This document shows, in pieces, positions 1-57,313 of a stretch of DNA of 57,313 bases (position 1 is the first letter of the stretch; each line of letters begins with the position of its first letter). The position numbers were made by a program, and so were the translations under genes. The DNA is from a virus, in the IMG/VR virus record IMGVR_UViG_3300033053_000010, positions 1-57,313 of that record; one strand, written 5' to 3'. Under the pieces are notes generated by a model. The model had not been told where the DNA came from. It did not search any database and was given only the letters and a program-made list of their open reading frames with translations.

Positions 1-223
1 CCTTTTTGTAAATATTTTGGAAATCGTATTTTATTATTTCATCAATTGCTCTTTCGTTCTCCACCTCGTTCTCTTCATCACTTAATTGTTCAGAGATCTT
101 AGACACCCTACTCAACAATGCACAAGTGTTATAACCATTAGTAACATCGAAGAGAAACCATTGACTGAACTCTTCTTGTGGATTGTATGGGTTATCGAAC
201 GTTGTTATTCTAGCTCTCTTCAT
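1..223 (-). CDS. Conserved phage protein, cut by the window start
   Basis: The gene starts with ATG at 223, one base after the stop of the RNA polymerase-like gene, and runs off base 1 with 74 codons visible. The N-terminus (MKRARITTFDNPYNPQEEF) and the stretch around FDVTNGYNTCALLSRVSK resemble a small family I recall from Firmicutes phages near the terminase genes; its function is unknown. The middle is acidic and the end basic. Read across the join to base 57313, the frame adds a Gly/Pro-rich tail, GPGGGGPKITPPL, and then TGA, giving 87 residues. A hairpin terminator follows in that circular reading. This explains the G-rich tract at the right end as coding sequence. Confidence 0.8.
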   Translation of the reverse strand, partial: MKRARITTFDNPYNPQEEFSQWFLFDVTNGYNTCALLSRVSKISEQLSDEENEVENERAIDEIIKYDFQNIYKK

Positions 224-224
224 G

Positions 225-2996
225 TTAACTCGCTTCTCCTTTCATGTAGTTCATAACGGTTGATGTTGATGCACCTACAGCTTGTGCTATCTGTGCTGTT
301 GTATAATTTCCTGATTGTATCATTTGATTTATTTTAGAAACTTTAATATTAGATAAAGTATTGGTTGTCCTTGGTGTTGCCAACTGCCTTAGTACATCCA
401 TGTCTGCATTGTTAATGATCTGTTGTAGTCTGTTTGGACTTATGGCACCAGCCTGTATAGCTTCCCATTCTCTATCATCTATCTTTATAGTCTCTCTCTT
501 AGCACCAACTTGAATTCTAGCAGCAGTTAATGCCTGTTGACTAACCTTCTTTAACTCACCTTTAGTCATGTCAGGATACTCTTGTTTCTTAGCTTTAATA
601 GTAGTATTAGCTATAACTTGAGCCCTTCTTTCTTTTGGTGCGTTCTTTAATGCTATGTTTAGTTTAGATTTTAAAGAGTTGAATTCATTTAAGTATTTAG
701 CTTTTGCTTCAGGATTATACTTAACATCTCCAGTACTCATCATCTCTTTACGAGCCTGATTAGCTAGAGACTTCATCTTGTTTGCATAATCGGCATAAGC
801 TTCCTCTTGTAGTGTTCCACTAGATAGGGTTCTAGCATCATTAGTTTCAGCCATGTTAGTAGACTTCTGCATTCTTGTTTGTATTTTACCATTCTTATCA
901 GTGTATTGTTGATAGTTCTCCTTCCATGTCTGCTCTCCAGTAACGGGGTCTATTATAGGGGAACCCTTTCTTTTGATGACTTGGTGTTCACCTTTAGCTC
1001 TAGATAATAGAGTTGATGCTCCACCTGAATGCCACTTACCTTGATCATCATAGTGACCTTGATATCTATTCTTTAATGATGCTATATCATTATCTATTTC
1101 AGACTTCTTATAATTTAAGATGTGCTTCTCAGCATCTATGACAACCATTGAATGTCTTACCGCTTTAGCTAATTCATCTTCTGTTGCACCCTTTAATGTC
1201 ATATCAGTTATTAAGTTTGAGATCTTACCCATTTCAGTTTGAGTATTCTTCATTCTTCTAAACTCATTACCATTAGCATCATAGTAATGATCGTTACCTT
1301 CTGCATCCTTCGTTGTCTTACTATACTTATATGATTTACTATCAAAGTCTTCCAAACCTTTTAACGGATTTGTAGATGTTATCTTTACGTTTTTGTTAGT
1401 TGGTATTGCTAACACCGTATCACCATCGAAATCCGCACCAGATAATCTCTCAGCAACCTTACTTGTTATGCCAACAGCATCTTTAGCATTCAAACCCATT
1501 GTTGCTCTGGCTTCTTTGTTCTTATTATTTACAGTTAAGATTGGTATCTCAAACGTTCCGCCATGTGGAAATCTAACAAGAGCTAACTTCTCACCATTCT
1601 CATAGTTTGGTGCATATACCTCATCATCTTTTAAAGAATTGATTGGTAGTATTACATGATACTTCTGTCTCGGTAATGCTGCTGATTTTAAATGGACAGC
1701 TGCAGAATCACAGTCATCTGAGAAAGATTTAAGTAAATTCTTTTTAATAGTTGGATTAGTTAATGATAATATTTCATTATACTCAGCTTCTCTTTCCTGT
1801 TTAGTAAGATCCAATTGTTTTTTAATTAGGGACAGATTTTGTTTACCTAGAAACTGTGATGGTAATTTATCTTTCCAATCATTCCAGTCTCCTTCATCAG
1901 CTCTCTTGTTTATAAGAGATAATGATTGTTTCTTTCCCGTAAGTGGATCTGTGAATTTTCCATTAGGATCGTCATATTTACTCTGTCCACCAGCTTTTAT
2001 TAGAGAACCAAACGGGTTGTCTGGATCCTCTTTTATTTTTTTAAGAACATCACCTTGTGGTGTACCAGTCTTTTTATTAGTGTTAAACCTAACGTCAACA
2101 CCCTTTGGTAAATCATCAGCATACACAGCCATACCTTTTAGATAATGTGTTCCATCCACCATTATTCTAACTTGGGCATAGTTAGAATTACCTAACGATA
2201 AATCTTTAACGCCTCTTCTTAATTCTATGACTCCATCCTTATGGATACCGCCAGTCTCAGCATAATTTATTTGTAACCTTTTACTATCTAAACTCGACGG
2301 ATAATGGAAAGTCTCGAATGTTTCCCCACCATCTCTAGATGTATAATTACCAATAGTGTTTACTTTCGAGAAGTCGTAAATATCTTTATGTTCTGTTCCA
2401 GGTGGACATAACACCTTTAAGTTTGTTTGTTGACCTTTATTGGTTGCTTGAGCAATTCCTCCTCCATATGTAGGATATCCTTGCATCTCTAAAATATATA
2501 GAGCAGTCTTTAGTTTTTCTTTAGATACGTTTAGTTCTCTCTCAACACCAGTACCAACATCGATCATTCCTTTTTCATCTACTTGTTTCTTTAGAAAGTC
2601 AGCAGTCTTGGTGGCTTCTTTCGATCGCTCTAAACTCTTCTCGTCCAGAATGGATCTAATGGATGAATCGTTACTGTAACCCATAATTTCAGCAGTCTTA
2701 GATAGAGAATATCCTTTATCTCTTAAAGCTTTAGCCTGTTCATACAATAACATCTTACGTTCGGAGTTAGCTAACGATATTTGAGTTCTTAATTTACTTG
2801 TTTGTGTTACTCCAGTTTTTGGATCTACAAAACCAAGGGTTTTAGCTACTTCTACTTCACTCATACCACTCTTTTTTAATTCATTAACCCTACTTAGGAA
2901 GTCACCACTATGTTGGTATGGGTCACCACCAGAACCCCATTTATATCTACCTGAATGTCTGGGGGTTCCATAATGTCTTAGGTTATCGCCATTCAT
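225..2996 (-). CDS. Candidate single-subunit DFDGD RNA polymerase with N-terminal virion-type tag
   Basis: This is a 923-residue protein. Residues 522-526 read D-F-D-G-D inside SGADFDGDTVLAIP, the catalytic magnesium-binding signature of two-barrel RNA polymerases such as bacterial beta-prime, YonO of phage SPbeta and the crAss-like phage enzyme. The region before it (GGTFEIPILTV, then GLNAKDAVGI) fits the barrel that precedes the loop. Helix-turn-helix-like segments lie near residues 44-58 and 90-115 and at the C-terminus (about 893-920, QIAQAVGASTSTVMNYM), which could help select promoters. The N-terminus (LRHYGTPRHSGRYKWGSG) resembles the tags on four head-module proteins. The start is supported by GAAGGTGAT upstream and overlaps the stop of the nuclease gene. 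A variant of the phage promoter lies ahead of this three-gene operon. The family call rests on one motif plus context, so a structural or nucleotidyl-transfer role other than transcription remains possible. Confidence 0.68.
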   Translation of the reverse strand: MNGDNLRHYGTPRHSGRYKWGSGGDPYQHSGDFLSRVNELKKSGMSEVEVAKTLGFVDPKTGVTQTSKLRTQISLANSERKMLLYEQAKALRDKGYSLSKTAEIMGYSNDSSIRSILDEKSLERSKEATKTADFLKKQVDEKGMIDVGTGVERELNVSKEKLKTALYILEMQGYPTYGGGIAQATNKGQQTNLKVLCPPGTEHKDIYDFSKVNTIGNYTSRDGGETFETFHYPSSLDSKRLQINYAETGGIHKDGVIELRRGVKDLSLGNSNYAQVRIMVDGTHYLKGMAVYADDLPKGVDVRFNTNKKTGTPQGDVLKKIKEDPDNPFGSLIKAGGQSKYDDPNGKFTDPLTGKKQSLSLINKRADEGDWNDWKDKLPSQFLGKQNLSLIKKQLDLTKQEREAEYNEILSLTNPTIKKNLLKSFSDDCDSAAVHLKSAALPRQKYHVILPINSLKDDEVYAPNYENGEKLALVRFPHGGTFEIPILTVNNKNKEARATMGLNAKDAVGITSKVAERLSGADFDGDTVLAIPTNKNVKITSTNPLKGLEDFDSKSYKYSKTTKDAEGNDHYYDANGNEFRRMKNTQTEMGKISNLITDMTLKGATEDELAKAVRHSMVVIDAEKHILNYKKSEIDNDIASLKNRYQGHYDDQGKWHSGGASTLLSRAKGEHQVIKRKGSPIIDPVTGEQTWKENYQQYTDKNGKIQTRMQKSTNMAETNDARTLSSGTLQEEAYADYANKMKSLANQARKEMMSTGDVKYNPEAKAKYLNEFNSLKSKLNIALKNAPKERRAQVIANTTIKAKKQEYPDMTKGELKKVSQQALTAARIQVGAKRETIKIDDREWEAIQAGAISPNRLQQIINNADMDVLRQLATPRTTNTLSNIKVSKINQMIQSGNYTTAQIAQAVGASTSTVMNYMKGEAS

Positions 2997-3556
2997 TAAA
3001 TATCACCTTCTTTTTTAATATCGTTTATTATTTTATCAAATGTTTTTATCTTATCCATTATTGGCAAGATCTCATCTGCTTCGGGAATATGATAAACTAT
3101 TTCGTCATTCTGATATATTCTTAATTCTATATCAATATCAGAAGGTTTTAATTTATATTCTAAACAAAACAATGCTGCATATATTAATAGTTGTTCTATA
3201 TGAGCTGGAGTAACCCCAGTTTTTAAATCATGTATTCGCAACAAACCACTTCTAAAAGATATAGCATCTGCTGTACCAAAACAATTATCTGAATAATATA
3301 ATATTTTTTCAGAACTCATTTTGTAACCGATAGCATCATTAACATATTTGTTTAAGGTTTTTTCACTCTTTGGTAGCTTCTGTCTCAACTTGATACAAGT
3401 AGATGCAAATTCGTGAAGCTCCGTTCCTTTTTGTGCTGCTACGGATCTAATATATGAATCTTTTAATTTGTCTTCAGAATAATTTAACCAACTATATTTA
3501 GAAGCGCTTAAATATGCATGTTTACCCTCAAGCTTTAAATGTTCGTTGAAGTTCAT
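2996..3556 (-). CDS. PD-(D/E)XK nuclease, RecB/Cas4-like
   Basis: The 186-residue protein has the RecB-family order of motifs: H48 in GTELHEF, D97 in GTADAIS, D110-L-K112 in IHDLKTG, then Q122 and Y126 in EQLLIYAAL. These residues bind metal and cleave DNA in the family. It probably acts as a 5'-3' exonuclease in phage recombination or DNA processing, although no single-strand annealing protein was recognised next to it. GGAGGAAG supports the start. It overlaps the VRR-NUC-like gene upstream by 29 bases and the polymerase-like gene downstream by one base, so the three are probably one operon. Confidence 0.8.
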   Translation of the reverse strand: MNFNEHLKLEGKHAYLSASKYSWLNYSEDKLKDSYIRSVAAQKGTELHEFASTCIKLRQKLPKSEKTLNKYVNDAIGYKMSSEKILYYSDNCFGTADAISFRSGLLRIHDLKTGVTPAHIEQLLIYAALFCLEYKLKPSDIDIELRIYQNDEIVYHIPEADEILPIMDKIKTFDKIINDIKKEGDI

Positions 3557-3818
3557 TTAATACTTCCTCCTTATTTTCAGGACATATGAATCTAGAGAAT
3601 GACATCTTATTCATCATATCTACAAAATATGATTGATTTGGTTGATGTGATGCGGTAGATGATTTTTTACATTCTAAAGAAGCCCATTTATCTTTGTATA
3701 AAATTAAAAGGTCGGGAATACCCTGAATATAATTAGGATCGTTTTTTAAAACAATACAACCCATGAACATATTTTTTATTCTCTTGATTAAATCGCTCTG
3801 AAATTTATTTTCTTTCAT
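3528..3818 (-). CDS. VRR-NUC-type nuclease
   Basis: A 96-residue protein with the compact VRR-NUC fold signature: G-I-P-D35-L in the first strand, then E49-C-K51 in LECKKS and a conserved Gln/Tyr helix (QPNQSYFVDMM). The family cuts branched DNA or is fused to helicases; phages use stand-alone copies. I place the start at ATG 3818, after GAGGGGGATC, not at the upstream alternative codon, because the binding site lies inside the longer frame. It is the first gene after the promoter variant at 3863-3888. Confidence 0.78.
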   Translation of the reverse strand: MKENKFQSDLIKRIKNMFMGCIVLKNDPNYIQGIPDLLILYKDKWASLECKKSSTASHQPNQSYFVDMMNKMSFSRFICPENKEEVLNELQRTFKA

Positions 3819-3862
3819 ACATTGATCCCCCTCATTATATTTATATAGCTTGTACACTCAAA

Positions 3863-3888
3863 AAATATAGAGAATGTACAATTCGCAC
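3863..3888 (-). promoter_or_regulatory. Phage promoter motif, variant (copy 1)
   Basis: On the minus strand this reads TGC-N6-TACA-N4-CTATATT, a weaker match to the phage-wide motif CGC-N6-TACA-N4-CTATTATG. It precedes the nuclease and RNA polymerase-like operon (3818 to 225). A second partial TACA element lies at about 3850. Confidence 0.5.
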
Positions 3889-3950
3889 TCAAGGCATTAA
3901 AAATGCCTATTCTCTCTATAAAAGGGCATGTAATTTTCGCGTGGTCGAAC

Positions 3951-3977
3951 AAAAAGAAAAAGCCTTTGTGGGCTTAT
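3951..3977 (-). terminator. Hairpin terminator after the 3974-4201 gene
   Basis: The minus strand carries AAGCCCACAAAGGCTT followed by TTTCTTTTT. The stem begins at the stop codon of the upstream gene. Bases 3889-3950 between it and the next promoter hold no gene I can support. Confidence 0.75.
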
Positions 3978-4201
3978 TCTTTTATGATTTGTTCCTTAAC
4001 TATCGACATAATATAAACCTCATTATCAATAACGGTTTTAATTATTTTTCCACTTCTAGCCATTTTTTCTAGACCTATACCAATTACTGTTTCCTCTAGT
4101 TTTATACCTAAGTAACAACCAATTGTTAATAGACCTATTCCATAAGCTACTTTTTTAATTTTACTCTTTTTATTTGATATTTGATTTTTTATATTTTCCA
4201 T
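3974..4201 (-). CDS. Small single-pass membrane protein
   Basis: A 75-residue protein of unknown function. A lysine-rich N-terminus (residues 1-18) is followed by one Gly-rich membrane segment (VAYGIGLLTIGCYLGIKL, about 19-36), then a short soluble domain with MARSGKIIKTVIDNEVYIM. The same plan, including the R-[ST]-G-K-x-I-x-x-x-[VI]-D motif, occurs in the product of 4484-4714, so the two are paralogues. GAGGAGTGTG gives the start. It is a one-gene unit with its own promoter and terminator. Confidence 0.8.
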   Translation of the reverse strand: MENIKNQISNKKSKIKKVAYGIGLLTIGCYLGIKLEETVIGIGLEKMARSGKIIKTVIDNEVYIMSIVKEQIIKE

Positions 4202-4217
4202 TATTAATCACACTCCT

Positions 4218-4242
4218 CATTATATAACATGTATAATTCGCG
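4218..4242 (-). promoter_or_regulatory. Phage promoter motif (copy 2)
   Basis: Minus strand: CGC, six bases, TACA, four bases, ATATAATG. It lies 17 bases ahead of the start at 4201. The -10 part here is a near-perfect TATAAT. Confidence 0.7.
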
Positions 4243-4272
4243 AGGAAAAAGGAAAAACCCTTGTTTGGGCTA
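4241..4272 (-). terminator. Hairpin terminator after the 4270-4419 gene
   Basis: Minus strand GCCC-AAACAA-GGGT followed by TTTTCCTTTTT; the stem starts next to the stop codon. Confidence 0.65.
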
Positions 4273-4419
4273 ATCCCACGATATCCATTCCATTATGCCA
4301 CATAACACACAAGCAAATATAATTATCACCATCATAGCTGCAACATATATTAGAGTTTCAATTATATTTCCAACTCTTCTACATTCCAGATATACCATTA
4401 ATAATTTTAATAACTTCAC
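4270..4419 (-). CDS. 49-residue membrane peptide, GTG start
   Basis: An unrecognised small protein with one hydrophobic helix, about residues 20-42 (ETLIYVAAMMVIIIFACVLC), and a short tail ending MEWISWD. AGGAG lies eight bases ahead of a GTG codon; the nearby ATG is followed directly by TGA and cannot be the start. It is a one-gene unit between promoter copy 3 and a terminator. Confidence 0.7.
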   Translation of the reverse strand: MKLLKLLMVYLECRRVGNIIETLIYVAAMMVIIIFACVLCGIMEWISWD

Positions 4420-4442
4420 ATTATCATCTCCTAATGTTTTCT

Positions 4443-4467
4443 CATAATAGGATATGTAAATATCACG
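4443..4467 (-). promoter_or_regulatory. Phage promoter motif (copy 3)
   Basis: Minus strand CGT, six bases, TACA, four bases, CTATTATG. It is 24 bases ahead of the GTG at 4419. Confidence 0.7.
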
Positions 4468-4470
4468 GAG

Positions 4471-4497
4471 AAAAAGAAAGAGTCTATGTAAGACTCA
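4471..4497 (-). terminator. Hairpin terminator after the 4484-4714 gene
   Basis: Minus strand GAGTCTTACATAGACTC followed by TTTCTTTTT. The same hairpin sequence recurs after several other one-gene units. Confidence 0.85.
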
Positions 4498-4714
4498 AAT
4501 TCTTTACTTCAGTTATTGATAATTTATATTCTTTTCCGTCTACAAAATTATTTATAGTCTTTCCGGTTCTAGCTAAATTATCTAACAACGTTTCGTATCT
4601 TGCTTTTTCATATATTCTTCCTATACGAACTCCAATCACTAACGTTGTAATACCACAAGCCGTCATCTTTAATCCTTTTTCATGATCTTTTATAAACTTT
4701 TTGATTTTATTCAT
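4484..4714 (-). CDS. Small membrane protein, paralogue of the 3974-4201 product
   Basis: A 76-residue protein with a basic N-terminus, one membrane helix (MTACGITTLVIGVRIGRIY, about residues 17-35) and a short soluble tail (LARTGKTINNFVDGKEYKL). The tail matches the MARSGKIIKTVIDNEVYIM block of the neighbouring 3974-4201 product, which shows common descent. AAGGTGG lies nine bases ahead of the ATG at 4714. The terminator stem overlaps the last codons. Function unknown; the repeated build suggests a membrane-tethered adaptor. Confidence 0.78.
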   Translation of the reverse strand: MNKIKKFIKDHEKGLKMTACGITTLVIGVRIGRIYEKARYETLLDNLARTGKTINNFVDGKEYKLSITEVKNLSLT

Positions 4715-4731
4715 ATTAATCAACCACCTTT

Positions 4732-4756
4732 CATAATAGCGCTTGTAAATATGGTG
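4732..4756 (-). promoter_or_regulatory. Phage promoter motif (copy 4)
   Basis: Minus strand CAC, six bases, TACA, four bases, CTATTATG; 18 bases ahead of the ATG at 4714. Confidence 0.7.
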
Positions 4757-4757
4757 T

Positions 4758-4785
4758 AAAAAGAAAGAGTCTATGTAAGACTCAA
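4758..4785 (-). terminator. Hairpin terminator after the 4798-5619 gene
   Basis: Minus strand GAGTCTTACATAGACTC followed by TTTCTTTTT, identical to the hairpin at 4471-4497. Confidence 0.85.
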
Positions 4786-4797
4786 TCTTTTTGATTT

Positions 4798-5619
4798 TTA
4801 TTTAGTTGGTTTAAATCTGCTAAACATATTCTTAAACGTAGTTGACGTAAATGTTCCGGTTTCTTCAAACTTAAATCCTTTATCCATCCAAGCGTTGTAG
4901 AACATTACTGGTACTAATACAGTAATACCTTCTAATACTACTTTAATAATTCTATCTCTACTAAGTTCTATATTCTTATCAACTTCTATTTTCAATTCCT
5001 GATGCTTTAATTTCACATCGCTATTATTTTTCTTATCAGTTATTTTTATCTTTCTATTCTCTAAGTTTAAACTATCTTCATTTTTTTTACTCTCTATTCT
5101 TATCTTTTCTTTATTGATCTCATATTCTTTATTAAGCTTCTCTTTATTAAGTTCATAATCGTTGTTCATTTTCTTAACATCATTATCGATCTTTGAGATT
5201 TCGCTTTCAAGTTTTCTTTCGCTTAACTCTTGTTCGTAAGTTATTTTACGCAACTCATTATCAATCTTGTTGTTATCATTTTCGATTTTCTTAATATCTA
5301 CTTCATAATTGTTTTTGATCTTTTCTTTTTCTAAGTCTAGAGATTTCTTATTTTTATCGTTTTCACTTTCGAGTTTCTTTAAACCTAACTGATGATCTTT
5401 CTCAATCTTAGCGATTTCGTTTTTAATCTTCTCATCATTGAATCTAGAATTATTGTTATTAATATCCTCCTTTTGTAGTAAGTCTACTAAAGTACTAATT
5501 TCTTTTACTATGCTGCTTCTAGCTCCATAATATCCATCCTCCGTTGGATCCAAATTCTTTATTGATTTGAATTCCTCCATTACATATTTTTCAATTTCCA
5601 GTCTAATGTTATTGTTCAT
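4798..5619 (-). CDS. Coiled-coil, tail-anchored membrane protein
   Basis: A 273-residue protein. Residues about 60-215 form a long highly charged coiled coil with repeated E-K-x-x-[IL] heptads, and about 222-243 form one hydrophobic segment (VVLEGITVLVPVMFYNAWM). The C-terminus (FEETGTFTSTTF, then FSRFKPTK) is a block I recall as conserved at the ends of coiled-coil proteins in Firmicutes phages. The topology suggests a rod-like cytoplasmic domain held to the membrane by its end. AAAGGGG supports the start. Possible roles are a scaffold for phage DNA or protein at the membrane; this is inference. Confidence 0.78.
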   Translation of the reverse strand: MNNNIRLEIEKYVMEEFKSIKNLDPTEDGYYGARSSIVKEISTLVDLLQKEDINNNNSRFNDEKIKNEIAKIEKDHQLGLKKLESENDKNKKSLDLEKEKIKNNYEVDIKKIENDNNKIDNELRKITYEQELSERKLESEISKIDNDVKKMNNDYELNKEKLNKEYEINKEKIRIESKKNEDSLNLENRKIKITDKKNNSDVKLKHQELKIEVDKNIELSRDRIIKVVLEGITVLVPVMFYNAWMDKGFKFEETGTFTSTTFKNMFSRFKPTK

Positions 5620-5647
5620 TTATTTTACCCCTTTCTTAATAAGTTCT

Positions 5648-5672
5648 CATAATAGCCCATGTTTATTTAGTG
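5648..5672 (-). promoter_or_regulatory. Phage promoter motif (copy 5)
   Basis: Minus strand CAC, six bases, AACA, four bases, CTATTATG; 29 bases ahead of the ATG at 5619. Confidence 0.65.
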
Positions 5673-5677
5673 TGTAA

Positions 5678-5702
5678 TAAAATAAAGAGCCCTTGTAGGC
5701 TC
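5678..5702 (-). terminator. Hairpin terminator after the 5708-5881 gene
   Basis: Minus strand GAGCCTACAAGGGCTC followed by TTTATTTTATT. Confidence 0.75.
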
Positions 5703-5707
5703 AATAT

Positions 5708-5881
5708 TTATTTGTTTTGTTTTTTTACGATTGCGTCGACATATTCATTTAAATCTTTTATCTTATTCAAAATTTCTGAATATTCTTCTGTAAATAATTT
5801 GTCATAATCTATTACGTCCAAACTAATACTTAATATATTCTCCTCTTCTGATATAATATATGCTCTTGATTTTTCATTCAT
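5708..5881 (-). CDS. Small acidic protein, unknown
   Basis: A 57-residue soluble protein rich in Asp, Glu, Ile and Leu, ending in a basic NEYVDAIVKKQNK tail. I do not recognise a family. GGAGAGTG supports ATG 5881; the upstream GTG is part of the binding site. It is a one-gene unit with promoter copy 6 and a terminator. The gene upstream lies beyond the iteron region. Confidence 0.65.
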   Translation of the reverse strand: MNEKSRAYIISEEENILSISLDVIDYDKLFTEEYSEILNKIKDLNEYVDAIVKKQNK

Positions 5882-5897
5882 CTTAATCACTCTCCTT

Positions 5898-5922
5898 CAT
5901 AATAGTAAATGTATAAATTGCG
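5898..5922 (-). promoter_or_regulatory. Phage promoter motif (copy 6)
   Basis: Minus strand CGC, six bases, TACA, four bases, CTATTATG; 17 bases ahead of the ATG at 5881. It sits at the edge of the iteron region. Confidence 0.7.
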
Positions 5923-6201
5923 GCCCCAAAATACGGGTTTGGTCAGATGCCCACTTTATTTGGTCAATTCTTTTATATTTATTAATTTTTTTATCATAAT
6001 AATAAAGAATAAAAGTGGGAAAGTGGGCAAAAACCCTCACAAATGGCTCAACCATGCGGGTTTGCGGGTTTTTCAAAAGTGGGCAGAAAGTGGGCAGAAA
6101 GTGGGCAAGTGGCCATAAATATAACAAAACATCCTTACAATTCTACCAAATTTCCACGAAAAACCAATCCTGGTCACTTTCACATTTTTCAAAAGTGGGC
6201 A
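5923..6201. repeat. Iteron-like repeat region, candidate origin or regulator-binding array
   Basis: This is the longest gene-free stretch in the left half of the window. It holds GTGGGCA at 6023, 6079, 6090, 6101 and 6195, the close variants GTGGGA at 6015 and GTGGCC at 6109, and one inverted copy (TGCCCAC) at 5948. Three copies are spaced exactly 11 bases apart with AGAAA spacers. TTTTCAAAAGTGGGCA occurs twice (about 6070 and 6186). An AT-rich segment lies at 5960-6013, and AAAAACCC pairs with GGGTTTTT across 6028-6073. Phased short direct repeats next to AT-rich DNA are typical of replication origins, but a repressor array would look similar. Confidence 0.6.
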
Positions 6202-6226
6202 AAAAGAAAGAGTCCTTGTAAGACTC
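6201..6226 (-). terminator. Hairpin terminator after the 6238-6417 gene
   Basis: Minus strand GAGTCTTACAAGGACTC followed by TTTCTTTTTG. It borders the iteron region. Confidence 0.8.
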
Positions 6227-6237
6227 AATACATATTC

Positions 6238-6417
6238 TTAATATAAATATCCTTTAAAACTCTGTATGGTGATCCTCAACATAACTTTGGCTTCTTCTAT
6301 TTCTCTCTTAGACATACATTTAGCTAACCCGATTCCCTTTTCTAAATCTGATAATTCCTTTCTGTATTGTTCCAAAAGTTTCATATCTGCTTCCTTTGTT
6401 TGTTGTTCAAAATCCAT
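6238..6417 (-). CDS. Small coiled-coil protein, unknown
   Basis: A 59-residue charged, helical protein (starts MDFEQQTKEADMKLLEQY) that should form a short coiled coil over most of its length. No family is recognised. GGGGGAATC lies ahead of the ATG. It is a one-gene unit between promoter copy 7 and a terminator. Confidence 0.65.
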   Translation of the reverse strand: MDFEQQTKEADMKLLEQYRKELSDLEKGIGLAKCMSKREIEEAKVMLRITIQSFKGYLY

Positions 6418-6444
6418 AATTGATTCCCCCTATATTTATTATTC

Positions 6445-6469
6445 CATAATAGGAGTTGTATATAAAGCG
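6445..6469 (-). promoter_or_regulatory. Phage promoter motif (copy 7)
   Basis: Minus strand CGC, six bases, TACA, four bases, CTATTATG; 28 bases ahead of the ATG at 6417. Confidence 0.7.
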
Positions 6470-6490
6470 CAAAAACAAAATAATATGTAG

Positions 6491-6520
6491 CAAAAAACAA
6501 AGAGAGAAGCCTATGCTTCA
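6491..6520 (-). terminator. Hairpin terminator after the 6511-6705 gene
   Basis: Minus strand GAAGCATAGGCTTC followed by TCTCTTTGTTTTTTG. Confidence 0.8.
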
Positions 6521-6705
6521 TCTTCTTCGAACATCTTTTTTATCTTTCTATTAAGCCAAACGCGCAAAAATGGTAAAAACGGTAACACCAAAGCTCCAAC
6601 AATTACATAATATAGTATTGCTATCCATAATGGGATTTCCCTACCAAAATAGTAACCTAGTTGCTCTCTTACCGATTTAAAATCATTTATTATCTTGTTC
6701 ATCAT
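6511..6705 (-). CDS. Small membrane protein
   Basis: A 64-residue protein with one membrane helix at about residues 25-48 (IPLWIAILYYVIVGALVLPF) and a cytoplasmic tail of basic residues followed by EEDEA. AGGAGG precedes the ATG. It is unrecognised. It is a one-gene unit with promoter copy 8 and its own terminator. Confidence 0.72.
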   Translation of the reverse strand: MMNKIINDFKSVREQLGYYFGREIPLWIAILYYVIVGALVLPFLPFLRVWLNRKIKKMFEEDEA

Positions 6706-6731
6706 AATTAATTCCTCCTAAGATTTATTCT

Positions 6732-6756
6732 CATAATACCATATGTTTTTATCGCG
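6732..6756 (-). promoter_or_regulatory. Phage promoter motif (copy 8)
   Basis: Minus strand CGC, six bases, AACA, four bases, GTATTATG; 27 bases ahead of the ATG at 6705. Confidence 0.68.
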
Positions 6757-6757
6757 T

Positions 6758-6791
6758 GTAAAAAGAAAAGAGGAAGTATCAAAACCCCTCT
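6758..6791 (-). terminator. Weak hairpin terminator after the 6779-7048 gene
   Basis: Minus strand GAGG-GGTTTTGATACTT-CCTC followed by TTTTCTTTTT. The stem is only four pairs and includes the stop codon, but the T-run is good. Confidence 0.55.
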
Positions 6792-7048
6792 AACGTTTTT
6801 AATACCTCATCTAATTTCTTACCAGATATAATATTATTTATATAATCTACTACATTTTTGAAATCGCTATCATACAACGTGTAGCCCATATGAACATCGC
6901 TGATCCTAAATTCTTTATCGTCATTATAATCGTCTATATTTAATGTCCCAAACATTTTTTTATTAATTTTTTTATAGTCGTATTGTATACTTATAGAATT
7001 TACACCTTCAAATTCATCATGTCTTACGTTTGATATTTTTATTTCCAT
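6779..7048 (-). CDS. Hypothetical soluble protein
   Basis: An 89-residue protein predicted to alternate strands and helices (IQYDYKKINKKMFGTLNID, then a C-terminal helix with VVDYINNIISGKKLDEVL). No known family or catalytic motif is visible. AGGAGG lies ahead of the ATG. It is the only gene between promoter copy 9 and a terminator. Confidence 0.68.
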   Translation of the reverse strand: MEIKISNVRHDEFEGVNSISIQYDYKKINKKMFGTLNIDDYNDDKEFRISDVHMGYTLYDSDFKNVVDYINNIISGKKLDEVLKTLEGF

Positions 7049-7078
7049 AATCGTAACCTCCTAATAATTTTATTATTC

Positions 7079-7103
7079 CATAATAGGAGATGTATGTCTG
7101 GCG
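7079..7103 (-). promoter_or_regulatory. Phage promoter motif (copy 9)
   Basis: Minus strand CGC, six bases, TACA, four bases, CTATTATG; 31 bases ahead of the ATG at 7048. The T-run that ends the tRNA-like transcript directly precedes it. Confidence 0.7.
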
Positions 7104-7114
7104 CAAAAAGAAAA

Positions 7115-7188
7115 GAGAATGTACGGGATTCGAACCCGTCCCTCACCAATATTTCAGGTGCGCTCCTACCATGATAGCTAACACTCTC
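7115..7188 (-). tRNA. tRNA or tRNA-like RNA with an irregular anticodon loop
   Basis: On the minus strand the 5' arm AGAGTGT pairs with ACATTCT over seven bases, the D-arm GCT-ATCATGGTAGG-AGC has the usual GG, and the T-arm is canonical (ACGGG, TTCGAAT, CCCGT). The anticodon arm has only four pairs (CACC with GGTG) around a nine-base TGAAATATT, or five positions with a T-T clash and a loop lacking U33. A GAA (phenylalanine) anticodon is the most natural reading but is not secure. CCA is not encoded. The -10 part of promoter copy 10 ends just before the 5' arm, so the transcript may begin at or next to the mature 5' end, and TTTTCTTTTT follows the 3' arm. It may be functional, decayed, or a tRNA mimic. 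Confidence 0.62.
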
Positions 7189-7189
7189 T

Positions 7190-7214
7190 CATAACACAAC
7201 ATGTTTTTCTCGCG
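7190..7214 (-). promoter_or_regulatory. Phage promoter motif driving the tRNA-like RNA (copy 10)
   Basis: Minus strand CGC, six bases, AACA, four bases, GTGTTATG. The tRNA-like 5' arm starts two to three bases below it. Confidence 0.65.
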
Positions 7215-7220
7215 CATATA

Positions 7221-7361
7221 CTAATTATCAATTTCAGCTTTTGTTATTATCTCACCATCAAATTTTATTATTATATCAGAATGAAATTGCCAATTATCAA
7301 CTCGTATTGTTAGGTTTTCTTTTAATATATCTTTTATCTCTTTTTTCATATCCTCAGTCAT
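7221..7361 (-). CDS. 46-residue hypothetical protein
   Basis: A small soluble protein (starts MTEDMKKEIKDILKENLTI) with a basic helix and a strand-rich second half (SDIIIKFDGEIITKAEIDN). GGGGTG lies ahead of the ATG, and it begins 15 bases after the stop of the 7377-7583 gene, so it is probably the last gene of that operon. Function unknown. Confidence 0.6.
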   Translation of the reverse strand: MTEDMKKEIKDILKENLTIRVDNWQFHSDIIIKFDGEIITKAEIDN

Positions 7362-7376
7362 ATGATACACCCCTTT

Positions 7377-7583
7377 TTAAATCTGTATTTTAGGCACATT
7401 CGTAGTTTCTTTAAAAATATATAAATGCACCGTACACCCATCATCATTTAATACTATGTTACTATCAATATAATCCTGATTACCGACTAATTGTTTATGA
7501 ATATTCTCTAAAACCCTACCGGCTTCTTCCTGGCTGTCATTTTCAATTATTATATGTTTATCACCTTTTCCAACTAAGTTCAT
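7377..7583 (-). CDS. Hypothetical 68-residue protein
   Basis: A soluble protein with an alternating strand and helix pattern (HIIIENDSQEEAGRVLENI, then VLNDDGCTVHLYIF), a possible small alpha/beta fold. No family is recognised. GGGAGG gives the start. It follows the 7601-8461 gene by 17 bases and shares its transcript. Confidence 0.65.
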   Translation of the reverse strand: MNLVGKGDKHIIIENDSQEEAGRVLENIHKQLVGNQDYIDSNIVLNDDGCTVHLYIFKETTNVPKIQI

Positions 7584-7600
7584 TTTTTATTTCCTCCCTT

Positions 7601-8461
7601 TTATATATCAAACACTGATTCTATCTCAGTAAACTTTTCAATCTCTTTCATACCAATTTCCTGAATCTCTTTTAATGACGTCTTTAATGCTTCAATTTTA
7701 GCTTTTACACCATCAATCTTAGTGTTGTACTCCGCAGCCAATTTAACCTTCTCTTTCATAACCATATCTTTATCGCTATATAATCTATCACCTATTTTAA
7801 CACCATCAGCATTCTTAATATAAGTGCCATATTCGCCTTCAACTTCTGTAGTAACTCTAATCACCTTTAAACTAATCTTTTTTTCTGGCCCTACTGTTTT
7901 TCCAGCTTCTTTTTCATTAATGTTCTCCATCTTTTTCTCCTCTACAACAACTTCTTTATTAATTATAGGATTAACAACGATTGGTCCAACATTTTCCGGA
8001 ACCCTATCTGTTTCTTTACGATATTCCATATTCTTACACTCCAACCATAAATCTGATAGCTCAGCAAATGGTAAATTGAATTCGTTCTTAAGAAGTTTTA
8101 GACCCTTAGCCTTAGCCACCTTAGTGTTCATAAGTTTTATTATTTTACCTTTAATTTCTTTTCTTAGTTCCTCATTATCAATCATTTTTATACCCCCGTT
8201 TTTTTCATTTTCTAAAAATTCCCCGTAATCAACCATATATTCTTTAGTCTTTGTAATAACATTTTTAATATCATGTATGGTGACTTCTAATACATCATCC
8301 AACGCACCAATCATACACATGTCAGATATCACGTTCATCATGTTGTTATTTGAATTTATTTTATCATTTATTATTCCATATATCATTTGTTTCTTATCTT
8401 CTGCTAAACTATTGAACCATTGCTCCAAACGATCCATCTTTCTTTTTTCTTCTCTACCCAT
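7601..8461 (-). CDS. Hypothetical protein with helical N-terminus and C-terminal coiled coil
   Basis: A 286-residue soluble protein of unknown function. Residues 1-90 are helical (DRLEQWFNSLAEDKKQM). About 95-145 could hold a helix-turn-helix (NEFNLPFAELSDLWLEC). A low-complexity linker follows. About 195-235 are strand-rich with GEYGTYIKNADGVKIGDRL, and the last 50 residues are a charged coiled coil. GGGGGAT supports the start. It heads a three-gene operon downstream of the terminator at 8481-8516, but I see no copy of the phage promoter just ahead of it. Confidence 0.65.
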   Translation of the reverse strand: MGREEKRKMDRLEQWFNSLAEDKKQMIYGIINDKINSNNNMMNVISDMCMIGALDDVLEVTIHDIKNVITKTKEYMVDYGEFLENEKNGGIKMIDNEELRKEIKGKIIKLMNTKVAKAKGLKLLKNEFNLPFAELSDLWLECKNMEYRKETDRVPENVGPIVVNPIINKEVVVEEKKMENINEKEAGKTVGPEKKISLKVIRVTTEVEGEYGTYIKNADGVKIGDRLYSDKDMVMKEKVKLAAEYNTKIDGVKAKIEALKTSLKEIQEIGMKEIEKFTEIESVFDI

Positions 8462-8480
8462 TACTTATCCCCCATATGTC

Positions 8481-8516
8481 AAATAAAAGATAAGAGGCCT
8501 TGTTAGGGCCCCTACC
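8481..8516 (-). terminator. Hairpin terminator after the 8517-8870 gene
   Basis: Minus strand GGGGCC-CTAACAA-GGCCTC (one G-T pair) followed by TTATCTTTTATTT. Confidence 0.75.
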
Positions 8517-8870
8517 TTATTTTAATACTCTCATATCCTCTAGAATATCAGATAAACGTTCTCCACATTTTTTACGTCTGTCAATTATTATCCATTCTTT
8601 ATTTGAAAGTTCTCTCTTAAGTCTCCAATAATGACCTAGACTTCTGTCATAGCAATATAATTCTTTTAGATCTTTAGTCTTACGTAACGTTATATGTTTA
8701 CCTACCGTCTTTATAATCGGTGCAGCAATACCTATAACTATTGGCGTTAAAACTATGATCGCTTCTTTATTTTCTATGACCCAATCCTTGCCATCTTGAA
8801 TCTTCTGTTCGACCCTCCATTTTAAATCCTGAAATTTTTGACTTTCATAAATATCTTTTATGTTTCTCAT
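8517..8870 (-). CDS. Membrane protein, unknown
   Basis: A 117-residue protein with a charged N-terminal helix, one hydrophobic segment at about residues 37-55 (EAIIVLTPIVIGIAAPIIKT) and a basic soluble C-terminal half containing YCYDRSLGHYWRLKREL. The aromatic and basic tail may form a small domain; no family is recognised. AGGAGG precedes the ATG. Promoter copy 11 drives it, and a terminator follows. Confidence 0.7.
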   Translation of the reverse strand: MRNIKDIYESQKFQDLKWRVEQKIQDGKDWVIENKEAIIVLTPIVIGIAAPIIKTVGKHITLRKTKDLKELYCYDRSLGHYWRLKRELSNKEWIIIDRRKKCGERLSDILEDMRVLK

Positions 8871-8901
8871 TTTTTCATTCCTCCTAAATATGATTATTTC
8901 T

Positions 8902-8926
8902 CATAATAGGCGGTGTATAGAATGCG
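8902..8926 (-). promoter_or_regulatory. Phage promoter motif (copy 11)
   Basis: Minus strand CGC, six bases, TACA, four bases, CTATTATG; 32 bases ahead of the ATG at 8870. Confidence 0.7.
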
Positions 8927-8930
8927 AATA

Positions 8931-9041
8931 CTATCTTCTCATGTATCTAAATAATATCCATAATAACCATATTCCACCAGTTATCCAAGTCATAAATAAA
9001 TCAAATAGAAAACTACCTAAACCATAACTTCCTTTACTCAT
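8931..9041 (-). CDS. 36-residue membrane peptide
   Basis: A tiny protein, starting MSKGSYGLGSFLFDLFM, with an aromatic-rich hydrophobic core (MTWITGGIWLLWILF) and an RYMRR end. Such peptides occur in many Firmicutes phages; role unknown. AGGAAGTG precedes the ATG, and it follows the DnaQ-like gene by 37 bases, so it is probably co-transcribed with it. Confidence 0.65.
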   Translation of the reverse strand: MSKGSYGLGSFLFDLFMTWITGGIWLLWILFRYMRR

Positions 9042-9078
9042 TACAATACACTTCCTTTCTTTATCTACATAATAATTA

Positions 9079-9645
9079 TTATTTGTTGTCTTCATTTATT
9101 AATTTATCCAACCTTTCGAATAAGACCACCGTAGCGTCAACATCATCTCTAGCAGTGTGTCTATCTTTTGTTTCTATTCCGAAATATTTTATGGCATTCT
9201 CTAAACTTGCACTCCTAATATCAATAGAATCAGTAACCATTAAAAATTTTAGGATACTACACGTATCTAATTTTCTATGCGATACATAATCCGAAAAATT
9301 ATAATTATTGTCTCTAAATAGTTTAGCTATAAATTTGTAATCAAAATCAACTCCGTGTCCGGCTACGATTGGTTCGCAATCAATAAAATTATCCTTTATA
9401 ATTTTTATTATCTCGTCGACAACGATCGCCTCATCTGTTGCTATGTCATGATGTTCTATTAAATTTATATTATTAATCTTTAGAGCTTGAGCAGAAACGT
9501 TGTATACATCATGTCTAACTGCGAAATCTTTCTTATTTATTATTTTTCCATCTTCATAAACAGATAGAGCTATTGTTAATAATGAATGTTTTTCGGGATC
9601 TAATCCGCCAGTTTCAACATCCATAAATAATAATCTTTTACTCAT
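9079..9645 (-). CDS. DnaQ-type 3'-5' exonuclease (DEDDh)
   Basis: A 188-residue RNase T/DnaQ-superfamily exonuclease. The metal-binding residues are D9 and E11 in MDVETGG, an aspartate at 100-102 in GHGVDFDYKF, H163 in HTARDD and D168. Stand-alone phage copies degrade single-stranded ends, proofread or recycle nucleotides. The replicative polymerase here has its own exonuclease domain, so this one probably serves recombination or host DNA breakdown. GGAGGTG gives the start, and the ATG overlaps the stop of the gene upstream (TAATG), which implies translational coupling. Confidence 0.85.
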   Translation of the reverse strand: MSKRLLFMDVETGGLDPEKHSLLTIALSVYEDGKIINKKDFAVRHDVYNVSAQALKINNINLIEHHDIATDEAIVVDEIIKIIKDNFIDCEPIVAGHGVDFDYKFIAKLFRDNNYNFSDYVSHRKLDTCSILKFLMVTDSIDIRSASLENAIKYFGIETKDRHTARDDVDATVVLFERLDKLINEDNK

Positions 9646-10013
9646 TATCTTTCACCTCCATATATTGCTTTACCATAATGTTTATTTAAAACTTCTTTTA
9701 TATCATCGATTAGTGCCTGGGATATTTTATCAGGTAACACAAAGACGTTTTTTTCTCCAGGTCTCGCCATATCAATAGGTATTTCAACCACGCCATCAAA
9801 GTCTGAACCAGCTAACAAACCTTTTACTATATCAGATGATCCCTCGGCATATTTAACCCAAGTATAAGTGGGCGCATGATATTTACGCCCATCGTCTGTT
9901 AAAACCTTAGTTTGTTCTTCACATGTAGTTGGAGTATAAAAGTTTAATACTGTACCCACCACTCCACTATCAGTACAAAGAACTATATCTCCTATACCAA
10001 AATCCCTATCCAT
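9645..10013 (-). CDS. Hypothetical protein in the nucleotide-metabolism operon
   Basis: A 122-residue soluble protein. The N-terminus (FGIGDIVLCTDSGVVGTVLNF) looks like a small beta-barrel of the SH3 or KOW kind, the middle has DDGRKYHAPTYTWV, and the end forms a helix (DDIKEVLNKHYGKAIYGG). No family is recognised with confidence. AAGGAGG precedes the ATG. It overlaps the exonuclease gene. Confidence 0.65.
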   Translation of the reverse strand: MDRDFGIGDIVLCTDSGVVGTVLNFYTPTTCEEQTKVLTDDGRKYHAPTYTWVKYAEGSSDIVKGLLAGSDFDGVVEIPIDMARPGEKNVFVLPDKISQALIDDIKEVLNKHYGKAIYGGER

Positions 10014-10028
10014 TATTTTTTACCTCCT

Positions 10029-10121
10029 TCAGTATACTATCAATCCTACCGTACACACTGTTACAATTACATATAAACCTAATTCAACCCAATCGAAAAA
10101 TTGCATGTCGTTATCTTTCAT
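10029..10121 (-). CDS. 30-residue membrane peptide
   Basis: It starts MKDNDMQFFDWVELGLYVIV and is essentially one membrane helix. Its ATG overlaps the stop region of the gene upstream (10111-10263), and GAAGGAG lies nearby inside that gene, so it should be translated by coupling. Function unknown. Confidence 0.6.
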   Translation of the reverse strand: MKDNDMQFFDWVELGLYVIVTVCTVGLIVY

Positions 10122-10263
10122 CAACACGTTCTCCTTCATACATTTTAGTTGGTATTCCAAATTTTTTAGCAGCAAATTCTATTTTAGGGCATTTCTTCAT
10201 CCCTTGTTTATAACAATACATTCCTAATTTGCACTCTAAACATTGTTTGAATATCACTTTCAT
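10111..10263 (-). CDS. Small cysteine-rich protein
   Basis: A 50-residue basic protein with four cysteines (C-L-E-C at 8-11, C17 and C25), possibly metal-binding or a small iron-sulfur-like knuckle. AAGGAGG lies ahead of the ATG at 10263, one base after the upstream stop. No family is recognised. Confidence 0.65.
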   Translation of the reverse strand: MKVIFKQCLECKLGMYCYKQGMKKCPKIEFAAKKFGIPTKMYEGERVDER

Positions 10264-10264
10264 T

Positions 10265-10489
10265 TTAGTATATCCTCCTTTTTCTGCCATTAGCCATGTT
10301 GATTAAAGATATGGGTCCTTCAAGTTCGTAACCATTATTTTCGAGAATTCTTTTTATAGTTCCAGCCATATGTTTATATTTGTTATTTTCTCTGCGTTCA
10401 ACATCAGCATTGTGTTCCCTCTCAATTACAGCATCCACTGTTGGATCTGCATATCCACTTCCATTATGAATTACGTGTCTTTTACCCAT
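10265..10489 (-). CDS. Hypothetical 74-residue basic protein
   Basis: A soluble protein that starts MGKRHVIHNGSGYADPTVDA and ends GRKRRIY, with a central charged helix (VIEREHNADVERRENNKY). GGGGGTT lies ahead of the ATG at 10489 and shows that this codon, not the upstream alternative, is used. It lies between ThyX and the cysteine-rich gene. Unknown function. Confidence 0.68.
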   Translation of the reverse strand: MGKRHVIHNGSGYADPTVDAVIEREHNADVERRENNKYKHMAGTIKRILENNGYELEGPISLINMANGRKRRIY

Positions 10490-10508
10490 TTTACTAACCC
10501 CCAATAAT

Positions 10509-11324
10509 TTATTTATAGTTTTTTAATATTTCTAACGCCCTATCCTTAGTAATTATTTTATCTTTACAATCTTTATGTTGATACTGATTTTCAGGACAAT
10601 AACCCAACACCTTACAATTAGGTCCAGCATATTTGAATAGATCTGGCGCAGCAGCTTTACATAAACTCATCATTTTAGTAGCCATATCCCTTATTTCAGT
10701 TTGGGCATTCTTACAACACCTAATAGTAAACCAATCCATTAGTGAATGTGCATTCATTCCTATAATAGCTTTAAATTCAGTTGCCTGAGGTTTGATATAT
10801 CTAAGTTCCTCTTCTTTCTTTCCATATTTAACACCTGTATCATACCAGCACTCAACCATTTTTAAAATATCCATTGCATCTATGTTAAGGGTAACCGAAT
10901 CTATATTTATAAATTCTTCTTTGAGCGATTTACCATTTGGAAGTATTACGTGTCTAGCATCAAAGCCCTCAAATTTTGAAAAGAAGTCCATCACGTCTTC
11001 TGGGACAACCACATCAAATGAACGTTTACCATCTTTCTGAGCCCTACCAGTCTTAATGATATATGACGCTAATCTCTTTCTTACTAATTGAACCTCAGTA
11101 GATCTAGCATAACCCTCAACGCCAAATATAAAGTAGTCAAACTCAACGGCAGCTTTGTGTCCACTGTTAATAATATTATCTACTATGTTTTTATCGTAAG
11201 GAGACGATATTATATCATCCAAACTTTTTTCTGATCTAACAAATCTTGCAGCTAAATCCGTATATATTTTTCCGCCTCCTGCAATTAATACAACCTTACC
11301 CTCACCAACATTTTTTAAATTCAT
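10509..11324 (-). CDS. thyX: Flavin-dependent thymidylate synthase
   Basis: A 271-residue ThyX. The family signature lies at residues 75-94, STEVQLVRKRLASYIIKTGR, matching the substrate-binding RHR-x-x-S motif with the histidine replaced by lysine (R82-K-R84) and threonine at the later serine position. HSLMDWFTIRCCKNAQTEIR near the C-terminus is the usual FAD-binding helix. The enzyme methylates dUMP to dTMP using methylene-tetrahydrofolate and NADPH. With dCMP deaminase and a nucleotide kinase nearby it forms a dTTP supply route. The extra C-terminal cysteines (C240, C247, C258 region) are unusual. GAGGAGTG gives the start. Confidence 0.9.
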   Translation of the reverse strand: MNLKNVGEGKVVLIAGGGKIYTDLAARFVRSEKSLDDIISSPYDKNIVDNIINSGHKAAVEFDYFIFGVEGYARSTEVQLVRKRLASYIIKTGRAQKDGKRSFDVVVPEDVMDFFSKFEGFDARHVILPNGKSLKEEFINIDSVTLNIDAMDILKMVECWYDTGVKYGKKEEELRYIKPQATEFKAIIGMNAHSLMDWFTIRCCKNAQTEIRDMATKMMSLCKAAAPDLFKYAGPNCKVLGYCPENQYQHKDCKDKIITKDRALEILKNYK

Positions 11325-11325
11325 T

Positions 11326-11643
11326 TTAACACTCCTCTTTATTTTTTTCTAAAATATATTCCATTAATCCATAACCATCACATATGTTTTTGCTATTTCT
11401 AGTTATATAATAAGTAGACTCGTCATCAAAACCGAAACAACCTTTAGCTCTCAAACCTCTAGTATAATTAACATTTTTTCTTCCATAAGGAATCACTATA
11501 CATTTTATTATTAAATTCTTAGTGTATATCTTATGCTCCAACAACATAATAGAACAATGAATATTATTATTCCTAATTTTATCGGCTAACTCTATAAAGT
11601 CCTGAGTCGAAGGGACCCGTACCAGTATAAGTCTATCATCCAT
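11326..11643 (-). CDS. Hypothetical protein, nucleotide-metabolism operon
   Basis: A 105-residue soluble protein with an alternating strand and helix pattern (LILVRVPSTQDFIELADKI, HCSIMLLEHKIYTKNLIIK) and GLRAKGCFGFDDES in the second half. I do not recognise a family. AGGAGTT precedes the ATG. It sits between the kinase and thyX with almost no spacing, so a role in the same pathway is plausible but unproven. Confidence 0.65.
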   Translation of the reverse strand: MDDRLILVRVPSTQDFIELADKIRNNNIHCSIMLLEHKIYTKNLIIKCIVIPYGRKNVNYTRGLRAKGCFGFDDESTYYITRNSKNICDGYGLMEYILEKNKEEC

Positions 11644-11655
11644 TTTGTTAACTCC

Positions 11656-12219
11656 TTAATCTTCAAACACAGAATATAATAAATCCTTTTGTATTATGTC
11701 AAATATAATATCTGCTGTTTTGTCAGAATCATTATTCTTTATAAGATAATCGAATTCACCATCTAGTCTAAATCTATTAAAATCATTTTGCTCAGCAGTT
11801 ACCCTTTTAGCAAACGACGTCTCGAAATCACTTCTGGTGCTACATCTCTTTATTCTTTCTCCTAGTGGTACATATAAACCTATAATAATAACATTAAGAT
11901 CATCTTTTTTATAATTTTCTCTAAACCATCTAACTCCGTCAGGATTAATAATATAGATGTTGACACCCCTGTTCAATTGATCAGCCTTGGCACAATATCT
12001 AACGTCACCAGTCTTAGTATATGCTATTAAATCGTCTCTCTCTTCTAATTTATCCATACCTGCTTCAGATATAAACCAATGATTTTTACCATCCATATCA
12101 GAGTCTCTCATCGCTCTAGTAGTATAACTAACCACTTTAGGGTGTGGTAATTTATTAGCGACTGTATCTTTACCTGAACCAGTTTCCCCCACTATAAAAA
12201 CTAATGTTTTCTTTTTCAT
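11656..12219 (-). CDS. Guanylate kinase-like deoxynucleotide kinase
   Basis: A 187-residue P-loop kinase. Residues 11-18 (GETGSGKD) form the Walker A loop. YTTRAMRDSDMDGKNHWFIS (32-51) matches the nucleotide-binding segment of guanylate kinases, which has T-T-R-x-x-R. R117 and R122 lie in a lid-like segment (ERIKRCSTRSDFETSF). Phages use such enzymes to phosphorylate dNMPs. The exact base preference cannot be read from sequence. AGGGGGTT gives the start, and a terminator lies just upstream. Confidence 0.82.
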   Translation of the reverse strand: MKKKTLVFIVGETGSGKDTVANKLPHPKVVSYTTRAMRDSDMDGKNHWFISEAGMDKLEERDDLIAYTKTGDVRYCAKADQLNRGVNIYIINPDGVRWFRENYKKDDLNVIIIGLYVPLGERIKRCSTRSDFETSFAKRVTAEQNDFNRFRLDGEFDYLIKNNDSDKTADIIFDIIQKDLLYSVFED

Positions 12220-12235
12220 AATAACCCCCTAGTAA

Positions 12236-12266
12236 ATATAAAAAGAACGAGTCTATATAAGACCCG
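12236..12266 (-). terminator. Hairpin terminator after the 12270-12509 gene
   Basis: Minus strand CGGGTCTTATATAGACTCG followed by TTCTTTTTAT. It separates the deaminase operon from the kinase-ThyX operon. Confidence 0.82.
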
Positions 12267-12269
12267 AAC

Positions 12270-12509
12270 TTATTTTGATTCTGTTTCTTTTATGAACTCA
12301 CGTATAACGTGTTCTATTTCTGCTTTAATAAGAGCGAAAGGTTTCATACACATATCCCGCCTATTTATCATAAAATTAAACATCTTGTTCGATTTCTTAA
12401 ACGATAATACATAGGAATCACACGGATCATTATTAGTCCATATAAAACCAATCTTATTAGTCTTACACATATCCATTATTATCTTTTCCAAAAGATCAAA
12501 GTTATTCAT
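12270..12509 (-). CDS. Hypothetical 79-residue protein
   Basis: A soluble protein that starts MNNFDLLEKIIMDMCKTNKI, with a strand-rich core (YVLSFKKSNKMFNFMINRR) and a C-terminal helix. GAGGAGGG lies eight bases ahead of the ATG at 12509. It ends the deaminase operon just before a terminator. No family is recognised. Confidence 0.65.
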   Translation of the reverse strand: MNNFDLLEKIIMDMCKTNKIGFIWTNNDPCDSYVLSFKKSNKMFNFMINRRDMCMKPFALIKAEIEHVIREFIKETESK

Positions 12510-12530
12510 GTTGACCCTCCTCAACAATTA

Positions 12531-12695
12531 TTAGCGTTCCACTTTAACAACGTTCCAACCGTCTTTATGGTTTCTTAAATTACCACTAATACCAACTGAT
12601 TCTTTTTTAAAATCAGATATAGAATTTTTAACCTCATCAAATCTTCTATAAGCTTCATCTCTTGAACCATTTTCCAATATCATTATTTTTCTCAT
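12531..12695 (-). CDS. 54-residue hypothetical protein
   Basis: A small charged protein that starts MRKIMILENGSRDEAYRRF and ends NVVKVER. Its pattern suggests one strand and one helix and then a second strand, like half of a ferredoxin-type fold. AAAGGGTG precedes the ATG. It lies 19 bases after the deaminase stop. Confidence 0.62.
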   Translation of the reverse strand: MRKIMILENGSRDEAYRRFDEVKNSISDFKKESVGISGNLRNHKDGWNVVKVER

Positions 12696-12714
12696 TTCTC
12701 AACACCCTTTCTTT

Positions 12715-13119
12715 TTATTTTGTTATTACTTGTAATATTTTAGAATTGATAATCATTCTCTCACAAATAACACAAGGTCTTACTTTATCTGGATCTATCT
12801 CCTCACCATTTTCAAAACCAACTAAATATAAAGTCGAACCAATTAAGTCTCTTCTAGATGCAGACAACATAGCATTCTGTTCGGCATGTACTGCTCTACA
12901 GGATTCATATTCTTTACCGTGAGGTATATTATTTTCTTTTCTCCAACAATGACCAATATCACAACAGTTCTTATGACCACGTGGTGATCCATTATATCCA
13001 GTAGCTATAATCTCGTCATTCTTTACTATTACTGCTCCATATTGTCTTCTGATACATGTACTACGTTTAGATACAGCCTTAGCTATACCTAAATAATACT
13101 CGGTCTCAGATATCCTCAT
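12715..13119 (-). CDS. dCMP deaminase
   Basis: A 134-residue zinc-dependent cytidine/deoxycytidylate deaminase. H78-A-E80 in CRAVHAEQNAML holds the zinc ligand and catalytic glutamate, and P115-C116-V-I-C119 holds the other two zinc ligands. GYNGSPRG (41-48) is the substrate loop typical of dCMP deaminases, and C52, C53 and H57 fit the second zinc site seen in the T4 enzyme. It converts dCMP to dUMP, the substrate of ThyX. The start is ATG 13119, because the AGGAGG site lies within a longer frame that begins at 13134. Confidence 0.9.
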   Translation of the reverse strand: MRISETEYYLGIAKAVSKRSTCIRRQYGAVIVKNDEIIATGYNGSPRGHKNCCDIGHCWRKENNIPHGKEYESCRAVHAEQNAMLSASRRDLIGSTLYLVGFENGEEIDPDKVRPCVICERMIINSKILQVITK

Positions 13120-13120
13120 A

Positions 13121-13273
13121 TTACGCCTCCTCATAATTAATTGGTTTGTGTGAGTTTATATTTGCCGGTGTACTAAGACAATCGTGACAAGGATCCTCGT
13201 GTTCAGCCTTTGGTTGATATTTACATGTTTTGCAGTACACATTAAAATATACTTCCTTAGTTTCTGTTTGCAT
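13121..13273 (-). CDS. Small zinc-ribbon-like protein
   Basis: A 50-residue protein with two C-x-x-C knuckles (C-K-T-C at 14-17 and C-H-D-C at 29-32), which should bind one metal ion. Proteins of this kind may bind nucleic acid or a partner. GGAGGG precedes the ATG. It ends two bases before the dCMP deaminase start and contains that gene's binding site, so the two should be coupled. Confidence 0.72.
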   Translation of the reverse strand: MQTETKEVYFNVYCKTCKYQPKAEHEDPCHDCLSTPANINSHKPINYEEA

Positions 13274-13275
13274 TT

Positions 13276-13446
13276 TTATCCCTCCATAAATTTAATTATT
13301 TTATTAACTTCTGTTCCATCAGGGTAACTACAATATTTATGTTGATCACCCATCCACGATATTCGTTGTTTATCTATATCGTCAAGAATTAACATTATTG
13401 GTTCTACATTACTATCGTAGATCTTATCTCCAATTTTAACTTTCAT
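13276..13446 (-). CDS. 56-residue hypothetical protein
   Basis: A small soluble protein (starts MKVKIGDKIYDSNVEPIMLI). Strands predominate, with WMGDQHKYCSYPDGTEVNKI in the second half. AAGGAGT precedes the ATG. It lies between a membrane peptide and the zinc-ribbon gene in one operon. Unknown function. Confidence 0.66.
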   Translation of the reverse strand: MKVKIGDKIYDSNVEPIMLILDDIDKQRISWMGDQHKYCSYPDGTEVNKIIKFMEG

Positions 13447-13451
13447 TCAAA

Positions 13452-13646
13452 TTACTCCTTATTACATATCGAAAATATTATTAAAGCCGCAATTATTAAT
13501 ATTGGCCAAATAAAGATAATCAATATACTAGTTATTATATTACTTATGATATTTATATAACCAACATGATTAGCTTTTTTATATGATCCAACTCCGGTTA
13601 ATAAACCAATACCAAAATAAATTATTAAAATTATCACGTTTGTCAT
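13452..13646 (-). CDS. Two-helix membrane protein
   Basis: A 64-residue protein with two hydrophobic segments (about 4-21 and 31-60) separated by SYKKANHVGYINI. The second helix has IFIWPILII, matching LIWPITII in the product of 29815-30012, and the first halves share I-I-Y-x-x-x-G-x-x-x-G. The two are paralogues placed in different parts of the genome. AGGAGATG gives the start. Possible membrane-remodelling or exclusion role; not proven. Confidence 0.7.
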   Translation of the reverse strand: MTNVIILIIYFGIGLLTGVGSYKKANHVGYINIISNIITSILIIFIWPILIIAALIIFSICNKE

Positions 13647-13657
13647 TTTATCATCTC

Positions 13658-14893
13658 CTATTTAAAACTCGATGCGTATTTACCTTCGTTAAAATTCTTT
13701 TTACTTTGTAAAGCCCTAGCAATAGCTAGATCTATTTTTGATTTACTCTTCAGATGATAATAATATAAATCGGTGAATGGCGTATTAAGTCTATCTATCC
13801 TACCACGAGCCTGCTCTTCAATTTTGTATGAATAATTCTGAGAATAGAATATGATAGCATCGGTCTTAATACAATTCCAACCTTCTGCCCCAGCGTTATA
13901 TTGAACCAAATATATCCATTGCGGACAATCAGGTATTGGTTGATGTTTATGACCATTCCATTCCGCTATCTCTACTGTATGATATTTATTTAATTCATAC
14001 GATTCTTCTAAACTTCTTAACATCTCTAGTTCATAATCAAAGTTATAAAATATAATAACCCTTTTATGTTTTTCAAATATATCTAACACTTTATCTAATC
14101 TACTTAAATCGCTATTAACAACTTTTCTCAAAGTATAACATAATTCTGCAGCGTTAACTATGGGTTCATTTTTATAAGGATTCCATCTATTTTTCATAAC
14201 ATCTGCATATTTCATTTTTGGATAATCTGTAAATATATCTACGTGATGTGATATAGTCTTTCTGTTGAAATCCATATCTACTAATATTCTATTCCTTAAT
14301 CTAATAAGTCTACCAGTATTAATATATCTATCTATTTGTGGAAACTTACTAAATCTTTTGTATACAACGTGATCATCATTAAATTGTGTTCTATTTTTAT
14401 AAAAACCATTAGCGATGAATGCTGGAATATAGTCAGACCAACAATCACCCGGAGTAGCCGATAGTAATATCCATTTGTTATGTTTAGCTATTTTTAAAAA
14501 AGCTTTAACCCATGTTCCACTACCAATTACTCTTTGTTCGTCAAATATAAAGAAAGCATCCTTCACATCTGAATATTTCTTAATGTTATTCCAACTATCT
14601 ATAACAATCTTTTGTTTTTTATATAAACTTAATTCGGGATGACTGGACATTCTCCAAATAGGAAGTTCACCATGCCATTCGAGAGTATCCCTTTTTCTCG
14701 CTGTAGTTATAATATATAAGTCTTGTGGTTTTGTCATTTTTATTGGTTTATCTGAATATAGGTCTGCTCCGTTTTCTTTACAGAAATATGCTAGAGAGGT
14801 TCTAGATTTACCAGAACCAACTCCACCACATAATATACAACCGTTAGACATTTGTTCAACGGCTTTTAATTGGTAGTCATATAAAAGTTTCAT
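13658..14893 (-). CDS. SF2 DNA helicase/ATPase, Snf2-like
   Basis: A 411-residue superfamily 2 helicase. Motif I is G-G-V-G-S-G-K29-S30, motif II is the unusual D118-E119-Q-R, motif III is S145-A-T-P, and motif VI is QARGRIDR near residue 365. Y7-Q8 upstream of motif I is a Q-motif-like adenine contact. Phages use these compact helicases in replication fork or recombination steps. The gene overlaps the stop of the small membrane gene upstream (AAATGA), so it is probably translated by coupling. Confidence 0.87.
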   Translation of the reverse strand: MKLLYDYQLKAVEQMSNGCILCGGVGSGKSRTSLAYFCKENGADLYSDKPIKMTKPQDLYIITTARKRDTLEWHGELPIWRMSSHPELSLYKKQKIVIDSWNNIKKYSDVKDAFFIFDEQRVIGSGTWVKAFLKIAKHNKWILLSATPGDCWSDYIPAFIANGFYKNRTQFNDDHVVYKRFSKFPQIDRYINTGRLIRLRNRILVDMDFNRKTISHHVDIFTDYPKMKYADVMKNRWNPYKNEPIVNAAELCYTLRKVVNSDLSRLDKVLDIFEKHKRVIIFYNFDYELEMLRSLEESYELNKYHTVEIAEWNGHKHQPIPDCPQWIYLVQYNAGAEGWNCIKTDAIIFYSQNYSYKIEEQARGRIDRLNTPFTDLYYYHLKSKSKIDLAIARALQSKKNFNEGKYASSFK

Positions 14894-15081
14894 TTGTCTA
14901 CCCTTTTAGCAACGTTTATTAAATATTCAACTCCATCTATTTCTCTAATTCCACCATGTTCAGTATTGTATATTTTTACAAGTGTTTTGTCAGCCTTTGC
15001 GAATCCTATTTTTTGACCGATACACATGCCAACACCTAATGTTAACAATCCAGCTATTCCAGCCTTAATATATTTTTCCAT
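14890..15081 (-). CDS. Small membrane protein, same build as the 4.0-4.7 kb pair
   Basis: A 63-residue protein with a Gly-rich membrane helix at about residues 4-25 (YIKAGIAGLLTLGVGMCIGQ) and a soluble tail with IREIDGVEYLINVAKR. The tail resembles VDGKEYKL and IDNEVYIM in the proteins at 4484-4714 and 3974-4201, which suggests a third paralogue. GGGAGG precedes the ATG. It ends inside the helicase start. Confidence 0.72.
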   Translation of the reverse strand: MEKYIKAGIAGLLTLGVGMCIGQKIGFAKADKTLVKIYNTEHGGIREIDGVEYLINVAKRVDK

Positions 15082-15094
15082 GTGTAATTCCTCC

Positions 15095-15580
15095 CTAGAA
15101 CATATCGTCCGTATAACCTTTATATTCTTTTAAATAATCCTCAAAAGATATATCTTCATCATCGTTATCTTCTCTTCGTTTACACTCTGCTTCCCATTCG
15201 TCAACCAGAGGATCAGAACCATTGAGCATATCTTCGAAATCCATTTCGTCTCTCAATCTTAAATCCTTCAAAATACCTTTAACTTTTGTTTTAAATCGTC
15301 TAGCTATTGGTTTACGAGACTGCATTAAAACTTCATATAAACCATATTCTGTTAGAAACCATTTATCCACAGCATTTCCACGAGCACTCGTATTATTGTT
15401 ACGAATGCTCACTAATCTTTTTTCATCCGGATCAACAGTTTTTAACATATGGGAAGTGTTACCGACACTATAATCCAAAAGTCTAGCAACATCTACTGCT
15501 AAGAATAATGGTTCGTCCTTAGTTCCATAAATATTTAAATCATGTCCCTGTACAATTATTTTTTCTAAAATATCAATCAT
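15095..15580 (-). CDS. BRO-N domain protein, antirepressor-like
   Basis: A 161-residue protein. Residues about 5-105 match the BRO-N (Bro/KilA-associated) DNA-binding domain, with FLAVDVARLLDYS, then KWFLTEYGLYEVLMQSRK and a basic FKTKVKGILKDLR. The C-terminal 45 residues are very acidic (REDNDDEDISFEDYL) and may block DNA binding or contact a partner. Such proteins serve as antirepressors or regulators in phages. An inverted repeat lies in its leader (15609-15633). GGAGGG gives the start. Confidence 0.8.
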   Translation of the reverse strand: MIDILEKIIVQGHDLNIYGTKDEPLFLAVDVARLLDYSVGNTSHMLKTVDPDEKRLVSIRNNNTSARGNAVDKWFLTEYGLYEVLMQSRKPIARRFKTKVKGILKDLRLRDEMDFEDMLNGSDPLVDEWEAECKRREDNDDEDISFEDYLKEYKGYTDDMF

Positions 15581-15608
15581 TTTATAATCCCTCCATTATA
15601 AGATATAC

Positions 15609-15633
15609 CTGACCCTTACGTTATAGTGGTCAG
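15609..15633. promoter_or_regulatory. Inverted repeat, operator candidate, ahead of the BRO-N gene
   Basis: CTGACC and GGTCAG form a perfect six-base inverted repeat 13 bases apart. Nearer the gene the minus strand has TATAATGG, a good -10 box, but no clear -35 box and no copy of the phage CGC-TACA motif. The spacing fits a dimeric regulator, perhaps the BRO-N protein itself. Confidence 0.45.
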
Positions 15634-15639
15634 CTAATA

Positions 15640-15664
15640 AAAGGAAAGAGTCTATGTAAGACTC
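15640..15664 (-). terminator. Hairpin terminator after the 15671-15913 gene
   Basis: Minus strand GAGTCTTACATAGACTC followed by TTTCCTTTTATT. Confidence 0.82.
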
Positions 15665-15670
15665 TAATCC

Positions 15671-15913
15671 TTATTTTTGAGTTTTCTTTCTATGTTTTAT
15701 AACTTTACTAATTCCAATAACAGCACAAACACCTAACGCGCCGATAATAGCTCCTTTACCTATTGCTTGTTTCATACCCTCCATATATCCAGCGTTATAT
15801 TCTTCACAACACCTTTGTATAAGGTCAGAAACACCTTTAGCTCCAGTTACCATATCACCGTTCTTAAAATGTATTACACTCTCATCAGTTATTAAATCTT
15901 CTATAAAATTCAC
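15671..15913 (-). CDS. Small tail-anchored membrane protein, GTG start
   Basis: An 80-residue protein with a soluble N-terminal domain (VIHFKNGDMVTGAKGVSDLI) and a Gly/Ala-rich membrane helix at about 53-70 (GAIIGALGVCAVIGISKVI), ending HRKKTQK. AGGAG lies eight bases ahead of a GTG at 15913. The upstream in-frame ATG overlaps the promoter's -10 box and would leave no leader. It is a one-gene unit. Confidence 0.7.
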   Translation of the reverse strand: MNFIEDLITDESVIHFKNGDMVTGAKGVSDLIQRCCEEYNAGYMEGMKQAIGKGAIIGALGVCAVIGISKVIKHRKKTQK

Positions 15914-15928
15914 ATTAATCACTCTCCT

Positions 15929-15953
15929 CATAAGAGTAAGTGTTTTTATCGCG
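15929..15953 (-). promoter_or_regulatory. Phage promoter motif (copy 12)
   Basis: Minus strand CGC, six bases, AACA, four bases, CTCTTATG; 16 bases ahead of the GTG at 15913. It abuts the stop of the lipoprotein gene upstream. Confidence 0.65.
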
Positions 15954-15955
15954 CA

Positions 15956-16360
15956 TTAATCTATGTTTTTTAAACCTGCCGGTATCCACATCTTAGGGTT
16001 ATAATTAAGAGTGTATTTATACTTATCAACATTCTTAATATTCTTCTGCTCAACAACATATGTCACATTGTCACTTAACCCAATAAAATGTTTTTGATAT
16101 GATCCATCTGAATTTTCAACAATTACTTCTAATTGTTTATCTGCTGTATCGGCTTTGATGGATAATTTACCTGTCATCTGAAATATAACATCTCCCTGAA
16201 TACAGTTAATTACTGTTAGTTGTCTAACGACGTTAAAATTATCAGCCTCCTGTGATAGATTTTGTGAAACCTTATCAGATTGTTGTCCAACGCATCCAGA
16301 AACAAACACGGTCAAAGTTAACATTACACCAACAATAATACTCTTTAATTTTTTATTCAT
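15956..16360 (-). CDS. Phage lipoprotein with beta-sandwich-like domain
   Basis: A 134-residue protein with a lipoprotein signal peptide: basic MNKKLK, a hydrophobic core, and lipobox V-S-G-C with C23 as the lipidated residue. The mature part is strand-rich, with NCIQGDVIFQMTGKLSIKAD and YTLNYNPKMWIPAGL, a pattern I recall in small lipoproteins beside SSB genes in Firmicutes phages. It should sit on the outer face of the membrane. Superinfection exclusion is the best-known role of phage lipoproteins, but nothing here proves it. AGGAGGTAGG gives the start. Confidence 0.8.
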   Translation of the reverse strand: MNKKLKSIIVGVMLTLTVFVSGCVGQQSDKVSQNLSQEADNFNVVRQLTVINCIQGDVIFQMTGKLSIKADTADKQLEVIVENSDGSYQKHFIGLSDNVTYVVEQKNIKNVDKYKYTLNYNPKMWIPAGLKNID

Positions 16361-16366
16361 ATTAAC

Positions 16367-16861
16367 CTACCTCCTATAATCGAATGGTTCCAACGGCTCC
16401 CCATCATCATATCCATTAGCGTATTTTCTAGCAAAGTCATCCTCGACTATAGATACATATATGTTTTTTAAATATGCTTTTCTACCAGTCTTACCGTTAA
16501 CTTCCCAATCATACGGTCTTATAGTCATATCAACATTACCTATTTCAGCATAATCCAAAGTTTCTATACTGTCAGCGTCCAGAGAAACTATATTTCTTTT
16601 TGTAACCATATTTACTTTAGGTGGGTTTGCACCATCCATATTTACAGTTACTTGTAGATAATGTGTAGGTTCATCATCAGGATCCCTAGGTTTTAACACC
16701 TTTATATTCCAACCATCATTAACTAAATCTTCAGCCATATTTGGATCATCTATTACAACTGAGAAGTTTCTATTTCCTTCTCTATTGAATTTATCCCCAG
16801 CTCCTGAAAAGTTCCTAAATATTATTCTCGCATTCTCAATTACTAAATTTTGTTTTGCCAT
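16367..16861 (-). CDS. Single-stranded DNA-binding protein
   Basis: A 164-residue protein with the OB-fold pattern of a phage SSB family: [16 protein letters not shown], then RNFSVVIDD, then [11 protein letters not shown] and a strand-rich core ending [15 protein letters not shown]. The C-terminus is acidic and aromatic ([13 protein letters not shown]), although the last residues are basic, unlike bacterial SSBs. It should coat single strands made by the replisome. AAGGATGG gives the start. It lies between the replisome fusion gene and the lipoprotein. Confidence 0.8.
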
Positions 16862-16907
16862 TTTTCATCCATCCTTTTTATTTATTTTTTTTAAATCAAA
16901 AAGAGAA

Positions 16908-16976
16908 GTATATGTCTGGGCATCGAAACTCCATCATCACAGCCAATCTTTACGATCTCGTTACGTGAACATATAC
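16908..16976 (-). ncRNA. Candidate structured RNA between replisome and SSB genes
   Basis: On the minus strand GTATATG and CATATAC enclose about 55 bases, and inside them ACGA-GA-TCGT can form a small hairpin. TTCTCTTTTTGATTT follows and may end the transcript. Promoter copy 13 lies 46 bases upstream, so this is either a free small RNA or part of the SSB leader. The seven-pair closing stem resembles a tRNA acceptor, but I could not fit D, anticodon and T arms. Bases 16862-17049 hold no gene. Confidence 0.45.
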
Positions 16977-17021
16977 CTATTTATAATAACACTCGTCATT
17001 ATCTTATATTTTATCTCTTTT

Positions 17022-17046
17022 CATAATAGCGCTTGTAAACATTGCG
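17022..17046 (-). promoter_or_regulatory. Phage promoter motif (copy 13)
   Basis: Minus strand CGC, six bases, TACA, four bases, CTATTATG. It starts four bases below the replisome gene and drives the structured RNA and probably SSB. Confidence 0.7.
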
Positions 17047-17049
17047 TAT

Positions 17050-20000
17050 CTAATCGACAAATTGTGCAAAGTCGCCATATTTTTCAATAGCTTTTACTGC
17101 GTCATTAACCAGTTCGTTATATACGGTTCTGTCTATATTTTCTTCCTCATTAAGTTCCTTAACCATGTCAGACTCAAGCCAGTAATAACCTTTTGTTCCA
17201 TTTACTGCTCCATATTTTTTCTCACCAGTTTTCTTATCTATAGATTCCCTTAGTAATATACCACCATGTCCCTCTTTCATAGGACAGAACGAGCCAACCT
17301 TACCAATGAAATGTAAGTCACTAGAATCAATAGGCGGCTCTCCGGGATTCATATCCATATACATACATGAACTAACTGATTTAGTCTCACATAAATCTTT
17401 GAACTCTATTGGTTCTTTACTGAATAACTTCTTGAACACATATGGAACTTGGAATTGAGTTCCAGTAGCAGTCCATTCACCACCGTGGTCCTTACAATCA
17501 CCCGGAGTATACCCATATAATTTCTTACAGAGTTTCTCTGTCGCATATTTAGCAACATATACCGCATCATTTACTAGACACATTTTCTCATAAGTTGCCT
17601 CGTGCTCAAATTTATAACCGTATCGTTCTCCAAATTTCATAACATGCTCTATTATCTCAGGAGTAGCATTTGGTATTTTTATAGAGTCAGTCTTGACATG
17701 TGCAACAGTAAATCCAAGAGATTGAACCTCTTTCATTAGATCTATCATAAATAAAGCACCACGTTTGGCAACTATATTATCCTTATTCCTTATGTCCCTA
17801 AATGCATTATTAAAGGACGCACTAGTTAAACCATATGCTGAGTTTATAGGAGTCTTTAGCGCTGTACCTAGAGCCTTAGTTGAATATTCCCCGTCTTTTA
17901 ACACTTCATATAACATACCATCCAGTAATGATTTTATGGCTTCTTCATCATTATGTTTTATTGCTATTCTGGATTGAACTATATCCATGAATCTCTTTGT
18001 ATACTTTGGTCCAAATAAACACTCGGTTATCATTGAATGTGGATGCATTGATGCTACGTCCAATAACGCTACATTGTGATGTATTCCAGGCTCCGCATAC
18101 ACATATCCACCCTCACCCACTTCTTCACCTCTGTAAGTAGACTTTCCATTTTCAAATTTGTAACCCGGGAAGAAAGGTAATAAACTCTTTTCTCCATTCC
18201 AAGCTTCAAATCTTAGAGGTAATATGTTGTTATGTTTTATGAACTCATACATATCCATATTTATAGTGTCAAAAGGAACATATTTTTCTTTGTTAAAGAA
18301 ATCATCTGGGTCGTCATCCTGAGGTCCAAACATCATCTCATCTGGATAATATACTGGTAACGACATATCTCTATAATTGAATTCATCATGCGGGTTCTTG
18401 TTCTTCCCAAATACTATTCTAGTAGATAAAGTATTCGTTGTATCATTAACGGACATGTCAGCCATTTTTGCTAGAATTTTTCTAGCTGTCCAGTCATTCT
18501 TCAAATAATTAAACGTTGCCTCTGTAGCAAGAACATCATCATCACAATATTCAGCAACCTTCAACCATTTTTCCTTAGGTACTGGTTGATCCCAAGGTAA
18601 TCCTAATTCATGATGTTTAAGTCCTAATTGTATTTCGTATTTTTTCAAAGATTGTTTATTTGGTGCTGACGCGAAATCATATACGTCTGTATAAGATAAA
18701 TTATATGCTTCACCAAAGAATGCATTCTTATCACCAGATATAATCCTTTGAGATAATCTATATAGTTGCTCATTAGTATATCCCATTAGACACCCATATA
18801 ATATATGATTATCATATCGTCTACAATTGAAACCAACTAGATTGAAATTCAACAATTCCTCTATCTCTGCTGGTTTAGGATTTATCATTCTTACAACGGG
18901 TTTGCCTTCACCTTCTATTTTCCAATTTACTAGAAATAGATTTGGGAATACCTCAACGTCATAAAATATAATATCGTCTTTTTTACTTCTAACTGCTACG
19001 CTAGGGTCTTCTGATTTAAAACTCATCTTGTTAACAAGTTTTATACAATAATCAGATTGATTTGTACTATTTGCAGCGAATGCTAAAACCGCATTTCTCA
19101 TATCTGTTAGATCATATGGAAATCCTTCTTTCTTAGCATCCTCTAATATTTTATATATGAAATCAACACTAGGTTTAGTTCCTTGATGTATCTCTTTTTT
19201 CAAATTTTTCTTAACCATTACACGTAATATTTTTTCGTTCTTAATGATGCTGTTATCGATCATATTCTTTTTACCCTCCCTTAGTGGTAATCCAGAACTT
19301 ATCTCATTGATTGGTAGATTATTACATTTAGTCAATTTCCTTCTCAATGATGAATTACCATTGTACACCTTGACCTCTATATGTTCACCATATATTCTAC
19401 TTAGTTTACTGACATCACCTTTATAAATATAATGTAAGTGTATACCGGCTCCACTTTTACTTAATTCAGAATATGTTTCAGGCCATTTATTAGCTTCTTT
19501 CAAATTTAACTCTAGTGATTTATTGCCATTTTCATCAGGTATATCAAAATCTATTACTATGTGATTTTCTGGTACTTTAACATAATGTACTTTTTTAGTG
19601 TCGATATCTTTTAATTTGGTCCTAACATTATCCCATTTATATGTTGGTATTCCTTCATCGTTTGCTAATTGAGCCATACTATCTTTCATCTGTTTATCAA
19701 ATATGGATTCTATATTTTCCTTGAAATCAATCGAGTATCCATTAACAACGACTTCATCCTCATTTTCTTCGTCCTTATTATTGGTAAATATGCTTTTCTT
19801 GAAACCAACATATGCGTTTCTAACCCTTACCCCGTCAATAGCATCTCTTTCTTTAAAGTCATCAAAATAGTTTTTGAGTTCCTCTTTGAAAACTCTTTGC
19901 GTGAAAGGATATGGTATATTTGATTCTTCACAATAATTCTTATACATTTCCCAAGCAGCCTTCAAGGTGGTTGAATCATCTTTTGAAAATACATAATATG

Positions 20001-21078
20001 AATCTAATATAAAGTTATAAAAATCATTTGATGCGCCTAACATATTTACAGGTATGTAACTGTCATAATAATTAGGGTCAGCCTCAAAGACTTCTTTACA
20101 ATGATACGCTATACCACTTAATTCAAACTTTATATTTGACATTATATGAGTATATTCCTCATAACTCAATTTGTTCCCTGAAGGGGATACGTCTATAAGT
20201 CTTCTTATCAAACCAGATTTAGCATCGGTTATTTTTACAGGTTTGTTAGTACCCATAAATAAGAAAGCTTTAAACTTAGAAGCGTAAGTTGATTTGAATT
20301 TTTCATTAACAGTCATCAACTCGTGTGATACCAAACTATTAAGTCTAGTATTATCTTCTATCCTTGATAAGTCACCATCATGTTGTATTGATACTAATGG
20401 GTTATTCTTAAAAGCTTCTAATGCAAATGAATTACTTGAAGAGCCAAGAGCTTTGGCGTCGAATACTGAATAATAACCTTTGAATAATTCCTGTATTATG
20501 TTTAATATAGTACTCTTACCAGCTCCAGCAGAACCATATAACACCATAAATTTCTGAATGTGTTTAGACTCACCGGTTATGATAGAACCTATAGCCCATT
20601 CAATTTTATGACGTTCTTCAGGTGAATATAGAATCCCTATTAGTTTATCGAAACCAGAATATGAACCCTTTATCAATGGATAATCCAAAACTCTACTTGC
20701 ATATTCCTTCTTATCCAGTTTACTATTTGAGAACATTATTTTCTCATCAAGAGATACATAATTATCTCGCATTTGTTTCTGACAATATTTGTGCCAGTTG
20801 TCTATCATTCCGGTTTCAGCATCCCACATGTGTAATATTTTCACATCTGAATTAAAAGTGTCTTTATTCTTTTCAGCATACTCATCTAATATTTTATCTA
20901 TTATCATTAATGCATCATTTTCATCAGTACACCAAAGACCTTTATCCTCATCCCAAATTGAGTAGAAATCACCTCCCCTAATCATTAAATCTGAACTTTT
21001 TTTAATTATGAATTTTGGATATATTTCAATACATCCACGCTTTGTACTTCTAGAAGACACCATTAAAAAGTCGAGCAT
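17050..21078 (-). CDS. Replisome fusion: SF3 helicase, AEP-like primase, 3'-5' exonuclease and family B DNA polymerase
   Basis: One 1342-residue open frame holds four activities in order. (1) A superfamily 3 helicase: Walker A GSAGAGK188ST, Walker B LVSIQHD234GD, motif C FLFMGTNKP (272-280) and Arg finger GLIRRLIDV (about 288-296), preceded by a D5-type N-terminal domain. (2) An AEP-primase-like segment with D510-F-D512, S-G-A-G-I-H547 and E568 in IEVKV. (3) A DEDDy exonuclease with D707-V-E709, GFNCRRYDN (about 750) and Y844-C-D-D-D848. (4) A family B polymerase: motif A D1007-V-A-S-M-H-P, motif B K1075-TPINSAYG and motif C K-T-D1131-S. Motif C has K-T in place of the usual D-T. GGGGG lies 12 bases ahead of the ATG. 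The fusion could replicate the whole genome with SSB and the SF2 helicase. The primase part is the least certain. Confidence 0.85.
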   Translation of the reverse strand: MLDFLMVSSRSTKRGCIEIYPKFIIKKSSDLMIRGGDFYSIWDEDKGLWCTDENDALMIIDKILDEYAEKNKDTFNSDVKILHMWDAETGMIDNWHKYCQKQMRDNYVSLDEKIMFSNSKLDKKEYASRVLDYPLIKGSYSGFDKLIGILYSPEERHKIEWAIGSIITGESKHIQKFMVLYGSAGAGKSTILNIIQELFKGYYSVFDAKALGSSSNSFALEAFKNNPLVSIQHDGDLSRIEDNTRLNSLVSHELMTVNEKFKSTYASKFKAFLFMGTNKPVKITDAKSGLIRRLIDVSPSGNKLSYEEYTHIMSNIKFELSGIAYHCKEVFEADPNYYDSYIPVNMLGASNDFYNFILDSYYVFSKDDSTTLKAAWEMYKNYCEESNIPYPFTQRVFKEELKNYFDDFKERDAIDGVRVRNAYVGFKKSIFTNNKDEENEDEVVVNGYSIDFKENIESIFDKQMKDSMAQLANDEGIPTYKWDNVRTKLKDIDTKKVHYVKVPENHIVIDFDIPDENGNKSLELNLKEANKWPETYSELSKSGAGIHLHYIYKGDVSKLSRIYGEHIEVKVYNGNSSLRRKLTKCNNLPINEISSGLPLREGKKNMIDNSIIKNEKILRVMVKKNLKKEIHQGTKPSVDFIYKILEDAKKEGFPYDLTDMRNAVLAFAANSTNQSDYCIKLVNKMSFKSEDPSVAVRSKKDDIIFYDVEVFPNLFLVNWKIEGEGKPVVRMINPKPAEIEELLNFNLVGFNCRRYDNHILYGCLMGYTNEQLYRLSQRIISGDKNAFFGEAYNLSYTDVYDFASAPNKQSLKKYEIQLGLKHHELGLPWDQPVPKEKWLKVAEYCDDDVLATEATFNYLKNDWTARKILAKMADMSVNDTTNTLSTRIVFGKNKNPHDEFNYRDMSLPVYYPDEMMFGPQDDDPDDFFNKEKYVPFDTINMDMYEFIKHNNILPLRFEAWNGEKSLLPFFPGYKFENGKSTYRGEEVGEGGYVYAEPGIHHNVALLDVASMHPHSMITECLFGPKYTKRFMDIVQSRIAIKHNDEEAIKSLLDGMLYEVLKDGEYSTKALGTALKTPINSAYGLTSASFNNAFRDIRNKDNIVAKRGALFMIDLMKEVQSLGFTVAHVKTDSIKIPNATPEIIEHVMKFGERYGYKFEHEATYEKMCLVNDAVYVAKYATEKLCKKLYGYTPGDCKDHGGEWTATGTQFQVPYVFKKLFSKEPIEFKDLCETKSVSSCMYMDMNPGEPPIDSSDLHFIGKVGSFCPMKEGHGGILLRESIDKKTGEKKYGAVNGTKGYYWLESDMVKELNEEENIDRTVYNELVNDAVKAIEKYGDFAQFVD

Positions 21079-21084
21079 ATCATA

Positions 21085-21120
21085 CTATGCCCCCTTTTTC
21101 TTGGGTGTTATATTTTTCAT
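21085..21120 (-). CDS. Eleven-residue leader peptide ahead of the replisome gene
   Basis: AAGGGGTGGGG precedes an ATG that encodes MKNITPKKKGA and stops at TAG six bases before the replisome start. The binding site of the replisome gene lies inside the peptide's codons (AAAAAGGGGG), so ribosomes crossing the leader could control access to it. It may also be chance. Confidence 0.4.
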   Translation of the reverse strand: MKNITPKKKGA

Positions 21121-21150
21121 GTAACCCCACCCCTTGCAATGTAAAGATAA

Positions 21151-21696
21151 TTATAGAGAATCGAGGTACCAACACATCTGATACCATATTTCAAATTTTC
21201 TCATATCTTTCTTTATTCCATCTACGGTGAATAATCCCCCCTCACCGTTTCGTTTATACTGTCTGTTGATAAATCTATCAATTACTATTTTTGTATATTT
21301 CTCATCAAACCTTGAATCGTTCATTGTACCAAGCCCCAAAGATACAATCATATTCCAGAACCATTCTCCAGTTCTGTCACCGAACTCTTCATCAGTCATA
21401 ATGGTTTCTTCACATCGTATAGATAACGCTATCATCATTTCCAATATACTACAATTAGATATCGGTTGAGTTTGTTCGTTATCTAATTCTCTTGCTATGA
21501 TACTACGTGGTATCTCAGCCTCCCTACCAAATCTATATCTAAGATTTTTACCATCATCGGCTCTATTTTCATCCATGGATATAGCAGGAATAAACATTAA
21601 GTCAAATAAACAACTCATCAATTTAGAATATTTAACATCTGAATCATTGTTTATAACCTTGCTACATAACCATTCAAAATATTCTTCTCTGAGCAT
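21151..21696 (-). CDS. Conserved phage protein, replication region
   Basis: A 181-residue soluble protein. It contains LRYRFGREAEIP and GEWFWNMIVSLGLGTMND, blocks I recall from a family found beside replication genes in Firmicutes phages; no enzymatic motif is visible. It is helical and slightly acidic. Its ATG overlaps the stop of the gene upstream (TAATG). It is encoded just ahead of the replisome fusion, so a loader or accessory role is possible but unproven. Confidence 0.72.
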   Translation of the reverse strand: MLREEYFEWLCSKVINNDSDVKYSKLMSCLFDLMFIPAISMDENRADDGKNLRYRFGREAEIPRSIIARELDNEQTQPISNCSILEMMIALSIRCEETIMTDEEFGDRTGEWFWNMIVSLGLGTMNDSRFDEKYTKIVIDRFINRQYKRNGEGGLFTVDGIKKDMRKFEIWYQMCWYLDSL

Positions 21697-22265
21697 TATT
21701 CACCATTCCTTTTTTCATAAGTATCTATTTCTCTTAGTATCTCATAGTCCATCTGTATTCTTTCATTTCTAACATACACGGAGGCATCTTCATAGATACC
21801 AAATTGACTTCGTATTTCTTTAACAGTCATACCAAAAGTCTCTTCGACGTTAGTTATTATTTGATTATTATCATCGGTTATAATATCATCTTCAAATATA
21901 TAGAACGTATCTGTATCATATCCTACTTGTGAAGCAAAGTCTTCAGGTGTTATTACATATAATGGATTTTTATTTGCAGCCCTTTCACAAGGTCCCATTT
22001 CGTCTTTATTTGAATATTTATTGTAGTCTATTATACTTTTAGCTCTATCCATTTCTTCTTCATACACCTCTTCAGCGCTATTGTCTATATTTTCTACTTC
22101 TTCGATAGTCTCTTCCTTTACGTCTTTTTCCATTTTTTTGTTCTTAAATTCTCTTAATGATTCAACCTCTTCTTGAACCATTTCTTCATATTTGTTTTTG
22201 TTTAATTTCCATGATATTGCGATGCCGATACTGACACCCGCAACAAAACTTAAAAAGCTTTTCAT
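21696..22265 (-). CDS. Membrane-anchored acidic phage protein
   Basis: A 189-residue protein. A short membrane helix at residues 3-20 (SFLSFVAGVSIGIAISW) leads into a charged coiled coil (about 25-75) and then a globular end with VITPEDFASQVGYDTDTFYI and IYEDASVYVRNERIQMDYEI. The end block recurs in phage proteins found near DUF6353 genes. GGAGTG precedes the ATG at 22265; a longer frame to 22340 lacks a binding site. It is the only membrane protein directly joined to the replication operon, so it could tether replication to the membrane (inference). Confidence 0.72.
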   Translation of the reverse strand: MKSFLSFVAGVSIGIAISWKLNKNKYEEMVQEEVESLREFKNKKMEKDVKEETIEEVENIDNSAEEVYEEEMDRAKSIIDYNKYSNKDEMGPCERAANKNPLYVITPEDFASQVGYDTDTFYIFEDDIITDDNNQIITNVEETFGMTVKEIRSQFGIYEDASVYVRNERIQMDYEILREIDTYEKRNGE

Positions 22266-22353
22266 ATTAATACACTCCTTTATTTTTATATAATAGATAG
22301 GAAAAGTCAAGCATGTTTTTATGTGGATTGCCCGACCCATAACCGTTTATGTC

Positions 22354-23298
22354 TCACATTAAATCCCATATATTTCCGTCAACATTGAAGTCTAACAATA
22401 TAGAAGATCTATGACCATTTACGAAGTCTCTTCTCTCTTCGCTTATAGTTTCGTTAGTATAATCGTTTCTATAACCTTCAACCATCACATCGTATATACC
22501 GAAATCGACATAATTATCCCCAGAAGGATTATCCGGATTATATACCCAACCAACTATCTGTCCTTCTTTTGAGTCTTTAATACCTAACATTTTATAAACA
22601 TCATTTAAGAATAAATATCCCTGAGCCACTAATCTATCATTAGCATGTTGTTGTTGCGCTTTTAGGAACATCAAACTATATTCAGGATCTTTATCCCATC
22701 CGTCACAATTCTCATCAAAGAATCTAGCATAATCACTACATGTGTTTGGATTAGTAACAACGTCTACAGTCTCTTTTTTAGTCTTACCATTTTCGTCAGT
22801 AACTGATATTTTCTCTGCCTTTATACCGTGTCTTAATTCGTAGTCAATTCTTTCACCATATTTATCAACAACGTTCTTTCTGTATCTAGCAAAAGATTCT
22901 GAAACAGTTGTGAAAGCAGCAGCCAATGCAGCATTTCTTCTATTTAATATTCTATTTGATTGTATTAATGCGGCAATTGATATTCCACCAACCACAACGG
23001 CAGGGGCATATAATTTAGCAATATTTAATCCTCTTGAAACATATACTATAGCTAGATCTTTTCTAGCGTTCTCGGATGTATAATCAACCACACTTTCATC
23101 AGCTTCTATTTCACGTATTTTTCCAATTGTCTCCTGGGATTGATCTATAATATCACTTAATTTTAATGTTGCCTTACAAGCCATCACGCTTGCGGTAACC
23201 ACACCGATTATTCCACCAATCATAAATATCTGTGGTGATTTTTTAATAGCTCCGAATTTGAATTTATTTAAACTTTGTATCATTTTTTGTTTATTCAT
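22354..23298 (-). CDS. DUF6353-like membrane protein, copy A
   Basis: A 314-residue protein with two membrane segments in the N-terminal third (about 22-42, IFMIGGIIGVVTASVMACK, and about 92-112, YAPAVVVGGISIAALIQSN). A long helix, RRNAALAAAFTTVSESFARY, precedes a soluble domain with FLNDVYKMLGI, GQIVGWVYNPDNPSGDNYVD and SILLDFNVDGNIWDLM. The products of 24810-25538 and 26766-27485 share the same order, so this is the largest of three paralogues. Family function is unknown; a membrane platform is a fair guess. AAAGATG precedes the ATG. Confidence 0.75.
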   Translation of the reverse strand: MNKQKMIQSLNKFKFGAIKKSPQIFMIGGIIGVVTASVMACKATLKLSDIIDQSQETIGKIREIEADESVVDYTSENARKDLAIVYVSRGLNIAKLYAPAVVVGGISIAALIQSNRILNRRNAALAAAFTTVSESFARYRKNVVDKYGERIDYELRHGIKAEKISVTDENGKTKKETVDVVTNPNTCSDYARFFDENCDGWDKDPEYSLMFLKAQQQHANDRLVAQGYLFLNDVYKMLGIKDSKEGQIVGWVYNPDNPSGDNYVDFGIYDVMVEGYRNDYTNETISEERRDFVNGHRSSILLDFNVDGNIWDLM

Positions 23299-23325
23299 TT
23301 TTCATCTTTCCTTCCTTATTTTAAT

Positions 23326-23526
23326 TTATTTTTTATTTATTGAAAAGGATATTTTCTTATCAAGATTGATATTTAATTCAGCATCGATTGTTAATTCAAA
23401 ACCATCTCCGTTTTCCTCACATTTAACTATAGACCCTACGACTTTACGTTCCTCGTTAAAAAATGGTTTTCCAACATAGTCTTCTGATTTTCCTATTTTT
23501 GCTACTATCGCTTTAAATATCATCAT
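23326..23526 (-). CDS. Hypothetical 66-residue protein
   Basis: A strand-rich soluble protein with YVGKPFFNEERKVVGSIVKC and ELTIDAELNI, likely a small beta-barrel. GGAGGG lies just before two adjacent ATG codons; I use the first at 23526, but the second at 23523 has better spacing. It lies in the DUF6353 copy A operon. Function unknown. Confidence 0.68.
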   Translation of the reverse strand: MMIFKAIVAKIGKSEDYVGKPFFNEERKVVGSIVKCEENGDGFELTIDAELNINLDKKISFSINKK

Positions 23527-23547
23527 TACACCCTCCATTATTTTTAT

Positions 23548-23727
23548 TTATTGTGGTACTTTAATATAACAAGATAGTATTAGGGCCCCACCAAGACCCA
23601 CTAACACCATACCAGTAATAATTCTATTTTCTTTATTTTTTAAGGCTGTTCCTATGTTGATTAAAGAACTTACGGCTTTATCTTTACCCATTTTCAACCC
23701 ATCCTTAACACAACTCAATATATTCAT
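23548..23727 (-). CDS. Small tail-anchored membrane protein
   Basis: A 59-residue protein with a basic helix (VKDGLKMGKDKAVSSLI) followed by a Gly-rich membrane segment (IITGMVLVGLGGALILSCYI) at the C-terminus. AAGGAGC precedes the ATG. It shares the Gly-rich helix plan of many small proteins here. Function unknown. Confidence 0.66.
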   Translation of the reverse strand: MNILSCVKDGLKMGKDKAVSSLINIGTALKNKENRIITGMVLVGLGGALILSCYIKVPQ

Positions 23728-23781
23728 ATCATATGCTCCTTAATATATTTTTCCTAATTAATCACTTTATAACATTAGTTG

Positions 23782-24387
23782 TTATAGGGGTTTTGCTCTA
23801 GGCATCTTTAATAGATATCCGTCTCTCACCCTAACATGAGAAGCTGAACGAACATCAGTCCAACCATATTTATTATCAGTATATTGTCCACTTATACCCA
23901 CAAGATCGTATAAGTCTGCTACAGACGCCATACCATAAACATCGATTAATTCATCTAATCTTGCTATAACTTCTTCGGCCTCAGCTCTTGATTCTAATAT
24001 AACATCGTCGTATGAATAACCAGTTTCCCTTCTCCTACCTCTATCTCTTTCACTTTCTTCACGTTCGTAATATGATCTATATGATATTCTTGATGACGTA
24101 GATGATCTTCTATTACTACCACGTCTAGTTTCACCATTATTCAATAACATGGATATACCATTTGTTATAATATCCTCAATTGTATTTTTAACAGCTGGTA
24201 TTAATACATCTTGTATAACGTAATCTTTTATATCCAACATGTCACCTGTTAAGAAGGAACTAAGGAATCCATTTTTCTTTTTAGATTTAACCGTACCAGT
24301 AACTATCTTTTCTAACTTCTCTTTCTTAACCTCTCCGCCTTTATCTTTATTTTTTGAGAAACGGGAGTTTGATTTATATTCGTCCAT
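23782..24387 (-). CDS. Conserved phage protein, membrane-cluster module
   Basis: A 201-residue protein that begins MDEYKSNSRFSK and contains VTGTVKSKKKNGF, DYVIQDVLIPAVKNTIEDII, a basic Ser/Arg-rich linker (RRGSNRRSSTSSRISYRSYY) and the ending DLYDLVGISGQYTDNKYGW. I recall this architecture from many clostridial phages, usually near DUF6353 and SSB genes; its function is not known. The last domain may be a small DNA- or protein-binding unit. GGATGGTGG precedes the ATG. No membrane segment is clear. Confidence 0.75.
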   Translation of the reverse strand: MDEYKSNSRFSKNKDKGGEVKKEKLEKIVTGTVKSKKKNGFLSSFLTGDMLDIKDYVIQDVLIPAVKNTIEDIITNGISMLLNNGETRRGSNRRSSTSSRISYRSYYEREESERDRGRRRETGYSYDDVILESRAEAEEVIARLDELIDVYGMASVADLYDLVGISGQYTDNKYGWTDVRSASHVRVRDGYLLKMPRAKPL

Positions 24388-24412
24388 ATTCTTCCACCAT
24401 CCTTATTTAATA

Positions 24413-24451
24413 AAAACAAAAAGAGAGAGAACTTGTAATTTGTTCTCAATC
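24413..24451 (-). terminator. Hairpin terminator after the 24462-24749 gene
   Basis: Minus strand GAGAAC-AAATTACAA-GTTCTC followed by TCTCTTTTTGTTTTTA. Confidence 0.85.
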
Positions 24452-24461
24452 TTTATAAATA

Positions 24462-24749
24462 CTATTTTTCTGAATCATTTTCATTATTTTCGAAATCATC
24501 ATAATCTGTGTCTTCATCTGTCTTGTCTACGACTTCAGCTTCTACCTTTGATTCTCTTTTATCTTTAATTTTATAATATAGTCCTTTAGTTCCTTTGTAA
24601 CCCAAGTAACCAATTGTTACTAATCCTGTTGCAAAGATTCCCGCCATACCATATGCTAATAAATTTTCTTTAAAAGTTAATTTTTCAGTAACCACCTCTA
24701 CCGCTTCAGTAACAGTGTCCTCAACATTTAAATTTTGCATTTCTTCCAT
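24462..24749 (-). CDS. Single-pass membrane protein with acidic tail
   Basis: A 95-residue protein: acidic N-terminus, one membrane helix at about 31-52 (LAYGMAGIFATGLVTIGYLGY), a basic patch (KGTKGLYYKIKDKR) and an extremely acidic C-terminal tail (DKTDEDTDYDDFENNEND). AGGAGG precedes the ATG. It is a one-gene unit driven by promoter copy 14. The acidic tail could bind a basic partner. Confidence 0.72.
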   Translation of the reverse strand: MEEMQNLNVEDTVTEAVEVVTEKLTFKENLLAYGMAGIFATGLVTIGYLGYKGTKGLYYKIKDKRESKVEAEVVDKTDEDTDYDDFENNENDSEK

Positions 24750-24781
24750 TTTAAAATTCCTCCTTAAATATAAGTATTTCT

Positions 24782-24806
24782 CATAATAGCGTGTGTATAT
24801 TCTGCG
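24782..24806 (-). promoter_or_regulatory. Phage promoter motif (copy 14)
   Basis: Minus strand CGC, six bases, TACA, four bases, CTATTATG; 33 bases ahead of the ATG at 24749. It begins four bases below the stop of the DUF6353 copy B gene. Confidence 0.72.
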
Positions 24807-24809
24807 TGT

Positions 24810-25538
24810 TTAATAATGTATAGGTACTACTTCATAATCTATTACTAAACATGGTTCACCATTATCAGCGATGGATGAACTATAACTAACCTCTAGATAT
24901 TCCTTATCAATATCCCATCCGAGTTCGCATCCAATTTTTACAACGTTTATACCAAGTTCTATATAGAAATCATTTAGTTGTATTGTCATGTCATTTCTTA
25001 ATCTCTTATTTATCACATTTACCGCACGATCAATTTCCTCAGTACTACCTCTAAAATATCGTCCAGACATACTATCATATATCAGGATATTTCCTTTGGA
25101 GGTAACCATAACTTCCTTATTTCCAATAGGATCTCTTCTTAGTTTCTCAGCAGCCACTTCTCTTCTTATATCATCATATTTTTCTGGATCTACAGAATCC
25201 TTAACCTTTTCCTTAAATATTCGGAACGCTGATTCTGATGCTGTATACGCAGTAGCCACTGCGGCCAACTTATTATTTGTTATGTTTCTTGAAAATACTA
25301 TTTGTGTTATACCAACCCCGGCAAGTAATACGGGCGGTATATATAACGGAGCTATTGCTTTCACCTTTTCCATAGTAGTCTCGTTCTTCTTTTTTTCAGC
25401 TATCTTTAAAGCCTTTGGTGTTTGTTTTATTCCTAATATTCCACCAGCTAATATACAACCGACACCTCCGACTAAAAGTAAATCAGAAGCATTCCTCGAT
25501 ATAAGTTTTTGTGCGTCTTTAAAATATGGTATCATCAT
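24810..25538 (-). CDS. DUF6353-like membrane protein, copy B
   Basis: A 242-residue paralogue of the 22354-23298 product. Membrane segments lie at about 20-38 (LLVGGVGCILAGGILGIK) and 66-83 (APLYIPPVLLAGVGITQIV). The shared helix is NKLAAVATAYTASESAFRIF, and the soluble end has LNDFYIELGINVVKIGCELGW and SSIADNGEPCLVIDYEVVPI. It is shorter than copy A by about 70 residues. AAGGAGG gives the start. It is followed directly by promoter copy 14, with no hairpin between. Confidence 0.74.
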   Translation of the reverse strand: MMIPYFKDAQKLISRNASDLLLVGGVGCILAGGILGIKQTPKALKIAEKKKNETTMEKVKAIAPLYIPPVLLAGVGITQIVFSRNITNNKLAAVATAYTASESAFRIFKEKVKDSVDPEKYDDIRREVAAEKLRRDPIGNKEVMVTSKGNILIYDSMSGRYFRGSTEEIDRAVNVINKRLRNDMTIQLNDFYIELGINVVKIGCELGWDIDKEYLEVSYSSSIADNGEPCLVIDYEVVPIHY

Positions 25539-25560
25539 TTTTCCTCCTTAATAATCAAAA

Positions 25561-25591
25561 CAAATAGTAAGAGTCTTTGTTAAGACCCCAC
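25561..25591 (-). terminator. Hairpin terminator after the 25591-25737 gene
   Basis: Minus strand GGGTCTTAACAAAGACTC followed by TTACTATTTGTTTT. Confidence 0.72.
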
Positions 25592-25737
25592 TATTTTTTA
25601 TTGAGATGTTTACTAACTTCCTTTGCAATTTTAATGTCCAGTTTCTTATCGTCTAATATTCCTGTTGCTATTTGTAATCCTATTCCGATCACGCTTAACG
25701 CTATTCCTGTCATTTTGATAACTTTTTCTGTACCCAT
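25591..25737 (-). CDS. 48-residue membrane peptide
   Basis: It begins MGTEKVIKMTGIALSVIGIG, has one membrane helix over about residues 5-25, and ends in a basic helix (DDKKLDIKIAKEVSKHLNKK). AGGAGTGG precedes the ATG. It is a one-gene unit with promoter copy 15 and a terminator. Unknown function. Confidence 0.68.
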   Translation of the reverse strand: MGTEKVIKMTGIALSVIGIGLQIATGILDDKKLDIKIAKEVSKHLNKK

Positions 25738-25769
25738 ATTATCCACTCCTAAAATTAATATTTATTTCT

Positions 25770-25794
25770 CATAATACACTATGTTTTTGTTGCG
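25770..25794 (-). promoter_or_regulatory. Phage promoter motif (copy 15)
   Basis: Minus strand CGC, six bases, AACA, four bases, GTATTATG; 33 bases ahead of the ATG at 25737. Confidence 0.68.
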
Positions 25795-25800
25795 TGAGGT

Positions 25801-25829
25801 ACAACAAAAAGAAAGAGCCTAAGCTCTAC
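25801..25829 (-). terminator. Hairpin terminator after the 25826-25990 gene
   Basis: Minus strand AGAGCTTAGGCTCT followed by TTCTTTTTGTTG; the stop codon lies at the stem base. Confidence 0.82.
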
Positions 25830-25990
25830 TTTTTTAAGATTTCCAATAATTTAATTTTTCTATCTATCATTTTTTCATATATTGGTATTTGATCCATCAA
25901 TTTGTAAGTCATAGCAGACTCGAGTTCTTTCTCGTTCTTTTTTATTTCTCTTACTAATCTTGATATTTCAGTTTCCATATTATTACACAT
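25826..25990 (-). CDS. 54-residue coiled-coil peptide
   Basis: A fully helical, charged protein (starts MCNNMETEISRLVREIKKNE) with a heptad pattern through most of its length. The GAGGTA site precedes the ATG at 25990. It is a one-gene unit with promoter copy 16 and a tight hairpin terminator. Unknown function. Confidence 0.66.
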   Translation of the reverse strand: MCNNMETEISRLVREIKKNEKELESAMTYKLMDQIPIYEKMIDRKIKLLEILKK

Positions 25991-26022
25991 AATAAATACC
26001 TCACTTTAATTATTATTTTTCT

Positions 26023-26047
26023 CATAATAGCCCTTGTAATCCTTGCG
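26023..26047 (-). promoter_or_regulatory. Phage promoter motif (copy 16)
   Basis: Minus strand CGC, six bases, TACA, four bases, CTATTATG; 33 bases ahead of the ATG at 25990. Confidence 0.72.
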
Positions 26048-26054
26048 CAAAGAT

Positions 26055-26084
26055 TAAAAGAAAAAGAAAGAGCCGAAGCTCGAT
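26055..26084 (-). terminator. Hairpin terminator after the 26098-26292 gene
   Basis: Minus strand GAGCTTCGGCTC (TTCG tetraloop-like) followed by TTTCTTTTTCTTTT. Confidence 0.85.
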
Positions 26085-26097
26085 CTTTTCTGAATAA

Positions 26098-26292
26098 CTA
26101 TTTAGTTGGTATAAATGCTTGAATAACTTTGGCTGCTTCTTTTAGTATTGCGTTAGCTACCGTATTGTGTGAAACCTTAACATATTTACCTCCTTCAGCT
26201 ACTGCTGCAAAGACGTACTCAATTTTGTTTTCATTACAATAAGTATCTACCTTTCCTACTAATTCGTTTAAACCATTCATTTTTTCTTCCAT
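26098..26292 (-). CDS. Hypothetical 64-residue soluble protein
   Basis: It has an alpha/beta pattern: helix LNELVGKVDTYCNENKIEY, strand VFAAVAEGGKYVKVS, then a helix with AILKEAAKVIQAFIPTK. This looks like a compact folded domain without membrane segments; no family is recognised. GGAGG lies eight bases ahead of ATG 26292, the third possible start in the frame. It is a one-gene unit with promoter copy 17. Confidence 0.68.
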   Translation of the reverse strand: MEEKMNGLNELVGKVDTYCNENKIEYVFAAVAEGGKYVKVSHNTVANAILKEAAKVIQAFIPTK

Positions 26293-26323
26293 TTTCATTA
26301 CCTCCAAAAATTTAATTATTTCT

Positions 26324-26348
26324 CATAATAGCACGTGTAAATTGTGCG
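26324..26348 (-). promoter_or_regulatory. Phage promoter motif (copy 17)
   Basis: Minus strand CGC, six bases, TACA, four bases, CTATTATG; 32 bases ahead of the ATG at 26292. Confidence 0.72.
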
Positions 26349-26349
26349 T

Positions 26350-26376
26350 GAAAAAAGAAAGAGCCTAAGCTCTACT
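26350..26376 (-). terminator. Hairpin terminator after the 26379-26471 gene
   Basis: Minus strand AGAGCTTAGGCTCT followed by TTCTTTTTT, the same stem as at 25801. Confidence 0.82.
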
Positions 26377-26378
26377 TT

Positions 26379-26471
26379 TTAAAGACATTTCTTTACGACG
26401 TTTAAATATGATACTGTTATAACTCCAATAGTTACAATAAACACTATTTTAACTACATTATTATTACCCAT
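26379..26471 (-). CDS. 30-residue membrane peptide
   Basis: It starts MGNNNVVKIVFIVTIGVITV and is a single membrane helix ending VVKKCL. GGGGTG lies ahead of the ATG. Despite its size it has its own promoter copy (18) and terminator, which argues that the peptide is really made. Confidence 0.62.
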   Translation of the reverse strand: MGNNNVVKIVFIVTIGVITVSYLNVVKKCL

Positions 26472-26502
26472 TATAAATCACCCCATAAATTAATATATTT
26501 CT

Positions 26503-26527
26503 CATAATAGTACATGTAAATTACGCG
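26503..26527 (-). promoter_or_regulatory. Phage promoter motif (copy 18)
   Basis: Minus strand CGC, six bases, TACA, four bases, CTATTATG; 32 bases ahead of the ATG at 26471. Confidence 0.72.
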
Positions 26528-26530
26528 AAC

Positions 26531-26557
26531 AAAGGGGAAGAGTCTTTGTTGGACTTA
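26531..26557 (-). terminator. Hairpin terminator after the 26555-26707 gene
   Basis: Minus strand AAGTCCAACAAAGACTCTT followed by CCCCTTTG. The T-run is poor, so termination may be partial. Confidence 0.55.
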
Positions 26558-26707
26558 TCGTCCAGCATTAACCCTTTCCACAAATTGCTTAAATCTATCA
26601 CTTGCCTTGTTCATATCAACAGTTATTACCTTAATCTCTATTGGTTTATTTTCTTTCTTTTCCTCTTTCTTGAATAATCCACCTATAGTCTTTAAAATAT
26701 TTTCCAT
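26555..26707 (-). CDS. 50-residue basic peptide
   Basis: It starts MENILKTIGGLFKKEEKKEN: an amphipathic first helix that could lie on the membrane, a lysine-rich stretch, then a strand (IEIKVITVDM) and a helix. AGGAGTG precedes the ATG. It is a one-gene unit with promoter copy 19. Function unknown. Confidence 0.64.
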   Translation of the reverse strand: MENILKTIGGLFKKEEKKENKPIEIKVITVDMNKASDRFKQFVERVNAGR

Positions 26708-26737
26708 TTCAAATCACTCCTATTATAATATATTTCT

Positions 26738-26762
26738 CATAATAGTAGTTGTATAATATGCG
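26738..26762 (-). promoter_or_regulatory. Phage promoter motif (copy 19)
   Basis: Minus strand CGC, six bases, TACA, four bases, CTATTATG; 31 bases ahead of the ATG at 26707. It abuts the stop of DUF6353 copy C. Confidence 0.72.
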
Positions 26763-26765
26763 TAC

Positions 26766-27485
26766 TTAGAACATATCGTAATTCACTCTCGGTTGGTTTG
26801 AATAATTCAAATAATAATACTCACAACCAGCATCGTCTTCCATTTTTCTATGTTCGAAATCAACCCACGGGTTAGTCGTTGTAGACGCATATCCTTCACA
26901 TACAGACCAACCCAGAATTTCCCCAGCCTCTGTTTGTGGTATACCTAATAATCTATAGAATTCATTAAGAGACGCATGACCAACTATTGATAATTGTTTA
27001 TTGAATAGATATTCAGCTTTAAGTACGTTTTCTATTGTGCTTGAGAAAAACTTAGAAGTATATTCTTCGTAGAATATCTTCTCACCCGTCCTTTCAAGGT
27101 AAAGATCTTTAGGTACCTTATTTTTAACAGTTTCCTTCATTATTTCTTCTTTGGTTTGTTGATTACAAGTATGATCTATATTCTCCCTCAAAGATTTATA
27201 GTTGTCTTGTACGGACGTTAGGGTGTTTAACAACGCTATTTTTTCATTCATGGTTACTTTATCAGAATATATAATACATAACATTGTACTTGTCATTATC
27301 ATACCCGATGGAATATAACACTTCCAAGTTCTTTTTATTTTCTCTCTTAGTGTCATATCGTCATCTATTAATTTACAAGCTTTATGCGTATCCTTTATTG
27401 CTGAATACATAGTCAACCCAACACCAACTACGGAAGCAAAGTTTAATATAAATTGTTTATCCTTTCTTATTATGTTTTTTATCAT
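26766..27485 (-). CDS. DUF6353-like membrane protein, copy C
   Basis: A 239-residue paralogue of the products at 22354-23298 and 24810-25538. It has hydrophobic segments at about 12-28 (FILNFASVVGVGLTMYSAI) and 53-69 (CYIPSGMIMTSTMLCIIY), then the common soluble end with SLNEFYRLLGIPQTEAGEIL, GWSVCEGYASTTTNPWVDFE and LNYSNQPRVNYDMF. Aspects closest to copy A are the L-G-I...G-x-I-x-G-W motif and the aspartate-ended segment. GGAGGG gives the start. Confidence 0.74.
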   Translation of the reverse strand: MIKNIIRKDKQFILNFASVVGVGLTMYSAIKDTHKACKLIDDDMTLREKIKRTWKCYIPSGMIMTSTMLCIIYSDKVTMNEKIALLNTLTSVQDNYKSLRENIDHTCNQQTKEEIMKETVKNKVPKDLYLERTGEKIFYEEYTSKFFSSTIENVLKAEYLFNKQLSIVGHASLNEFYRLLGIPQTEAGEILGWSVCEGYASTTTNPWVDFEHRKMEDDAGCEYYYLNYSNQPRVNYDMF

Positions 27486-27507
27486 GTTTATCCCTCCTGA
27501 TTATTTA

Positions 27508-27532
27508 TAAAAAGAAGAGCCTAAGCTCTAAT
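27508..27532 (-). terminator. Hairpin terminator after the 27528-27719 gene
   Basis: Minus strand AGAGCTTAGGCTCT followed by TCTTTTTATAAA. Transcription of DUF6353 copy C downstream then needs read-through, as no phage promoter copy lies between. Confidence 0.75.
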
Positions 27533-27719
27533 TTTCTTTGTTGAGAAGTTCTCCTAATTCGTTTCTTAATGCTTTTATAATAGGACTCAACTCTTCTGTT
27601 TTGCTGATACGTCCTTCTACGAATTTTAATTTACCGTAAGCATATACCCCGTAAATAGCCGTTCCTATAAGTCCTACACCACCAACAACAATCGCTAATT
27701 TTTCCTTATCATTAAACAT
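27528..27719 (-). CDS. Small membrane protein
   Basis: A 63-residue protein with an N-terminal Gly-rich membrane helix at about 8-28 (LAIVVGGVGLIGTAIYGVYA) and a charged helix (GRISKTEELSPIIKALRNEL). AGGAGTG lies ahead of the ATG at 27719. It is driven by promoter copy 20. Function unknown. Confidence 0.7.
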   Translation of the reverse strand: MFNDKEKLAIVVGGVGLIGTAIYGVYAYGKLKFVEGRISKTEELSPIIKALRNELGELLNKEN

Positions 27720-27734
27720 ATTAATCACTCCTAA

Positions 27735-27962
27735 TTATTTATTTCTCATAATAGTAGTTGTATAAGATGCGCGTTGATCTTTTATAGGTTTACCAGTTAA
27801 TGTTATTTTAGACGATTGCAAAAGACCATATTGTTTTTTAAATTGACTACTCAAATTACTAATAGCTTTTTTTTCAGAAATAGCATACGTCTCACCTCGC
27901 CATTTTGAAGTCATTAATCGACTAATACCCATAACAGGACCTTCGTAAATATAATGATCCAT
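27735..27962 (-). CDS. Hypothetical protein whose 3' end overlaps the next promoter
   Basis: A 75-residue basic soluble protein (starts MDHYIYEGPVMGISRLMTSK) with SNLSSQFKKQYGLLQSSKIT and a strand-forming end. Its last codons run through promoter copy 20, so its C-terminal TTTIMRNK is encoded by the promoter's -10 region. Such overlap suggests the true end may once have been earlier. GGGGGATG gives the start. I recall similar proteins in other Firmicutes phages but know no function. Confidence 0.68.
   Translation of the reverse strand: MDHYIYEGPVMGISRLMTSKWRGETYAISEKKAISNLSSQFKKQYGLLQSSKITLTGKPIKDQRASYTTTIMRNK
27747..27771 (-). promoter_or_regulatory. Phage promoter motif inside a coding end (copy 20)
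   Basis: Minus strand CGC, six bases, TACA, four bases, CTATTATG; 28 bases ahead of the ATG at 27719. It lies within the last 13 codons of the upstream gene. Confidence 0.7.
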
Positions 27963-27985
27963 TTATTCATCCCCCATAAAATATA

Positions 27986-28168
27986 TTATTTGCGTTTTCT
28001 TTTAGATATCAACGTTTCTGCTAATTTCATTTGTCCTTCGCGATCTCTATCAGCATATATATCACCTAACCAACTTCTTGTTATTGGTCTATTTGCCCAA
28101 GGTTTAAGAACGTTTGCCCTCTGTCTCAATTCTTGTTGTTTTTGTATGTGTCTATCTCCTCTTCCCAT
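27986..28168 (-). CDS. Small very basic protein
   Basis: A 60-residue Arg/Lys-rich helical protein (starts MGRGDRHIQKQQELRQRANV) with WANRPITRSWLGDIYADRDR in the middle and an SKRKRK end. It could bind nucleic acid. AGGAGG precedes the ATG. It lies between the 3D-domain protein and the 75-residue gene, with spacing that fits one transcript. Family unknown. Confidence 0.7.
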   Translation of the reverse strand: MGRGDRHIQKQQELRQRANVLKPWANRPITRSWLGDIYADRDREGQMKLAETLISKRKRK

Positions 28169-28188
28169 TATAATTACCTCCTAAATTA

Positions 28189-28737
28189 TTATTTAATTAT
28201 GTAACCTTTAACTTTTACTACACCCATTGAATTGACTCGTCTCTTATATTGATAGTCGCTCTCCCCCTTTCTTCTAGATATGAAAACGTCAAGTCGATGT
28301 CTAGTATTAAAATTATTTCCACCTCTATCGGCCACTACCAATTCACCATATTCGTTTGTAATTATCTTAGTTCCTTGTCGTAACACATTGTTGGCTACCA
28401 TTCCAGATCTTAGTTTACTACCACTACAAGTAATTGGACCATACCCATTTTCTTCATCAAGACTCGTGTAAAAAGTTAATACGAATGTTTCTTCCTGTAT
28501 ACTTCCACCCCTTGATATGTCTCTTTTTTTAACATCTCTCGATTCTTCCATTTTGACTTGTTTAACCAATAGTTGTTGGAGTGCAAAATTTCTCACTTTT
28601 AAATCTCTATCAAATTCTTGACTAATAAACGATAGATATTTTTTTCTTACCTCTTTCCTATGATTGACATTGTTCACTAAATTAATGGATATTAACAATA
28701 CAATTGTAAGTTTGATTAATGCTATTTTTTGTAACAT
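28189..28737 (-). CDS. 3D-domain (RlpA/MltA-like barrel) cell-wall protein, membrane-anchored
   Basis: A 182-residue protein. Residues 5-22 (IALIKLTIVLLISINLVN) form an uncleaved or signal-like membrane anchor, then a basic helical stalk. About 85-182 match the 3D domain, named for three aspartates, found in YabE/YocH-type wall proteins: TFYTSLDEENGYGPITCSG, GTKIITNEYGELVVADRGG and RHRLDVFISRR. Related barrels cut glycan strands as lytic transglycosylases. It could loosen the wall for lysis or entry, yet it lies away from the lysis genes. AAAGGTTG precedes the ATG. Confidence 0.8.
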   Translation of the reverse strand: MLQKIALIKLTIVLLISINLVNNVNHRKEVRKKYLSFISQEFDRDLKVRNFALQQLLVKQVKMEESRDVKKRDISRGGSIQEETFVLTFYTSLDEENGYGPITCSGSKLRSGMVANNVLRQGTKIITNEYGELVVADRGGNNFNTRHRLDVFISRRKGESDYQYKRRVNSMGVVKVKGYIIK

Positions 28738-28767
28738 GTTTACACAACCTTTCTTAATCGTTTGTAG

Positions 28768-28813
28768 AAAATAAAAAGAAATAGAGTTGTAGGGAGAGAC
28801 GAACTCCTACAAC
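28768..28813 (-). terminator. Hairpin terminator after the 28.8 kb micro-transcript
   Basis: Minus strand GTTGTAGG and CCTACAAC form an eight-pair stem, extended by AG/CT, followed by TCTATTTCTTTTTATTTT. Confidence 0.82.
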
Positions 28814-28869
28814 GGCGAGAGGGTTTTCACCTCCAACATTCGCTTCACACCGTGTCTATTTCTGATCAT
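28807..28869 (-). CDS. Twenty-residue basic micro-peptide or small RNA
   Basis: Promoter copy 21 and a strong terminator bracket about 115 bases with only one translatable frame: GCAGGAGGG, then ATG at 28867-28869, 20 codons of basic and hydrophobic residues (MIRNRHGVKRM at the start), then TAG within the terminator stem. The leader holds a perfect tRNA T-arm-like hairpin (28893-28909). It may encode a peptide or act as RNA; the strong ribosome site favours translation. Confidence 0.5.
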   Translation of the reverse strand: MIRNRHGVKRMLEVKTLSPL

Positions 28870-28892
28870 AGATAGTCCCTCCTGCTTTTTCA

Positions 28893-28909
28893 ATGGGGAT
28901 CGAACCCAT
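28893..28909 (-). other. tRNA T-arm-like hairpin in a transcript leader
   Basis: Minus strand ATGGG-TTCGATC-CCCAT: a five-pair stem and seven-base loop of T-arm type, lying just after the -10 element of promoter copy 21. There is no room for the rest of a tRNA upstream. It may be a tRNA remnant or a folded 5' end. Confidence 0.5.
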
Positions 28910-28920
28910 CATCTATTTCT

Positions 28921-28945
28921 CATAATAGCACGTGTAAATTACGCG
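28921..28945 (-). promoter_or_regulatory. Phage promoter motif (copy 21)
   Basis: Minus strand CGC, six bases, TACA, four bases, CTATTATG. It drives the 28.8 kb micro-transcript. Confidence 0.72.
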
Positions 28946-28948
28946 TGG

Positions 28949-28980
28949 GAAAAGAAGAGAGAAGGATCTATTTGATCTTC
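28949..28980 (-). terminator. Hairpin terminator after the 28968-29207 gene
   Basis: Minus strand GAAGATC-AAATA-GATCCTTC followed by TCTCTTCTTTTCC. The stem includes the last codons. Confidence 0.75.
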
Positions 28981-29207
28981 ATCTCCGCTTTGATTCCTAC
29001 ACTTCTTAGTAAGTCTAAATCTTCTTCAAGTCTTTTAACGTTTGACTTCTTTGTTACAAATCCAATTTCAATATCATCAGTTTTTTGACTACAATTAACT
29101 AGTATTGTTCCTACTTCTTTAATTCTGTCAATAACTTTCATAACTTTAAAATTATCCTCATTCTCAGTTCTTGTCATTATTGTTACATCTACTTTTCTCC
29201 AAAACAT
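28968..29207 (-). CDS. Hypothetical 79-residue protein
   Basis: A soluble protein with an alternating strand and helix pattern (VDVTIMTRTENEDNFKVMKV, then TDDIEIGFVTKKSNVKRLEE), possibly an ACT- or ferredoxin-like fold. GGGGTGAG lies ahead of ATG 29207; a longer frame would start inside the promoter's -10 box and is rejected. One-gene unit with promoter copy 22. Confidence 0.7.
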   Translation of the reverse strand: MFWRKVDVTIMTRTENEDNFKVMKVIDRIKEVGTILVNCSQKTDDIEIGFVTKKSNVKRLEEDLDLLRSVGIKAEMKIK

Positions 29208-29231
29208 ATAACTCACCCCTATCATATTTCT

Positions 29232-29256
29232 CATAATAGCGTATGTATATTCTGCG
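29232..29256 (-). promoter_or_regulatory. Phage promoter motif (copy 22)
   Basis: Minus strand CGC, six bases, TACA, four bases, CTATTATG; 25 bases ahead of the ATG at 29207. Confidence 0.72.
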
Positions 29257-29285
29257 ATAAAAAGAAAGAGTCTATGTAAGACTCG
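29257..29285 (-). terminator. Hairpin terminator after the 29288-29458 gene
   Basis: Minus strand GAGTCTTACATAGACTC followed by TTTCTTTTTA. It directly abuts promoter copy 22. Confidence 0.85.
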
Positions 29286-29287
29286 AT

Positions 29288-29458
29288 CTATTCTTTATCT
29301 TTTGATCTTTCTATTCGTAAACTCATATTATCAGCTTTGAAATTTATTTTAATATTTTCACCTTCATTTGGAACATCTATATTTATGTCACATTTATGTG
29401 CTTCATATATTATTCCCTTTTTGATAATCATTGATAAAATCATTTCAGTTATACTCAT
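29288..29458 (-). CDS. 56-residue hypothetical protein
   Basis: A small protein with a hydrophobic N-terminal helix (starts MSITEMILSMIIKKGIIYEA) and a strand-rich second half (INIDVPNEGENIKINFKADN). AGGAGG lies nine bases ahead of the chosen ATG at 29458; another in-frame ATG immediately follows the binding site and is too close. One-gene unit. Confidence 0.66.
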   Translation of the reverse strand: MSITEMILSMIIKKGIIYEAHKCDINIDVPNEGENIKINFKADNMSLRIERSKDKE

Positions 29459-29484
29459 AATATTCATCCTCCTAATATATTTCT

Positions 29485-29509
29485 CATAATATAATATGTA
29501 ATATCCGCG
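29485..29509 (-). promoter_or_regulatory. Phage promoter motif (copy 23)
   Basis: Minus strand CGC, six bases, TACA, four bases, ATATTATG; 27 bases ahead of the ATG at 29458. Confidence 0.7.
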
Positions 29510-29510
29510 T

Positions 29511-29537
29511 ACAAAAAAAAAGAAGCCTAAGCTTCCT
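29511..29537 (-). terminator. Hairpin terminator after the 29538-29738 gene
   Basis: Minus strand GGAAGCTTAGGCTTC followed by TTTTTTTTTGT. It abuts promoter copy 23. Confidence 0.87.
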
Positions 29538-29738
29538 TTACCAAGGGAGTTTTGCTATTAATCCTCCTGCAAGAATGTATTTTTTAGATAACAATTCTTC
29601 TAATTTTAATAAGTTATAATCGTCTAGTTTTGTCCGAATACAATTTAATCTTTTATTCTTAAGTTTAATTATTTCATCCTCTAAATCCGATATCTCATCA
29701 ATTAATAATGTTACCTTTATTCGTTCTTCATTAATCAT
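29538..29738 (-). CDS. Small coiled-coil protein
   Basis: A 66-residue helical protein (starts MINEERIKVTLLIDEISDLE) with heptads over residues 5-40 and a hydrophobic end (KYILAGGLIAKLPW). AAAGGAGATG precedes the ATG. One-gene unit with promoter copy 24. Unknown function. Confidence 0.66.
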   Translation of the reverse strand: MINEERIKVTLLIDEISDLEDEIIKLKNKRLNCIRTKLDDYNLLKLEELLSKKYILAGGLIAKLPW

Positions 29739-29755
29739 TTATAACATCTCCTTTT

Positions 29756-29780
29756 CATAATATACTATGTAATTTATGCG
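29756..29780 (-). promoter_or_regulatory. Phage promoter motif (copy 24)
   Basis: Minus strand CGC, six bases, TACA, four bases, ATATTATG; 18 bases ahead of the ATG at 29738. Confidence 0.7.
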
Positions 29781-29808
29781 ATAAAAAGAAAGAGTCTATG
29801 TAAGACTC
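29781..29808 (-). terminator. Hairpin terminator after the 29815-30012 gene
   Basis: Minus strand GAGTCTTACATAGACTC followed by TTTCTTTTTA. It abuts promoter copy 24. Confidence 0.85.
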
Positions 29809-29814
29809 GTTTCC

Positions 29815-30012
29815 TTATTTAACATTTTTAGAATTATTATCTAAACATACAAACATAATAATTGTTATTGGCCAAATAAGTGTGAATATAGAATTTAGTA
29901 TGAAGTTACAAAGATTCTTATCTTTTCTCTTTCTACCATTCCATGCTTTAATTCCCATTGTTACACCTAACACCAAATATATTATTACTATTATTGAATT
30001 TATTATTATCAT
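29815..30012 (-). CDS. Two-helix membrane protein, paralogue of the 13452-13646 product
   Basis: A 65-residue protein with membrane segments at about 3-22 (IINSIIVIIYLVLGVTMGIK) and 37-56 (FILNSIFTLIWPITIIMF). It shares I-I-Y-x-x-x-G-x-x-x-G and the I-W-P-I-x-I-I block with the protein at 13452-13646. The loop between helices is basic (NGRKRKDK). AGGAGG precedes the ATG. One-gene unit with promoter copy 25. Confidence 0.72.
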   Translation of the reverse strand: MIIINSIIVIIYLVLGVTMGIKAWNGRKRKDKNLCNFILNSIFTLIWPITIIMFVCLDNNSKNVK

Positions 30013-30035
30013 TTTAATTCCTCCTAATGTTTTCT

Positions 30036-30060
30036 CATAATAGTAGATGTATATTTGGCG
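30036..30060 (-). promoter_or_regulatory. Phage promoter motif (copy 25)
   Basis: Minus strand CGC, six bases, TACA, four bases, CTATTATG; 24 bases ahead of the ATG at 30012. It is the copy nearest the structural genes; none lies beyond it. Confidence 0.72.
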
Positions 30061-30062
30061 GA

Positions 30063-30090
30063 GAAAAACAAAGAGCCCATGTAGGCTCGG
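30063..30090 (-). terminator. Hairpin terminator after the MazG-like gene
   Basis: Minus strand CGAGCCTACATGGGCTC followed by TTTGTTTTTC. It ends the late operon at the MazG-like gene. Confidence 0.82.
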
Positions 30091-30093
30091 TGT

Positions 30094-30369
30094 TTATTTT
30101 TTTCCTTCATTTATACGATTATGCCAACGTATATCTTTTCTACGTATTTGATCTTCATTTACTACTAGACGTAACTCTCTAGCACATTGTACAACGTCTG
30201 CATATTCTTCCATTACGCTTGCATACGCTTCATTTATGGTTACTGGTGTAGGGTTCTCGCCTCTAATTATTCTGGCTTGCTTTAATGCAGCCTTAGCTAA
30301 TTCGGTAGCCTCCTCAGCAAGTTGTTCTAACAACGCTGCCTTACCTATAAGTATTTCTATATCTCCCAT
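30094..30369 (-). CDS. MazG-like NTP pyrophosphatase
   Basis: A 91-residue all-alpha protein with the metal-binding E-x-x-E-[L/A] and E-x-x-D motifs of the MazG/dUTPase-like superfamily: QLAEEATELAKAALKQARII and SVMEEYADVVQCA. Members hydrolyse NTPs or dNTPs to monophosphates and pyrophosphate; phage copies may clean the nucleotide pool or lower ppGpp-type signals. It is shorter than full MazG and is a single-domain form. GGAGGG gives the start. It follows the holin at the end of the late operon. Confidence 0.78.
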   Translation of the reverse strand: MGDIEILIGKAALLEQLAEEATELAKAALKQARIIRGENPTPVTINEAYASVMEEYADVVQCARELRLVVNEDQIRRKDIRWHNRINEGKK

Positions 30370-30388
30370 TATTTACCCTCCATTTTGA

Positions 30389-30676
30389 CTATTGTCTCTG
30401 AACAAATTGCTTTATTAATTGATTTCCATATACGGATAGTGCTGTTGCGAATAATCCTTGTATAAAACCTTCTACAAAGACTTTGCCCGTGAACCCAGCA
30501 CCTAATACTACTGCCATATAACATATAGTTGTAACTATTGCAAATATTAATAATACATATGGTATTAACCAATCCTTCATTAAGGACGTCTTTAGAATCA
30601 TACCAAATACATAACAAGCCACCACCACTACAAGTAGATCGGGTTTAATAAATTGTAAAGCTAAACTTAAATCCAT
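30389..30676 (-). CDS. Phage holin, likely Hol44 type
   Basis: A 95-residue protein with three membrane segments (about 14-29, 35-58 and 66-84) and charged ends, fitting class I holin topology and resembling the Hol44 holin superfamily V proteins (PDLLVVVVACYVFGMILK, then a long central pair of helices). Holins form the timed lesion that lets endolysin reach the wall. It lies just downstream of the endolysin. AAGGAGA gives the start. A frame on the same strand at 30369-30617 is its shadow. Confidence 0.82.
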   Translation of the reverse strand: MDLSLALQFIKPDLLVVVVACYVFGMILKTSLMKDWLIPYVLLIFAIVTTICYMAVVLGAGFTGKVFVEGFIQGLFATALSVYGNQLIKQFVQRQ

Positions 30677-30690
30677 AATATAATCTCCTT

Positions 30691-31614
30691 CTAACCTATC
30701 ATTTTATCCCAAGTTTTAGGTCCGACAATACCATCCTGTAAACATCCATTTTGACCCTGCCATATAGCAACGTGTCTATTGGTGTCCCAACCGAATATGC
30801 CGTCATAAGAACAACCAACTCTAGCCTGTACAAATCTTACAGCTACTCCTTTACTACCAACACTTAACATTGGTTTAGCAAGAATAGAGTGTATAGCAGT
30901 CCATGTTTGATTTCCAGCTATACCGTCTATTTCTAGACCACATATATTTTGGAATCTCTTAACAGCCTGTTTAGTACAAGTTCCGATTATTCCATCCTCT
31001 TCTAGAGGGTTTCCTTTTCCATCTCTCATTCTTAGTCTATTCATTACCTTTTGAAGGTTTATGGCTTCATTATCTACTGGTTCTGCTTTTGCTGGTTCAC
31101 TGACATATGGCTTACCATCTATTGCAGCTTGAACCTCCGCTCTAAACATATCAACAGTTTTACCATACTTAGCAAAATACTCAACTGGATCCATATGATC
31201 TGTTTCCCCAAATCTTTCACTAACCTCAGCGTGTGATAATAAGTTGTCTGAAGTTACTGTAGTTGTTCCTACAGCATTAACCATCCAAACAGCAAACAAC
31301 CATACTGCCCTTTTCCATATTTCTTGGAATTCACTAGCGTTCTTAGCCATACATAATTCAACACCTAAGAATCTTGCATTTGCAGTTCTTCCTGCGTGCC
31401 ACGCCTTTTCATCTACAGGTACAGTTTGAATTATACTTATAGGATCTATGAATGCGTGAGCTGATGCCTTGAATTCTGGATGGGTGTTAAAAGCGTTCCT
31501 CTCCACTTGAGCAGAATCACCATAATTATCGGTACAATGCACAACCATACCTTGTGGAATAAATGGTGTAAACGATCTATTTATAGATATAAGTTGTTCA
31601 TCAACACTATACAT
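30691..31614 (-). CDS. Endolysin: N-acetylmuramoyl-L-alanine amidase with two peptidoglycan-binding domains
   Basis: A 307-residue lysin. Residues about 15-145 form an Amidase_2/PGRP-type domain with candidate zinc ligands H26 (VVHCTD), H128 (LLSHAEVSE) and D142 (HMDP). Two PG_binding_1 repeats follow, with EDGIIGTCTKQAVKRFQ and GIAGNQTWTAI, then YDGIFGWDTNRHVAIWQ and DGIVGPKTWDKMIG. It cuts the amide bond between muramic acid and L-alanine. No signal peptide is visible, so export depends on the holin. The start is ATG 31614, after AAGGGGG; a longer frame to 31644 would begin inside the gene upstream. Confidence 0.9.
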   Translation of the reverse strand: MYSVDEQLISINRSFTPFIPQGMVVHCTDNYGDSAQVERNAFNTHPEFKASAHAFIDPISIIQTVPVDEKAWHAGRTANARFLGVELCMAKNASEFQEIWKRAVWLFAVWMVNAVGTTTVTSDNLLSHAEVSERFGETDHMDPVEYFAKYGKTVDMFRAEVQAAIDGKPYVSEPAKAEPVDNEAINLQKVMNRLRMRDGKGNPLEEDGIIGTCTKQAVKRFQNICGLEIDGIAGNQTWTAIHSILAKPMLSVGSKGVAVRFVQARVGCSYDGIFGWDTNRHVAIWQGQNGCLQDGIVGPKTWDKMIG

Positions 31615-31615
31615 A

Positions 31616-31987
31616 TTATATTTCCCCCTTATTTTCTTTATCACTATTTATACCAAGTTTTGTTGATATAGCAACTAAATTCATATTTGCTATTTCCTGA
31701 TTATCGAACACTTTACGGAACAAATGCAATTGATCCGCCCGACATTCTTCACAATGTTTTTGATCGGCTTCTATTAATGTTTTCAAAGCCGCATTAACCT
31801 CAGTATTCTTTTCTATTACTTGTATTAATCTACTCTCTCGGTCATAGTATTGTTTTCGTTTTGCATTGTCTATAGACGCTAATGTCTTCATAACCGGTGA
31901 TAATGCTATTAATAATATAGCCACAACAACAATTAGAAGTATTATCGTACTATCACTTTGTTTTGCTAAATTGACAGCTGTATCCAT
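31616..31987 (-). CDS. Single-span membrane protein with cytoplasmic coiled coil, possible second holin
   Basis: A 123-residue protein with one N-terminal membrane segment (about 14-32, TIILLIVVVAILLIALSPVM) and a long helical tail containing C78-E-E-C81 and a coiled-coil stretch. It resembles BhlA/UviB-type holin-like proteins in layout and lies directly ahead of the endolysin, with stop and start one base apart. It may help lysis or regulate holin. GGGGGAC precedes the ATG. Confidence 0.65.
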   Translation of the reverse strand: MDTAVNLAKQSDSTIILLIVVVAILLIALSPVMKTLASIDNAKRKQYYDRESRLIQVIEKNTEVNAALKTLIEADQKHCEECRADQLHLFRKVFDNQEIANMNLVAISTKLGINSDKENKGEI

Positions 31988-32090
31988 CCCAGTCCCCCTA
32001 TTCGTTCCATATATTACTTTCGTGTATAAATATATTTTATCTTTTGTTGGGAAGAGAGAATATGATTATCACACCCTCTCTATTTTCCGG

Positions 32091-32264
32091 TTAGGCTGTT
32101 ACTATACAATTCCCAAAACCATCTTGTAATAACATAGCATCTACATTAGCCCTTCTAGACTCATATAAATTAGTCTTTATAAAGTATGCTCTATACTTAT
32201 TTTGACCATCAGCTAGAGAAATTTTTGCAGCTTCTTCAATTCTACCTGTAATAAAAGTATCCAT
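32091..32264 (-). CDS. 57-residue protein after the receptor-binding gene
   Basis: A small soluble protein, starting MDTFITGRIEEAAKISLADG and ending DGFGNCIVTA, with a helix and then strands. Proteins of this size and place often belong to the tail-fibre end of siphophages, and may be XkdX-like or chaperone-like, but I see no diagnostic motif. GGGGTG precedes the ATG. Bases 31988-32090 hold GAGAG/CTCTC pairing without a good T-run. Confidence 0.62.
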   Translation of the reverse strand: MDTFITGRIEEAAKISLADGQNKYRAYFIKTNLYESRRANVDAMLLQDGFGNCIVTA

Positions 32265-32283
32265 TTTTTCACCCCCTTTCTTC

Positions 32284-32439
32284 CTACACCGTTGTTAAAC
32301 TTGGTATTAATACGGTTAGTATATAATCTAATGTCTCGGATAAGGCTGCTTTATCAGCTTCCAGTTGTGCTATTTTAGCATCCTTATCTTTTTCTTCCTG
32401 TTTCTGTTTTATTATCTGCTTGTTTTCATACTTAGGCAT
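32284..32439 (-). CDS. 51-residue coiled-coil peptide, XkdX-like position
   Basis: A short coiled-coil protein (starts MPKYENKQIIKQKQEEKDKD) ending LDYILTVLIPSLTTV. It lies 12 bases after the receptor-binding protein stop. Small helical proteins here often help assemble tail tips or fibres. GAGGGGT precedes the ATG. Confidence 0.64.
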   Translation of the reverse strand: MPKYENKQIIKQKQEEKDKDAKIAQLEADKAALSETLDYILTVLIPSLTTV

Positions 32440-32451
32440 CTATACCCCTCC

Positions 32452-35400
32452 TTACGCAACGGCATATGATATACCATCCAATAATGTTTCCTGATCGCTG
32501 ACTATATCGAGATCTACATCTTTAGTTACTAGATATTCACCCTTAAATACGTGTTTCTCAGAATCTATACTATCAATAGTTAGATCAACATTATTTGATT
32601 TAACGGTGTAGTCCTGGATATAAGCAATATCACCATCTGATAAAGTAACAGCATTTTGCATTGTTAGATTATAACCACCCAACACGTCAAAGTTCCCAAC
32701 GAAACGTAGTTTATAACTATTTTTATACAATATCAAAGGTATTGTGTAATCATGGAAATTATCACAAGATGCTGGAGTAATGAAGTTATCAACATTTTGG
32801 GCTGTCATTTCAGTTATAGCACTCCAGTTTGATCCATCATAAGTGACTCTTCTTAAATTATAAGTGGTTGGGTAAGCTATTGTGTAGCCACTCCACACTA
32901 CATCTACGTTTCCATTTTGATCCTCTGATAATGTAGGCATCATTTGAGCATAAATATTGCCATTGGTTAATTTATAATAATTCCATGTAGTACCATTATC
33001 GTCTGAATAACCAACTTTTATATTGGTCACGGTAGCGTCGGTAGAGTCTATACCATGCCATACAGCCCAGATTCTTCCAGCGTGTGCACCATATTTCTGT
33101 AATAACATGTTTAAACCATTATAAGTAACGTCTGTTGATAAATTGGTCTGTCCAGCGATAGACATTACAGACGCATTCGTAACCCAAGATGAGCCATTCC
33201 AAATTGTGGTTGCCATGGTTGCGGCGTTTACGGTCATAACGACTAAATTTCCAAGTTGATTATAACACGCAGCAACATCATAATATCCATTTGCGGAACT
33301 TATTGATTCCCCACCAGCAACGCCAGCTTGTGACATCCAAGTCATTCCGTCATCTAAACTTTTATAATTAGAGTTGTAATAATATGGTGATGAGGCATAA
33401 TATTCTTTATCGATAACGTTTATTGTGCCTGCATCATTAATTAATATTTGGATTGTATATTTTGCAGTATGTGAACTTATAGCAGCTATTGTAGATATCG
33501 TCGATACCGTTGAACCAACCGTCGTTACGTCAAATCTAGTAAACGCAATATCTCCTCCAACTTGACTAACCGCATAAACCTTATTTCCTCTTGAAGTTAT
33601 ACCGATGGCACCATTAGTAGACCTGGTTACTGTCCACGTTGTTAGTGGAATCCAAGTAGCTCCATTATCCTTCGATACATTAAATATAACATCTGTATAT
33701 GCGGAATTATACGAAGCTGTAACTATCCAACCATTACCTAAACGTACTGGTCTTGCAGATTTGAATATTACGTCTGCCGTAGTGTTTACTTCAGTTGATC
33801 TATTATTATTTATTGTGTTTGGAGTTAAATTTAATATCTCGTTCATTATGTTATTCATAAATAACTTATCGCCAACAGACAACGTTCTAGTAGGTATGTT
33901 TGTTACAACACTAGTCGAATTATTCACAGCACCCTTAACTGTTGTTTTATTAACGACCTTAGGATAGATAGCTAAATTGAGATTATTGAATGTGTCATCA
34001 AAACTCTGAGTCTTCATCGCCAACTTCATAATTCTAGTCAACGTCAGAGTTTCCCCCGGAGTAATAGTAACATTGCTAGCTAAAGTTAGATGTGATGAAT
34101 TGGCTTCAAACGTTAAATTACCATTCATTCTCAAAGTGTTTGTAACACGATCTGTATAAATATATGGTGGAAGAGTTCCTGTGAATACAATCGGTAACGC
34201 TATTGGTAAACTGTAGACCCCGGTCGTGTTTGTTGTTATAGCTATAATATCAGAGAAACTAACGCAGTCATCTGAATATTTATATTTTATTCTATAAGGA
34301 GTAGTGGTACTATAGTTCCCAGACCACATGATATATACCCTACCATTATTGTCATGGATCAACGTTGGATTTATGTTGTGAAGTGATGTGTCGGTTGGTG
34401 TTAAATCTATACCGTTACTCCAAGTCGCTCCATTGTCATCAGAATATGATAGTTTTATATGGTAATAAGTTGTTGATATATAACCATACCATACTAATAC
34501 TAGACGTCCAGTATGAGTTCCATTTTTAACCCTCATACATACAGGTGATAATTGATCATAATTAGTTGATACGCCCGCATTGTTATGGACGATAACACTA
34601 GTGTCGTAAGCCGTTAGATCTGATTTCATATTATAACACATAAGTCGTTTATAAGTTGTTGTTTGAGCATATGAACATAATATTGAAATTAGACCATTTG
34701 CCTTCTCGACTAAACAAGGCCATGTGTATAAATAATTTATAGTAGTACTTGTCACCACGTGTATTGGTGTAGACCAAGTAGCCCCAAGGTCTGTAGAGTA
34801 CGCCATTTTGATCCCTAAGGCTGTGGATAATGAGTTGGTACAACTATAGGCAACCATCAATCTATTATCGGATGTAACTATTAATGATATACCATCACCA
34901 AACGAAGTCTGTGAATAATCAATTCTTACCGGGTTTGTTGAGCCCACTATGTTTGAATCGGTAATCGTAGAAGCGTTGAAACTATGACTCCAAATCTCAG
35001 TTCCATCCTCAACAACAAAATATATGTTTAAACCCTTACTTGTAACGGCAAATCTTGTTATAGTCGTTGTCGTAAAGAAACATAATTCAGACCAAGTACT
35101 ACCAAAGTCTTTTGACACCCTGAAATATATACCAACCCCAGATCTCAATTCTGGTAGAACTATCCAACCATTGGACAGATATTGTGGTGGCGCGCACATT
35201 GTAGTATCAAAGGCTGAATTATCAACTATTGGTAAATCAGAAGTAAGATTTTTAACTGCTGAAACGCTACCTTGTGTTACTGAATCAACATTAACTCCAT
35301 TTATCTTATCACCAACTATTATCTGTTGATCAACATCAATAACGTTAGTGTTAACATAACTACCCAAAGAGGTGACTACTGGTAAGTCTTTATCTGAGAA

Positions 35401-36576
35401 TCTTACTGCTTTATCATCACCGCTAAAGACTACCGAAGTGTTTACCTTGTCTATATATTCATCTGTCGCGAAGTCATCATAAAACCCACAACCAGATTGA
35501 TTGACGAAATCTATTAATCCCTGTTCTGCTATTTTTCTTTCCAATTGTTCTATTTGTTCCCTAGCCTCTAAATCAGCACCCGATCCACTTCCAGTACCAC
35601 CCTGCATTATTAAATCGGTACCATTATATCTGAATGTATACATTCCATTTTGAAGTAGATTAGCAACTGGTGACCCATCGACGTTCTTTAACGCCTTGGC
35701 ACCCATTCCTGACCAATTTAAAGTGGTTGCACCATTACTTGACGCGTTAGCAACAAAACAGATTATGTCCCCCTCTGTCAATGAGGTTATTACTGGTATA
35801 CCTAAAACATAATTATTTCCGGAATTAGTTGTCATTCCACCATAATGGATGTGAATTTTATTATCTGCCTCATGGGCGTCGTAGTCATCCTTAAGGTTTG
35901 TTATCTGTACCTGTAGATTTCCAGCGACATCACCACTTAATTGGTTTTGGATGTTGGCAAACCAGGCATCAAAATCTGCTGTACGTTGATTAATAACCCC
36001 TACATATTCATCATCTCTAGTATTAAGAACTTCTTGGAACTGAGTATTCCACTGTACCAATAAAGCATCTATATCTAATGTTTCTAGAATACCCGTTACG
36101 AAAGGACAATCCGAGGTACCAACCCTATTGGTTATATTGGCTTGTGTTATTTCAGTTACAGCAGCCCCTATATAAATATCACTTAATGGGTATTGGTTAA
36201 CATATTCTGTCTTAGTAAGTGTAGGCGCTACCGGCGTACTACTTGGTGTACCTTTTAATATTTTTATACTGTTAGCTCTTACATCATCACCAGAATTAAC
36301 TTCCAATACAACGGTGTCGATTCTGTTTAATATAAGTTCTGATTGTTCAACAGTTAAAGGTAAAGACGCGTCATTATTCGTCCAAGTACTATTAAACCAA
36401 GCACGTCCGTCGCCAACATTAATATACATACCTGTAACCGAGGTAACCATTAATGCTGATCCGATAGACATGAAAACACCATCATTAATTACACCATCGA
36501 ATATGGCTGATAATTGTTCGGCATTATATTTTCTATCGTGGTTTATAGAGTTATAGAAACCAAATGTTAAACTCAT
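32452..36576 (-). CDS. Receptor-binding/tail fibre protein with sialidase-like Asp-box propellers
   Basis: A 1374-residue protein. Residues 1-220 carry the tail-attachment region (FYNSINHDRKYNAEQLSAIF), as in the N-termini of upper-baseplate proteins. A central linker includes KIHIHYGG and a coiled coil near 340. Two large domains each bear several Asp boxes, S-x-D-x-G-x-T-W: SKDFGSTW, STDLGATW, SDDNGATW, then SKDNGATW and SDDNGTTW. The start blocks of the two domains (LSNGWIVLPELRSGVGIYFR and LGNGWIVTASYNSAYTDVIF) resemble each other, so the propeller is duplicated. Sialidase catalytic residues are not obvious; glycan binding is likelier than hydrolysis. GGAGGTC gives the start. Confidence 0.8.
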   Translation of the reverse strand: MSLTFGFYNSINHDRKYNAEQLSAIFDGVINDGVFMSIGSALMVTSVTGMYINVGDGRAWFNSTWTNNDASLPLTVEQSELILNRIDTVVLEVNSGDDVRANSIKILKGTPSSTPVAPTLTKTEYVNQYPLSDIYIGAAVTEITQANITNRVGTSDCPFVTGILETLDIDALLVQWNTQFQEVLNTRDDEYVGVINQRTADFDAWFANIQNQLSGDVAGNLQVQITNLKDDYDAHEADNKIHIHYGGMTTNSGNNYVLGIPVITSLTEGDIICFVANASSNGATTLNWSGMGAKALKNVDGSPVANLLQNGMYTFRYNGTDLIMQGGTGSGSGADLEAREQIEQLERKIAEQGLIDFVNQSGCGFYDDFATDEYIDKVNTSVVFSGDDKAVRFSDKDLPVVTSLGSYVNTNVIDVDQQIIVGDKINGVNVDSVTQGSVSAVKNLTSDLPIVDNSAFDTTMCAPPQYLSNGWIVLPELRSGVGIYFRVSKDFGSTWSELCFFTTTTITRFAVTSKGLNIYFVVEDGTEIWSHSFNASTITDSNIVGSTNPVRIDYSQTSFGDGISLIVTSDNRLMVAYSCTNSLSTALGIKMAYSTDLGATWSTPIHVVTSTTINYLYTWPCLVEKANGLISILCSYAQTTTYKRLMCYNMKSDLTAYDTSVIVHNNAGVSTNYDQLSPVCMRVKNGTHTGRLVLVWYGYISTTYYHIKLSYSDDNGATWSNGIDLTPTDTSLHNINPTLIHDNNGRVYIMWSGNYSTTTPYRIKYKYSDDCVSFSDIIAITTNTTGVYSLPIALPIVFTGTLPPYIYTDRVTNTLRMNGNLTFEANSSHLTLASNVTITPGETLTLTRIMKLAMKTQSFDDTFNNLNLAIYPKVVNKTTVKGAVNNSTSVVTNIPTRTLSVGDKLFMNNIMNEILNLTPNTINNNRSTEVNTTADVIFKSARPVRLGNGWIVTASYNSAYTDVIFNVSKDNGATWIPLTTWTVTRSTNGAIGITSRGNKVYAVSQVGGDIAFTRFDVTTVGSTVSTISTIAAISSHTAKYTIQILINDAGTINVIDKEYYASSPYYYNSNYKSLDDGMTWMSQAGVAGGESISSANGYYDVAACYNQLGNLVVMTVNAATMATTIWNGSSWVTNASVMSIAGQTNLSTDVTYNGLNMLLQKYGAHAGRIWAVWHGIDSTDATVTNIKVGYSDDNGTTWNYYKLTNGNIYAQMMPTLSEDQNGNVDVVWSGYTIAYPTTYNLRRVTYDGSNWSAITEMTAQNVDNFITPASCDNFHDYTIPLILYKNSYKLRFVGNFDVLGGYNLTMQNAVTLSDGDIAYIQDYTVKSNNVDLTIDSIDSEKHVFKGEYLVTKDVDLDIVSDQETLLDGISYAVA

Positions 36577-36592
36577 GTTTGACCTCCTTTAT

Positions 36593-37657
36593 CTAAATCA
36601 TCTGAAATGTCGGGTATGAAGATATACCTTGGTCACTCTGGGAATGTATCATCTCTATAACCCTAGCCTGACCTTCAATCCCATAATCACTTACTAATTG
36701 AACTATATCCCCCATTTTGAAATCTTCACCGTATTTAAACATACGAGTGGTATCTACCTGACCATCAAATGATTTATCAATCTTATTTTTGTCTAGAACT
36801 TCATTTCCTTTTTGTGTTAACTGAGCAATATATTCTTCATCAGTCATATAAACATCGTCAACAGTCTGTGACATACTACTAGCATCAGTGTATATCTCTC
36901 TCCTATTAAGTTCCGTTTCGGTTCCAACAGTAACTATTTTTCTAGGTATACCTATGTCACCACTTTCCTCACCCATTACCAATGTGACATTTTTAACATT
37001 CTTTTTGGATAATGAATAACTACTATTTATAATATTCTCAAATTTAGGAGAGAATACAACATATGAATTTTCGAATTGTTCATACGATCTATTAACACCA
37101 GCATACAACTTGAATATTAATTGATTCGTTTCGGATAACGTTATCTTGAATCCTATATTGTTAGTTGAACATAGTTTTTCAATAGTGGTGTATAAGTTAT
37201 CACCCATGTATTGAGCATCTACAGTTAACTCAGTAATTGCTGGGTCTGTAGAAGCCTCAAATACTAAGTTAGGTATTACTCTTTCTGGTAATGTTGGAGA
37301 TATGGCATTTTCATTTAATAACTGTTGTATTCCATTTTGAAGACTACCGGTTAACACCGTTTGATTCCAAATAATACGTCGTTCTAAAATTGTCTCTAAA
37401 GAACGTCCAGTAACAATCAAATGATTTCCACTCTCGGAATCGAACGTTATCTTGTGGTTCTCAATTATCATGACGTGTTCTGAATCCCTTTGTAATAGAT
37501 AGTTATCCTCTCTTAGGGTTTCAAACGCTTCTTGCGATGCTTTTATATAGATCTCGAAATCCCCAAACTTAGAATATCGATCAGACCAAATTATTGATTC
37601 ATAAGTATCCAATTCAGCCACGCTTATGAAGGACGGATCTAACACTAATAATTCCAT
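36593..37657 (-). CDS. Tail-tip protein, Gp37-like (ReqiPepy6 family)
   Basis: A 354-residue protein with the N-terminal pattern of siphovirus ReqiPepy6 Gp37-like proteins: LVLDPSFISVAELDTYESII, then SKFGDFEIYIKAS and LIVTGRSLETILERRII. It is the hub protein that follows Dit and binds the receptor-binding protein. No peptidase or lysozyme domain is seen. GAGGGGG precedes the ATG. It ends 17 bases before the receptor-binding gene. Confidence 0.82.
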   Translation of the reverse strand: MELLVLDPSFISVAELDTYESIIWSDRYSKFGDFEIYIKASQEAFETLREDNYLLQRDSEHVMIIENHKITFDSESGNHLIVTGRSLETILERRIIWNQTVLTGSLQNGIQQLLNENAISPTLPERVIPNLVFEASTDPAITELTVDAQYMGDNLYTTIEKLCSTNNIGFKITLSETNQLIFKLYAGVNRSYEQFENSYVVFSPKFENIINSSYSLSKKNVKNVTLVMGEESGDIGIPRKIVTVGTETELNRREIYTDASSMSQTVDDVYMTDEEYIAQLTQKGNEVLDKNKIDKSFDGQVDTTRMFKYGEDFKMGDIVQLVSDYGIEGQARVIEMIHSQSDQGISSYPTFQMI

Positions 37658-37660
37658 ATA

Positions 37661-38566
37661 TCATACCCCCTCATAAACTATCTGATTCTCAATCCTAAAT
37701 TGTAAATTTGACGCTCCTGTATCCGAAGTGAACGCAAATACATTATCACCTTTAGCTAACTGGAACCAATCAGCATCTCTACCCAAACAGTTAAGTATGT
37801 TCATATATATGCCATCTCTTATTAGGTATATAGATTTGTGTCCCTTAATAGTAGATATTACAATATCATCTCCAGCTTGGATGCCAGATCCAATAAGCGC
37901 TACTAGTTTTGTAGTATCTATATCCATAACTTCACGGGTCCCGGAATTATAAATAGTTATATTGGTCGCTTCACCCATGGCGTGAATATAAATAATAACA
38001 CCTATATCTGAATCACCACTATAAACAATCGTCTTTTCTTGATTAATGACGATGGAACCTATCTCTATTAAATTCTCGGATAATGATTCGTTTGAAAATG
38101 GAAACTCAAACAATGGTTCTATACCAGCGAATATTGTATTATTTATATATTCTGAATAGAAATAAGGATCCGGACACACTATTGATATTTGTGTTGTTTC
38201 GTTATTTGAGAATATTACTGGGTCGTTAGATTCAACATATCCGTATATACTGGATGTTCTATTGTCAGTTTCTATTGTAAGTTTTAATATTTTCTTTACT
38301 GGGAAATATTTATATGTTTTTTGTCTAACACTCTCGATGTTTGGAATAGGTAATAATTTTAATGTTAGTACTATATTTCTAGAACCAACCCTAGCTGAGT
38401 TAAACAACGCCCCATCAGAGGTTGATAATTCAGTAGAGTTTATAGTAGCCTTACTAGGACCAAGACCGTCTATATTTTGGATAAGAAACCCAGATTTCTC
38501 TGGGAATCCTAACTCCATTTTGATTGAATCACCTAAGTGATTTGTTACCTTTACAGATTTTATCAT
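37661..38566 (-). CDS. Distal tail protein (Dit-like)
   Basis: A 301-residue protein. The N-terminal domain has GFLIQNIDGLGPSKATINST and RNIVLTLKLLPIPNIESVRQ, typical of the phage Dit/SPP1 gp19.1 family, with DPYFYSEYINNTIFAG at the switch to a galectin-like C-terminal domain. It forms the hexameric ring joining tail tube to tip. The ATG overlaps the tape measure stop (TAATG). This is the normal gene order for siphophages. Confidence 0.85.
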   Translation of the reverse strand: MIKSVKVTNHLGDSIKMELGFPEKSGFLIQNIDGLGPSKATINSTELSTSDGALFNSARVGSRNIVLTLKLLPIPNIESVRQKTYKYFPVKKILKLTIETDNRTSSIYGYVESNDPVIFSNNETTQISIVCPDPYFYSEYINNTIFAGIEPLFEFPFSNESLSENLIEIGSIVINQEKTIVYSGDSDIGVIIYIHAMGEATNITIYNSGTREVMDIDTTKLVALIGSGIQAGDDIVISTIKGHKSIYLIRDGIYMNILNCLGRDADWFQLAKGDNVFAFTSDTGASNLQFRIENQIVYEGV

Positions 38567-41500
38567 TAATCACTCACCAACCCTTTCATTGTCGAGATTT
38601 GGTTTCTTGTTTGTCGATAGATATCTAGTCTCGATAAAGCCGTAGGAGAGTAATTATTTTGTGTAAACGTTATTGACGTACCTTTATCGCCAACTTGACT
38701 CACACCACTAGTTGCTTGTTGTCCAGTGGATATGTTCGGAATTCTATTTGCTATAGATGAAACATTAATACCTTGAGTTTTAGCAAACATCTTATCGACC
38801 AATAATCCACCAGATTTAATATCAGATAAATCTAATACTGGACGGATAACTGGTGATGTGTCCACGCTCCCATTAACAATGTCTGATATATTGGATATGC
38901 TTGATTTTAACGCATCAATTGCTGAATTACCTATTCCAGAGGCAGACGTTGTTACAACACCAGCAAACTTTTCTAAACCATTAGCGAAACCTATATCAGA
39001 GTACATACCAAGTTTAGCGAACTCTTTAGATGGTGACGCTATTCCTAGGGCATCCTTAGCTGCTTGTAATGCGGCTAAAGCTGTCTCAGCAGCTATTTGT
39101 GCTAATTCAGCAGCCTTTTGTTTTATACCCTTTATCATACCGTCCACTATAGCCATTCCAACACTGGTCCAGTCTATGTTTTTAATATTGTTACTCAAAT
39201 CAACCATTTTCTGTTTTGTACCGTCAGCTAAATTATTAACCTGAGTGTCATAAGTGGTATTTAAAGTTGTTAATTGCTCATCAGAAGTAGCATTCAATTG
39301 AGCCATTTGATTAGCCCATTCTTGTCTTAACGCTGATAAATCTTTACTAGCTTGATCTCTTAACTCTTGTATTTTCACAGCAGTTTCAGTTTTAAGAGTT
39401 GTTAATTCGCTAACTGCTTGGTCAGCTGCTTCACTATGTTTAGTCTTCCATAATGACACGTACTCGTCCAACTCCGGTTGAGTCATTTGATTTAAAGCCT
39501 TAACTTGCATCATTGACTTCTCACCCATATTCCTCAATTCGACCATTAAATCAGAACTTATTCCTTTACCCGATAACTCGTCTAGATTTTTCTGCCAATC
39601 CTGGAACTCGGTTATCTGTCCTTTGAGGTTAGCAGTTAGTTGTTTACCACTAACTGGCTTCTGGGCTTGAATCTTATCAAACAAACCGTAAGCGTTATAT
39701 AACGAATCAGTCTTTGATTTCAGAGCCTGATCATAAGCATCATTTAAACTCTTTATGTCGGTTTTTAATTTCTCATTTACACTCTTTACCTTTGATTGAT
39801 AATCGTCCTCTATTGATTTACGTTTATCATTCATTTCTTTCTGAACTCTATAGGCTTCTCTATCAGCTTTCTCACGTTCAGCAGTTCCTTCGGCATATTT
39901 CTTCTGTAAATCTTGCCACGCTGCTAATTCCTCTGCTAGACTAAGTTTGTTATAATACTTCCTATCTTCCATCAACTTAACAGCGGCATCAAACACTTCT
40001 TGATCTGATTCTTTCTTCTTCTGATTTACTTCATTTTGAACCCTGTATACTTCCCTATCTATTTTCTCTCTTTCGGCGGTTCCTGCAGCATATTGTGATT
40101 GCATGTTTTTCCAAGTCTTCAATTCATCTTCTATAGAAAGTTTATTATAATATTTCTGGTCGTCTATCCATTTGCAAGCATTATCATAATCCCTCTTATA
40201 GATCTCATTTTTTATAGTGTATGCTTCTTTATCAGCCTTGACACGTTCTTCAGTACCTTGTGCATATTTATCTTGTATTTGTTCCCAAACGTATAATTCC
40301 TCATCCAAACTTATTTGGTTATAGAATTTACGGTCCTCAATCCAAGCTTTAGCAGTATCAACAGCATCTTTAGCCATTTCTTCGGAAGCATCAGCTGCTT
40401 CTTTCGCATGCAACCTAATACCACTTGCCATACCAGCAGCAACCATCGCTCCGACTTCATCCCTAAACACTCTCGATGGTGATTTAATATTTAATGAATC
40501 CTTAGCCGCTTGCAACGCTAATTTACCAAGTGAAGCACCGGCATCAATAAGACTTCCAGCATCACTCTTTAATCCCTTAATAAATCCTTTTACAGCATTT
40601 ACCCCAGCATCAACAAATTTACCACCGAGATCAGCAATACTATTAACTATAGCGTCAACTAATTTCACACAAGCATCATTTAAAGCAGCTGAATTACCAT
40701 TTATAGCATCGGCTAAGCCGTTTATAAACGCAATAATTAACTTAAAGGCGGAATCTATTATTCTAGGTAGATTATCAGAAATACCGTTTATAAAAGCCAC
40801 GATTATGTCTGCCGCAGCAGTAACAAATCTTGGAACATTTTGAGCCACTACGTTCAACATTAGTAATACTATATTTAACATCTTTTGAGCTATAACAGGT
40901 GCCCATTTAGTTAAAACATCGAGCATTCCAGATATGATCTTAAAAATACCATTAGCAAATGCTGGTATATTATTAGCTATAGATTGAACCATAGCAACCA
41001 TACCCTCACCCATTTTCTTAGCAAGTGCTGGTATACCATCACCTATACCCTTGACCATAGCAGCCATGGCTGATGATATATTAGCAGCGCCTTGTTGCGT
41101 TGTTCCATCTAATTTAGCAAATGACGCTGTGAGTTTATCAAAACCATATGCAGCCAATGCTACACCAGCACCAATAGCAACTACAGCTAATCCTAGAACT
41201 ACTAATGCTCCAGATAAAGCAAACATTGCTGGTACAACTGGAGCTAATACTGCAGCCGCCAATCCTAAAACTACGAATACTCCTGCTAATGTTAATAAAC
41301 TCTTTAACATGCCTTCCCAACTTATAGCGCTTAATTGTAATATCGGTGGTACTAATAAATTTAAAGCAGTTGCGGCTAATATTAATGTTAGAATTCCTGT
41401 TAAGGAACCCTCCATCAATTTTATACCACCCGCCAATACGACTAAACTTCCACCTATACCAACTATACCTTTAATTATACCTTCCCATGATAAATTAGAT

Positions 41501-44500
41501 AATGGTATTAGAGCTTGGGTCATTACTACCATCGCACTAGCAACACCAGTTAAACCTAAAGCTGTAAATATTGAGTCTGCGGGGAGTTTTTGCATCGATA
41601 ACGAAATTACACCTAACGCTAAACCAACAGCCACTATGCCTTTAGCTATACCTTCCCACGATAACGTTGCGAAACTCTGGAAAGCTTTAGTTAGTATGTT
41701 TAATGCGGTACATATCTCTAACAACGCTATGGCGTTTACGGGAGTATATTTCGAAAGTGAATTCATCATTATTAAGATTTCAAGCATGGCTAATCCCATA
41801 CCAATTAAACCTTTTTTGATATCTTCCCAATTCATACCACCGAACGCTTGTAGATCTTTAGCTAATAATGCAAGTGCACCAACGGTTATTCCTAGACCAA
41901 TAGTCGTTGTTATTGTTCCCTTCACACCTGATGATAATTTATTAAATGCAAATATCTCAAGTAATGCTAAACCCATACCAAGTAAACCCTTTTTTATGTC
42001 TTCCCAATTAAGTGCTCCAATTTGACTTAATGGTGTATACATTTTCTGTAATGCATATGCGACTATAACTAAACTTGCAGATGTTGCTATTACATTCTTA
42101 GAACTAGATGTGAATTTATCGAACGCGGCTACTTCTAATAATACTCCACCGATTCCAAGAAACCCCTTCTTTATAACCTCCCAATTAAGTTCACCTATTT
42201 TACTCAACACGGTACCCATATTATTCATGGCAACCGATATGATACCCAAACTAATAGAGGTTGCGATTACATTCTTAGAACTTGATGTGAATTTATCAAA
42301 TGTCGCTACTTCAGCTAATACGCCACCTATGCCCATTAGACCCTTCTTTATAGTCTCCCAATTAAGATCGCCTATATTCTTTACGGCATAATACATATTA
42401 TTTAATGCTACCGATAAAATAAGTATTCCAGCTGCTGTTTTTAAACCTAAAGACGCGTTTGTTTTATTAAGGAAAAGTGATAATTCAGCAAGTAAAACAC
42501 CTATTCCTATAAGTCCCTTTTTAAGTTGTTCTGGATTTAAATTGCTAAGACTTGTACATGCCTGAGCTAATATTTTTATTGCCTCAGCAAAGGCTATTAT
42601 GCTAAGAGCTCCTTTGACAAACGTTCCAGAATCTTTCGATAATACTTTTGTAACCATCGCCATCATAGCCATCAAGGCTAATACTGAACCTAATGCTGTA
42701 ATAGTCTGTGTGACATCTAACTTACCCAATATCTGCATGGCATGTGCCATTATCAATATTGATGTAGACATGGTTATCATTACCACAGATGCTTTAATCG
42801 CTGATGCTTTCATTTCGCCTATAAGTGTGAATAATTTCATCGCAATTAATAGCTGAGCAAATAAACCACCAATGGCTGCTAATGAACTTGCTAGTTTAGC
42901 AGAATCCACCAACGATACAGCAACTATAGCTGCTGCTAATATTGCTATTGCAGTTGCTATTTTGATTAACAATCCAGCTTTTAATTGATCTTGATATGAT
43001 TTTAGACAACTACGTACACTATCTAACGTGCTTGTTATTTGTCCTAACCCACCAGATATAGCCTCTTTTAAACCATCAAAAATACTATTTATGTCACCCT
43101 TTTTTCTAATCATCTCGGTGAAGGTCATTACCATTTTTGCTATAGCAAGTCCAATACCGGCCATTGATATTCTACCGATATTTTTAATAAAGTTATCAAT
43201 ACTGGTTGTAAATGATGATTGAACTTGGTCATTAGCTTTCTTTACTTGATCATTTGAACCAACTAATGCCTTTGACACACCATTATACATTTTTTGGATC
43301 GCCCCACCTATGTCAATACCATCAAAACTCTGTGCTACACCAGTAAACATGTTTGATATTTTAGTTTGTAATTCAGATAACTTTTCACTTAAATAAGTTA
43401 CCACCTTACCTATATTGGTTAACATATTACTGAAAGACACCCAAGGATCAAATTTAATTTGTTTAAGAACCGCGGTTCTAATTTCTATGAACTTGGCACC
43501 TAAGTAATTTAAAACGCCTCCAATATCAGTAAATACATTATTTATACCATAACCTATCGATAACAGTGCTTTATTTATAATACCACTAGATTTTATAGTG
43601 TTATCCAGAGCTGTTAACCATTCACCAAAAGCCCCAGTTACTGTTAATATGGTTGATGCTAGATTACCAACACCACCCAACATTACACCTACAGCATTAA
43701 ACAAACCCAAGAATATCGTTTTACCAATATCTAGTACCGCGAAGACTCCTTTGAATGTGGATCTCAAATTATTTAAATCGAATTCGCTCATTTTCAAATT
43801 TGCAGTTAATGTCTGTAAACCCTGTGTTAGAGCAACTAGTTGCTTTGCTGTCGTGGCTGGAAATATATCTCTGAATGCACCATTTAGGGAACCAGCGATA
43901 CCCATAATACTATCGAAAGCGTTTTTAAACGACTCTATTAAAGCTGTACGTCCACCTAAATCCTTCCAACCTTTTACTACTTCATTACGGGCTTTGTCTG
44001 ATTGACCAACTATTGCGCTAAACACACCACTGATACCAGTCAATAGTGTTGTTGATTCGTTTTTACCACCAATAATCAATTCCCATGTCTTTGCCCATCC
44101 TGATTGTACGGATTCTCTCATAGTGCTTAATAATTGTGTAAAGGTTTTAACTTCTGTTGCAGCCTTAACCAAAGCTGGATCATCAGCAAACTTCTGTAAT
44201 GTTTTTAAAAGAACATCACTTGTAAGCCAACCATCACCCTTCTTTGCGTCCAACGATTCCCTAAAGGATACAGCCATATCCCTACCATGACCGAGTTCTG
44301 TTGCGGTCTTTTCCAACGCTTTCTGGAATAGTTCACCACCCATACCAGCGTTAATTACTGAGTTCCAGTCCATTAAAGATACTTTTCCTGCTGCTATAGC
44401 TTGTGATAATTGATACATAGCTGTTGACGCCTGTAGAGCAGAAGATCCAGAACCAGCCGCAAGATTGGCGATACCCTTTATAGCCATCGTTGACGTGTTT

Positions 44501-45012
44501 AGATCTACTCCAGCTGCGGTGAATGTACCTATATTTTTTGTCATCTCTGCGAAGTTATATATTGTTTGGTCGGAGTATGTGTTCAATTCGTCAAGGGCTT
44601 TATTAACGTCATCTAACGTAGTTCCTTTACTTGCGGTGTTAGTTAAGATAGTTTGAATAGAACCCATCTTAGTTTCATATTCTTCAAAACCTGTAGTGAT
44701 TGGATCTATAGTTAACGAAGACAACAAATTCTTACCGGTCTCCAATGCGGAATTAGCTATATTAGTTAATGCCGTAACACCGACAATACCAAGGTTTGTA
44801 AATCTACTAGCTATAGAGTCAACATTACTCGCCATTCCTGCTAGAGAAAGCGATCTCCCAGCTCTATCTATTTCGTTTAACCCTCTGGCAGCTCCTTCTA
44901 AATTAAGACTCTTCTTTAGATTATCAAGCGATTTGACACTATCTCGTATCCCGCCTTCAAACTGACCATTATCAAATCGCATTTGGACAACTCGTTCATC
45001 AATACTACTCAT
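38566..45012 (-). CDS. Tape measure protein
   Basis: A 2148-residue protein. The N-terminal third has the TMP core (LSSLTIDPITTGFEEYETKM, then DQTIYNFAEMTKNIGTFTAA). Eight or more tandem copies of a roughly 60-residue hydrophobic unit with L-N-W-E-x-I-K-K-G-L-x-G-I-G lie at about 41.3-42.6 kb. Three copies of a charged coiled-coil unit (KYYNKLSLAEELAAWQDLQ, then KYAEGTAEREKADREAYR) lie at about 39.8-40.35 kb. The number of repeats may set tail length. GAAGGAGG gives the start. No lysozyme domain is obvious, but the C-terminal third was read only broadly. Confidence 0.9.
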   Translation of the reverse strand: MSSIDERVVQMRFDNGQFEGGIRDSVKSLDNLKKSLNLEGAARGLNEIDRAGRSLSLAGMASNVDSIASRFTNLGIVGVTALTNIANSALETGKNLLSSLTIDPITTGFEEYETKMGSIQTILTNTASKGTTLDDVNKALDELNTYSDQTIYNFAEMTKNIGTFTAAGVDLNTSTMAIKGIANLAAGSGSSALQASTAMYQLSQAIAAGKVSLMDWNSVINAGMGGELFQKALEKTATELGHGRDMAVSFRESLDAKKGDGWLTSDVLLKTLQKFADDPALVKAATEVKTFTQLLSTMRESVQSGWAKTWELIIGGKNESTTLLTGISGVFSAIVGQSDKARNEVVKGWKDLGGRTALIESFKNAFDSIMGIAGSLNGAFRDIFPATTAKQLVALTQGLQTLTANLKMSEFDLNNLRSTFKGVFAVLDIGKTIFLGLFNAVGVMLGGVGNLASTILTVTGAFGEWLTALDNTIKSSGIINKALLSIGYGINNVFTDIGGVLNYLGAKFIEIRTAVLKQIKFDPWVSFSNMLTNIGKVVTYLSEKLSELQTKISNMFTGVAQSFDGIDIGGAIQKMYNGVSKALVGSNDQVKKANDQVQSSFTTSIDNFIKNIGRISMAGIGLAIAKMVMTFTEMIRKKGDINSIFDGLKEAISGGLGQITSTLDSVRSCLKSYQDQLKAGLLIKIATAIAILAAAIVAVSLVDSAKLASSLAAIGGLFAQLLIAMKLFTLIGEMKASAIKASVVMITMSTSILIMAHAMQILGKLDVTQTITALGSVLALMAMMAMVTKVLSKDSGTFVKGALSIIAFAEAIKILAQACTSLSNLNPEQLKKGLIGIGVLLAELSLFLNKTNASLGLKTAAGILILSVALNNMYYAVKNIGDLNWETIKKGLMGIGGVLAEVATFDKFTSSSKNVIATSISLGIISVAMNNMGTVLSKIGELNWEVIKKGFLGIGGVLLEVAAFDKFTSSSKNVIATSASLVIVAYALQKMYTPLSQIGALNWEDIKKGLLGMGLALLEIFAFNKLSSGVKGTITTTIGLGITVGALALLAKDLQAFGGMNWEDIKKGLIGMGLAMLEILIMMNSLSKYTPVNAIALLEICTALNILTKAFQSFATLSWEGIAKGIVAVGLALGVISLSMQKLPADSIFTALGLTGVASAMVVMTQALIPLSNLSWEGIIKGIVGIGGSLVVLAGGIKLMEGSLTGILTLILAATALNLLVPPILQLSAISWEGMLKSLLTLAGVFVVLGLAAAVLAPVVPAMFALSGALVVLGLAVVAIGAGVALAAYGFDKLTASFAKLDGTTQQGAANISSAMAAMVKGIGDGIPALAKKMGEGMVAMVQSIANNIPAFANGIFKIISGMLDVLTKWAPVIAQKMLNIVLLMLNVVAQNVPRFVTAAADIIVAFINGISDNLPRIIDSAFKLIIAFINGLADAINGNSAALNDACVKLVDAIVNSIADLGGKFVDAGVNAVKGFIKGLKSDAGSLIDAGASLGKLALQAAKDSLNIKSPSRVFRDEVGAMVAAGMASGIRLHAKEAADASEEMAKDAVDTAKAWIEDRKFYNQISLDEELYVWEQIQDKYAQGTEERVKADKEAYTIKNEIYKRDYDNACKWIDDQKYYNKLSIEDELKTWKNMQSQYAAGTAEREKIDREVYRVQNEVNQKKKESDQEVFDAAVKLMEDRKYYNKLSLAEELAAWQDLQKKYAEGTAEREKADREAYRVQKEMNDKRKSIEDDYQSKVKSVNEKLKTDIKSLNDAYDQALKSKTDSLYNAYGLFDKIQAQKPVSGKQLTANLKGQITEFQDWQKNLDELSGKGISSDLMVELRNMGEKSMMQVKALNQMTQPELDEYVSLWKTKHSEAADQAVSELTTLKTETAVKIQELRDQASKDLSALRQEWANQMAQLNATSDEQLTTLNTTYDTQVNNLADGTKQKMVDLSNNIKNIDWTSVGMAIVDGMIKGIKQKAAELAQIAAETALAALQAAKDALGIASPSKEFAKLGMYSDIGFANGLEKFAGVVTTSASGIGNSAIDALKSSISNISDIVNGSVDTSPVIRPVLDLSDIKSGGLLVDKMFAKTQGINVSSIANRIPNISTGQQATSGVSQVGDKGTSITFTQNNYSPTALSRLDIYRQTRNQISTMKGLVSD

Positions 45013-45395
45013 AGTTTAGTTACCTCCTTCCATGCTTCTTCAGCAATCTTATCAAATATCGGTCTAATGGCTGGGTTTATATAATCTCTCCCCTCAACAT
45101 AACCTCCATTTCCAGTACCATGACCATATTGAAGTATTATAGCAATCGGGACGCCGTTAACTACGTTCGTATTAAGCCAGACTATTTTAGCCCCACTCTT
45201 ATATTTCTTAATTTCATATGTCCATGAGTTTCTAGTCTCTCCTGAATCAACGGGAGTGGCTGAAGCAAGTGCTGAAACACCATCTCTAGCATATGAATCT
45301 AAGACTTTTAAAAAATCTGAATTTACAGATCCCTTAAAGAATTTTTCTGTTTTATTAAAATTACCCTTGTTAAATATCCTTATTATATAGATCAC
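45009..45395 (-). CDS. HK97 gp10-like tail completion protein
   Basis: A 128-residue protein with the gp10 pattern: an N-terminal helix, ASATPVDSGETRNSW, IVWLNTNVVNGVPIAIILQY and GYVEGRDYINPAIRPIFDKI. It is usually encoded before the tail tube gene, yet here it lies just ahead of the tape measure, which is an unusual place. It starts with GTG at 45395 and overlaps the stop of the gene upstream; AGGAAG lies nine bases ahead. Confidence 0.78.
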   Translation of the reverse strand: MIYIIRIFNKGNFNKTEKFFKGSVNSDFLKVLDSYARDGVSALASATPVDSGETRNSWTYEIKKYKSGAKIVWLNTNVVNGVPIAIILQYGHGTGNGGYVEGRDYINPAIRPIFDKIAEEAWKEVTKL

Positions 45396-45931
45396 CCCCT
45401 ACTTCCTAAAGCATTTCTTCGAGCAGCATTTAGAGATGCATTTCTACTAGCCAACTCTTTTTTACTCATCTTCTTAGGTGGTGTGTTTTTTATGTTACAA
45501 ACGTTAATAAGTGTCAATAGTCTATTCAGATGCCATTTCTGACATTCGAATGGTATATTTAAAGCTATCATCCAGTAATAGATGACTTCAGCTGTTATTA
45601 TCTCTCTATTAATATTCTTCTTTGAATTCGGAAAGGTTGTTGCGGTCATATCCGCCTCTATATATTTACTAACCTGGTTCATATTATTATCTGTTAGATA
45701 TTTATACACGTCCTCATCGACGTTCTGTGTTATTGTCATGCATTTTACATAATCTATCGTTTCTTCTATTGTTTTATTATCCTTGGATAGGAAAGGTTTG
45801 TTCCACTTTGATTCCCATTTTGAAAGGGAGACCAAAGAATGTTCTAGGGTCAGTGTTTGACCCTTGGTGTATATGAATTCACCTTTACTCTCATCATACA
45901 ATTCGACTGAAGGTATAGTTATCTTTAACAT
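45392..45931 (-). CDS. Conserved tail-module protein
   Basis: A 179-residue protein containing TLTLEHSLVSLSKWESKWNK, CMTITQNVDEDVYKYLTDNN and YIEADMTATTF, blocks I recall in one uncharacterised protein of clostridial siphophages, always next to the tape measure. The C-terminus is basic (RNASLNAARRNALGSRG). It may be the second tail-assembly chaperone, as its place fits GpT, but no frameshift signal was found. GGGGGAG gives the start. Confidence 0.72.
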   Translation of the reverse strand: MLKITIPSVELYDESKGEFIYTKGQTLTLEHSLVSLSKWESKWNKPFLSKDNKTIEETIDYVKCMTITQNVDEDVYKYLTDNNMNQVSKYIEADMTATTFPNSKKNINREIITAEVIYYWMIALNIPFECQKWHLNRLLTLINVCNIKNTPPKKMSKKELASRNASLNAARRNALGSRG

Positions 45932-45958
45932 CTAATGGTCTCCCCCTTTTTATTAAAT

Positions 45959-46411
45959 TTATAGTATAATACGCCAATCCTCAGCAAGACAATCATTTAT
46001 TGATGGAACCCATGTACTAACCGTTCCGTTTACGTTTCTAATTGCAAAGTAAGGATTATAAGGAACCACTTCCCCAAATTGCTCTTTAGCAACCTCAGTT
46101 AAGGCGGTATAAGAATTGGCAGGGACGTAATAGACGTACATACCTTTACCATTCCAACCGTTACGAGCAACTCTAAAGCCTTTCTTAACAGCCTCTATGG
46201 CAAGTCCAAAAGTCATATCCGTAATTAGTCTATATGCTTCTTCAAAAACATTCTTAGGACTCCAAGATACATATTCGTCAGAGTACTTAACTTTATATCC
46301 TTCGCTATTTGGGTCTTCATCCTTTGGAATTTGCCATCCTTTAAAATTATTATACTGACCGAGAGTCATTGGTTCAGCATCTATTAATTTAACACCTATA
46401 TATTTTTCCAT
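45959..46411 (-). CDS. DUF2829/Tad2-like protein, candidate anti-Thoeris factor
   Basis: A 150-residue two-part protein. Residues 1-62 (VKLIDAEPMTLGQYNNFKGW, SDEYVSWSPKNVFEEAYR) are a separate phage domain often fused here. Residues about 66-150 match DUF2829, renamed Tad2-like: MTFGLAIEAVKKGFRVARNG, W86-N-G-K-G-M-Y, and TWVPSINDCLAEDW. Tad2 proteins bind the cyclic ADP-ribose signal made by Thoeris ThsB and so block ThsA. The gene lies among tail genes between the chaperone and a tail protein, a typical place for an added defence counter-gene. GAGG precedes the ATG. Not every DUF2829 member has been shown to act on Thoeris. Confidence 0.78.
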   Translation of the reverse strand: MEKYIGVKLIDAEPMTLGQYNNFKGWQIPKDEDPNSEGYKVKYSDEYVSWSPKNVFEEAYRLITDMTFGLAIEAVKKGFRVARNGWNGKGMYVYYVPANSYTALTEVAKEQFGEVVPYNPYFAIRNVNGTVSTWVPSINDCLAEDWRIIL

Positions 46412-46430
46412 TTTAAACCTCTTCCCAAAT

Positions 46431-46799
46431 TTATTTATTAATTACAGATGGTATAATACCATTTACGAATTTTGACGCAGCCTCAGCATCGGTTGCCAAT
46501 TCCATGAATAATTCACTGTATGCTGCTGTCTGAGAGAATTCATCTCTTAGCTCTTGATTCTTTATAAATCTCTTACCATCTGGAGATTTCACACCATAAG
46601 ATCTTAAAATTATGTCTTTAAATGATTCTATAATTCTCTTAGCGTCCTTGTCCTCTACAATCCTTTTTAGAGAATTAGCAAGTCCACCTTCTGTTGACAT
46701 TTCCATTTCGGTTGCTTCAGCCTTTGTTAGGTTGAAGTAAAAATCCTCAGTTCTTTCATTACCATCAAAATCTACATACTTAATTGTTTTCTTTAACAT
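46431..46799 (-). CDS. Tail assembly chaperone
   Basis: A 122-residue protein that matches a common siphophage chaperone: LKKTIKYVDFDGNERTEDFY, LTKAEATEMEMSTEGGL, IRSPDGK-like SPDGKRFIKNQELRDEFSQ and SELFMELATDAEAASKFVNG. It binds the tape measure and directs tail tube assembly (GpG-like). GGAGGG gives the start. No slippery G/GT frameshift was found; the next gene is the Tad2-like one. Confidence 0.84.
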   Translation of the reverse strand: MLKKTIKYVDFDGNERTEDFYFNLTKAEATEMEMSTEGGLANSLKRIVEDKDAKRIIESFKDIILRSYGVKSPDGKRFIKNQELRDEFSQTAAYSELFMELATDAEAASKFVNGIIPSVINK

Positions 46800-46827
46800 T
46801 TTATTATTCCCTCCAAATTTAAATTAT

Positions 46828-47097
46828 TTATTTTGTTTCTGTTTGTGTTCCTTCTGCTGCAGTCTCAACAATTTCTTCAAGACTGATACCTTCTAATTTA
46901 GCCCTTTCAACCAGATGTGTTTTATAGATTAACATAGCTCTTAATTGTCCATCTAATAATTTAATGCTGCAATTAGGTTTGAAATTTAATTGATTCTTTC
47001 TATATTTATCTAGCATTACTGATAAACCATTTATCCTATTCTCTAACTGAAAATATTCAGCCCTGAATCTTTCCTTGAAATCTGTACTATTCATCAT
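46828..47097 (-). CDS. Conserved small phage protein, start uncertain
   Basis: An 89-residue protein with MMNSTDFKERFRAEYFQLEN and RINGLSVMLDKYRKNQLNF, a Crp-domain-sized family common in Firmicutes phages, of unknown function. The ATG at 47097 lacks a ribosome site. AAGAAGGGG lies farther up, in frame with an ATA codon at 47119-47121 that would add IQLSATVE; related proteins, as I recall them, also have residues ahead of MMNS. I therefore suspect a non-canonical start, but list the ATG form. Confidence 0.68.
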   Translation of the reverse strand: MMNSTDFKERFRAEYFQLENRINGLSVMLDKYRKNQLNFKPNCSIKLLDGQLRAMLIYKTHLVERAKLEGISLEEIVETAAEGTQTETK

Positions 47098-47141
47098 TTC
47101 AACAGTTGCACTTAATTGTATAATAATCCCCTTCTTTCTAT

Positions 47142-47399
47142 TTAATCAACTATACGCTTGTTTTCCCATTTCTTGTATGCATCTAAGTAAACCTCTTTCT
47201 TATCACCATTATAAGTTATCTCATAATACATACCATCCGATACTGTAGTACTTACTAGTGCTTTCCAATTCTGTAGTGTTTTACAGAACCATACTACAAA
47301 CACTTGTTCCTCGTTTATTTCGAAACCATCGGTTTGATTAACGTTGTTGTTAAAGTAATCAACGACCAGTTTCTTAGCTTTATTTAGCATCTTATCCAT
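47142..47399 (-). CDS. Small conserved phage protein (DUF6275-like)
   Basis: An 85-residue soluble protein (starts MDKMLNKAKKLVVDYFNNNV) with VFVVWFCKTLQNWKALVST and YYEITYNGDKKEVYLDAYK, a pattern I recall as a small DUF6275-type family in Firmicutes phage tail regions. GGAGGAATT gives the ATG at 47399; a longer frame lacks a binding site. Function unknown. Confidence 0.7.
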   Translation of the reverse strand: MDKMLNKAKKLVVDYFNNNVNQTDGFEINEEQVFVVWFCKTLQNWKALVSTTVSDGMYYEITYNGDKKEVYLDAYKKWENKRIVD

Positions 47400-47458
47400 T
47401 TTGAATTCCTCCAATTTTAAAAGAGTCCCTATCAATTAAGATAAGGACTCATAATTTA

Positions 47459-48112
47459 CTAAGGTGTCATTAAAGTCTTTATTTCATCAGGTAGAGGTAA
47501 ATGAGCAGTACCAGTAGTATCACCAAATAGAATAACTTCAAGAGCCGCTAACTTAGTAGGGTCTGCTTTAGTTGAATCTATTGTTATTGATGATGTTGGT
47601 TTATGTCCAGTAACATTTACCGGTGTAGTTGTTACTTCCCATGAGAAAGTTATAGCCTCAGGTGAATCATTAATTGATTGATAAGCTTTCTCTGAAGGGG
47701 CTGCTAATGCACCATAGATTATGTGAAGTTTATATCCATGATCATCACCCTCTGTGTCATTACCAAGAGTTGTCTTATATGCCATACCGAATGATTTTCT
47801 AGTTTGTTGTCCTATTGCAACCCCAGTTGCTAGTGACGCTGAACCATCACATTCCGCAAACGCATCTGGATAAGTGTACGCTTCAATAGTAGCACCAAAT
47901 TCCTCTGCTGACATTAGAGTTAAATATTTTATATCATCAGCATATAATGGTGAAGCCTCAGCACCTGATGGACTTTCAGTTACCGCTGTTAAACCATTCC
48001 AAGCAACACCTGTTGGATATGTCCCTGCTGCATCTTGTACATATAAAACACCATTTTTGACACCGGTTTCGTAAAGTTTCTCTCCGGCTTGATCCCAAAC
48101 TAATTTTGCCAT
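47459..48112 (-). CDS. Major tail (tube) protein
   Basis: A 217-residue protein of the phi13-type major tail family: KYLTLMSAEEFGATIEAYTY, FAECDGSASLATGVAIGQQT, RKSFGMAYKTTLGNDTEG and ITFSWEVTTTPVNVTGHKPT. It should polymerise into the tail tube. AAGGAGG gives the start. It lies after the head completion proteins, in normal siphophage order. Confidence 0.88.
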   Translation of the reverse strand: MAKLVWDQAGEKLYETGVKNGVLYVQDAAGTYPTGVAWNGLTAVTESPSGAEASPLYADDIKYLTLMSAEEFGATIEAYTYPDAFAECDGSASLATGVAIGQQTRKSFGMAYKTTLGNDTEGDDHGYKLHIIYGALAAPSEKAYQSINDSPEAITFSWEVTTTPVNVTGHKPTSSITIDSTKADPTKLAALEVILFGDTTGTAHLPLPDEIKTLMTP

Positions 48113-48126
48113 ATTATAATTCCTCC

Positions 48127-48429
48127 TTAATAATACATATTAAATATTGTGTGATAAATATTGTCTGATATAAATCGTCTATCGAAACTACATTTTGGTA
48201 GTCTAGATATTTTATCTACTATATCACAATCAGCATCCGTACTCATAACTGTTACTGAGTAAGATTTTTCTTGATGATATACTAAATCGTTAGCATGGTC
48301 ATTTTCTATTCTATCTACCGAATATTTTATGGCCGGGTATTTAATTGTTAAACTACTCGGCACCTGATAATATACATTCGGTCCTCCAATGGATAATAAT
48401 AAATTGTGTAAGTCTAATCTACTACCCAT
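48127..48429 (-). CDS. Tail terminator/completion protein
   Basis: A 100-residue protein with NVYYQVPSSLTIKYPAIKY and HQEKSYSVTVMSTDADCDIV, the pattern of tail terminator proteins (gpU-like) in siphophages. It should cap the tail and join it to the head. GGAGGTTTG precedes the ATG. It overlaps the previous gene by eight bases. Confidence 0.76.
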   Translation of the reverse strand: MGSRLDLHNLLLSIGGPNVYYQVPSSLTIKYPAIKYSVDRIENDHANDLVYHQEKSYSVTVMSTDADCDIVDKISRLPKCSFDRRFISDNIYHTIFNMYY

Positions 48430-48736
48430 TATACAAACCTCCTAAAGTTATTACTATTCTAGGTGGTTTAATATCTACTGAACTTATCTCCCATTTTGAT
48501 TTTGCAAAGCTTATATATCGCATGAAAGCAAGGTTATCTAACATAAACTTATTAGACACGACGCTGATGTTGTTATTAATGTTTATACTACCATTGATTT
48601 CTCCTTGATCGACTATTCTTCTACTATCTCTTACAACGTCACCGTAATACACCTTTTCAGTTATACCTTCGGTCCACACTCCAGGCTGAGTTTCCCCAGC
48701 CAGAGCATAACCTATAACACCAGAACACTTAGGCAT
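48422..48736 (-). CDS. Head closure/head-tail joining protein
   Basis: A 104-residue protein (starts MPKCSGVIGYALAGETQPGV) with an internal W-T-E-G-I-T-E-K-V-Y-Y-G-D-V motif that I recall from head-tail joining proteins of clostridial siphophages. It lies between the capsid and tail terminator genes, the place of the head closure protein. TAGGATC is a weak binding site. Confidence 0.74.
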   Translation of the reverse strand: MPKCSGVIGYALAGETQPGVWTEGITEKVYYGDVVRDSRRIVDQGEINGSININNNISVVSNKFMLDNLAFMRYISFAKSKWEISSVDIKPPRIVITLGGLYNG

Positions 48737-48748
48737 GTTCTATAGATC

Positions 48749-50440
48749 CTAAACAGATGTGTAACACTCAATTGTTATAGCTGAATAAGGTTTAACTAAT
48801 GCTCCTGAGCATCTAGTTTCGATTAAGTATTTCTGAGCATTGTAGTCGATGTCGAAATCGTCGAACATGTTAATAGCTCCACCCTTGTCAGCACCAATGT
48901 TGTAGTCAACAAGGTTTACGATTATACCCTGTAGAGTTTTAGTCTTAGAATCATCAACTCTAGTTAGGTTTTCCATGCTTGGAACAGTAACTATATCTTT
49001 AACTCTTAACTGGGATTTTAATTTCTCAACACTGTCATAAATTATTCTACCAGTTGTATCTTCAAGTAATAACATATCAGTTAACATATCTTCAGTAGTA
49101 TATAGGGTTGGTTCTCCAGATCCTTTATAGTTCTTTCTAGCCTTAACAGCTGCTCTGATAAAGGCTTTAGCAACAGCATCTGGTGTAGTTAGAGTCTTAA
49201 TGTCAGTAAGTGATTTTATAGTGTATAGATCAGCATCAGTCCATATAGGTCTAATGTTTGTTTCTGGGATCTTATCATCACTGGAACCTAATCTACCATC
49301 ACCGATTAACAACGCTCTAGCTATTTCCTCATTAAGCATCATTCTCATTTCAGTCTTTAACCAAGCAACAACATCGAAATCTGTGATATCAACAGCATCA
49401 TCTCTATCTAATTTCTGTTTCTTATATATAGTTGTTGGTGAAGTAGTTCTCTTTAATAGTGTGAACACCTCTTCAACTTTCAAGTTACCTTTTATATAAC
49501 CTTTAGCTCTAGCGTCATCTGCTGTTATATCAGCATATGTTGATTTGATTCTTGAGAATGGTGTATGGTGAACTCCGTTTAATACGTTATCAACCCAAGT
49601 GTTTGGTCTCTGTATGAATGTAGGAGTAGCATCTACATTTTTATAGTCTGGGAATAAGTAATCAATGTTTGTTATCCCGTGCGCTAATACAGAATCCCTT
49701 AAACTTCCATATCTCTTACCGTCAGCAAATATTGCTTCGATCTCACTGTGTGATAATACTTCCTCTTTGTTTTCTTTGTTGAATACGTTTTGTTTCATTC
49801 CATCGTCTCCTTTATCATCATTATTTGAACCATTTTGATTTTCTTCTACTGCTGCACCAACTATGGCATATACCACATTCTTTTGCTCTTCAGTTAAAGC
49901 GTTAAACACTTCTTCTACTGTCTTTTCTTTAGATTTATCATCTGGTTTGTCTTTTTCTGCTGGTTTAACCTCCTTCTTTTTACCGTCGCTATGGTATAAT
50001 TCTATCTCTTCGCCGGTAAACATTACAGCTTCATCATCTACACGCATTCCGTGAACTATGACATCGTCTATGAAAGCGCCAGGATTAGCTCCAGCTAACA
50101 CTAATGATACTTCCCTTATCTGACCATGCATTACAAAATTACCTTGTTTCTTCAATTGGTTAGCGTATATTGACAATGCAACTACGTCACCGTGTTGTAC
50201 CATGTTCTTAGCATTTTGTGCTGTTGGAGTATCATTGAATGAACAATACGCATACACCCCGTCATCTCTGTTCTCTAATATAGCATGTCCCAAAACATTG
50301 TCTGGGCTGTTATGCTCGTGGTTCCAAACCAATGGCACCGTAGTCCCACTATTATGTTTAAATGCATCTTTAACTATTGTTAGGCCATCTGAACATTTTA
50401 AATTATTCTTGGTAGCCCATCCACTGAAATCATATTCCAT
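48749..50440 (-). CDS. Fusion of prohead protease and HK97-type major capsid protein
   Basis: A 563-residue fused protein. Residues 1-150 are an HK97-type prohead protease: H41/H43 in VWNHEH and S90 in VVALSIYAN are the likely catalytic residues. A charged linker (150-215, rich in Lys, Glu and Asp) resembles the scaffolding delta domain. About 220-563 are the HK97-fold capsid protein (SRIKSTYADITADDARAKG, DITDFDVVAWLKTEMRMMLN, EEIARALLIGDGR). The protease must cut itself free during maturation. It is also the enzyme that could process tagged head proteins. GGGAGG gives the start. Confidence 0.9.
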   Translation of the reverse strand: MEYDFSGWATKNNLKCSDGLTIVKDAFKHNSGTTVPLVWNHEHNSPDNVLGHAILENRDDGVYAYCSFNDTPTAQNAKNMVQHGDVVALSIYANQLKKQGNFVMHGQIREVSLVLAGANPGAFIDDVIVHGMRVDDEAVMFTGEEIELYHSDGKKKEVKPAEKDKPDDKSKEKTVEEVFNALTEEQKNVVYAIVGAAVEENQNGSNNDDKGDDGMKQNVFNKENKEEVLSHSEIEAIFADGKRYGSLRDSVLAHGITNIDYLFPDYKNVDATPTFIQRPNTWVDNVLNGVHHTPFSRIKSTYADITADDARAKGYIKGNLKVEEVFTLLKRTTSPTTIYKKQKLDRDDAVDITDFDVVAWLKTEMRMMLNEEIARALLIGDGRLGSSDDKIPETNIRPIWTDADLYTIKSLTDIKTLTTPDAVAKAFIRAAVKARKNYKGSGEPTLYTTEDMLTDMLLLEDTTGRIIYDSVEKLKSQLRVKDIVTVPSMENLTRVDDSKTKTLQGIIVNLVDYNIGADKGGAINMFDDFDIDYNAQKYLIETRCSGALVKPYSAITIECYTSV

Positions 50441-50471
50441 TTATTTACCTCCCTGTTTTTTACATTAATAT

Positions 50472-51710
50472 TTATTCTACTCCATCATTTACCACATTAT
50501 CTTGTGGATTCGTTGGAGGGGTTGACTCTGCCGGTTGCGGCATGTTTGAATTTTGCAGTTTGTCTGCTTTAGGATCATCGGATGGTTTTATACCTATACC
50601 CTGTCTTAATTCATTAGCTGTTAGAATCTCATTTCTCGTGAACTTATCAGCTATGTCGGCAAGATCATTAATAGGTAGTAGTTTAAATGGATCTCTCATG
50701 TATATTACTGATTGACCTTGTGTTCTAGCTGTTTTAGTAAGGAATTTTCTCTTCATCTCATCACACACAGCCATTAGTATCGGTTCGACGGTTCTATTAT
50801 AGTAATTCAACATTGTTTTCTCATCAGCAGTTCCATCTAACACCCCAGTCGTTATACCTAACTGGCTATATAGCATACTCGTTAAATATTCTATCTGACC
50901 CATTAGATTATTCTCTACCGAACGATTAAGTTGAGTTACTTTCTCAGTACCATCTATATAACCAATACCATATTTTGAACTGGCCAATTGATCCTCTAAA
51001 TCCATTCTTCTCTTTTCTGCTTCTCTTCTTCGAGCTTCTGTTTTTATAACGTAAGGTAGTTGGATTATCATATCTAGTTTATTAGACGTGTTCTGATTAT
51101 CCACACTATCAAGCAGTACTAACTTTCGTACGAGTCTTTGTAAAGTACTGTTTGGTTCATTTATAACAGCATACAACGGATTCTCAACGATTCCGATGGT
51201 GTTTTTAGCGAGTTTTATTTCTTGGTTTATTCCTCTTTGGTCGTTGTATAATTCAACGATTACGTGATTAGGAAACCATTCTTTAATCCTCCCTGTTCTC
51301 ATAGTTAATATGTCTATACTGTTACTTTCACTTGGACTTATACTCGTATCAACTGGAACTATAGCAACACAGCCCTCATCCAATAATGATAATACAACAT
51401 CCTGTATGAATGATCTTCCAGTTTGATCTTTATTGGCTTCTAACGATAAACAATTATTCAAACCAGAATTAACATATGATAGAAACCTATCATTTTGATC
51501 CATCTTAGCATGTCGCACGTTAATTGCGGCAGCGTCCATCGCTATTCTATTCAACACCGACGTGGCTATGGATCGTTCATTACCTCTAGATAACCTAGGT
51601 CTATCTGGTCTATAAGAACTACTATGTTCACCAGTATAACCGTAATCATAAGTCGGATCTCGATTTGTAAATGCATTCCAAGCGTGTTGGAGTCTATCTT
51701 TAAGTTTCAT
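50472..51710 (-). CDS. Portal protein (HK97 type)
   Basis: A 412-residue portal. It contains SIATSVLNRIAMDAAAINVR, FIQDVVLSLLDEGCVAIVPV, LTSMLYSQLGITTGVLDGTA and the typical end ILTANELRQGIGIKPSDDPK. It forms the dodecameric DNA channel. AAAGGGGAT lies ahead of ATG 51710; the longer frame to 51734 would overlap the terminase without a site. The Pro/Gln/Asn-rich end is common in portals. Confidence 0.9.
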   Translation of the reverse strand: MKLKDRLQHAWNAFTNRDPTYDYGYTGEHSSSYRPDRPRLSRGNERSIATSVLNRIAMDAAAINVRHAKMDQNDRFLSYVNSGLNNCLSLEANKDQTGRSFIQDVVLSLLDEGCVAIVPVDTSISPSESNSIDILTMRTGRIKEWFPNHVIVELYNDQRGINQEIKLAKNTIGIVENPLYAVINEPNSTLQRLVRKLVLLDSVDNQNTSNKLDMIIQLPYVIKTEARRREAEKRRMDLEDQLASSKYGIGYIDGTEKVTQLNRSVENNLMGQIEYLTSMLYSQLGITTGVLDGTADEKTMLNYYNRTVEPILMAVCDEMKRKFLTKTARTQGQSVIYMRDPFKLLPINDLADIADKFTRNEILTANELRQGIGIKPSDDPKADKLQNSNMPQPAESTPPTNPQDNVVNDGVE

Positions 51711-51723
51711 ATCTATCCCCTTT

Positions 51724-53469
51724 CTAGAAAGCATCCTTATTAGCTTTATAGGCTACAAAAGAATCCATCATAGCCGATACGCAGTCTATCTTCTGCTCGT
51801 TTCGCTTTTTTAACAACTTCCTATTTCCATTAGTATCTTCTAATGTTATACAATTACCCATAGTAAACGACATTAGTTCTTCATCGAATAATAGCATTCT
51901 TTCCTCGCTTAGGTTTTTTAATTCACCAAGTGGTACTGATTCAGTTTTAGCCCCCTGAATAACCTTGACTATTCCAAACGAACCATTATCAGTTTCCCAT
52001 CTTTCAACGAAACTTTTTGCGTTATATGGGTCATATCCAAAACATCGAACGTCGTATCCCATATCGACTATGTGAGCATCTAAATCGTCATACACTTCAT
52101 CCATATCGAGAACGGTTCCTTCTAATACGATAAGTGATCCTTCATCTATAAATTGTTCATATTTAAATCTCATAGCTGATGGTAGTTTTGATAGTGTTAA
52201 ATTTGTTATATAAGCACGGGTTTTAACTCCAAAGCAACCATCATTAAATGGAAACATAAATGTGAACGCACAGAAGTCGTCACCCTGAGATAAATCGGCG
52301 CCCATCGAGCATGGTAATTGCCAAAAATCCCTTTTTCTATGTGGTAACGTCTCTTCATATGTGAAATAATATGTGTACCCTTCCATAGGTATACCGAAAC
52401 GCTTAGCTAATATATCATTTCTAGAAGCTGGTGCATTTTCGGCTCTTTCAACATCAAGTTGATATGTCTCATAGGAAACAGTCTTTCCTAAGTTAGGATT
52501 AGCTTTTAACCATCGATCGGGATCGTTAACCTCATCTATATTATCTAATTTATAATACCATATACTAACGTGTGGATTAATGTAATCACCTTTAAGTATA
52601 TCCATTAACTCCATTTTGATAGTATCACCAGCGCCATTACGAACGGTACCTTCGGAACTTATGGATACTATAAGATAGTCATCTATCTTAGACGCACCCT
52701 GTTCTATAGCGCCGATTACATCTTCCCTTATGTCTCCAGATAACCATTCATCAACAGTAGTTATCTTAGGTCTTAACCCCTGAAGTTTATTGATAGACAT
52801 TGGTCTTACTTCCAATAGAGATCCAGTTAGGAAATTCTCTATACCCTTCTTTGTTGCGACTAATTTTTGTCTAGTAGCTCGACTGCCCGTAGTATTTTGT
52901 ATAGATCCCTCTGTTAGGAACTTATATAAAGGACCTCTACTTTGTATTATAGCAGTTCGGAACGGAGCCATAACTTCTTCTGCCTGTTTCATCGTCGGAG
53001 CTGTGGTTATCTGATGTGTGGTTGATGTATCAACATTGAGGAAGTAGTTTTGAATACATTCAGCATACATAGATTTAGCTGCACCTCTGGCAACTATTAA
53101 ATATTGCTTATTTATTAATCTCTTCTTGATTCGACGTTTCTCATATCTCCCAGGACCATGCCCATCTTCACTAGGAACATAGACACTCTTCTCTACATAA
53201 TAATACCATCCGAATATTTGCTCTGCCCACAATTTAAATGTTTCTAATAATTGCATCGGCGATCCATCGGTAAGTGTTAATTCTTCATTACAATAAAGTA
53301 TAAAACCCTCAACGGCTTCATCGTCATAATATATTCCTGGATTATCTATAAGATCATCTATACGGTTCATCTCCATGGCAACTTCTCTACATACAGGTAT
53401 CTCTCCACGTATTACAGCTTCTCTAAATAGTCCATAGTAGATGGGAACCGCAGTATTGCTTAATGCCAT
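51724..53469 (-). CDS. terL: Large terminase subunit
   Basis: A 581-residue Terminase_1-type motor. The ATPase has a Walker A variant A127-R-G-A-A-K-S133 and Walker B TTVD240-E241. The nuclease domain carries GADLSQGDD (about 393) and CFGYDPYNAKSF, the metal-binding aspartates that cut packaged DNA. It works with TerS and the portal. GAGGTGATCC gives the start, and it overlaps no neighbour on the upstream side. Confidence 0.93.
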   Translation of the reverse strand: MALSNTAVPIYYGLFREAVIRGEIPVCREVAMEMNRIDDLIDNPGIYYDDEAVEGFILYCNEELTLTDGSPMQLLETFKLWAEQIFGWYYYVEKSVYVPSEDGHGPGRYEKRRIKKRLINKQYLIVARGAAKSMYAECIQNYFLNVDTSTTHQITTAPTMKQAEEVMAPFRTAIIQSRGPLYKFLTEGSIQNTTGSRATRQKLVATKKGIENFLTGSLLEVRPMSINKLQGLRPKITTVDEWLSGDIREDVIGAIEQGASKIDDYLIVSISSEGTVRNGAGDTIKMELMDILKGDYINPHVSIWYYKLDNIDEVNDPDRWLKANPNLGKTVSYETYQLDVERAENAPASRNDILAKRFGIPMEGYTYYFTYEETLPHRKRDFWQLPCSMGADLSQGDDFCAFTFMFPFNDGCFGVKTRAYITNLTLSKLPSAMRFKYEQFIDEGSLIVLEGTVLDMDEVYDDLDAHIVDMGYDVRCFGYDPYNAKSFVERWETDNGSFGIVKVIQGAKTESVPLGELKNLSEERMLLFDEELMSFTMGNCITLEDTNGNRKLLKKRNEQKIDCVSAMMDSFVAYKANKDAF

Positions 53470-53481
53470 TTTGGATCACCT

Positions 53482-54120
53482 CTAATTTACGGTATATTTA
53501 ACGTTTGGTATGATATTTGAATAGTCAGGATTACTATCGTTTAGGATTCTACCACCCCATCTGTTGAATGCGGCCTCACCAGCTCGTCTCTTTTCGTTAA
53601 CCTGGGACATGTGCATGCCAGCAAGTAATCGAATTACAGGCGCTAATTTAATAGCAGTATTCACAGTTGATATAGCCGCCCCGGCAACTTCTTCTCTAGT
53701 AAAACGTGAACTGTTTTTACCCTTAACTCTATTTCCATGGATGTCATACTTGTTAGCAACGGATCTAGCGAACGCTTCATCGCTAGCTAATTTCATAGCT
53801 ACATCTTTTCCAATGTTTGTAAATTTAGAAATCGCCTCTTGAGGAGTTATTCTTCCATAGTTCTTTAGTCTTCCGGTAAATAGGTCAGCCGCCAATGTCG
53901 ATATGACTGCTTGCGTCGTTGCTTCGGCGACTCTAGCCGTCATACTCTTATTTACTTTTTTTGCTATTTCAACATCTGTAGGATGAGCAGTCTTTGAGTT
54001 GGCTATCTTATCGATTTTTATTTTATAGTCATCGTTTGCTTTCTTTATTTTGGTTATTGTTCTTTTACCCCACTTCATTCCTTTAATCCCAAAGTGTTGT
54101 AGTTCGTTATCGTAAACCAT
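53482..54120 (-). CDS. Tagged head-module protein D, H-F-G-x-K-G-M-K-W-G
   Basis: A 212-residue basic protein. Residues 6-18 are the tag NELQHFGIKGMKWG, which begins six residues from the start. It continues with a lysine-rich helix (KRTITKIKKANDDYKIKIDK), then a mostly helical, alanine-rich body (RVAEATTQAVISTLAADLF) with no known family, and ends SNPDYSNIIPNVKYTVN. It lies directly ahead of terL. The tag and position suggest a structural or internal head protein. GGGTTAA is a moderate binding site. Confidence 0.74.
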   Translation of the reverse strand: MVYDNELQHFGIKGMKWGKRTITKIKKANDDYKIKIDKIANSKTAHPTDVEIAKKVNKSMTARVAEATTQAVISTLAADLFTGRLKNYGRITPQEAISKFTNIGKDVAMKLASDEAFARSVANKYDIHGNRVKGKNSSRFTREEVAGAAISTVNTAIKLAPVIRLLAGMHMSQVNEKRRAGEAAFNRWGGRILNDSNPDYSNIIPNVKYTVN

Positions 54121-54125
54121 GATAT

Positions 54126-54629
54126 TTAACCCTTAAACTTTCTAATTGTTTCATATAATACTGCTGCACTAGAAGCAACCGCTAACGCTGAACCAGCTGT
54201 TGTTAATATACTCTCGACTTTACTCCTACCCGACTGTTGATTCATGGCATTTATATAGTTGTTTTCTAAATTTAATCTATTTGTTAGTTTCTTGAGATCA
54301 TCATCACTCAAATGTTTAGCATCAGCTAGAGCCTTCTTATTATATCCAGTTTTATTGATCGTTTGACCCAATGACGCTAAATCTTGTCCTGTCTTTGCCG
54401 CCTTTCCAATAACGTTAGCGTTAATAGCTTTATGGTGTCCCCATTTCATACCTCTAATTCCAAAGTGTTGTAATTCCACATCAGAATCCATTATTGCACT
54501 TCGATTTCTGGTAACTATACATTTACCAACAATACCACTTTGGCGAAGATCTTTGTCATCGTCGGTTATGTCTATATTATCTTCAAAGCTACCCATTCTT
54601 TCTACAAAATTCTTATAATCTAAATCCAT
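54126..54629 (-). CDS. Tagged head-module protein C, tag after a 50-residue extension
   Basis: A 167-residue protein with the tag VELQHFGIRGMKWGHHKAI at residues 51-69, after a leader MDLDYKNFVERMGSFEDNID. It continues with LSDDDLKKLTNRLNLENNYI, a helical motif I recall from other tagged phage proteins, and a hydrophobic end (TTAGSALAVASSAAVLYETI). GGAGGTGAT supports the ATG at 54629. A second ATG (residue 47) with a weak GAAG site would place the tag at the N-terminus as in its neighbours, so two forms may exist. Confidence 0.72.
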   Translation of the reverse strand: MDLDYKNFVERMGSFEDNIDITDDDKDLRQSGIVGKCIVTRNRSAIMDSDVELQHFGIRGMKWGHHKAINANVIGKAAKTGQDLASLGQTINKTGYNKKALADAKHLSDDDLKKLTNRLNLENNYINAMNQQSGRSKVESILTTAGSALAVASSAAVLYETIRKFKG

Positions 54630-54647
54630 TTTGATCACCTCCATGTT

Positions 54648-55538
54648 TTAAGTAGCGTCGACGGTTATCGCAAACATGTTTCGCTCTTTATCAAACTCTA
54701 GTTTTCTGTATGTTAATTTATTAGGAGCTAGAATTGCTTCCTGATTACTTCTAGTGTTGACTAGGGCTTTTCCATCACTTGTTTTACCATCTGCTAATAG
54801 ACCTGGACATTTCTTACAGTTAATAATCATGTAAGTATTATACGTTGAAGCTGCGGTTGGGTTTACCGATCTCCAAGTATCTATAGCAAACAAGGGTGAA
54901 GTACTCGTTGAGAATACCCGGTTTTCTTTGTTTGATTTTCCGGAGAAATTCCTAGATAATTGTGAGAATACTTGTTCTCTTTCTTTATCACTCATGGTAT
55001 CAGTCTTTTTGGCAATACCATTCATCGAGAATTTTATGTTACAACTCCTATAAACTATCTGATTATCAACGTGATTTTTTTGTAAGGTCTGTTTAAGTTT
55101 CAAAGCCTCATCGGCATAAGATTTTGGTTCACCAATAGCTAAAAAACTATTAACGTTTCTTGAATATCTAGCAGAGTCTGTATATGTTTTTAGTTTTTCA
55201 AGATCTTTATCATTTAAGTTATTATAAACCGCATCTTTGTGAGCGTTTATACCAACGCTTTCTATAGACTTTAGAGCGTTATGGTTATTTGGTAATACCC
55301 CTACTTGCTTCACGTGGTTTATGGTTAAGTCGGATAATAATTTAACGTCTTCATTAACTTTATTTGTCATTTTACGAACTTTATAAGTTAATTCTCGTGG
55401 GTTTATCTTCGCACCTATTGAAAAGACTTTTCTCTCTGCTGCTGTTGCAATTTTATTAACCGCATTCTCCACTATCGCCTTATGGTGTCCCCATTTCATA
55501 CCCTTAATACCGAAGTGTTGTAGTTCGTTATCGCTCAT
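54648..55538 (-). CDS. Tagged ADP-ribosyltransferase, candidate injected effector
   Basis: A 296-residue protein. Residues 4-22 are the tag NELQHFGIKGMKWGHHKAI. About 110-290 match the ADPrib_exo_Tox fold: YTDSARYSRNVNSFL, R164 in VYRSC, S210-T-S in VFSTSTSP and E267 in SNQEAILAPN. The R-S-ExE order is present, but the first Glu/Gln of ExE is N265 or Q266, so activity and target type are uncertain. T4 Alt is a packaged, injected ADP-ribosyltransferase that changes host RNA polymerase; this protein could be similar. AAAGGGGTG gives the ATG at 55538. A longer frame upstream is rejected. Confidence 0.78.
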   Translation of the reverse strand: MSDNELQHFGIKGMKWGHHKAIVENAVNKIATAAERKVFSIGAKINPRELTYKVRKMTNKVNEDVKLLSDLTINHVKQVGVLPNNHNALKSIESVGINAHKDAVYNNLNDKDLEKLKTYTDSARYSRNVNSFLAIGEPKSYADEALKLKQTLQKNHVDNQIVYRSCNIKFSMNGIAKKTDTMSDKEREQVFSQLSRNFSGKSNKENRVFSTSTSPLFAIDTWRSVNPTAASTYNTYMIINCKKCPGLLADGKTSDGKALVNTRSNQEAILAPNKLTYRKLEFDKERNMFAITVDAT

Positions 55539-55539
55539 T

Positions 55540-56022
55540 CTAATACACCCCTTTGTGCATTCGATCCATGACGAAATTAAGTCCAGCACGCATGGTATCT
55601 TTTGAAACTTCTACTATCTTCTTATCCATACCTGTCATTTTGGCAACGGCATATAATCCGGCTGCAGTTGAACTAACTCTAACTGCGTTACCCATGGTTA
55701 AATTCATAAAACCTTTAGTCGTCTTAGTTACGCTTTCGGCAGCATCCTTACTAATTCTTTCTACTTTAGCTTTTTTGGCATGTTCGCCCATATCTTGTTT
55801 AGCTAAAGCTTTATCAAATTCATCTTTATATAGTTTATCTTTTGACTTTGATTCCACAGCAGCCTTGATTAATTTACGCCTTGTTCCTGCACCCTTACCA
55901 TAAAACATTTTAGCTCTTGCGAATTCATGAGCATCTTTTTGTGCATCTTTAATTGTCCTATGACGACGCCACTTCATACCAATAACTCCAAAGTGATATA
56001 TTTCACTGTTGTATATTTGCAT
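55540..56022 (-). CDS. Tagged head-module protein A, Y-H-F-G-V-I-G-M-K-W
   Basis: A 160-residue basic helical protein. The tag lies at residues 9-18 (YHFGVIGMKW) followed by RRHRTIKD. It contains ARAKMFYGKGAGTRRKLIKA, a block I recall from similar tagged proteins of gut phages, and ends with a hydrophobic helix and HKGVY. Its stop overlaps the ART gene's ribosome site region, so the two are probably coupled. GGAGGTG gives the start. Confidence 0.75.
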   Translation of the reverse strand: MQIYNSEIYHFGVIGMKWRRHRTIKDAQKDAHEFARAKMFYGKGAGTRRKLIKAAVESKSKDKLYKDEFDKALAKQDMGEHAKKAKVERISKDAAESVTKTTKGFMNLTMGNAVRVSSTAAGLYAVAKMTGMDKKIVEVSKDTMRAGLNFVMDRMHKGVY

Positions 56023-56023
56023 T

Positions 56024-56371
56024 CTACACCTCCAAATTATTACTTTCTACAGCCAACATCATCCTCCACTCTAATTCTTGGAGACTCTTGTTAAATGCCT
56101 CAACGACTGTAGAATTTGTAGGAGGATCGAATACCATTTTGGTTTTTAAATACAGATAGCTTTTAACGCCCTCTAATTTTATACTACTACCGATATAATC
56201 AGACCATGTTTGATCTTTAGAGGTAATCATAAAAGTATTGTTTGGACCTATACCCATCTGAGATAAACCAAATATCGCCGAGTTAATACTTACTATAATG
56301 TCGGTATCGAAACTAGTATCAGAAGCGTCAATACCTAATAACTTTTTTATAGTGTCTAATATACTATCCAC
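56024..56371 (-). CDS. Head-tail connector, gp6-like, GTG start
   Basis: A 115-residue protein of the phage gp6/gp15-like connector type: MDSILDTIKKLLGIDASDTS, then VSINSAIFGLSQMGIGPNNT and VKSYLYLKTKMVFDPPTNST. It forms the ring beneath the portal. AAAGGGGG lies seven bases ahead of a GTG at 56371. The longer frame to 56410 lacks a good site and is rejected. It lies far from the portal, because the four tagged genes and terL separate them. Confidence 0.78.
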   Translation of the reverse strand: MDSILDTIKKLLGIDASDTSFDTDIIVSINSAIFGLSQMGIGPNNTFMITSKDQTWSDYIGSSIKLEGVKSYLYLKTKMVFDPPTNSTVVEAFNKSLQELEWRMMLAVESNNLEV

Positions 56372-56384
56372 ATCATCACCCCCT

Positions 56385-56798
56385 TTAGCGTTTCCAAGGA
56401 CATGTATCACCTCTTCGTCTTTCGGTTATTACATTTGGAGATCTGGTTCCATAGTGAATTGCATTGTGTGTGTTAAGACAAGTACATATTAAGTAATCCG
56501 GATTAAGTAAATAATCTGTACGATCAAGAATGTCTGATATACATATTGGATTCATGTGATGAACTATTATTCCCTTATATATCTCGTAACCTTCCAATCC
56601 CAAATCACATCCCAAATCACGAACTATGATGTCTCTTCTAGTTTCTAACCATATTGGAGATTTGTAAAACACTTGGTTAAGATATCTATCGAAACCGAAT
56701 GTTAGATCTGAAACTTTACCGTTTAGTTTTAGATATTCGTATCTTTCATCGAAGGATCTCAGTGACATTAGTTCATCATACGTCCGAATTATTCCCAC
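56385..56798 (-). CDS. HNH endonuclease
   Basis: A 137-residue HNH nuclease. The metal-binding motif is I-V-H-H-M-N-P (with H101-H102 region) followed by NPDYLICTCLNTHNAIHYG, where the second asparagine and histidine complete H-N-H. Small HNH proteins next to terminase are needed for DNA packaging in several phages (for example HK97 gp74). A GTG start at 56798 lies close after GAGGAAG; the frame overlaps the TerS gene. Confidence 0.85.
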   Translation of the reverse strand: MGIIRTYDELMSLRSFDERYEYLKLNGKVSDLTFGFDRYLNQVFYKSPIWLETRRDIIVRDLGCDLGLEGYEIYKGIIVHHMNPICISDILDRTDYLLNPDYLICTCLNTHNAIHYGTRSPNVITERRRGDTCPWKR

Positions 56799-57096
56799 TA
56801 TACTTCCTCATGGCTGCTAAAGCGTTTGTGTAAAGTTCCTCTATTACTTTTCCTGACTTAATAGCCTCTGTCTTAGCTGTAATTAAGTCTAGATTTTTAG
56901 CCAGGGTTTGTTTCTCCAACATACTTATGGTTGAACCTAATTTAAGAAAGTGTGATATCACTTGAGAAGATGCTGTACCTTCTCTTAGCTGCTTTTCGGC
57001 CAAATCTATGGCCAACGAGATCAGCTGGTTTTCTCTCGATTCTGGAGTTAATCCAGGTCTAGACTTTATTACTGGTTTAGTTGTCTTTTTGGCCAC
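56776..57096 (-). CDS. terS: Small terminase subunit candidate
   Basis: A 106-residue basic, helical protein that starts (GTG) MAKKTTKPVIKSRPGLTPES and has LISLAIDLAEKQLREGTASS and LEKQTLAKNLDLITAKTEAI. The size, charge, N-terminal DNA-binding-like segment and place at the head of the packaging genes fit TerS. AAGGAGC gives the GTG start. The folded element upstream (57132-57231) may be its binding site. The fold was not confirmed. Confidence 0.72.
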   Translation of the reverse strand: MAKKTTKPVIKSRPGLTPESRENQLISLAIDLAEKQLREGTASSQVISHFLKLGSTISMLEKQTLAKNLDLITAKTEAIKSGKVIEELYTNALAAMRKYSGNNSDV

Positions 57097-57131
57097 TTCA
57101 ATGCTCCTTTCTATTAGTTTACCCCGTGTTT

Positions 57132-57231
57132 AGATGTCTTTTAGACACACCCAGGTTGGCGTAGCAGATCCAACTTATTAAAAGGGGGAGGGTAAAACCC
57201 TTTAACACCTGGGTGCGTTTGAAAGACATCT
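57132..57231 (-). other. Branched inverted-repeat element ahead of terS
   Basis: AGATGTCTTT (57132) pairs with AAAGACATCT (57222), CACCCAGGT (57148) with ACCTGGGTG (57207), and two hairpins lie inside (TTGG/CCAA near 57157-57173 and AAAGGG/CCCTTT at 57181-57203). This makes a two-stem, multi-branch fold, on DNA or RNA. It lies between the terminator of the preceding gene and terS, where cos or pac sites and phage regulatory RNAs occur. Confidence 0.6.
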
Positions 57232-57233
57232 AT

Positions 57234-57266
57234 GAAAAAGTTCCCCCGGGGCTTTTTTTGGGGGCC
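57234..57266 (-). terminator. GC-rich hairpin terminator after the gene cut at base 1
   Basis: Minus strand CCCCC and GGGGG pair around AAAAAAAGCC-type loop bases, followed by AACTTTTTC. In the circular reading it lies just after the stop of the gene that starts at 223. It separates that operon from the terminase operon. Confidence 0.65.
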
Positions 57267-57313
57267 GGGCGATCAAAGAGGGGGTGTGATTTTTGGACCC
57301 CCTCCCCCCGGTC

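What the first reader, a model, noticed from the sequence alone, without database searches (positions are those of the whole stretch)
225..2996. Candidate virion-packaged single-subunit RNA polymerase with helix-turn-helix ends
The protein has D-F-D-G-D at 522-526 and helix-turn-helix-like segments near both ends. Its N-terminal H-Y-G...K-W-G tag resembles tags on four head-module proteins. Known: DFDGD enzymes in SPbeta (YonO) and crAss-like phages transcribe phage genes, and the crAss-like one is packaged in the virion. Inference: this phage injects its own polymerase to start its programme without host sigma factor.
Basis: partly seen in the sequence, partly recalled or inferred. Interest (0 to 1): 0.9.

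Follow-up and report, generated by a model that had tools for sequence, protein, structure and literature searches.

The report
Phage RNA polymerase likely injected at infection
This gene encodes a one-piece RNA polymerase of the same deep family as cellular RNA polymerases, shared by many viruses of Gram-positive bacteria, and the sequence evidence suggests it is packed into the virus particle by a short tag and reads its own promoter, which occurs at about 25 sites in this genome.

Summary
In detail: a 923-aa ORF (minus strand, 2996-225) with DFDGD at 522-526, HTH segments at both ends, and an N-terminal tag resembling tags on four head-module proteins. Predicted-structure searches match QDE-1 (E=1.6e-9) and the phage non-virion RNAP P74-26 gp62 (4e-8), so it is a single-subunit two-barrel RNAP. 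The family is whole-length phrog_4291, in about 250 phage records from Lactococcus to Streptomyces, usually labelled "RNA-dependent RNA polymerase" or "HTH protein".

Two results go beyond the finding. (1) The window has 24 copies of a non-sigma70-like motif, CGCr-N5-WTACA-N4-CTATTATG (0.11 expected), all on the coding strand, mostly just upstream of early genes. It recurs in relatives from other host phyla, not on the opposite strand, and about 0.9 kb upstream of the RNAP gene in 61/65 loci. (2) The head tags are Pfam DUF7211 (function unknown), carried also by ADP-ribosyltransferase- and GNAT-like proteins; the RNAP tag looks like a variant.

In Lactococcus phage 1706 both tagged proteins, including the RNAP homologue, are annotated "structural protein". 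Best reading: a virion-packaged polymerase with its own promoters. Packaging in this phage, promoter use and activity remain untested.

The parts
225..2996 (-). Single-subunit two-barrel RNA polymerase, 923 aa; DFDGD at residues 522-526, barrel region about 230-535, HTH segments about 35-120 and 880-920
2928..2996 (-). Coding region of the N-terminal tag L-x-HYG-x5-GRYKWGSG (residues 1-23), invariant in sequence but low-confidence in the model
2996..3556 (-). Cas4-like exonuclease, same operon
   Evidence: phrog_3953 E=1e-81
3528..3857 (-). VRR-Nuc-type endonuclease, same operon
   Evidence: phrog_93 E=2e-16; annotated VRR-Nuc at the same place in Streptomyces phage Bilo
3909..3944 (-). Candidate promoter of the nuclease-exonuclease-RNAP operon; at about -870 to -1125 from the RNAP ORF start in 61 of 65 relatives
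2..223 (-). Small conserved protein directly downstream of the RNAP (phrog_4303), runs off the contig
4218..4242 (-). Promoter-like motif copy (2 mismatches)
4443..4467 (-). Promoter-like motif copy
4732..4756 (-). Promoter-like motif copy
5648..5672 (-). Promoter-like motif copy
5898..5922 (-). Promoter-like motif copy
6445..6469 (-). Promoter-like motif copy
6732..6756 (-). Promoter-like motif copy
7079..7103 (-). Promoter-like motif copy
7182..7217 (-). Weaker promoter-like motif copy (PWM score 22) at the 5' end of the tRNA-Ile gene (7114-7188)
8902..8926 (-). Promoter-like motif copy
15929..15953 (-). Promoter-like motif copy (2 mismatches)
17022..17046 (-). Promoter-like motif copy
24782..30060 (-). 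Early-gene region with twelve motif copies (24782, 25770, 26023, 26324, 26503, 26738, 27747, 28921, 29232, 29485, 29756, 30036); many preceded by a terminator-like hairpin
53482..54120 (-). DUF7211-tagged head-module protein, 212 aa
54126..54644 (-). DUF7211-tagged head-module protein, 172 aa
54648..55589 (-). DUF7211-tagged head-module protein with weak ADP-ribosyltransferase match, 313 aa
   Evidence: PF03496 E=1.3e-4, just below cut-off
55540..56022 (-). Divergent DUF7211-tagged protein, 160 aa (phrog_6291)
51724..53469 (-). Terminase large subunit, next to the tagged proteins
   Evidence: phrog_9 E=1.7e-108
50472..51734 (-). Portal protein
   Evidence: phrog_12
48749..50440 (-). Head maturation protease, labelled capsid protein/protease in phage 1706
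   Evidence: phrog_3270

Best explanation
The gene encodes a single-subunit two-barrel RNA polymerase that is loaded into the phage head, probably through its N-terminal HYG...SGRYPWG tag, and enters the cell with the DNA. There it recognises, probably with its own terminal HTH domains, the motif CGCr-N5-WTACA-N4-CTATTATGA in front of early genes and of its own operon, and transcribes the early half of the genome without a host sigma factor. Fold and motif distribution are shown computationally; that the motif is a promoter, that this enzyme reads it, that it is in the virion of this phage and that the tag sorts it there are inferred.
For: Fold: AF2 core model (pLDDT 84) matches QDE-1 2j7n E=1.6e-9, P74-26 gp62 8f5m 4e-8, RDR2, and cellular beta-prime pieces; full model likewise QDE-1/RDR2. 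Invariant residues in the order K287, R475-x-PH478, DFDGD526, MG590-x2-SN594, D621, partly collinear with YonO. Motif: 24 copies vs 0.11 expected, 24/24 on the coding strand, mostly 8-34 nt before a start codon, all within 3.9-30.1 kb, none in the structural half. Relatives: 150 forward / 0 reverse hits in 652 kb of RNAP loci; none in sk1, phiC31, FP_Mushu, SPbeta, phi14:2, P23-45 stretches; present in Arthrobacter, Bifidobacterium, Lactococcus, Streptomyces, Faecalibacterium phages. Motif-first: 34/50 contigs carry the RNAP, same strand in those 34. Genome collection: 4 hits, 4/4 genomes carry the RNAP. RNAP operon has its own copy in 61/65 loci. Packaging: 1706 orf75 (RNAP) and tagged orf7 both 'structural protein'; tag-first contigs of 40 kb or more carry the RNAP in 19 of 22. 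In the shared core the RNAP is the only protein in which I found an HTH, among those searched.
Against: Whole-model TM-scores are low (0.3-0.4). No significant profile link to YonO or gp66. The phages share many core genes, so the motif could belong to another core factor. The 1706 label is a deposited annotation; its paper (pmid 18191977) is not held. 16 of 50 motif-first contigs lack the RNAP (several have the lineage's terminase and may be incomplete; others may be single chance hits). TATTAT/TATAAT is -10-like, so the host enzyme might use it. The RNAP gene is not in the structural module.
Confidence: 0.72

Rival explanations
1. A non-virion RNA polymerase: made after infection from a promoter the host enzyme can use, then transcribing middle genes (as P23-45 gp64 or YonO). 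The tag has another role, such as assembly or protein-protein contact.
For: Gene sits in the replication/recombination half next to nucleases; closest phage structure is the non-virion gp62; the motif has a -10-like TATTAT/TATAAT.
Against: 1706 homologue annotated structural; tag shared with head-module proteins and with effector-like enzymes; own operon carries the same motif.
Confidence: 0.18
2. The motif is read by host RNA polymerase with another conserved phage factor (activator or sigma substitute), and the two-barrel enzyme does something else, such as priming.
For: The phages share a large core, so motif and RNAP co-occurrence does not single out the RNAP.
Against: No sigma factor or other HTH protein among the window core proteins searched; the related replicase of phage 1706, GP55, already has a primase domain (PMC12205980); by inspection the motif lacks a -35-like hexamer at sigma70 spacing, and sigma70-like sites are not clearly enriched (43 vs 32.9, sd 5.7).
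Confidence: 0.12
3. The motif is an operator (repressor-binding) array rather than a promoter.
For: Many copies spread in intergenic regions, as with stoperators.
Against: Asymmetric, always in gene direction, mostly at a similar distance before start codons, found in a virulent phage (1706).
Confidence: 0.05
4. The RNAP tag and the DUF7211 tags are unrelated look-alikes.
For: Pfam DUF7211 does not match this RNAP at E<=10.
Against: A DUF7211 search hits the N-termini of three RNAP relatives at E=2e-4 to 7e-4; the SGRYPWG form also occurs on small non-RNAP proteins, one of them a GNAT enzyme like one that carries DUF7211.
Confidence: 0.2

Closest known systems
phrog_4291 family ('RNA-dependent RNA polymerase'), e.g. 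Faecalibacterium phage FP_oengus 'putative RNA polymerase', Lactococcus phage 1706 orf75
   Same: Same family over the whole length (E=0; 49% and 38% identity in the named phages), RNAP preceded by nuclease genes in most and followed by the same small protein, same N-terminal tag
   Different: Known by annotation only; in the papers I could search, neither the promoter motif, the tag link nor packaging is discussed. The label 'RNA-dependent' rests on no test I found.
P23-45/P74-26 RNAPs (gp64/gp62 non-virion, gp96 virion; PMC10770324)
   Same: Single-chain two-barrel RNAP; strong fold match to gp62; phage-specific promoter motifs known there
   Different: gp96 is packaged as part of the tape measure protein; here the RNAP is a separate protein with a tag. 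Gp64 sequence only weakly aligned (prob 3.6).
YonO of SPbeta (PMC5467207)
   Same: Single-chain DxDGD enzyme; several invariant motifs in the same order
   Different: Profile match not significant (prob 1.6); tag pattern and DNA motif not found in the SPbeta stretches searched.
crAss-like phi14:2 gp66 virion RNAP
   Same: Two-barrel RNAP (PMC10770324) detected in virions by MS/MS (record annotation)
   Different: 2180 aa, among the structural genes, no profile similarity, different carriage.
QDE-1 / RDR2 RNAi polymerases
   Same: Best fold match
   Different: Eukaryotic RNA-interference enzymes.
Pfam PF23847 (DUF7211)
   Same: The head-protein tags belong to it
   Different: 25-residue family of unknown function; the RNAP carries a variant that mostly escapes the model.

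Membership tests
Two-barrel RNA polymerase superfamily | Metal-binding DxDGD in a double-psi barrel | tested here: met
   DFDGD 522-526 invariant; Foldseek to QDE-1, gp62, and to RlpA (a double-psi barrel) in BFVD
Two-barrel RNA polymerase superfamily | Second barrel with two basic residues | tested here: inconclusive
   K287 invariant and K308 nearly invariant at the expected place; assignment by position only
Two-barrel RNA polymerase superfamily | RNA synthesis activity | not testable with these tools
   needs purified protein
YonO-like family | Significant profile similarity to YonO | tested here: not met
   hhalign prob 1.6, though R-x-PH...DxDGD align
crAss gp66 family | Profile similarity to gp66 | tested here: not met
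   hhalign prob 0.3 against the single gp66 sequence
phrog_4291 | Whole-length homology | tested here: met
   E=0 over residues 3-920
Virion RNA polymerase (functional class) | Present in the virion | tested here: inconclusive
   only a homologue (1706 orf75) is annotated structural
Virion RNA polymerase (functional class) | Own promoters on early genes | tested here: inconclusive
   conserved, oriented motif with RNAP co-occurrence; no transcript data
DUF7211 (PF23847) | Model match above cut-off | tested here: met
   met by three head proteins, fourth below cut-off; the RNAP itself does not match

The most novel reading that the evidence does not exclude
The DUF7211/SGRYPWG tag is a general cargo-sorting signal of a large lineage of Gram-positive siphophages, loading the head with an early RNA polymerase plus effector enzymes (ADP-ribosyltransferase-, acetyltransferase-, deamidase-like), and the polymerase starts the programme from a self-recognised promoter kept across host phyla.
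Probability: 0.5. Interest if true: 0.9.

Novelty: new variant of a known kind. Interest (0 to 1): 0.78.

Why it matters
Virion-delivered two-barrel polymerases are known from a few phage groups. If this reading holds, about 250 phage records from Lactococcus, Streptomyces, Arthrobacter, Gordonia and gut Firmicutes phages carry one under other labels, with a defined promoter and a short packaging tag. That would give laboratory-tractable phages for studying sigma-free initiation and protein loading into phage heads, and would assign a testable function to DUF7211.

Tried and rejected
Sequence search of the PDB with the protein and with the family profile gave no significant RNAP (the P23-45-type tape-measure RNAP 8h2n appears at E=0.48 around DFDGD). 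hhalign to YonO, gp66 and gp64 was not significant, so I did not file it under YonO-like. Literature strings for the tag, DUF7211 and the family returned nothing. The Arthrobacter and Streptomyces papers checked mention no virion proteomics. Sigma70-like promoters were scanned as an alternative and are not clearly enriched. DUF6353 (three paralogues) and phrog_4079 core proteins were checked as alternative regulators: no DNA-binding domain found. Rfam: nothing. Co-occurrence tests are limited because many IMG/VR contigs look like fragments of the same lineage.

Full report
OBSERVATION. The ORF 225-2996 is on the minus strand, 923 aa, with DFDGD at 522-526. It is a whole-length member of phrog_4291; tblastn finds 249 phage records with at least 80% coverage, among them Arthrobacter, Gordonia, Streptomyces, Curtobacterium, Rhodococcus, Microbacterium, Bifidobacterium, Faecalibacterium and Lactococcus phages. 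Depositors call it RNA-dependent RNA polymerase, HTH protein, hypothetical protein, and once 'excise'. The HTH segments are weak matches.

FOLD. With 46 relatives as alignment the AF2 model has mean pLDDT 82; residues 1-23, the tag, are below 50. Foldseek against the PDB gives QDE-1 and RDR2 at probability 1.00. A core model of residues 184-735 (pLDDT 84) gives QDE-1 at 1.6e-9, the phage P74-26 gp62 non-virion RNAP at 4e-8, AR9 non-virion RNAP at 5.5e-3 and short stretches of cellular beta-prime. BFVD adds 'RNA dependent RNA polymerase' phage models and RlpA, a double-psi barrel. Sequence profiles do not reach YonO, gp66 or gp64 significantly, but a pattern R-x-PH / DxDGD / Gx[IV]SNx[IL]T / [IV]DxxK in this order is in 40 of 46 family members and 14 of 24 YonO-family members, and in none of 20,000 shuffles of the window protein (the pattern was chosen after seeing both alignments).

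MOTIF. Repeats in the window resolve to CGCr-N5-WTACA-N4-CTATTATGA on the minus strand: 24 matches to the core with up to two mismatches, 0.11 expected, all on the coding strand. For most, the next start codon lies 8-34 nt downstream, and 14 of 25 have a T-tract within 60 nt upstream versus 2.6% of random positions. Terminator-like hairpins in the early region: 16 versus 1.6 expected. No copy lies in the structural half. A matrix trained on 22 window copies finds 150 hits in 80 RNAP loci on the RNAP strand and none on the other; it also finds copies in CapnMurica (7), BitterVaud1 (5), 1706 (5), FP_oengus (2) and Bilo (1), with local variants such as CTATAGTAGAAAG in 1706. Control phage stretches without this RNAP have none; YonO loci have two borderline hits in 78. 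The 3944-3909 copy, not in the training set, belongs to a promoter-like element upstream of the nuclease-exonuclease-RNAP operon found in 61 of 65 loci, consensus CGCgAAAAAaACATnccCTTTTATGAaGAGAgA.

CO-OCCURRENCE. Motif-first: 34 of 50 viral contigs carry the RNAP, and the motif and RNAP strands agree in these by comparison of the two tables. In 257 Gb of bacterial and archaeal genomes a stricter form occurs four times, in four genomes that all carry the RNAP. Tag-first: 25 of 38 contigs have a match to the RNAP (one of these very weak); my count for contigs of 40 kb or more is 19 of 22. Eighteen of 19 RNAP-negative or near-negative contigs checked have the same terminase (68-81% identity), so they belong to the same lineage and many are probably incomplete. 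The window shares about 25 core proteins with five reference phages, so co-occurrence alone does not prove that the RNAP reads the motif; it is the only one of these in which an HTH was found, among those searched.

TAG. In the RNAP genomes examined, one to five proteins, mostly near terminase and portal, carry L-x-H[YFW]G-x-KGMKWG-type tags, and the RNAP carries L-x-HYG-x5-GRYPWG at its N-terminus, with variants; six control phages have none. Pfam knows the head tags as DUF7211, function unknown. Carriers include ADP-ribosyltransferase-, GNAT-, papain-fold deamidase- and 2'-5' RNA ligase-like proteins; T4 Alt, an ADP-ribosyltransferase, is a known packaged effector (my knowledge). The GRYPWGxG form is on the RNAP in 112 of 118 ORFs found; two of the other six look like short ends of RNAPs and four are other proteins. 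A DUF7211 search also touches three RNAP N-termini at E of 2e-4 to 7e-4. In phage 1706 the two tagged proteins, orf7 and orf75, are both annotated 'structural protein'.

MECHANISM. Shown by computation: fold, motif and its distribution, tag and its distribution. Inferred: promoter function, recognition by this RNAP, sorting by the tag, injection. An enzyme whose own operon depends on its own promoter needs a first supply; virion delivery would provide it, as in the P23-45 and crAss-like cases (PMC10770324, PMC10172136). What transcribes the structural genes is unknown.

Noticed in passing
window 54648-55589 (-): Tagged protein has a weak ADP-ribosyltransferase exoenzyme match (E=1.3e-4, just below cut-off); a possible co-injected effector.
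   Followed up: partly
window 22354-23298, 24810-25538, 26766-27485 (-): Three paralogues of DUF6353/phrog_2152 in the early region, conserved in the lineage.
   Followed up: partly
window 28890-28935 (-): Sequence resembling a tRNA 3' part (GGTTCGATCCCC) right after a strong motif copy; ARAGORN finds no complete tRNA there.
   Followed up: no
window 41437-42366: Tape measure gene contains repeats at about 171-177-nt spacing.
   Followed up: no
window 17050-21078 (-): Homologue of the phage 1706 GP55 four-in-one replicase (PMC12205980).
   Followed up: partly
L235, 157-3798 (-): Three neighbouring small proteins carry the RNAP-type tag HYG...SGRYPWG, one with a GNAT acetyltransferase domain.
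   Followed up: partly
G012 (IMG/VR contig of L114, 53.8 kb): Has the lineage's terminase and tag but no RNAP, replicase homologue or motif match; may be a member with a different early region, or incomplete.
   Followed up: partly
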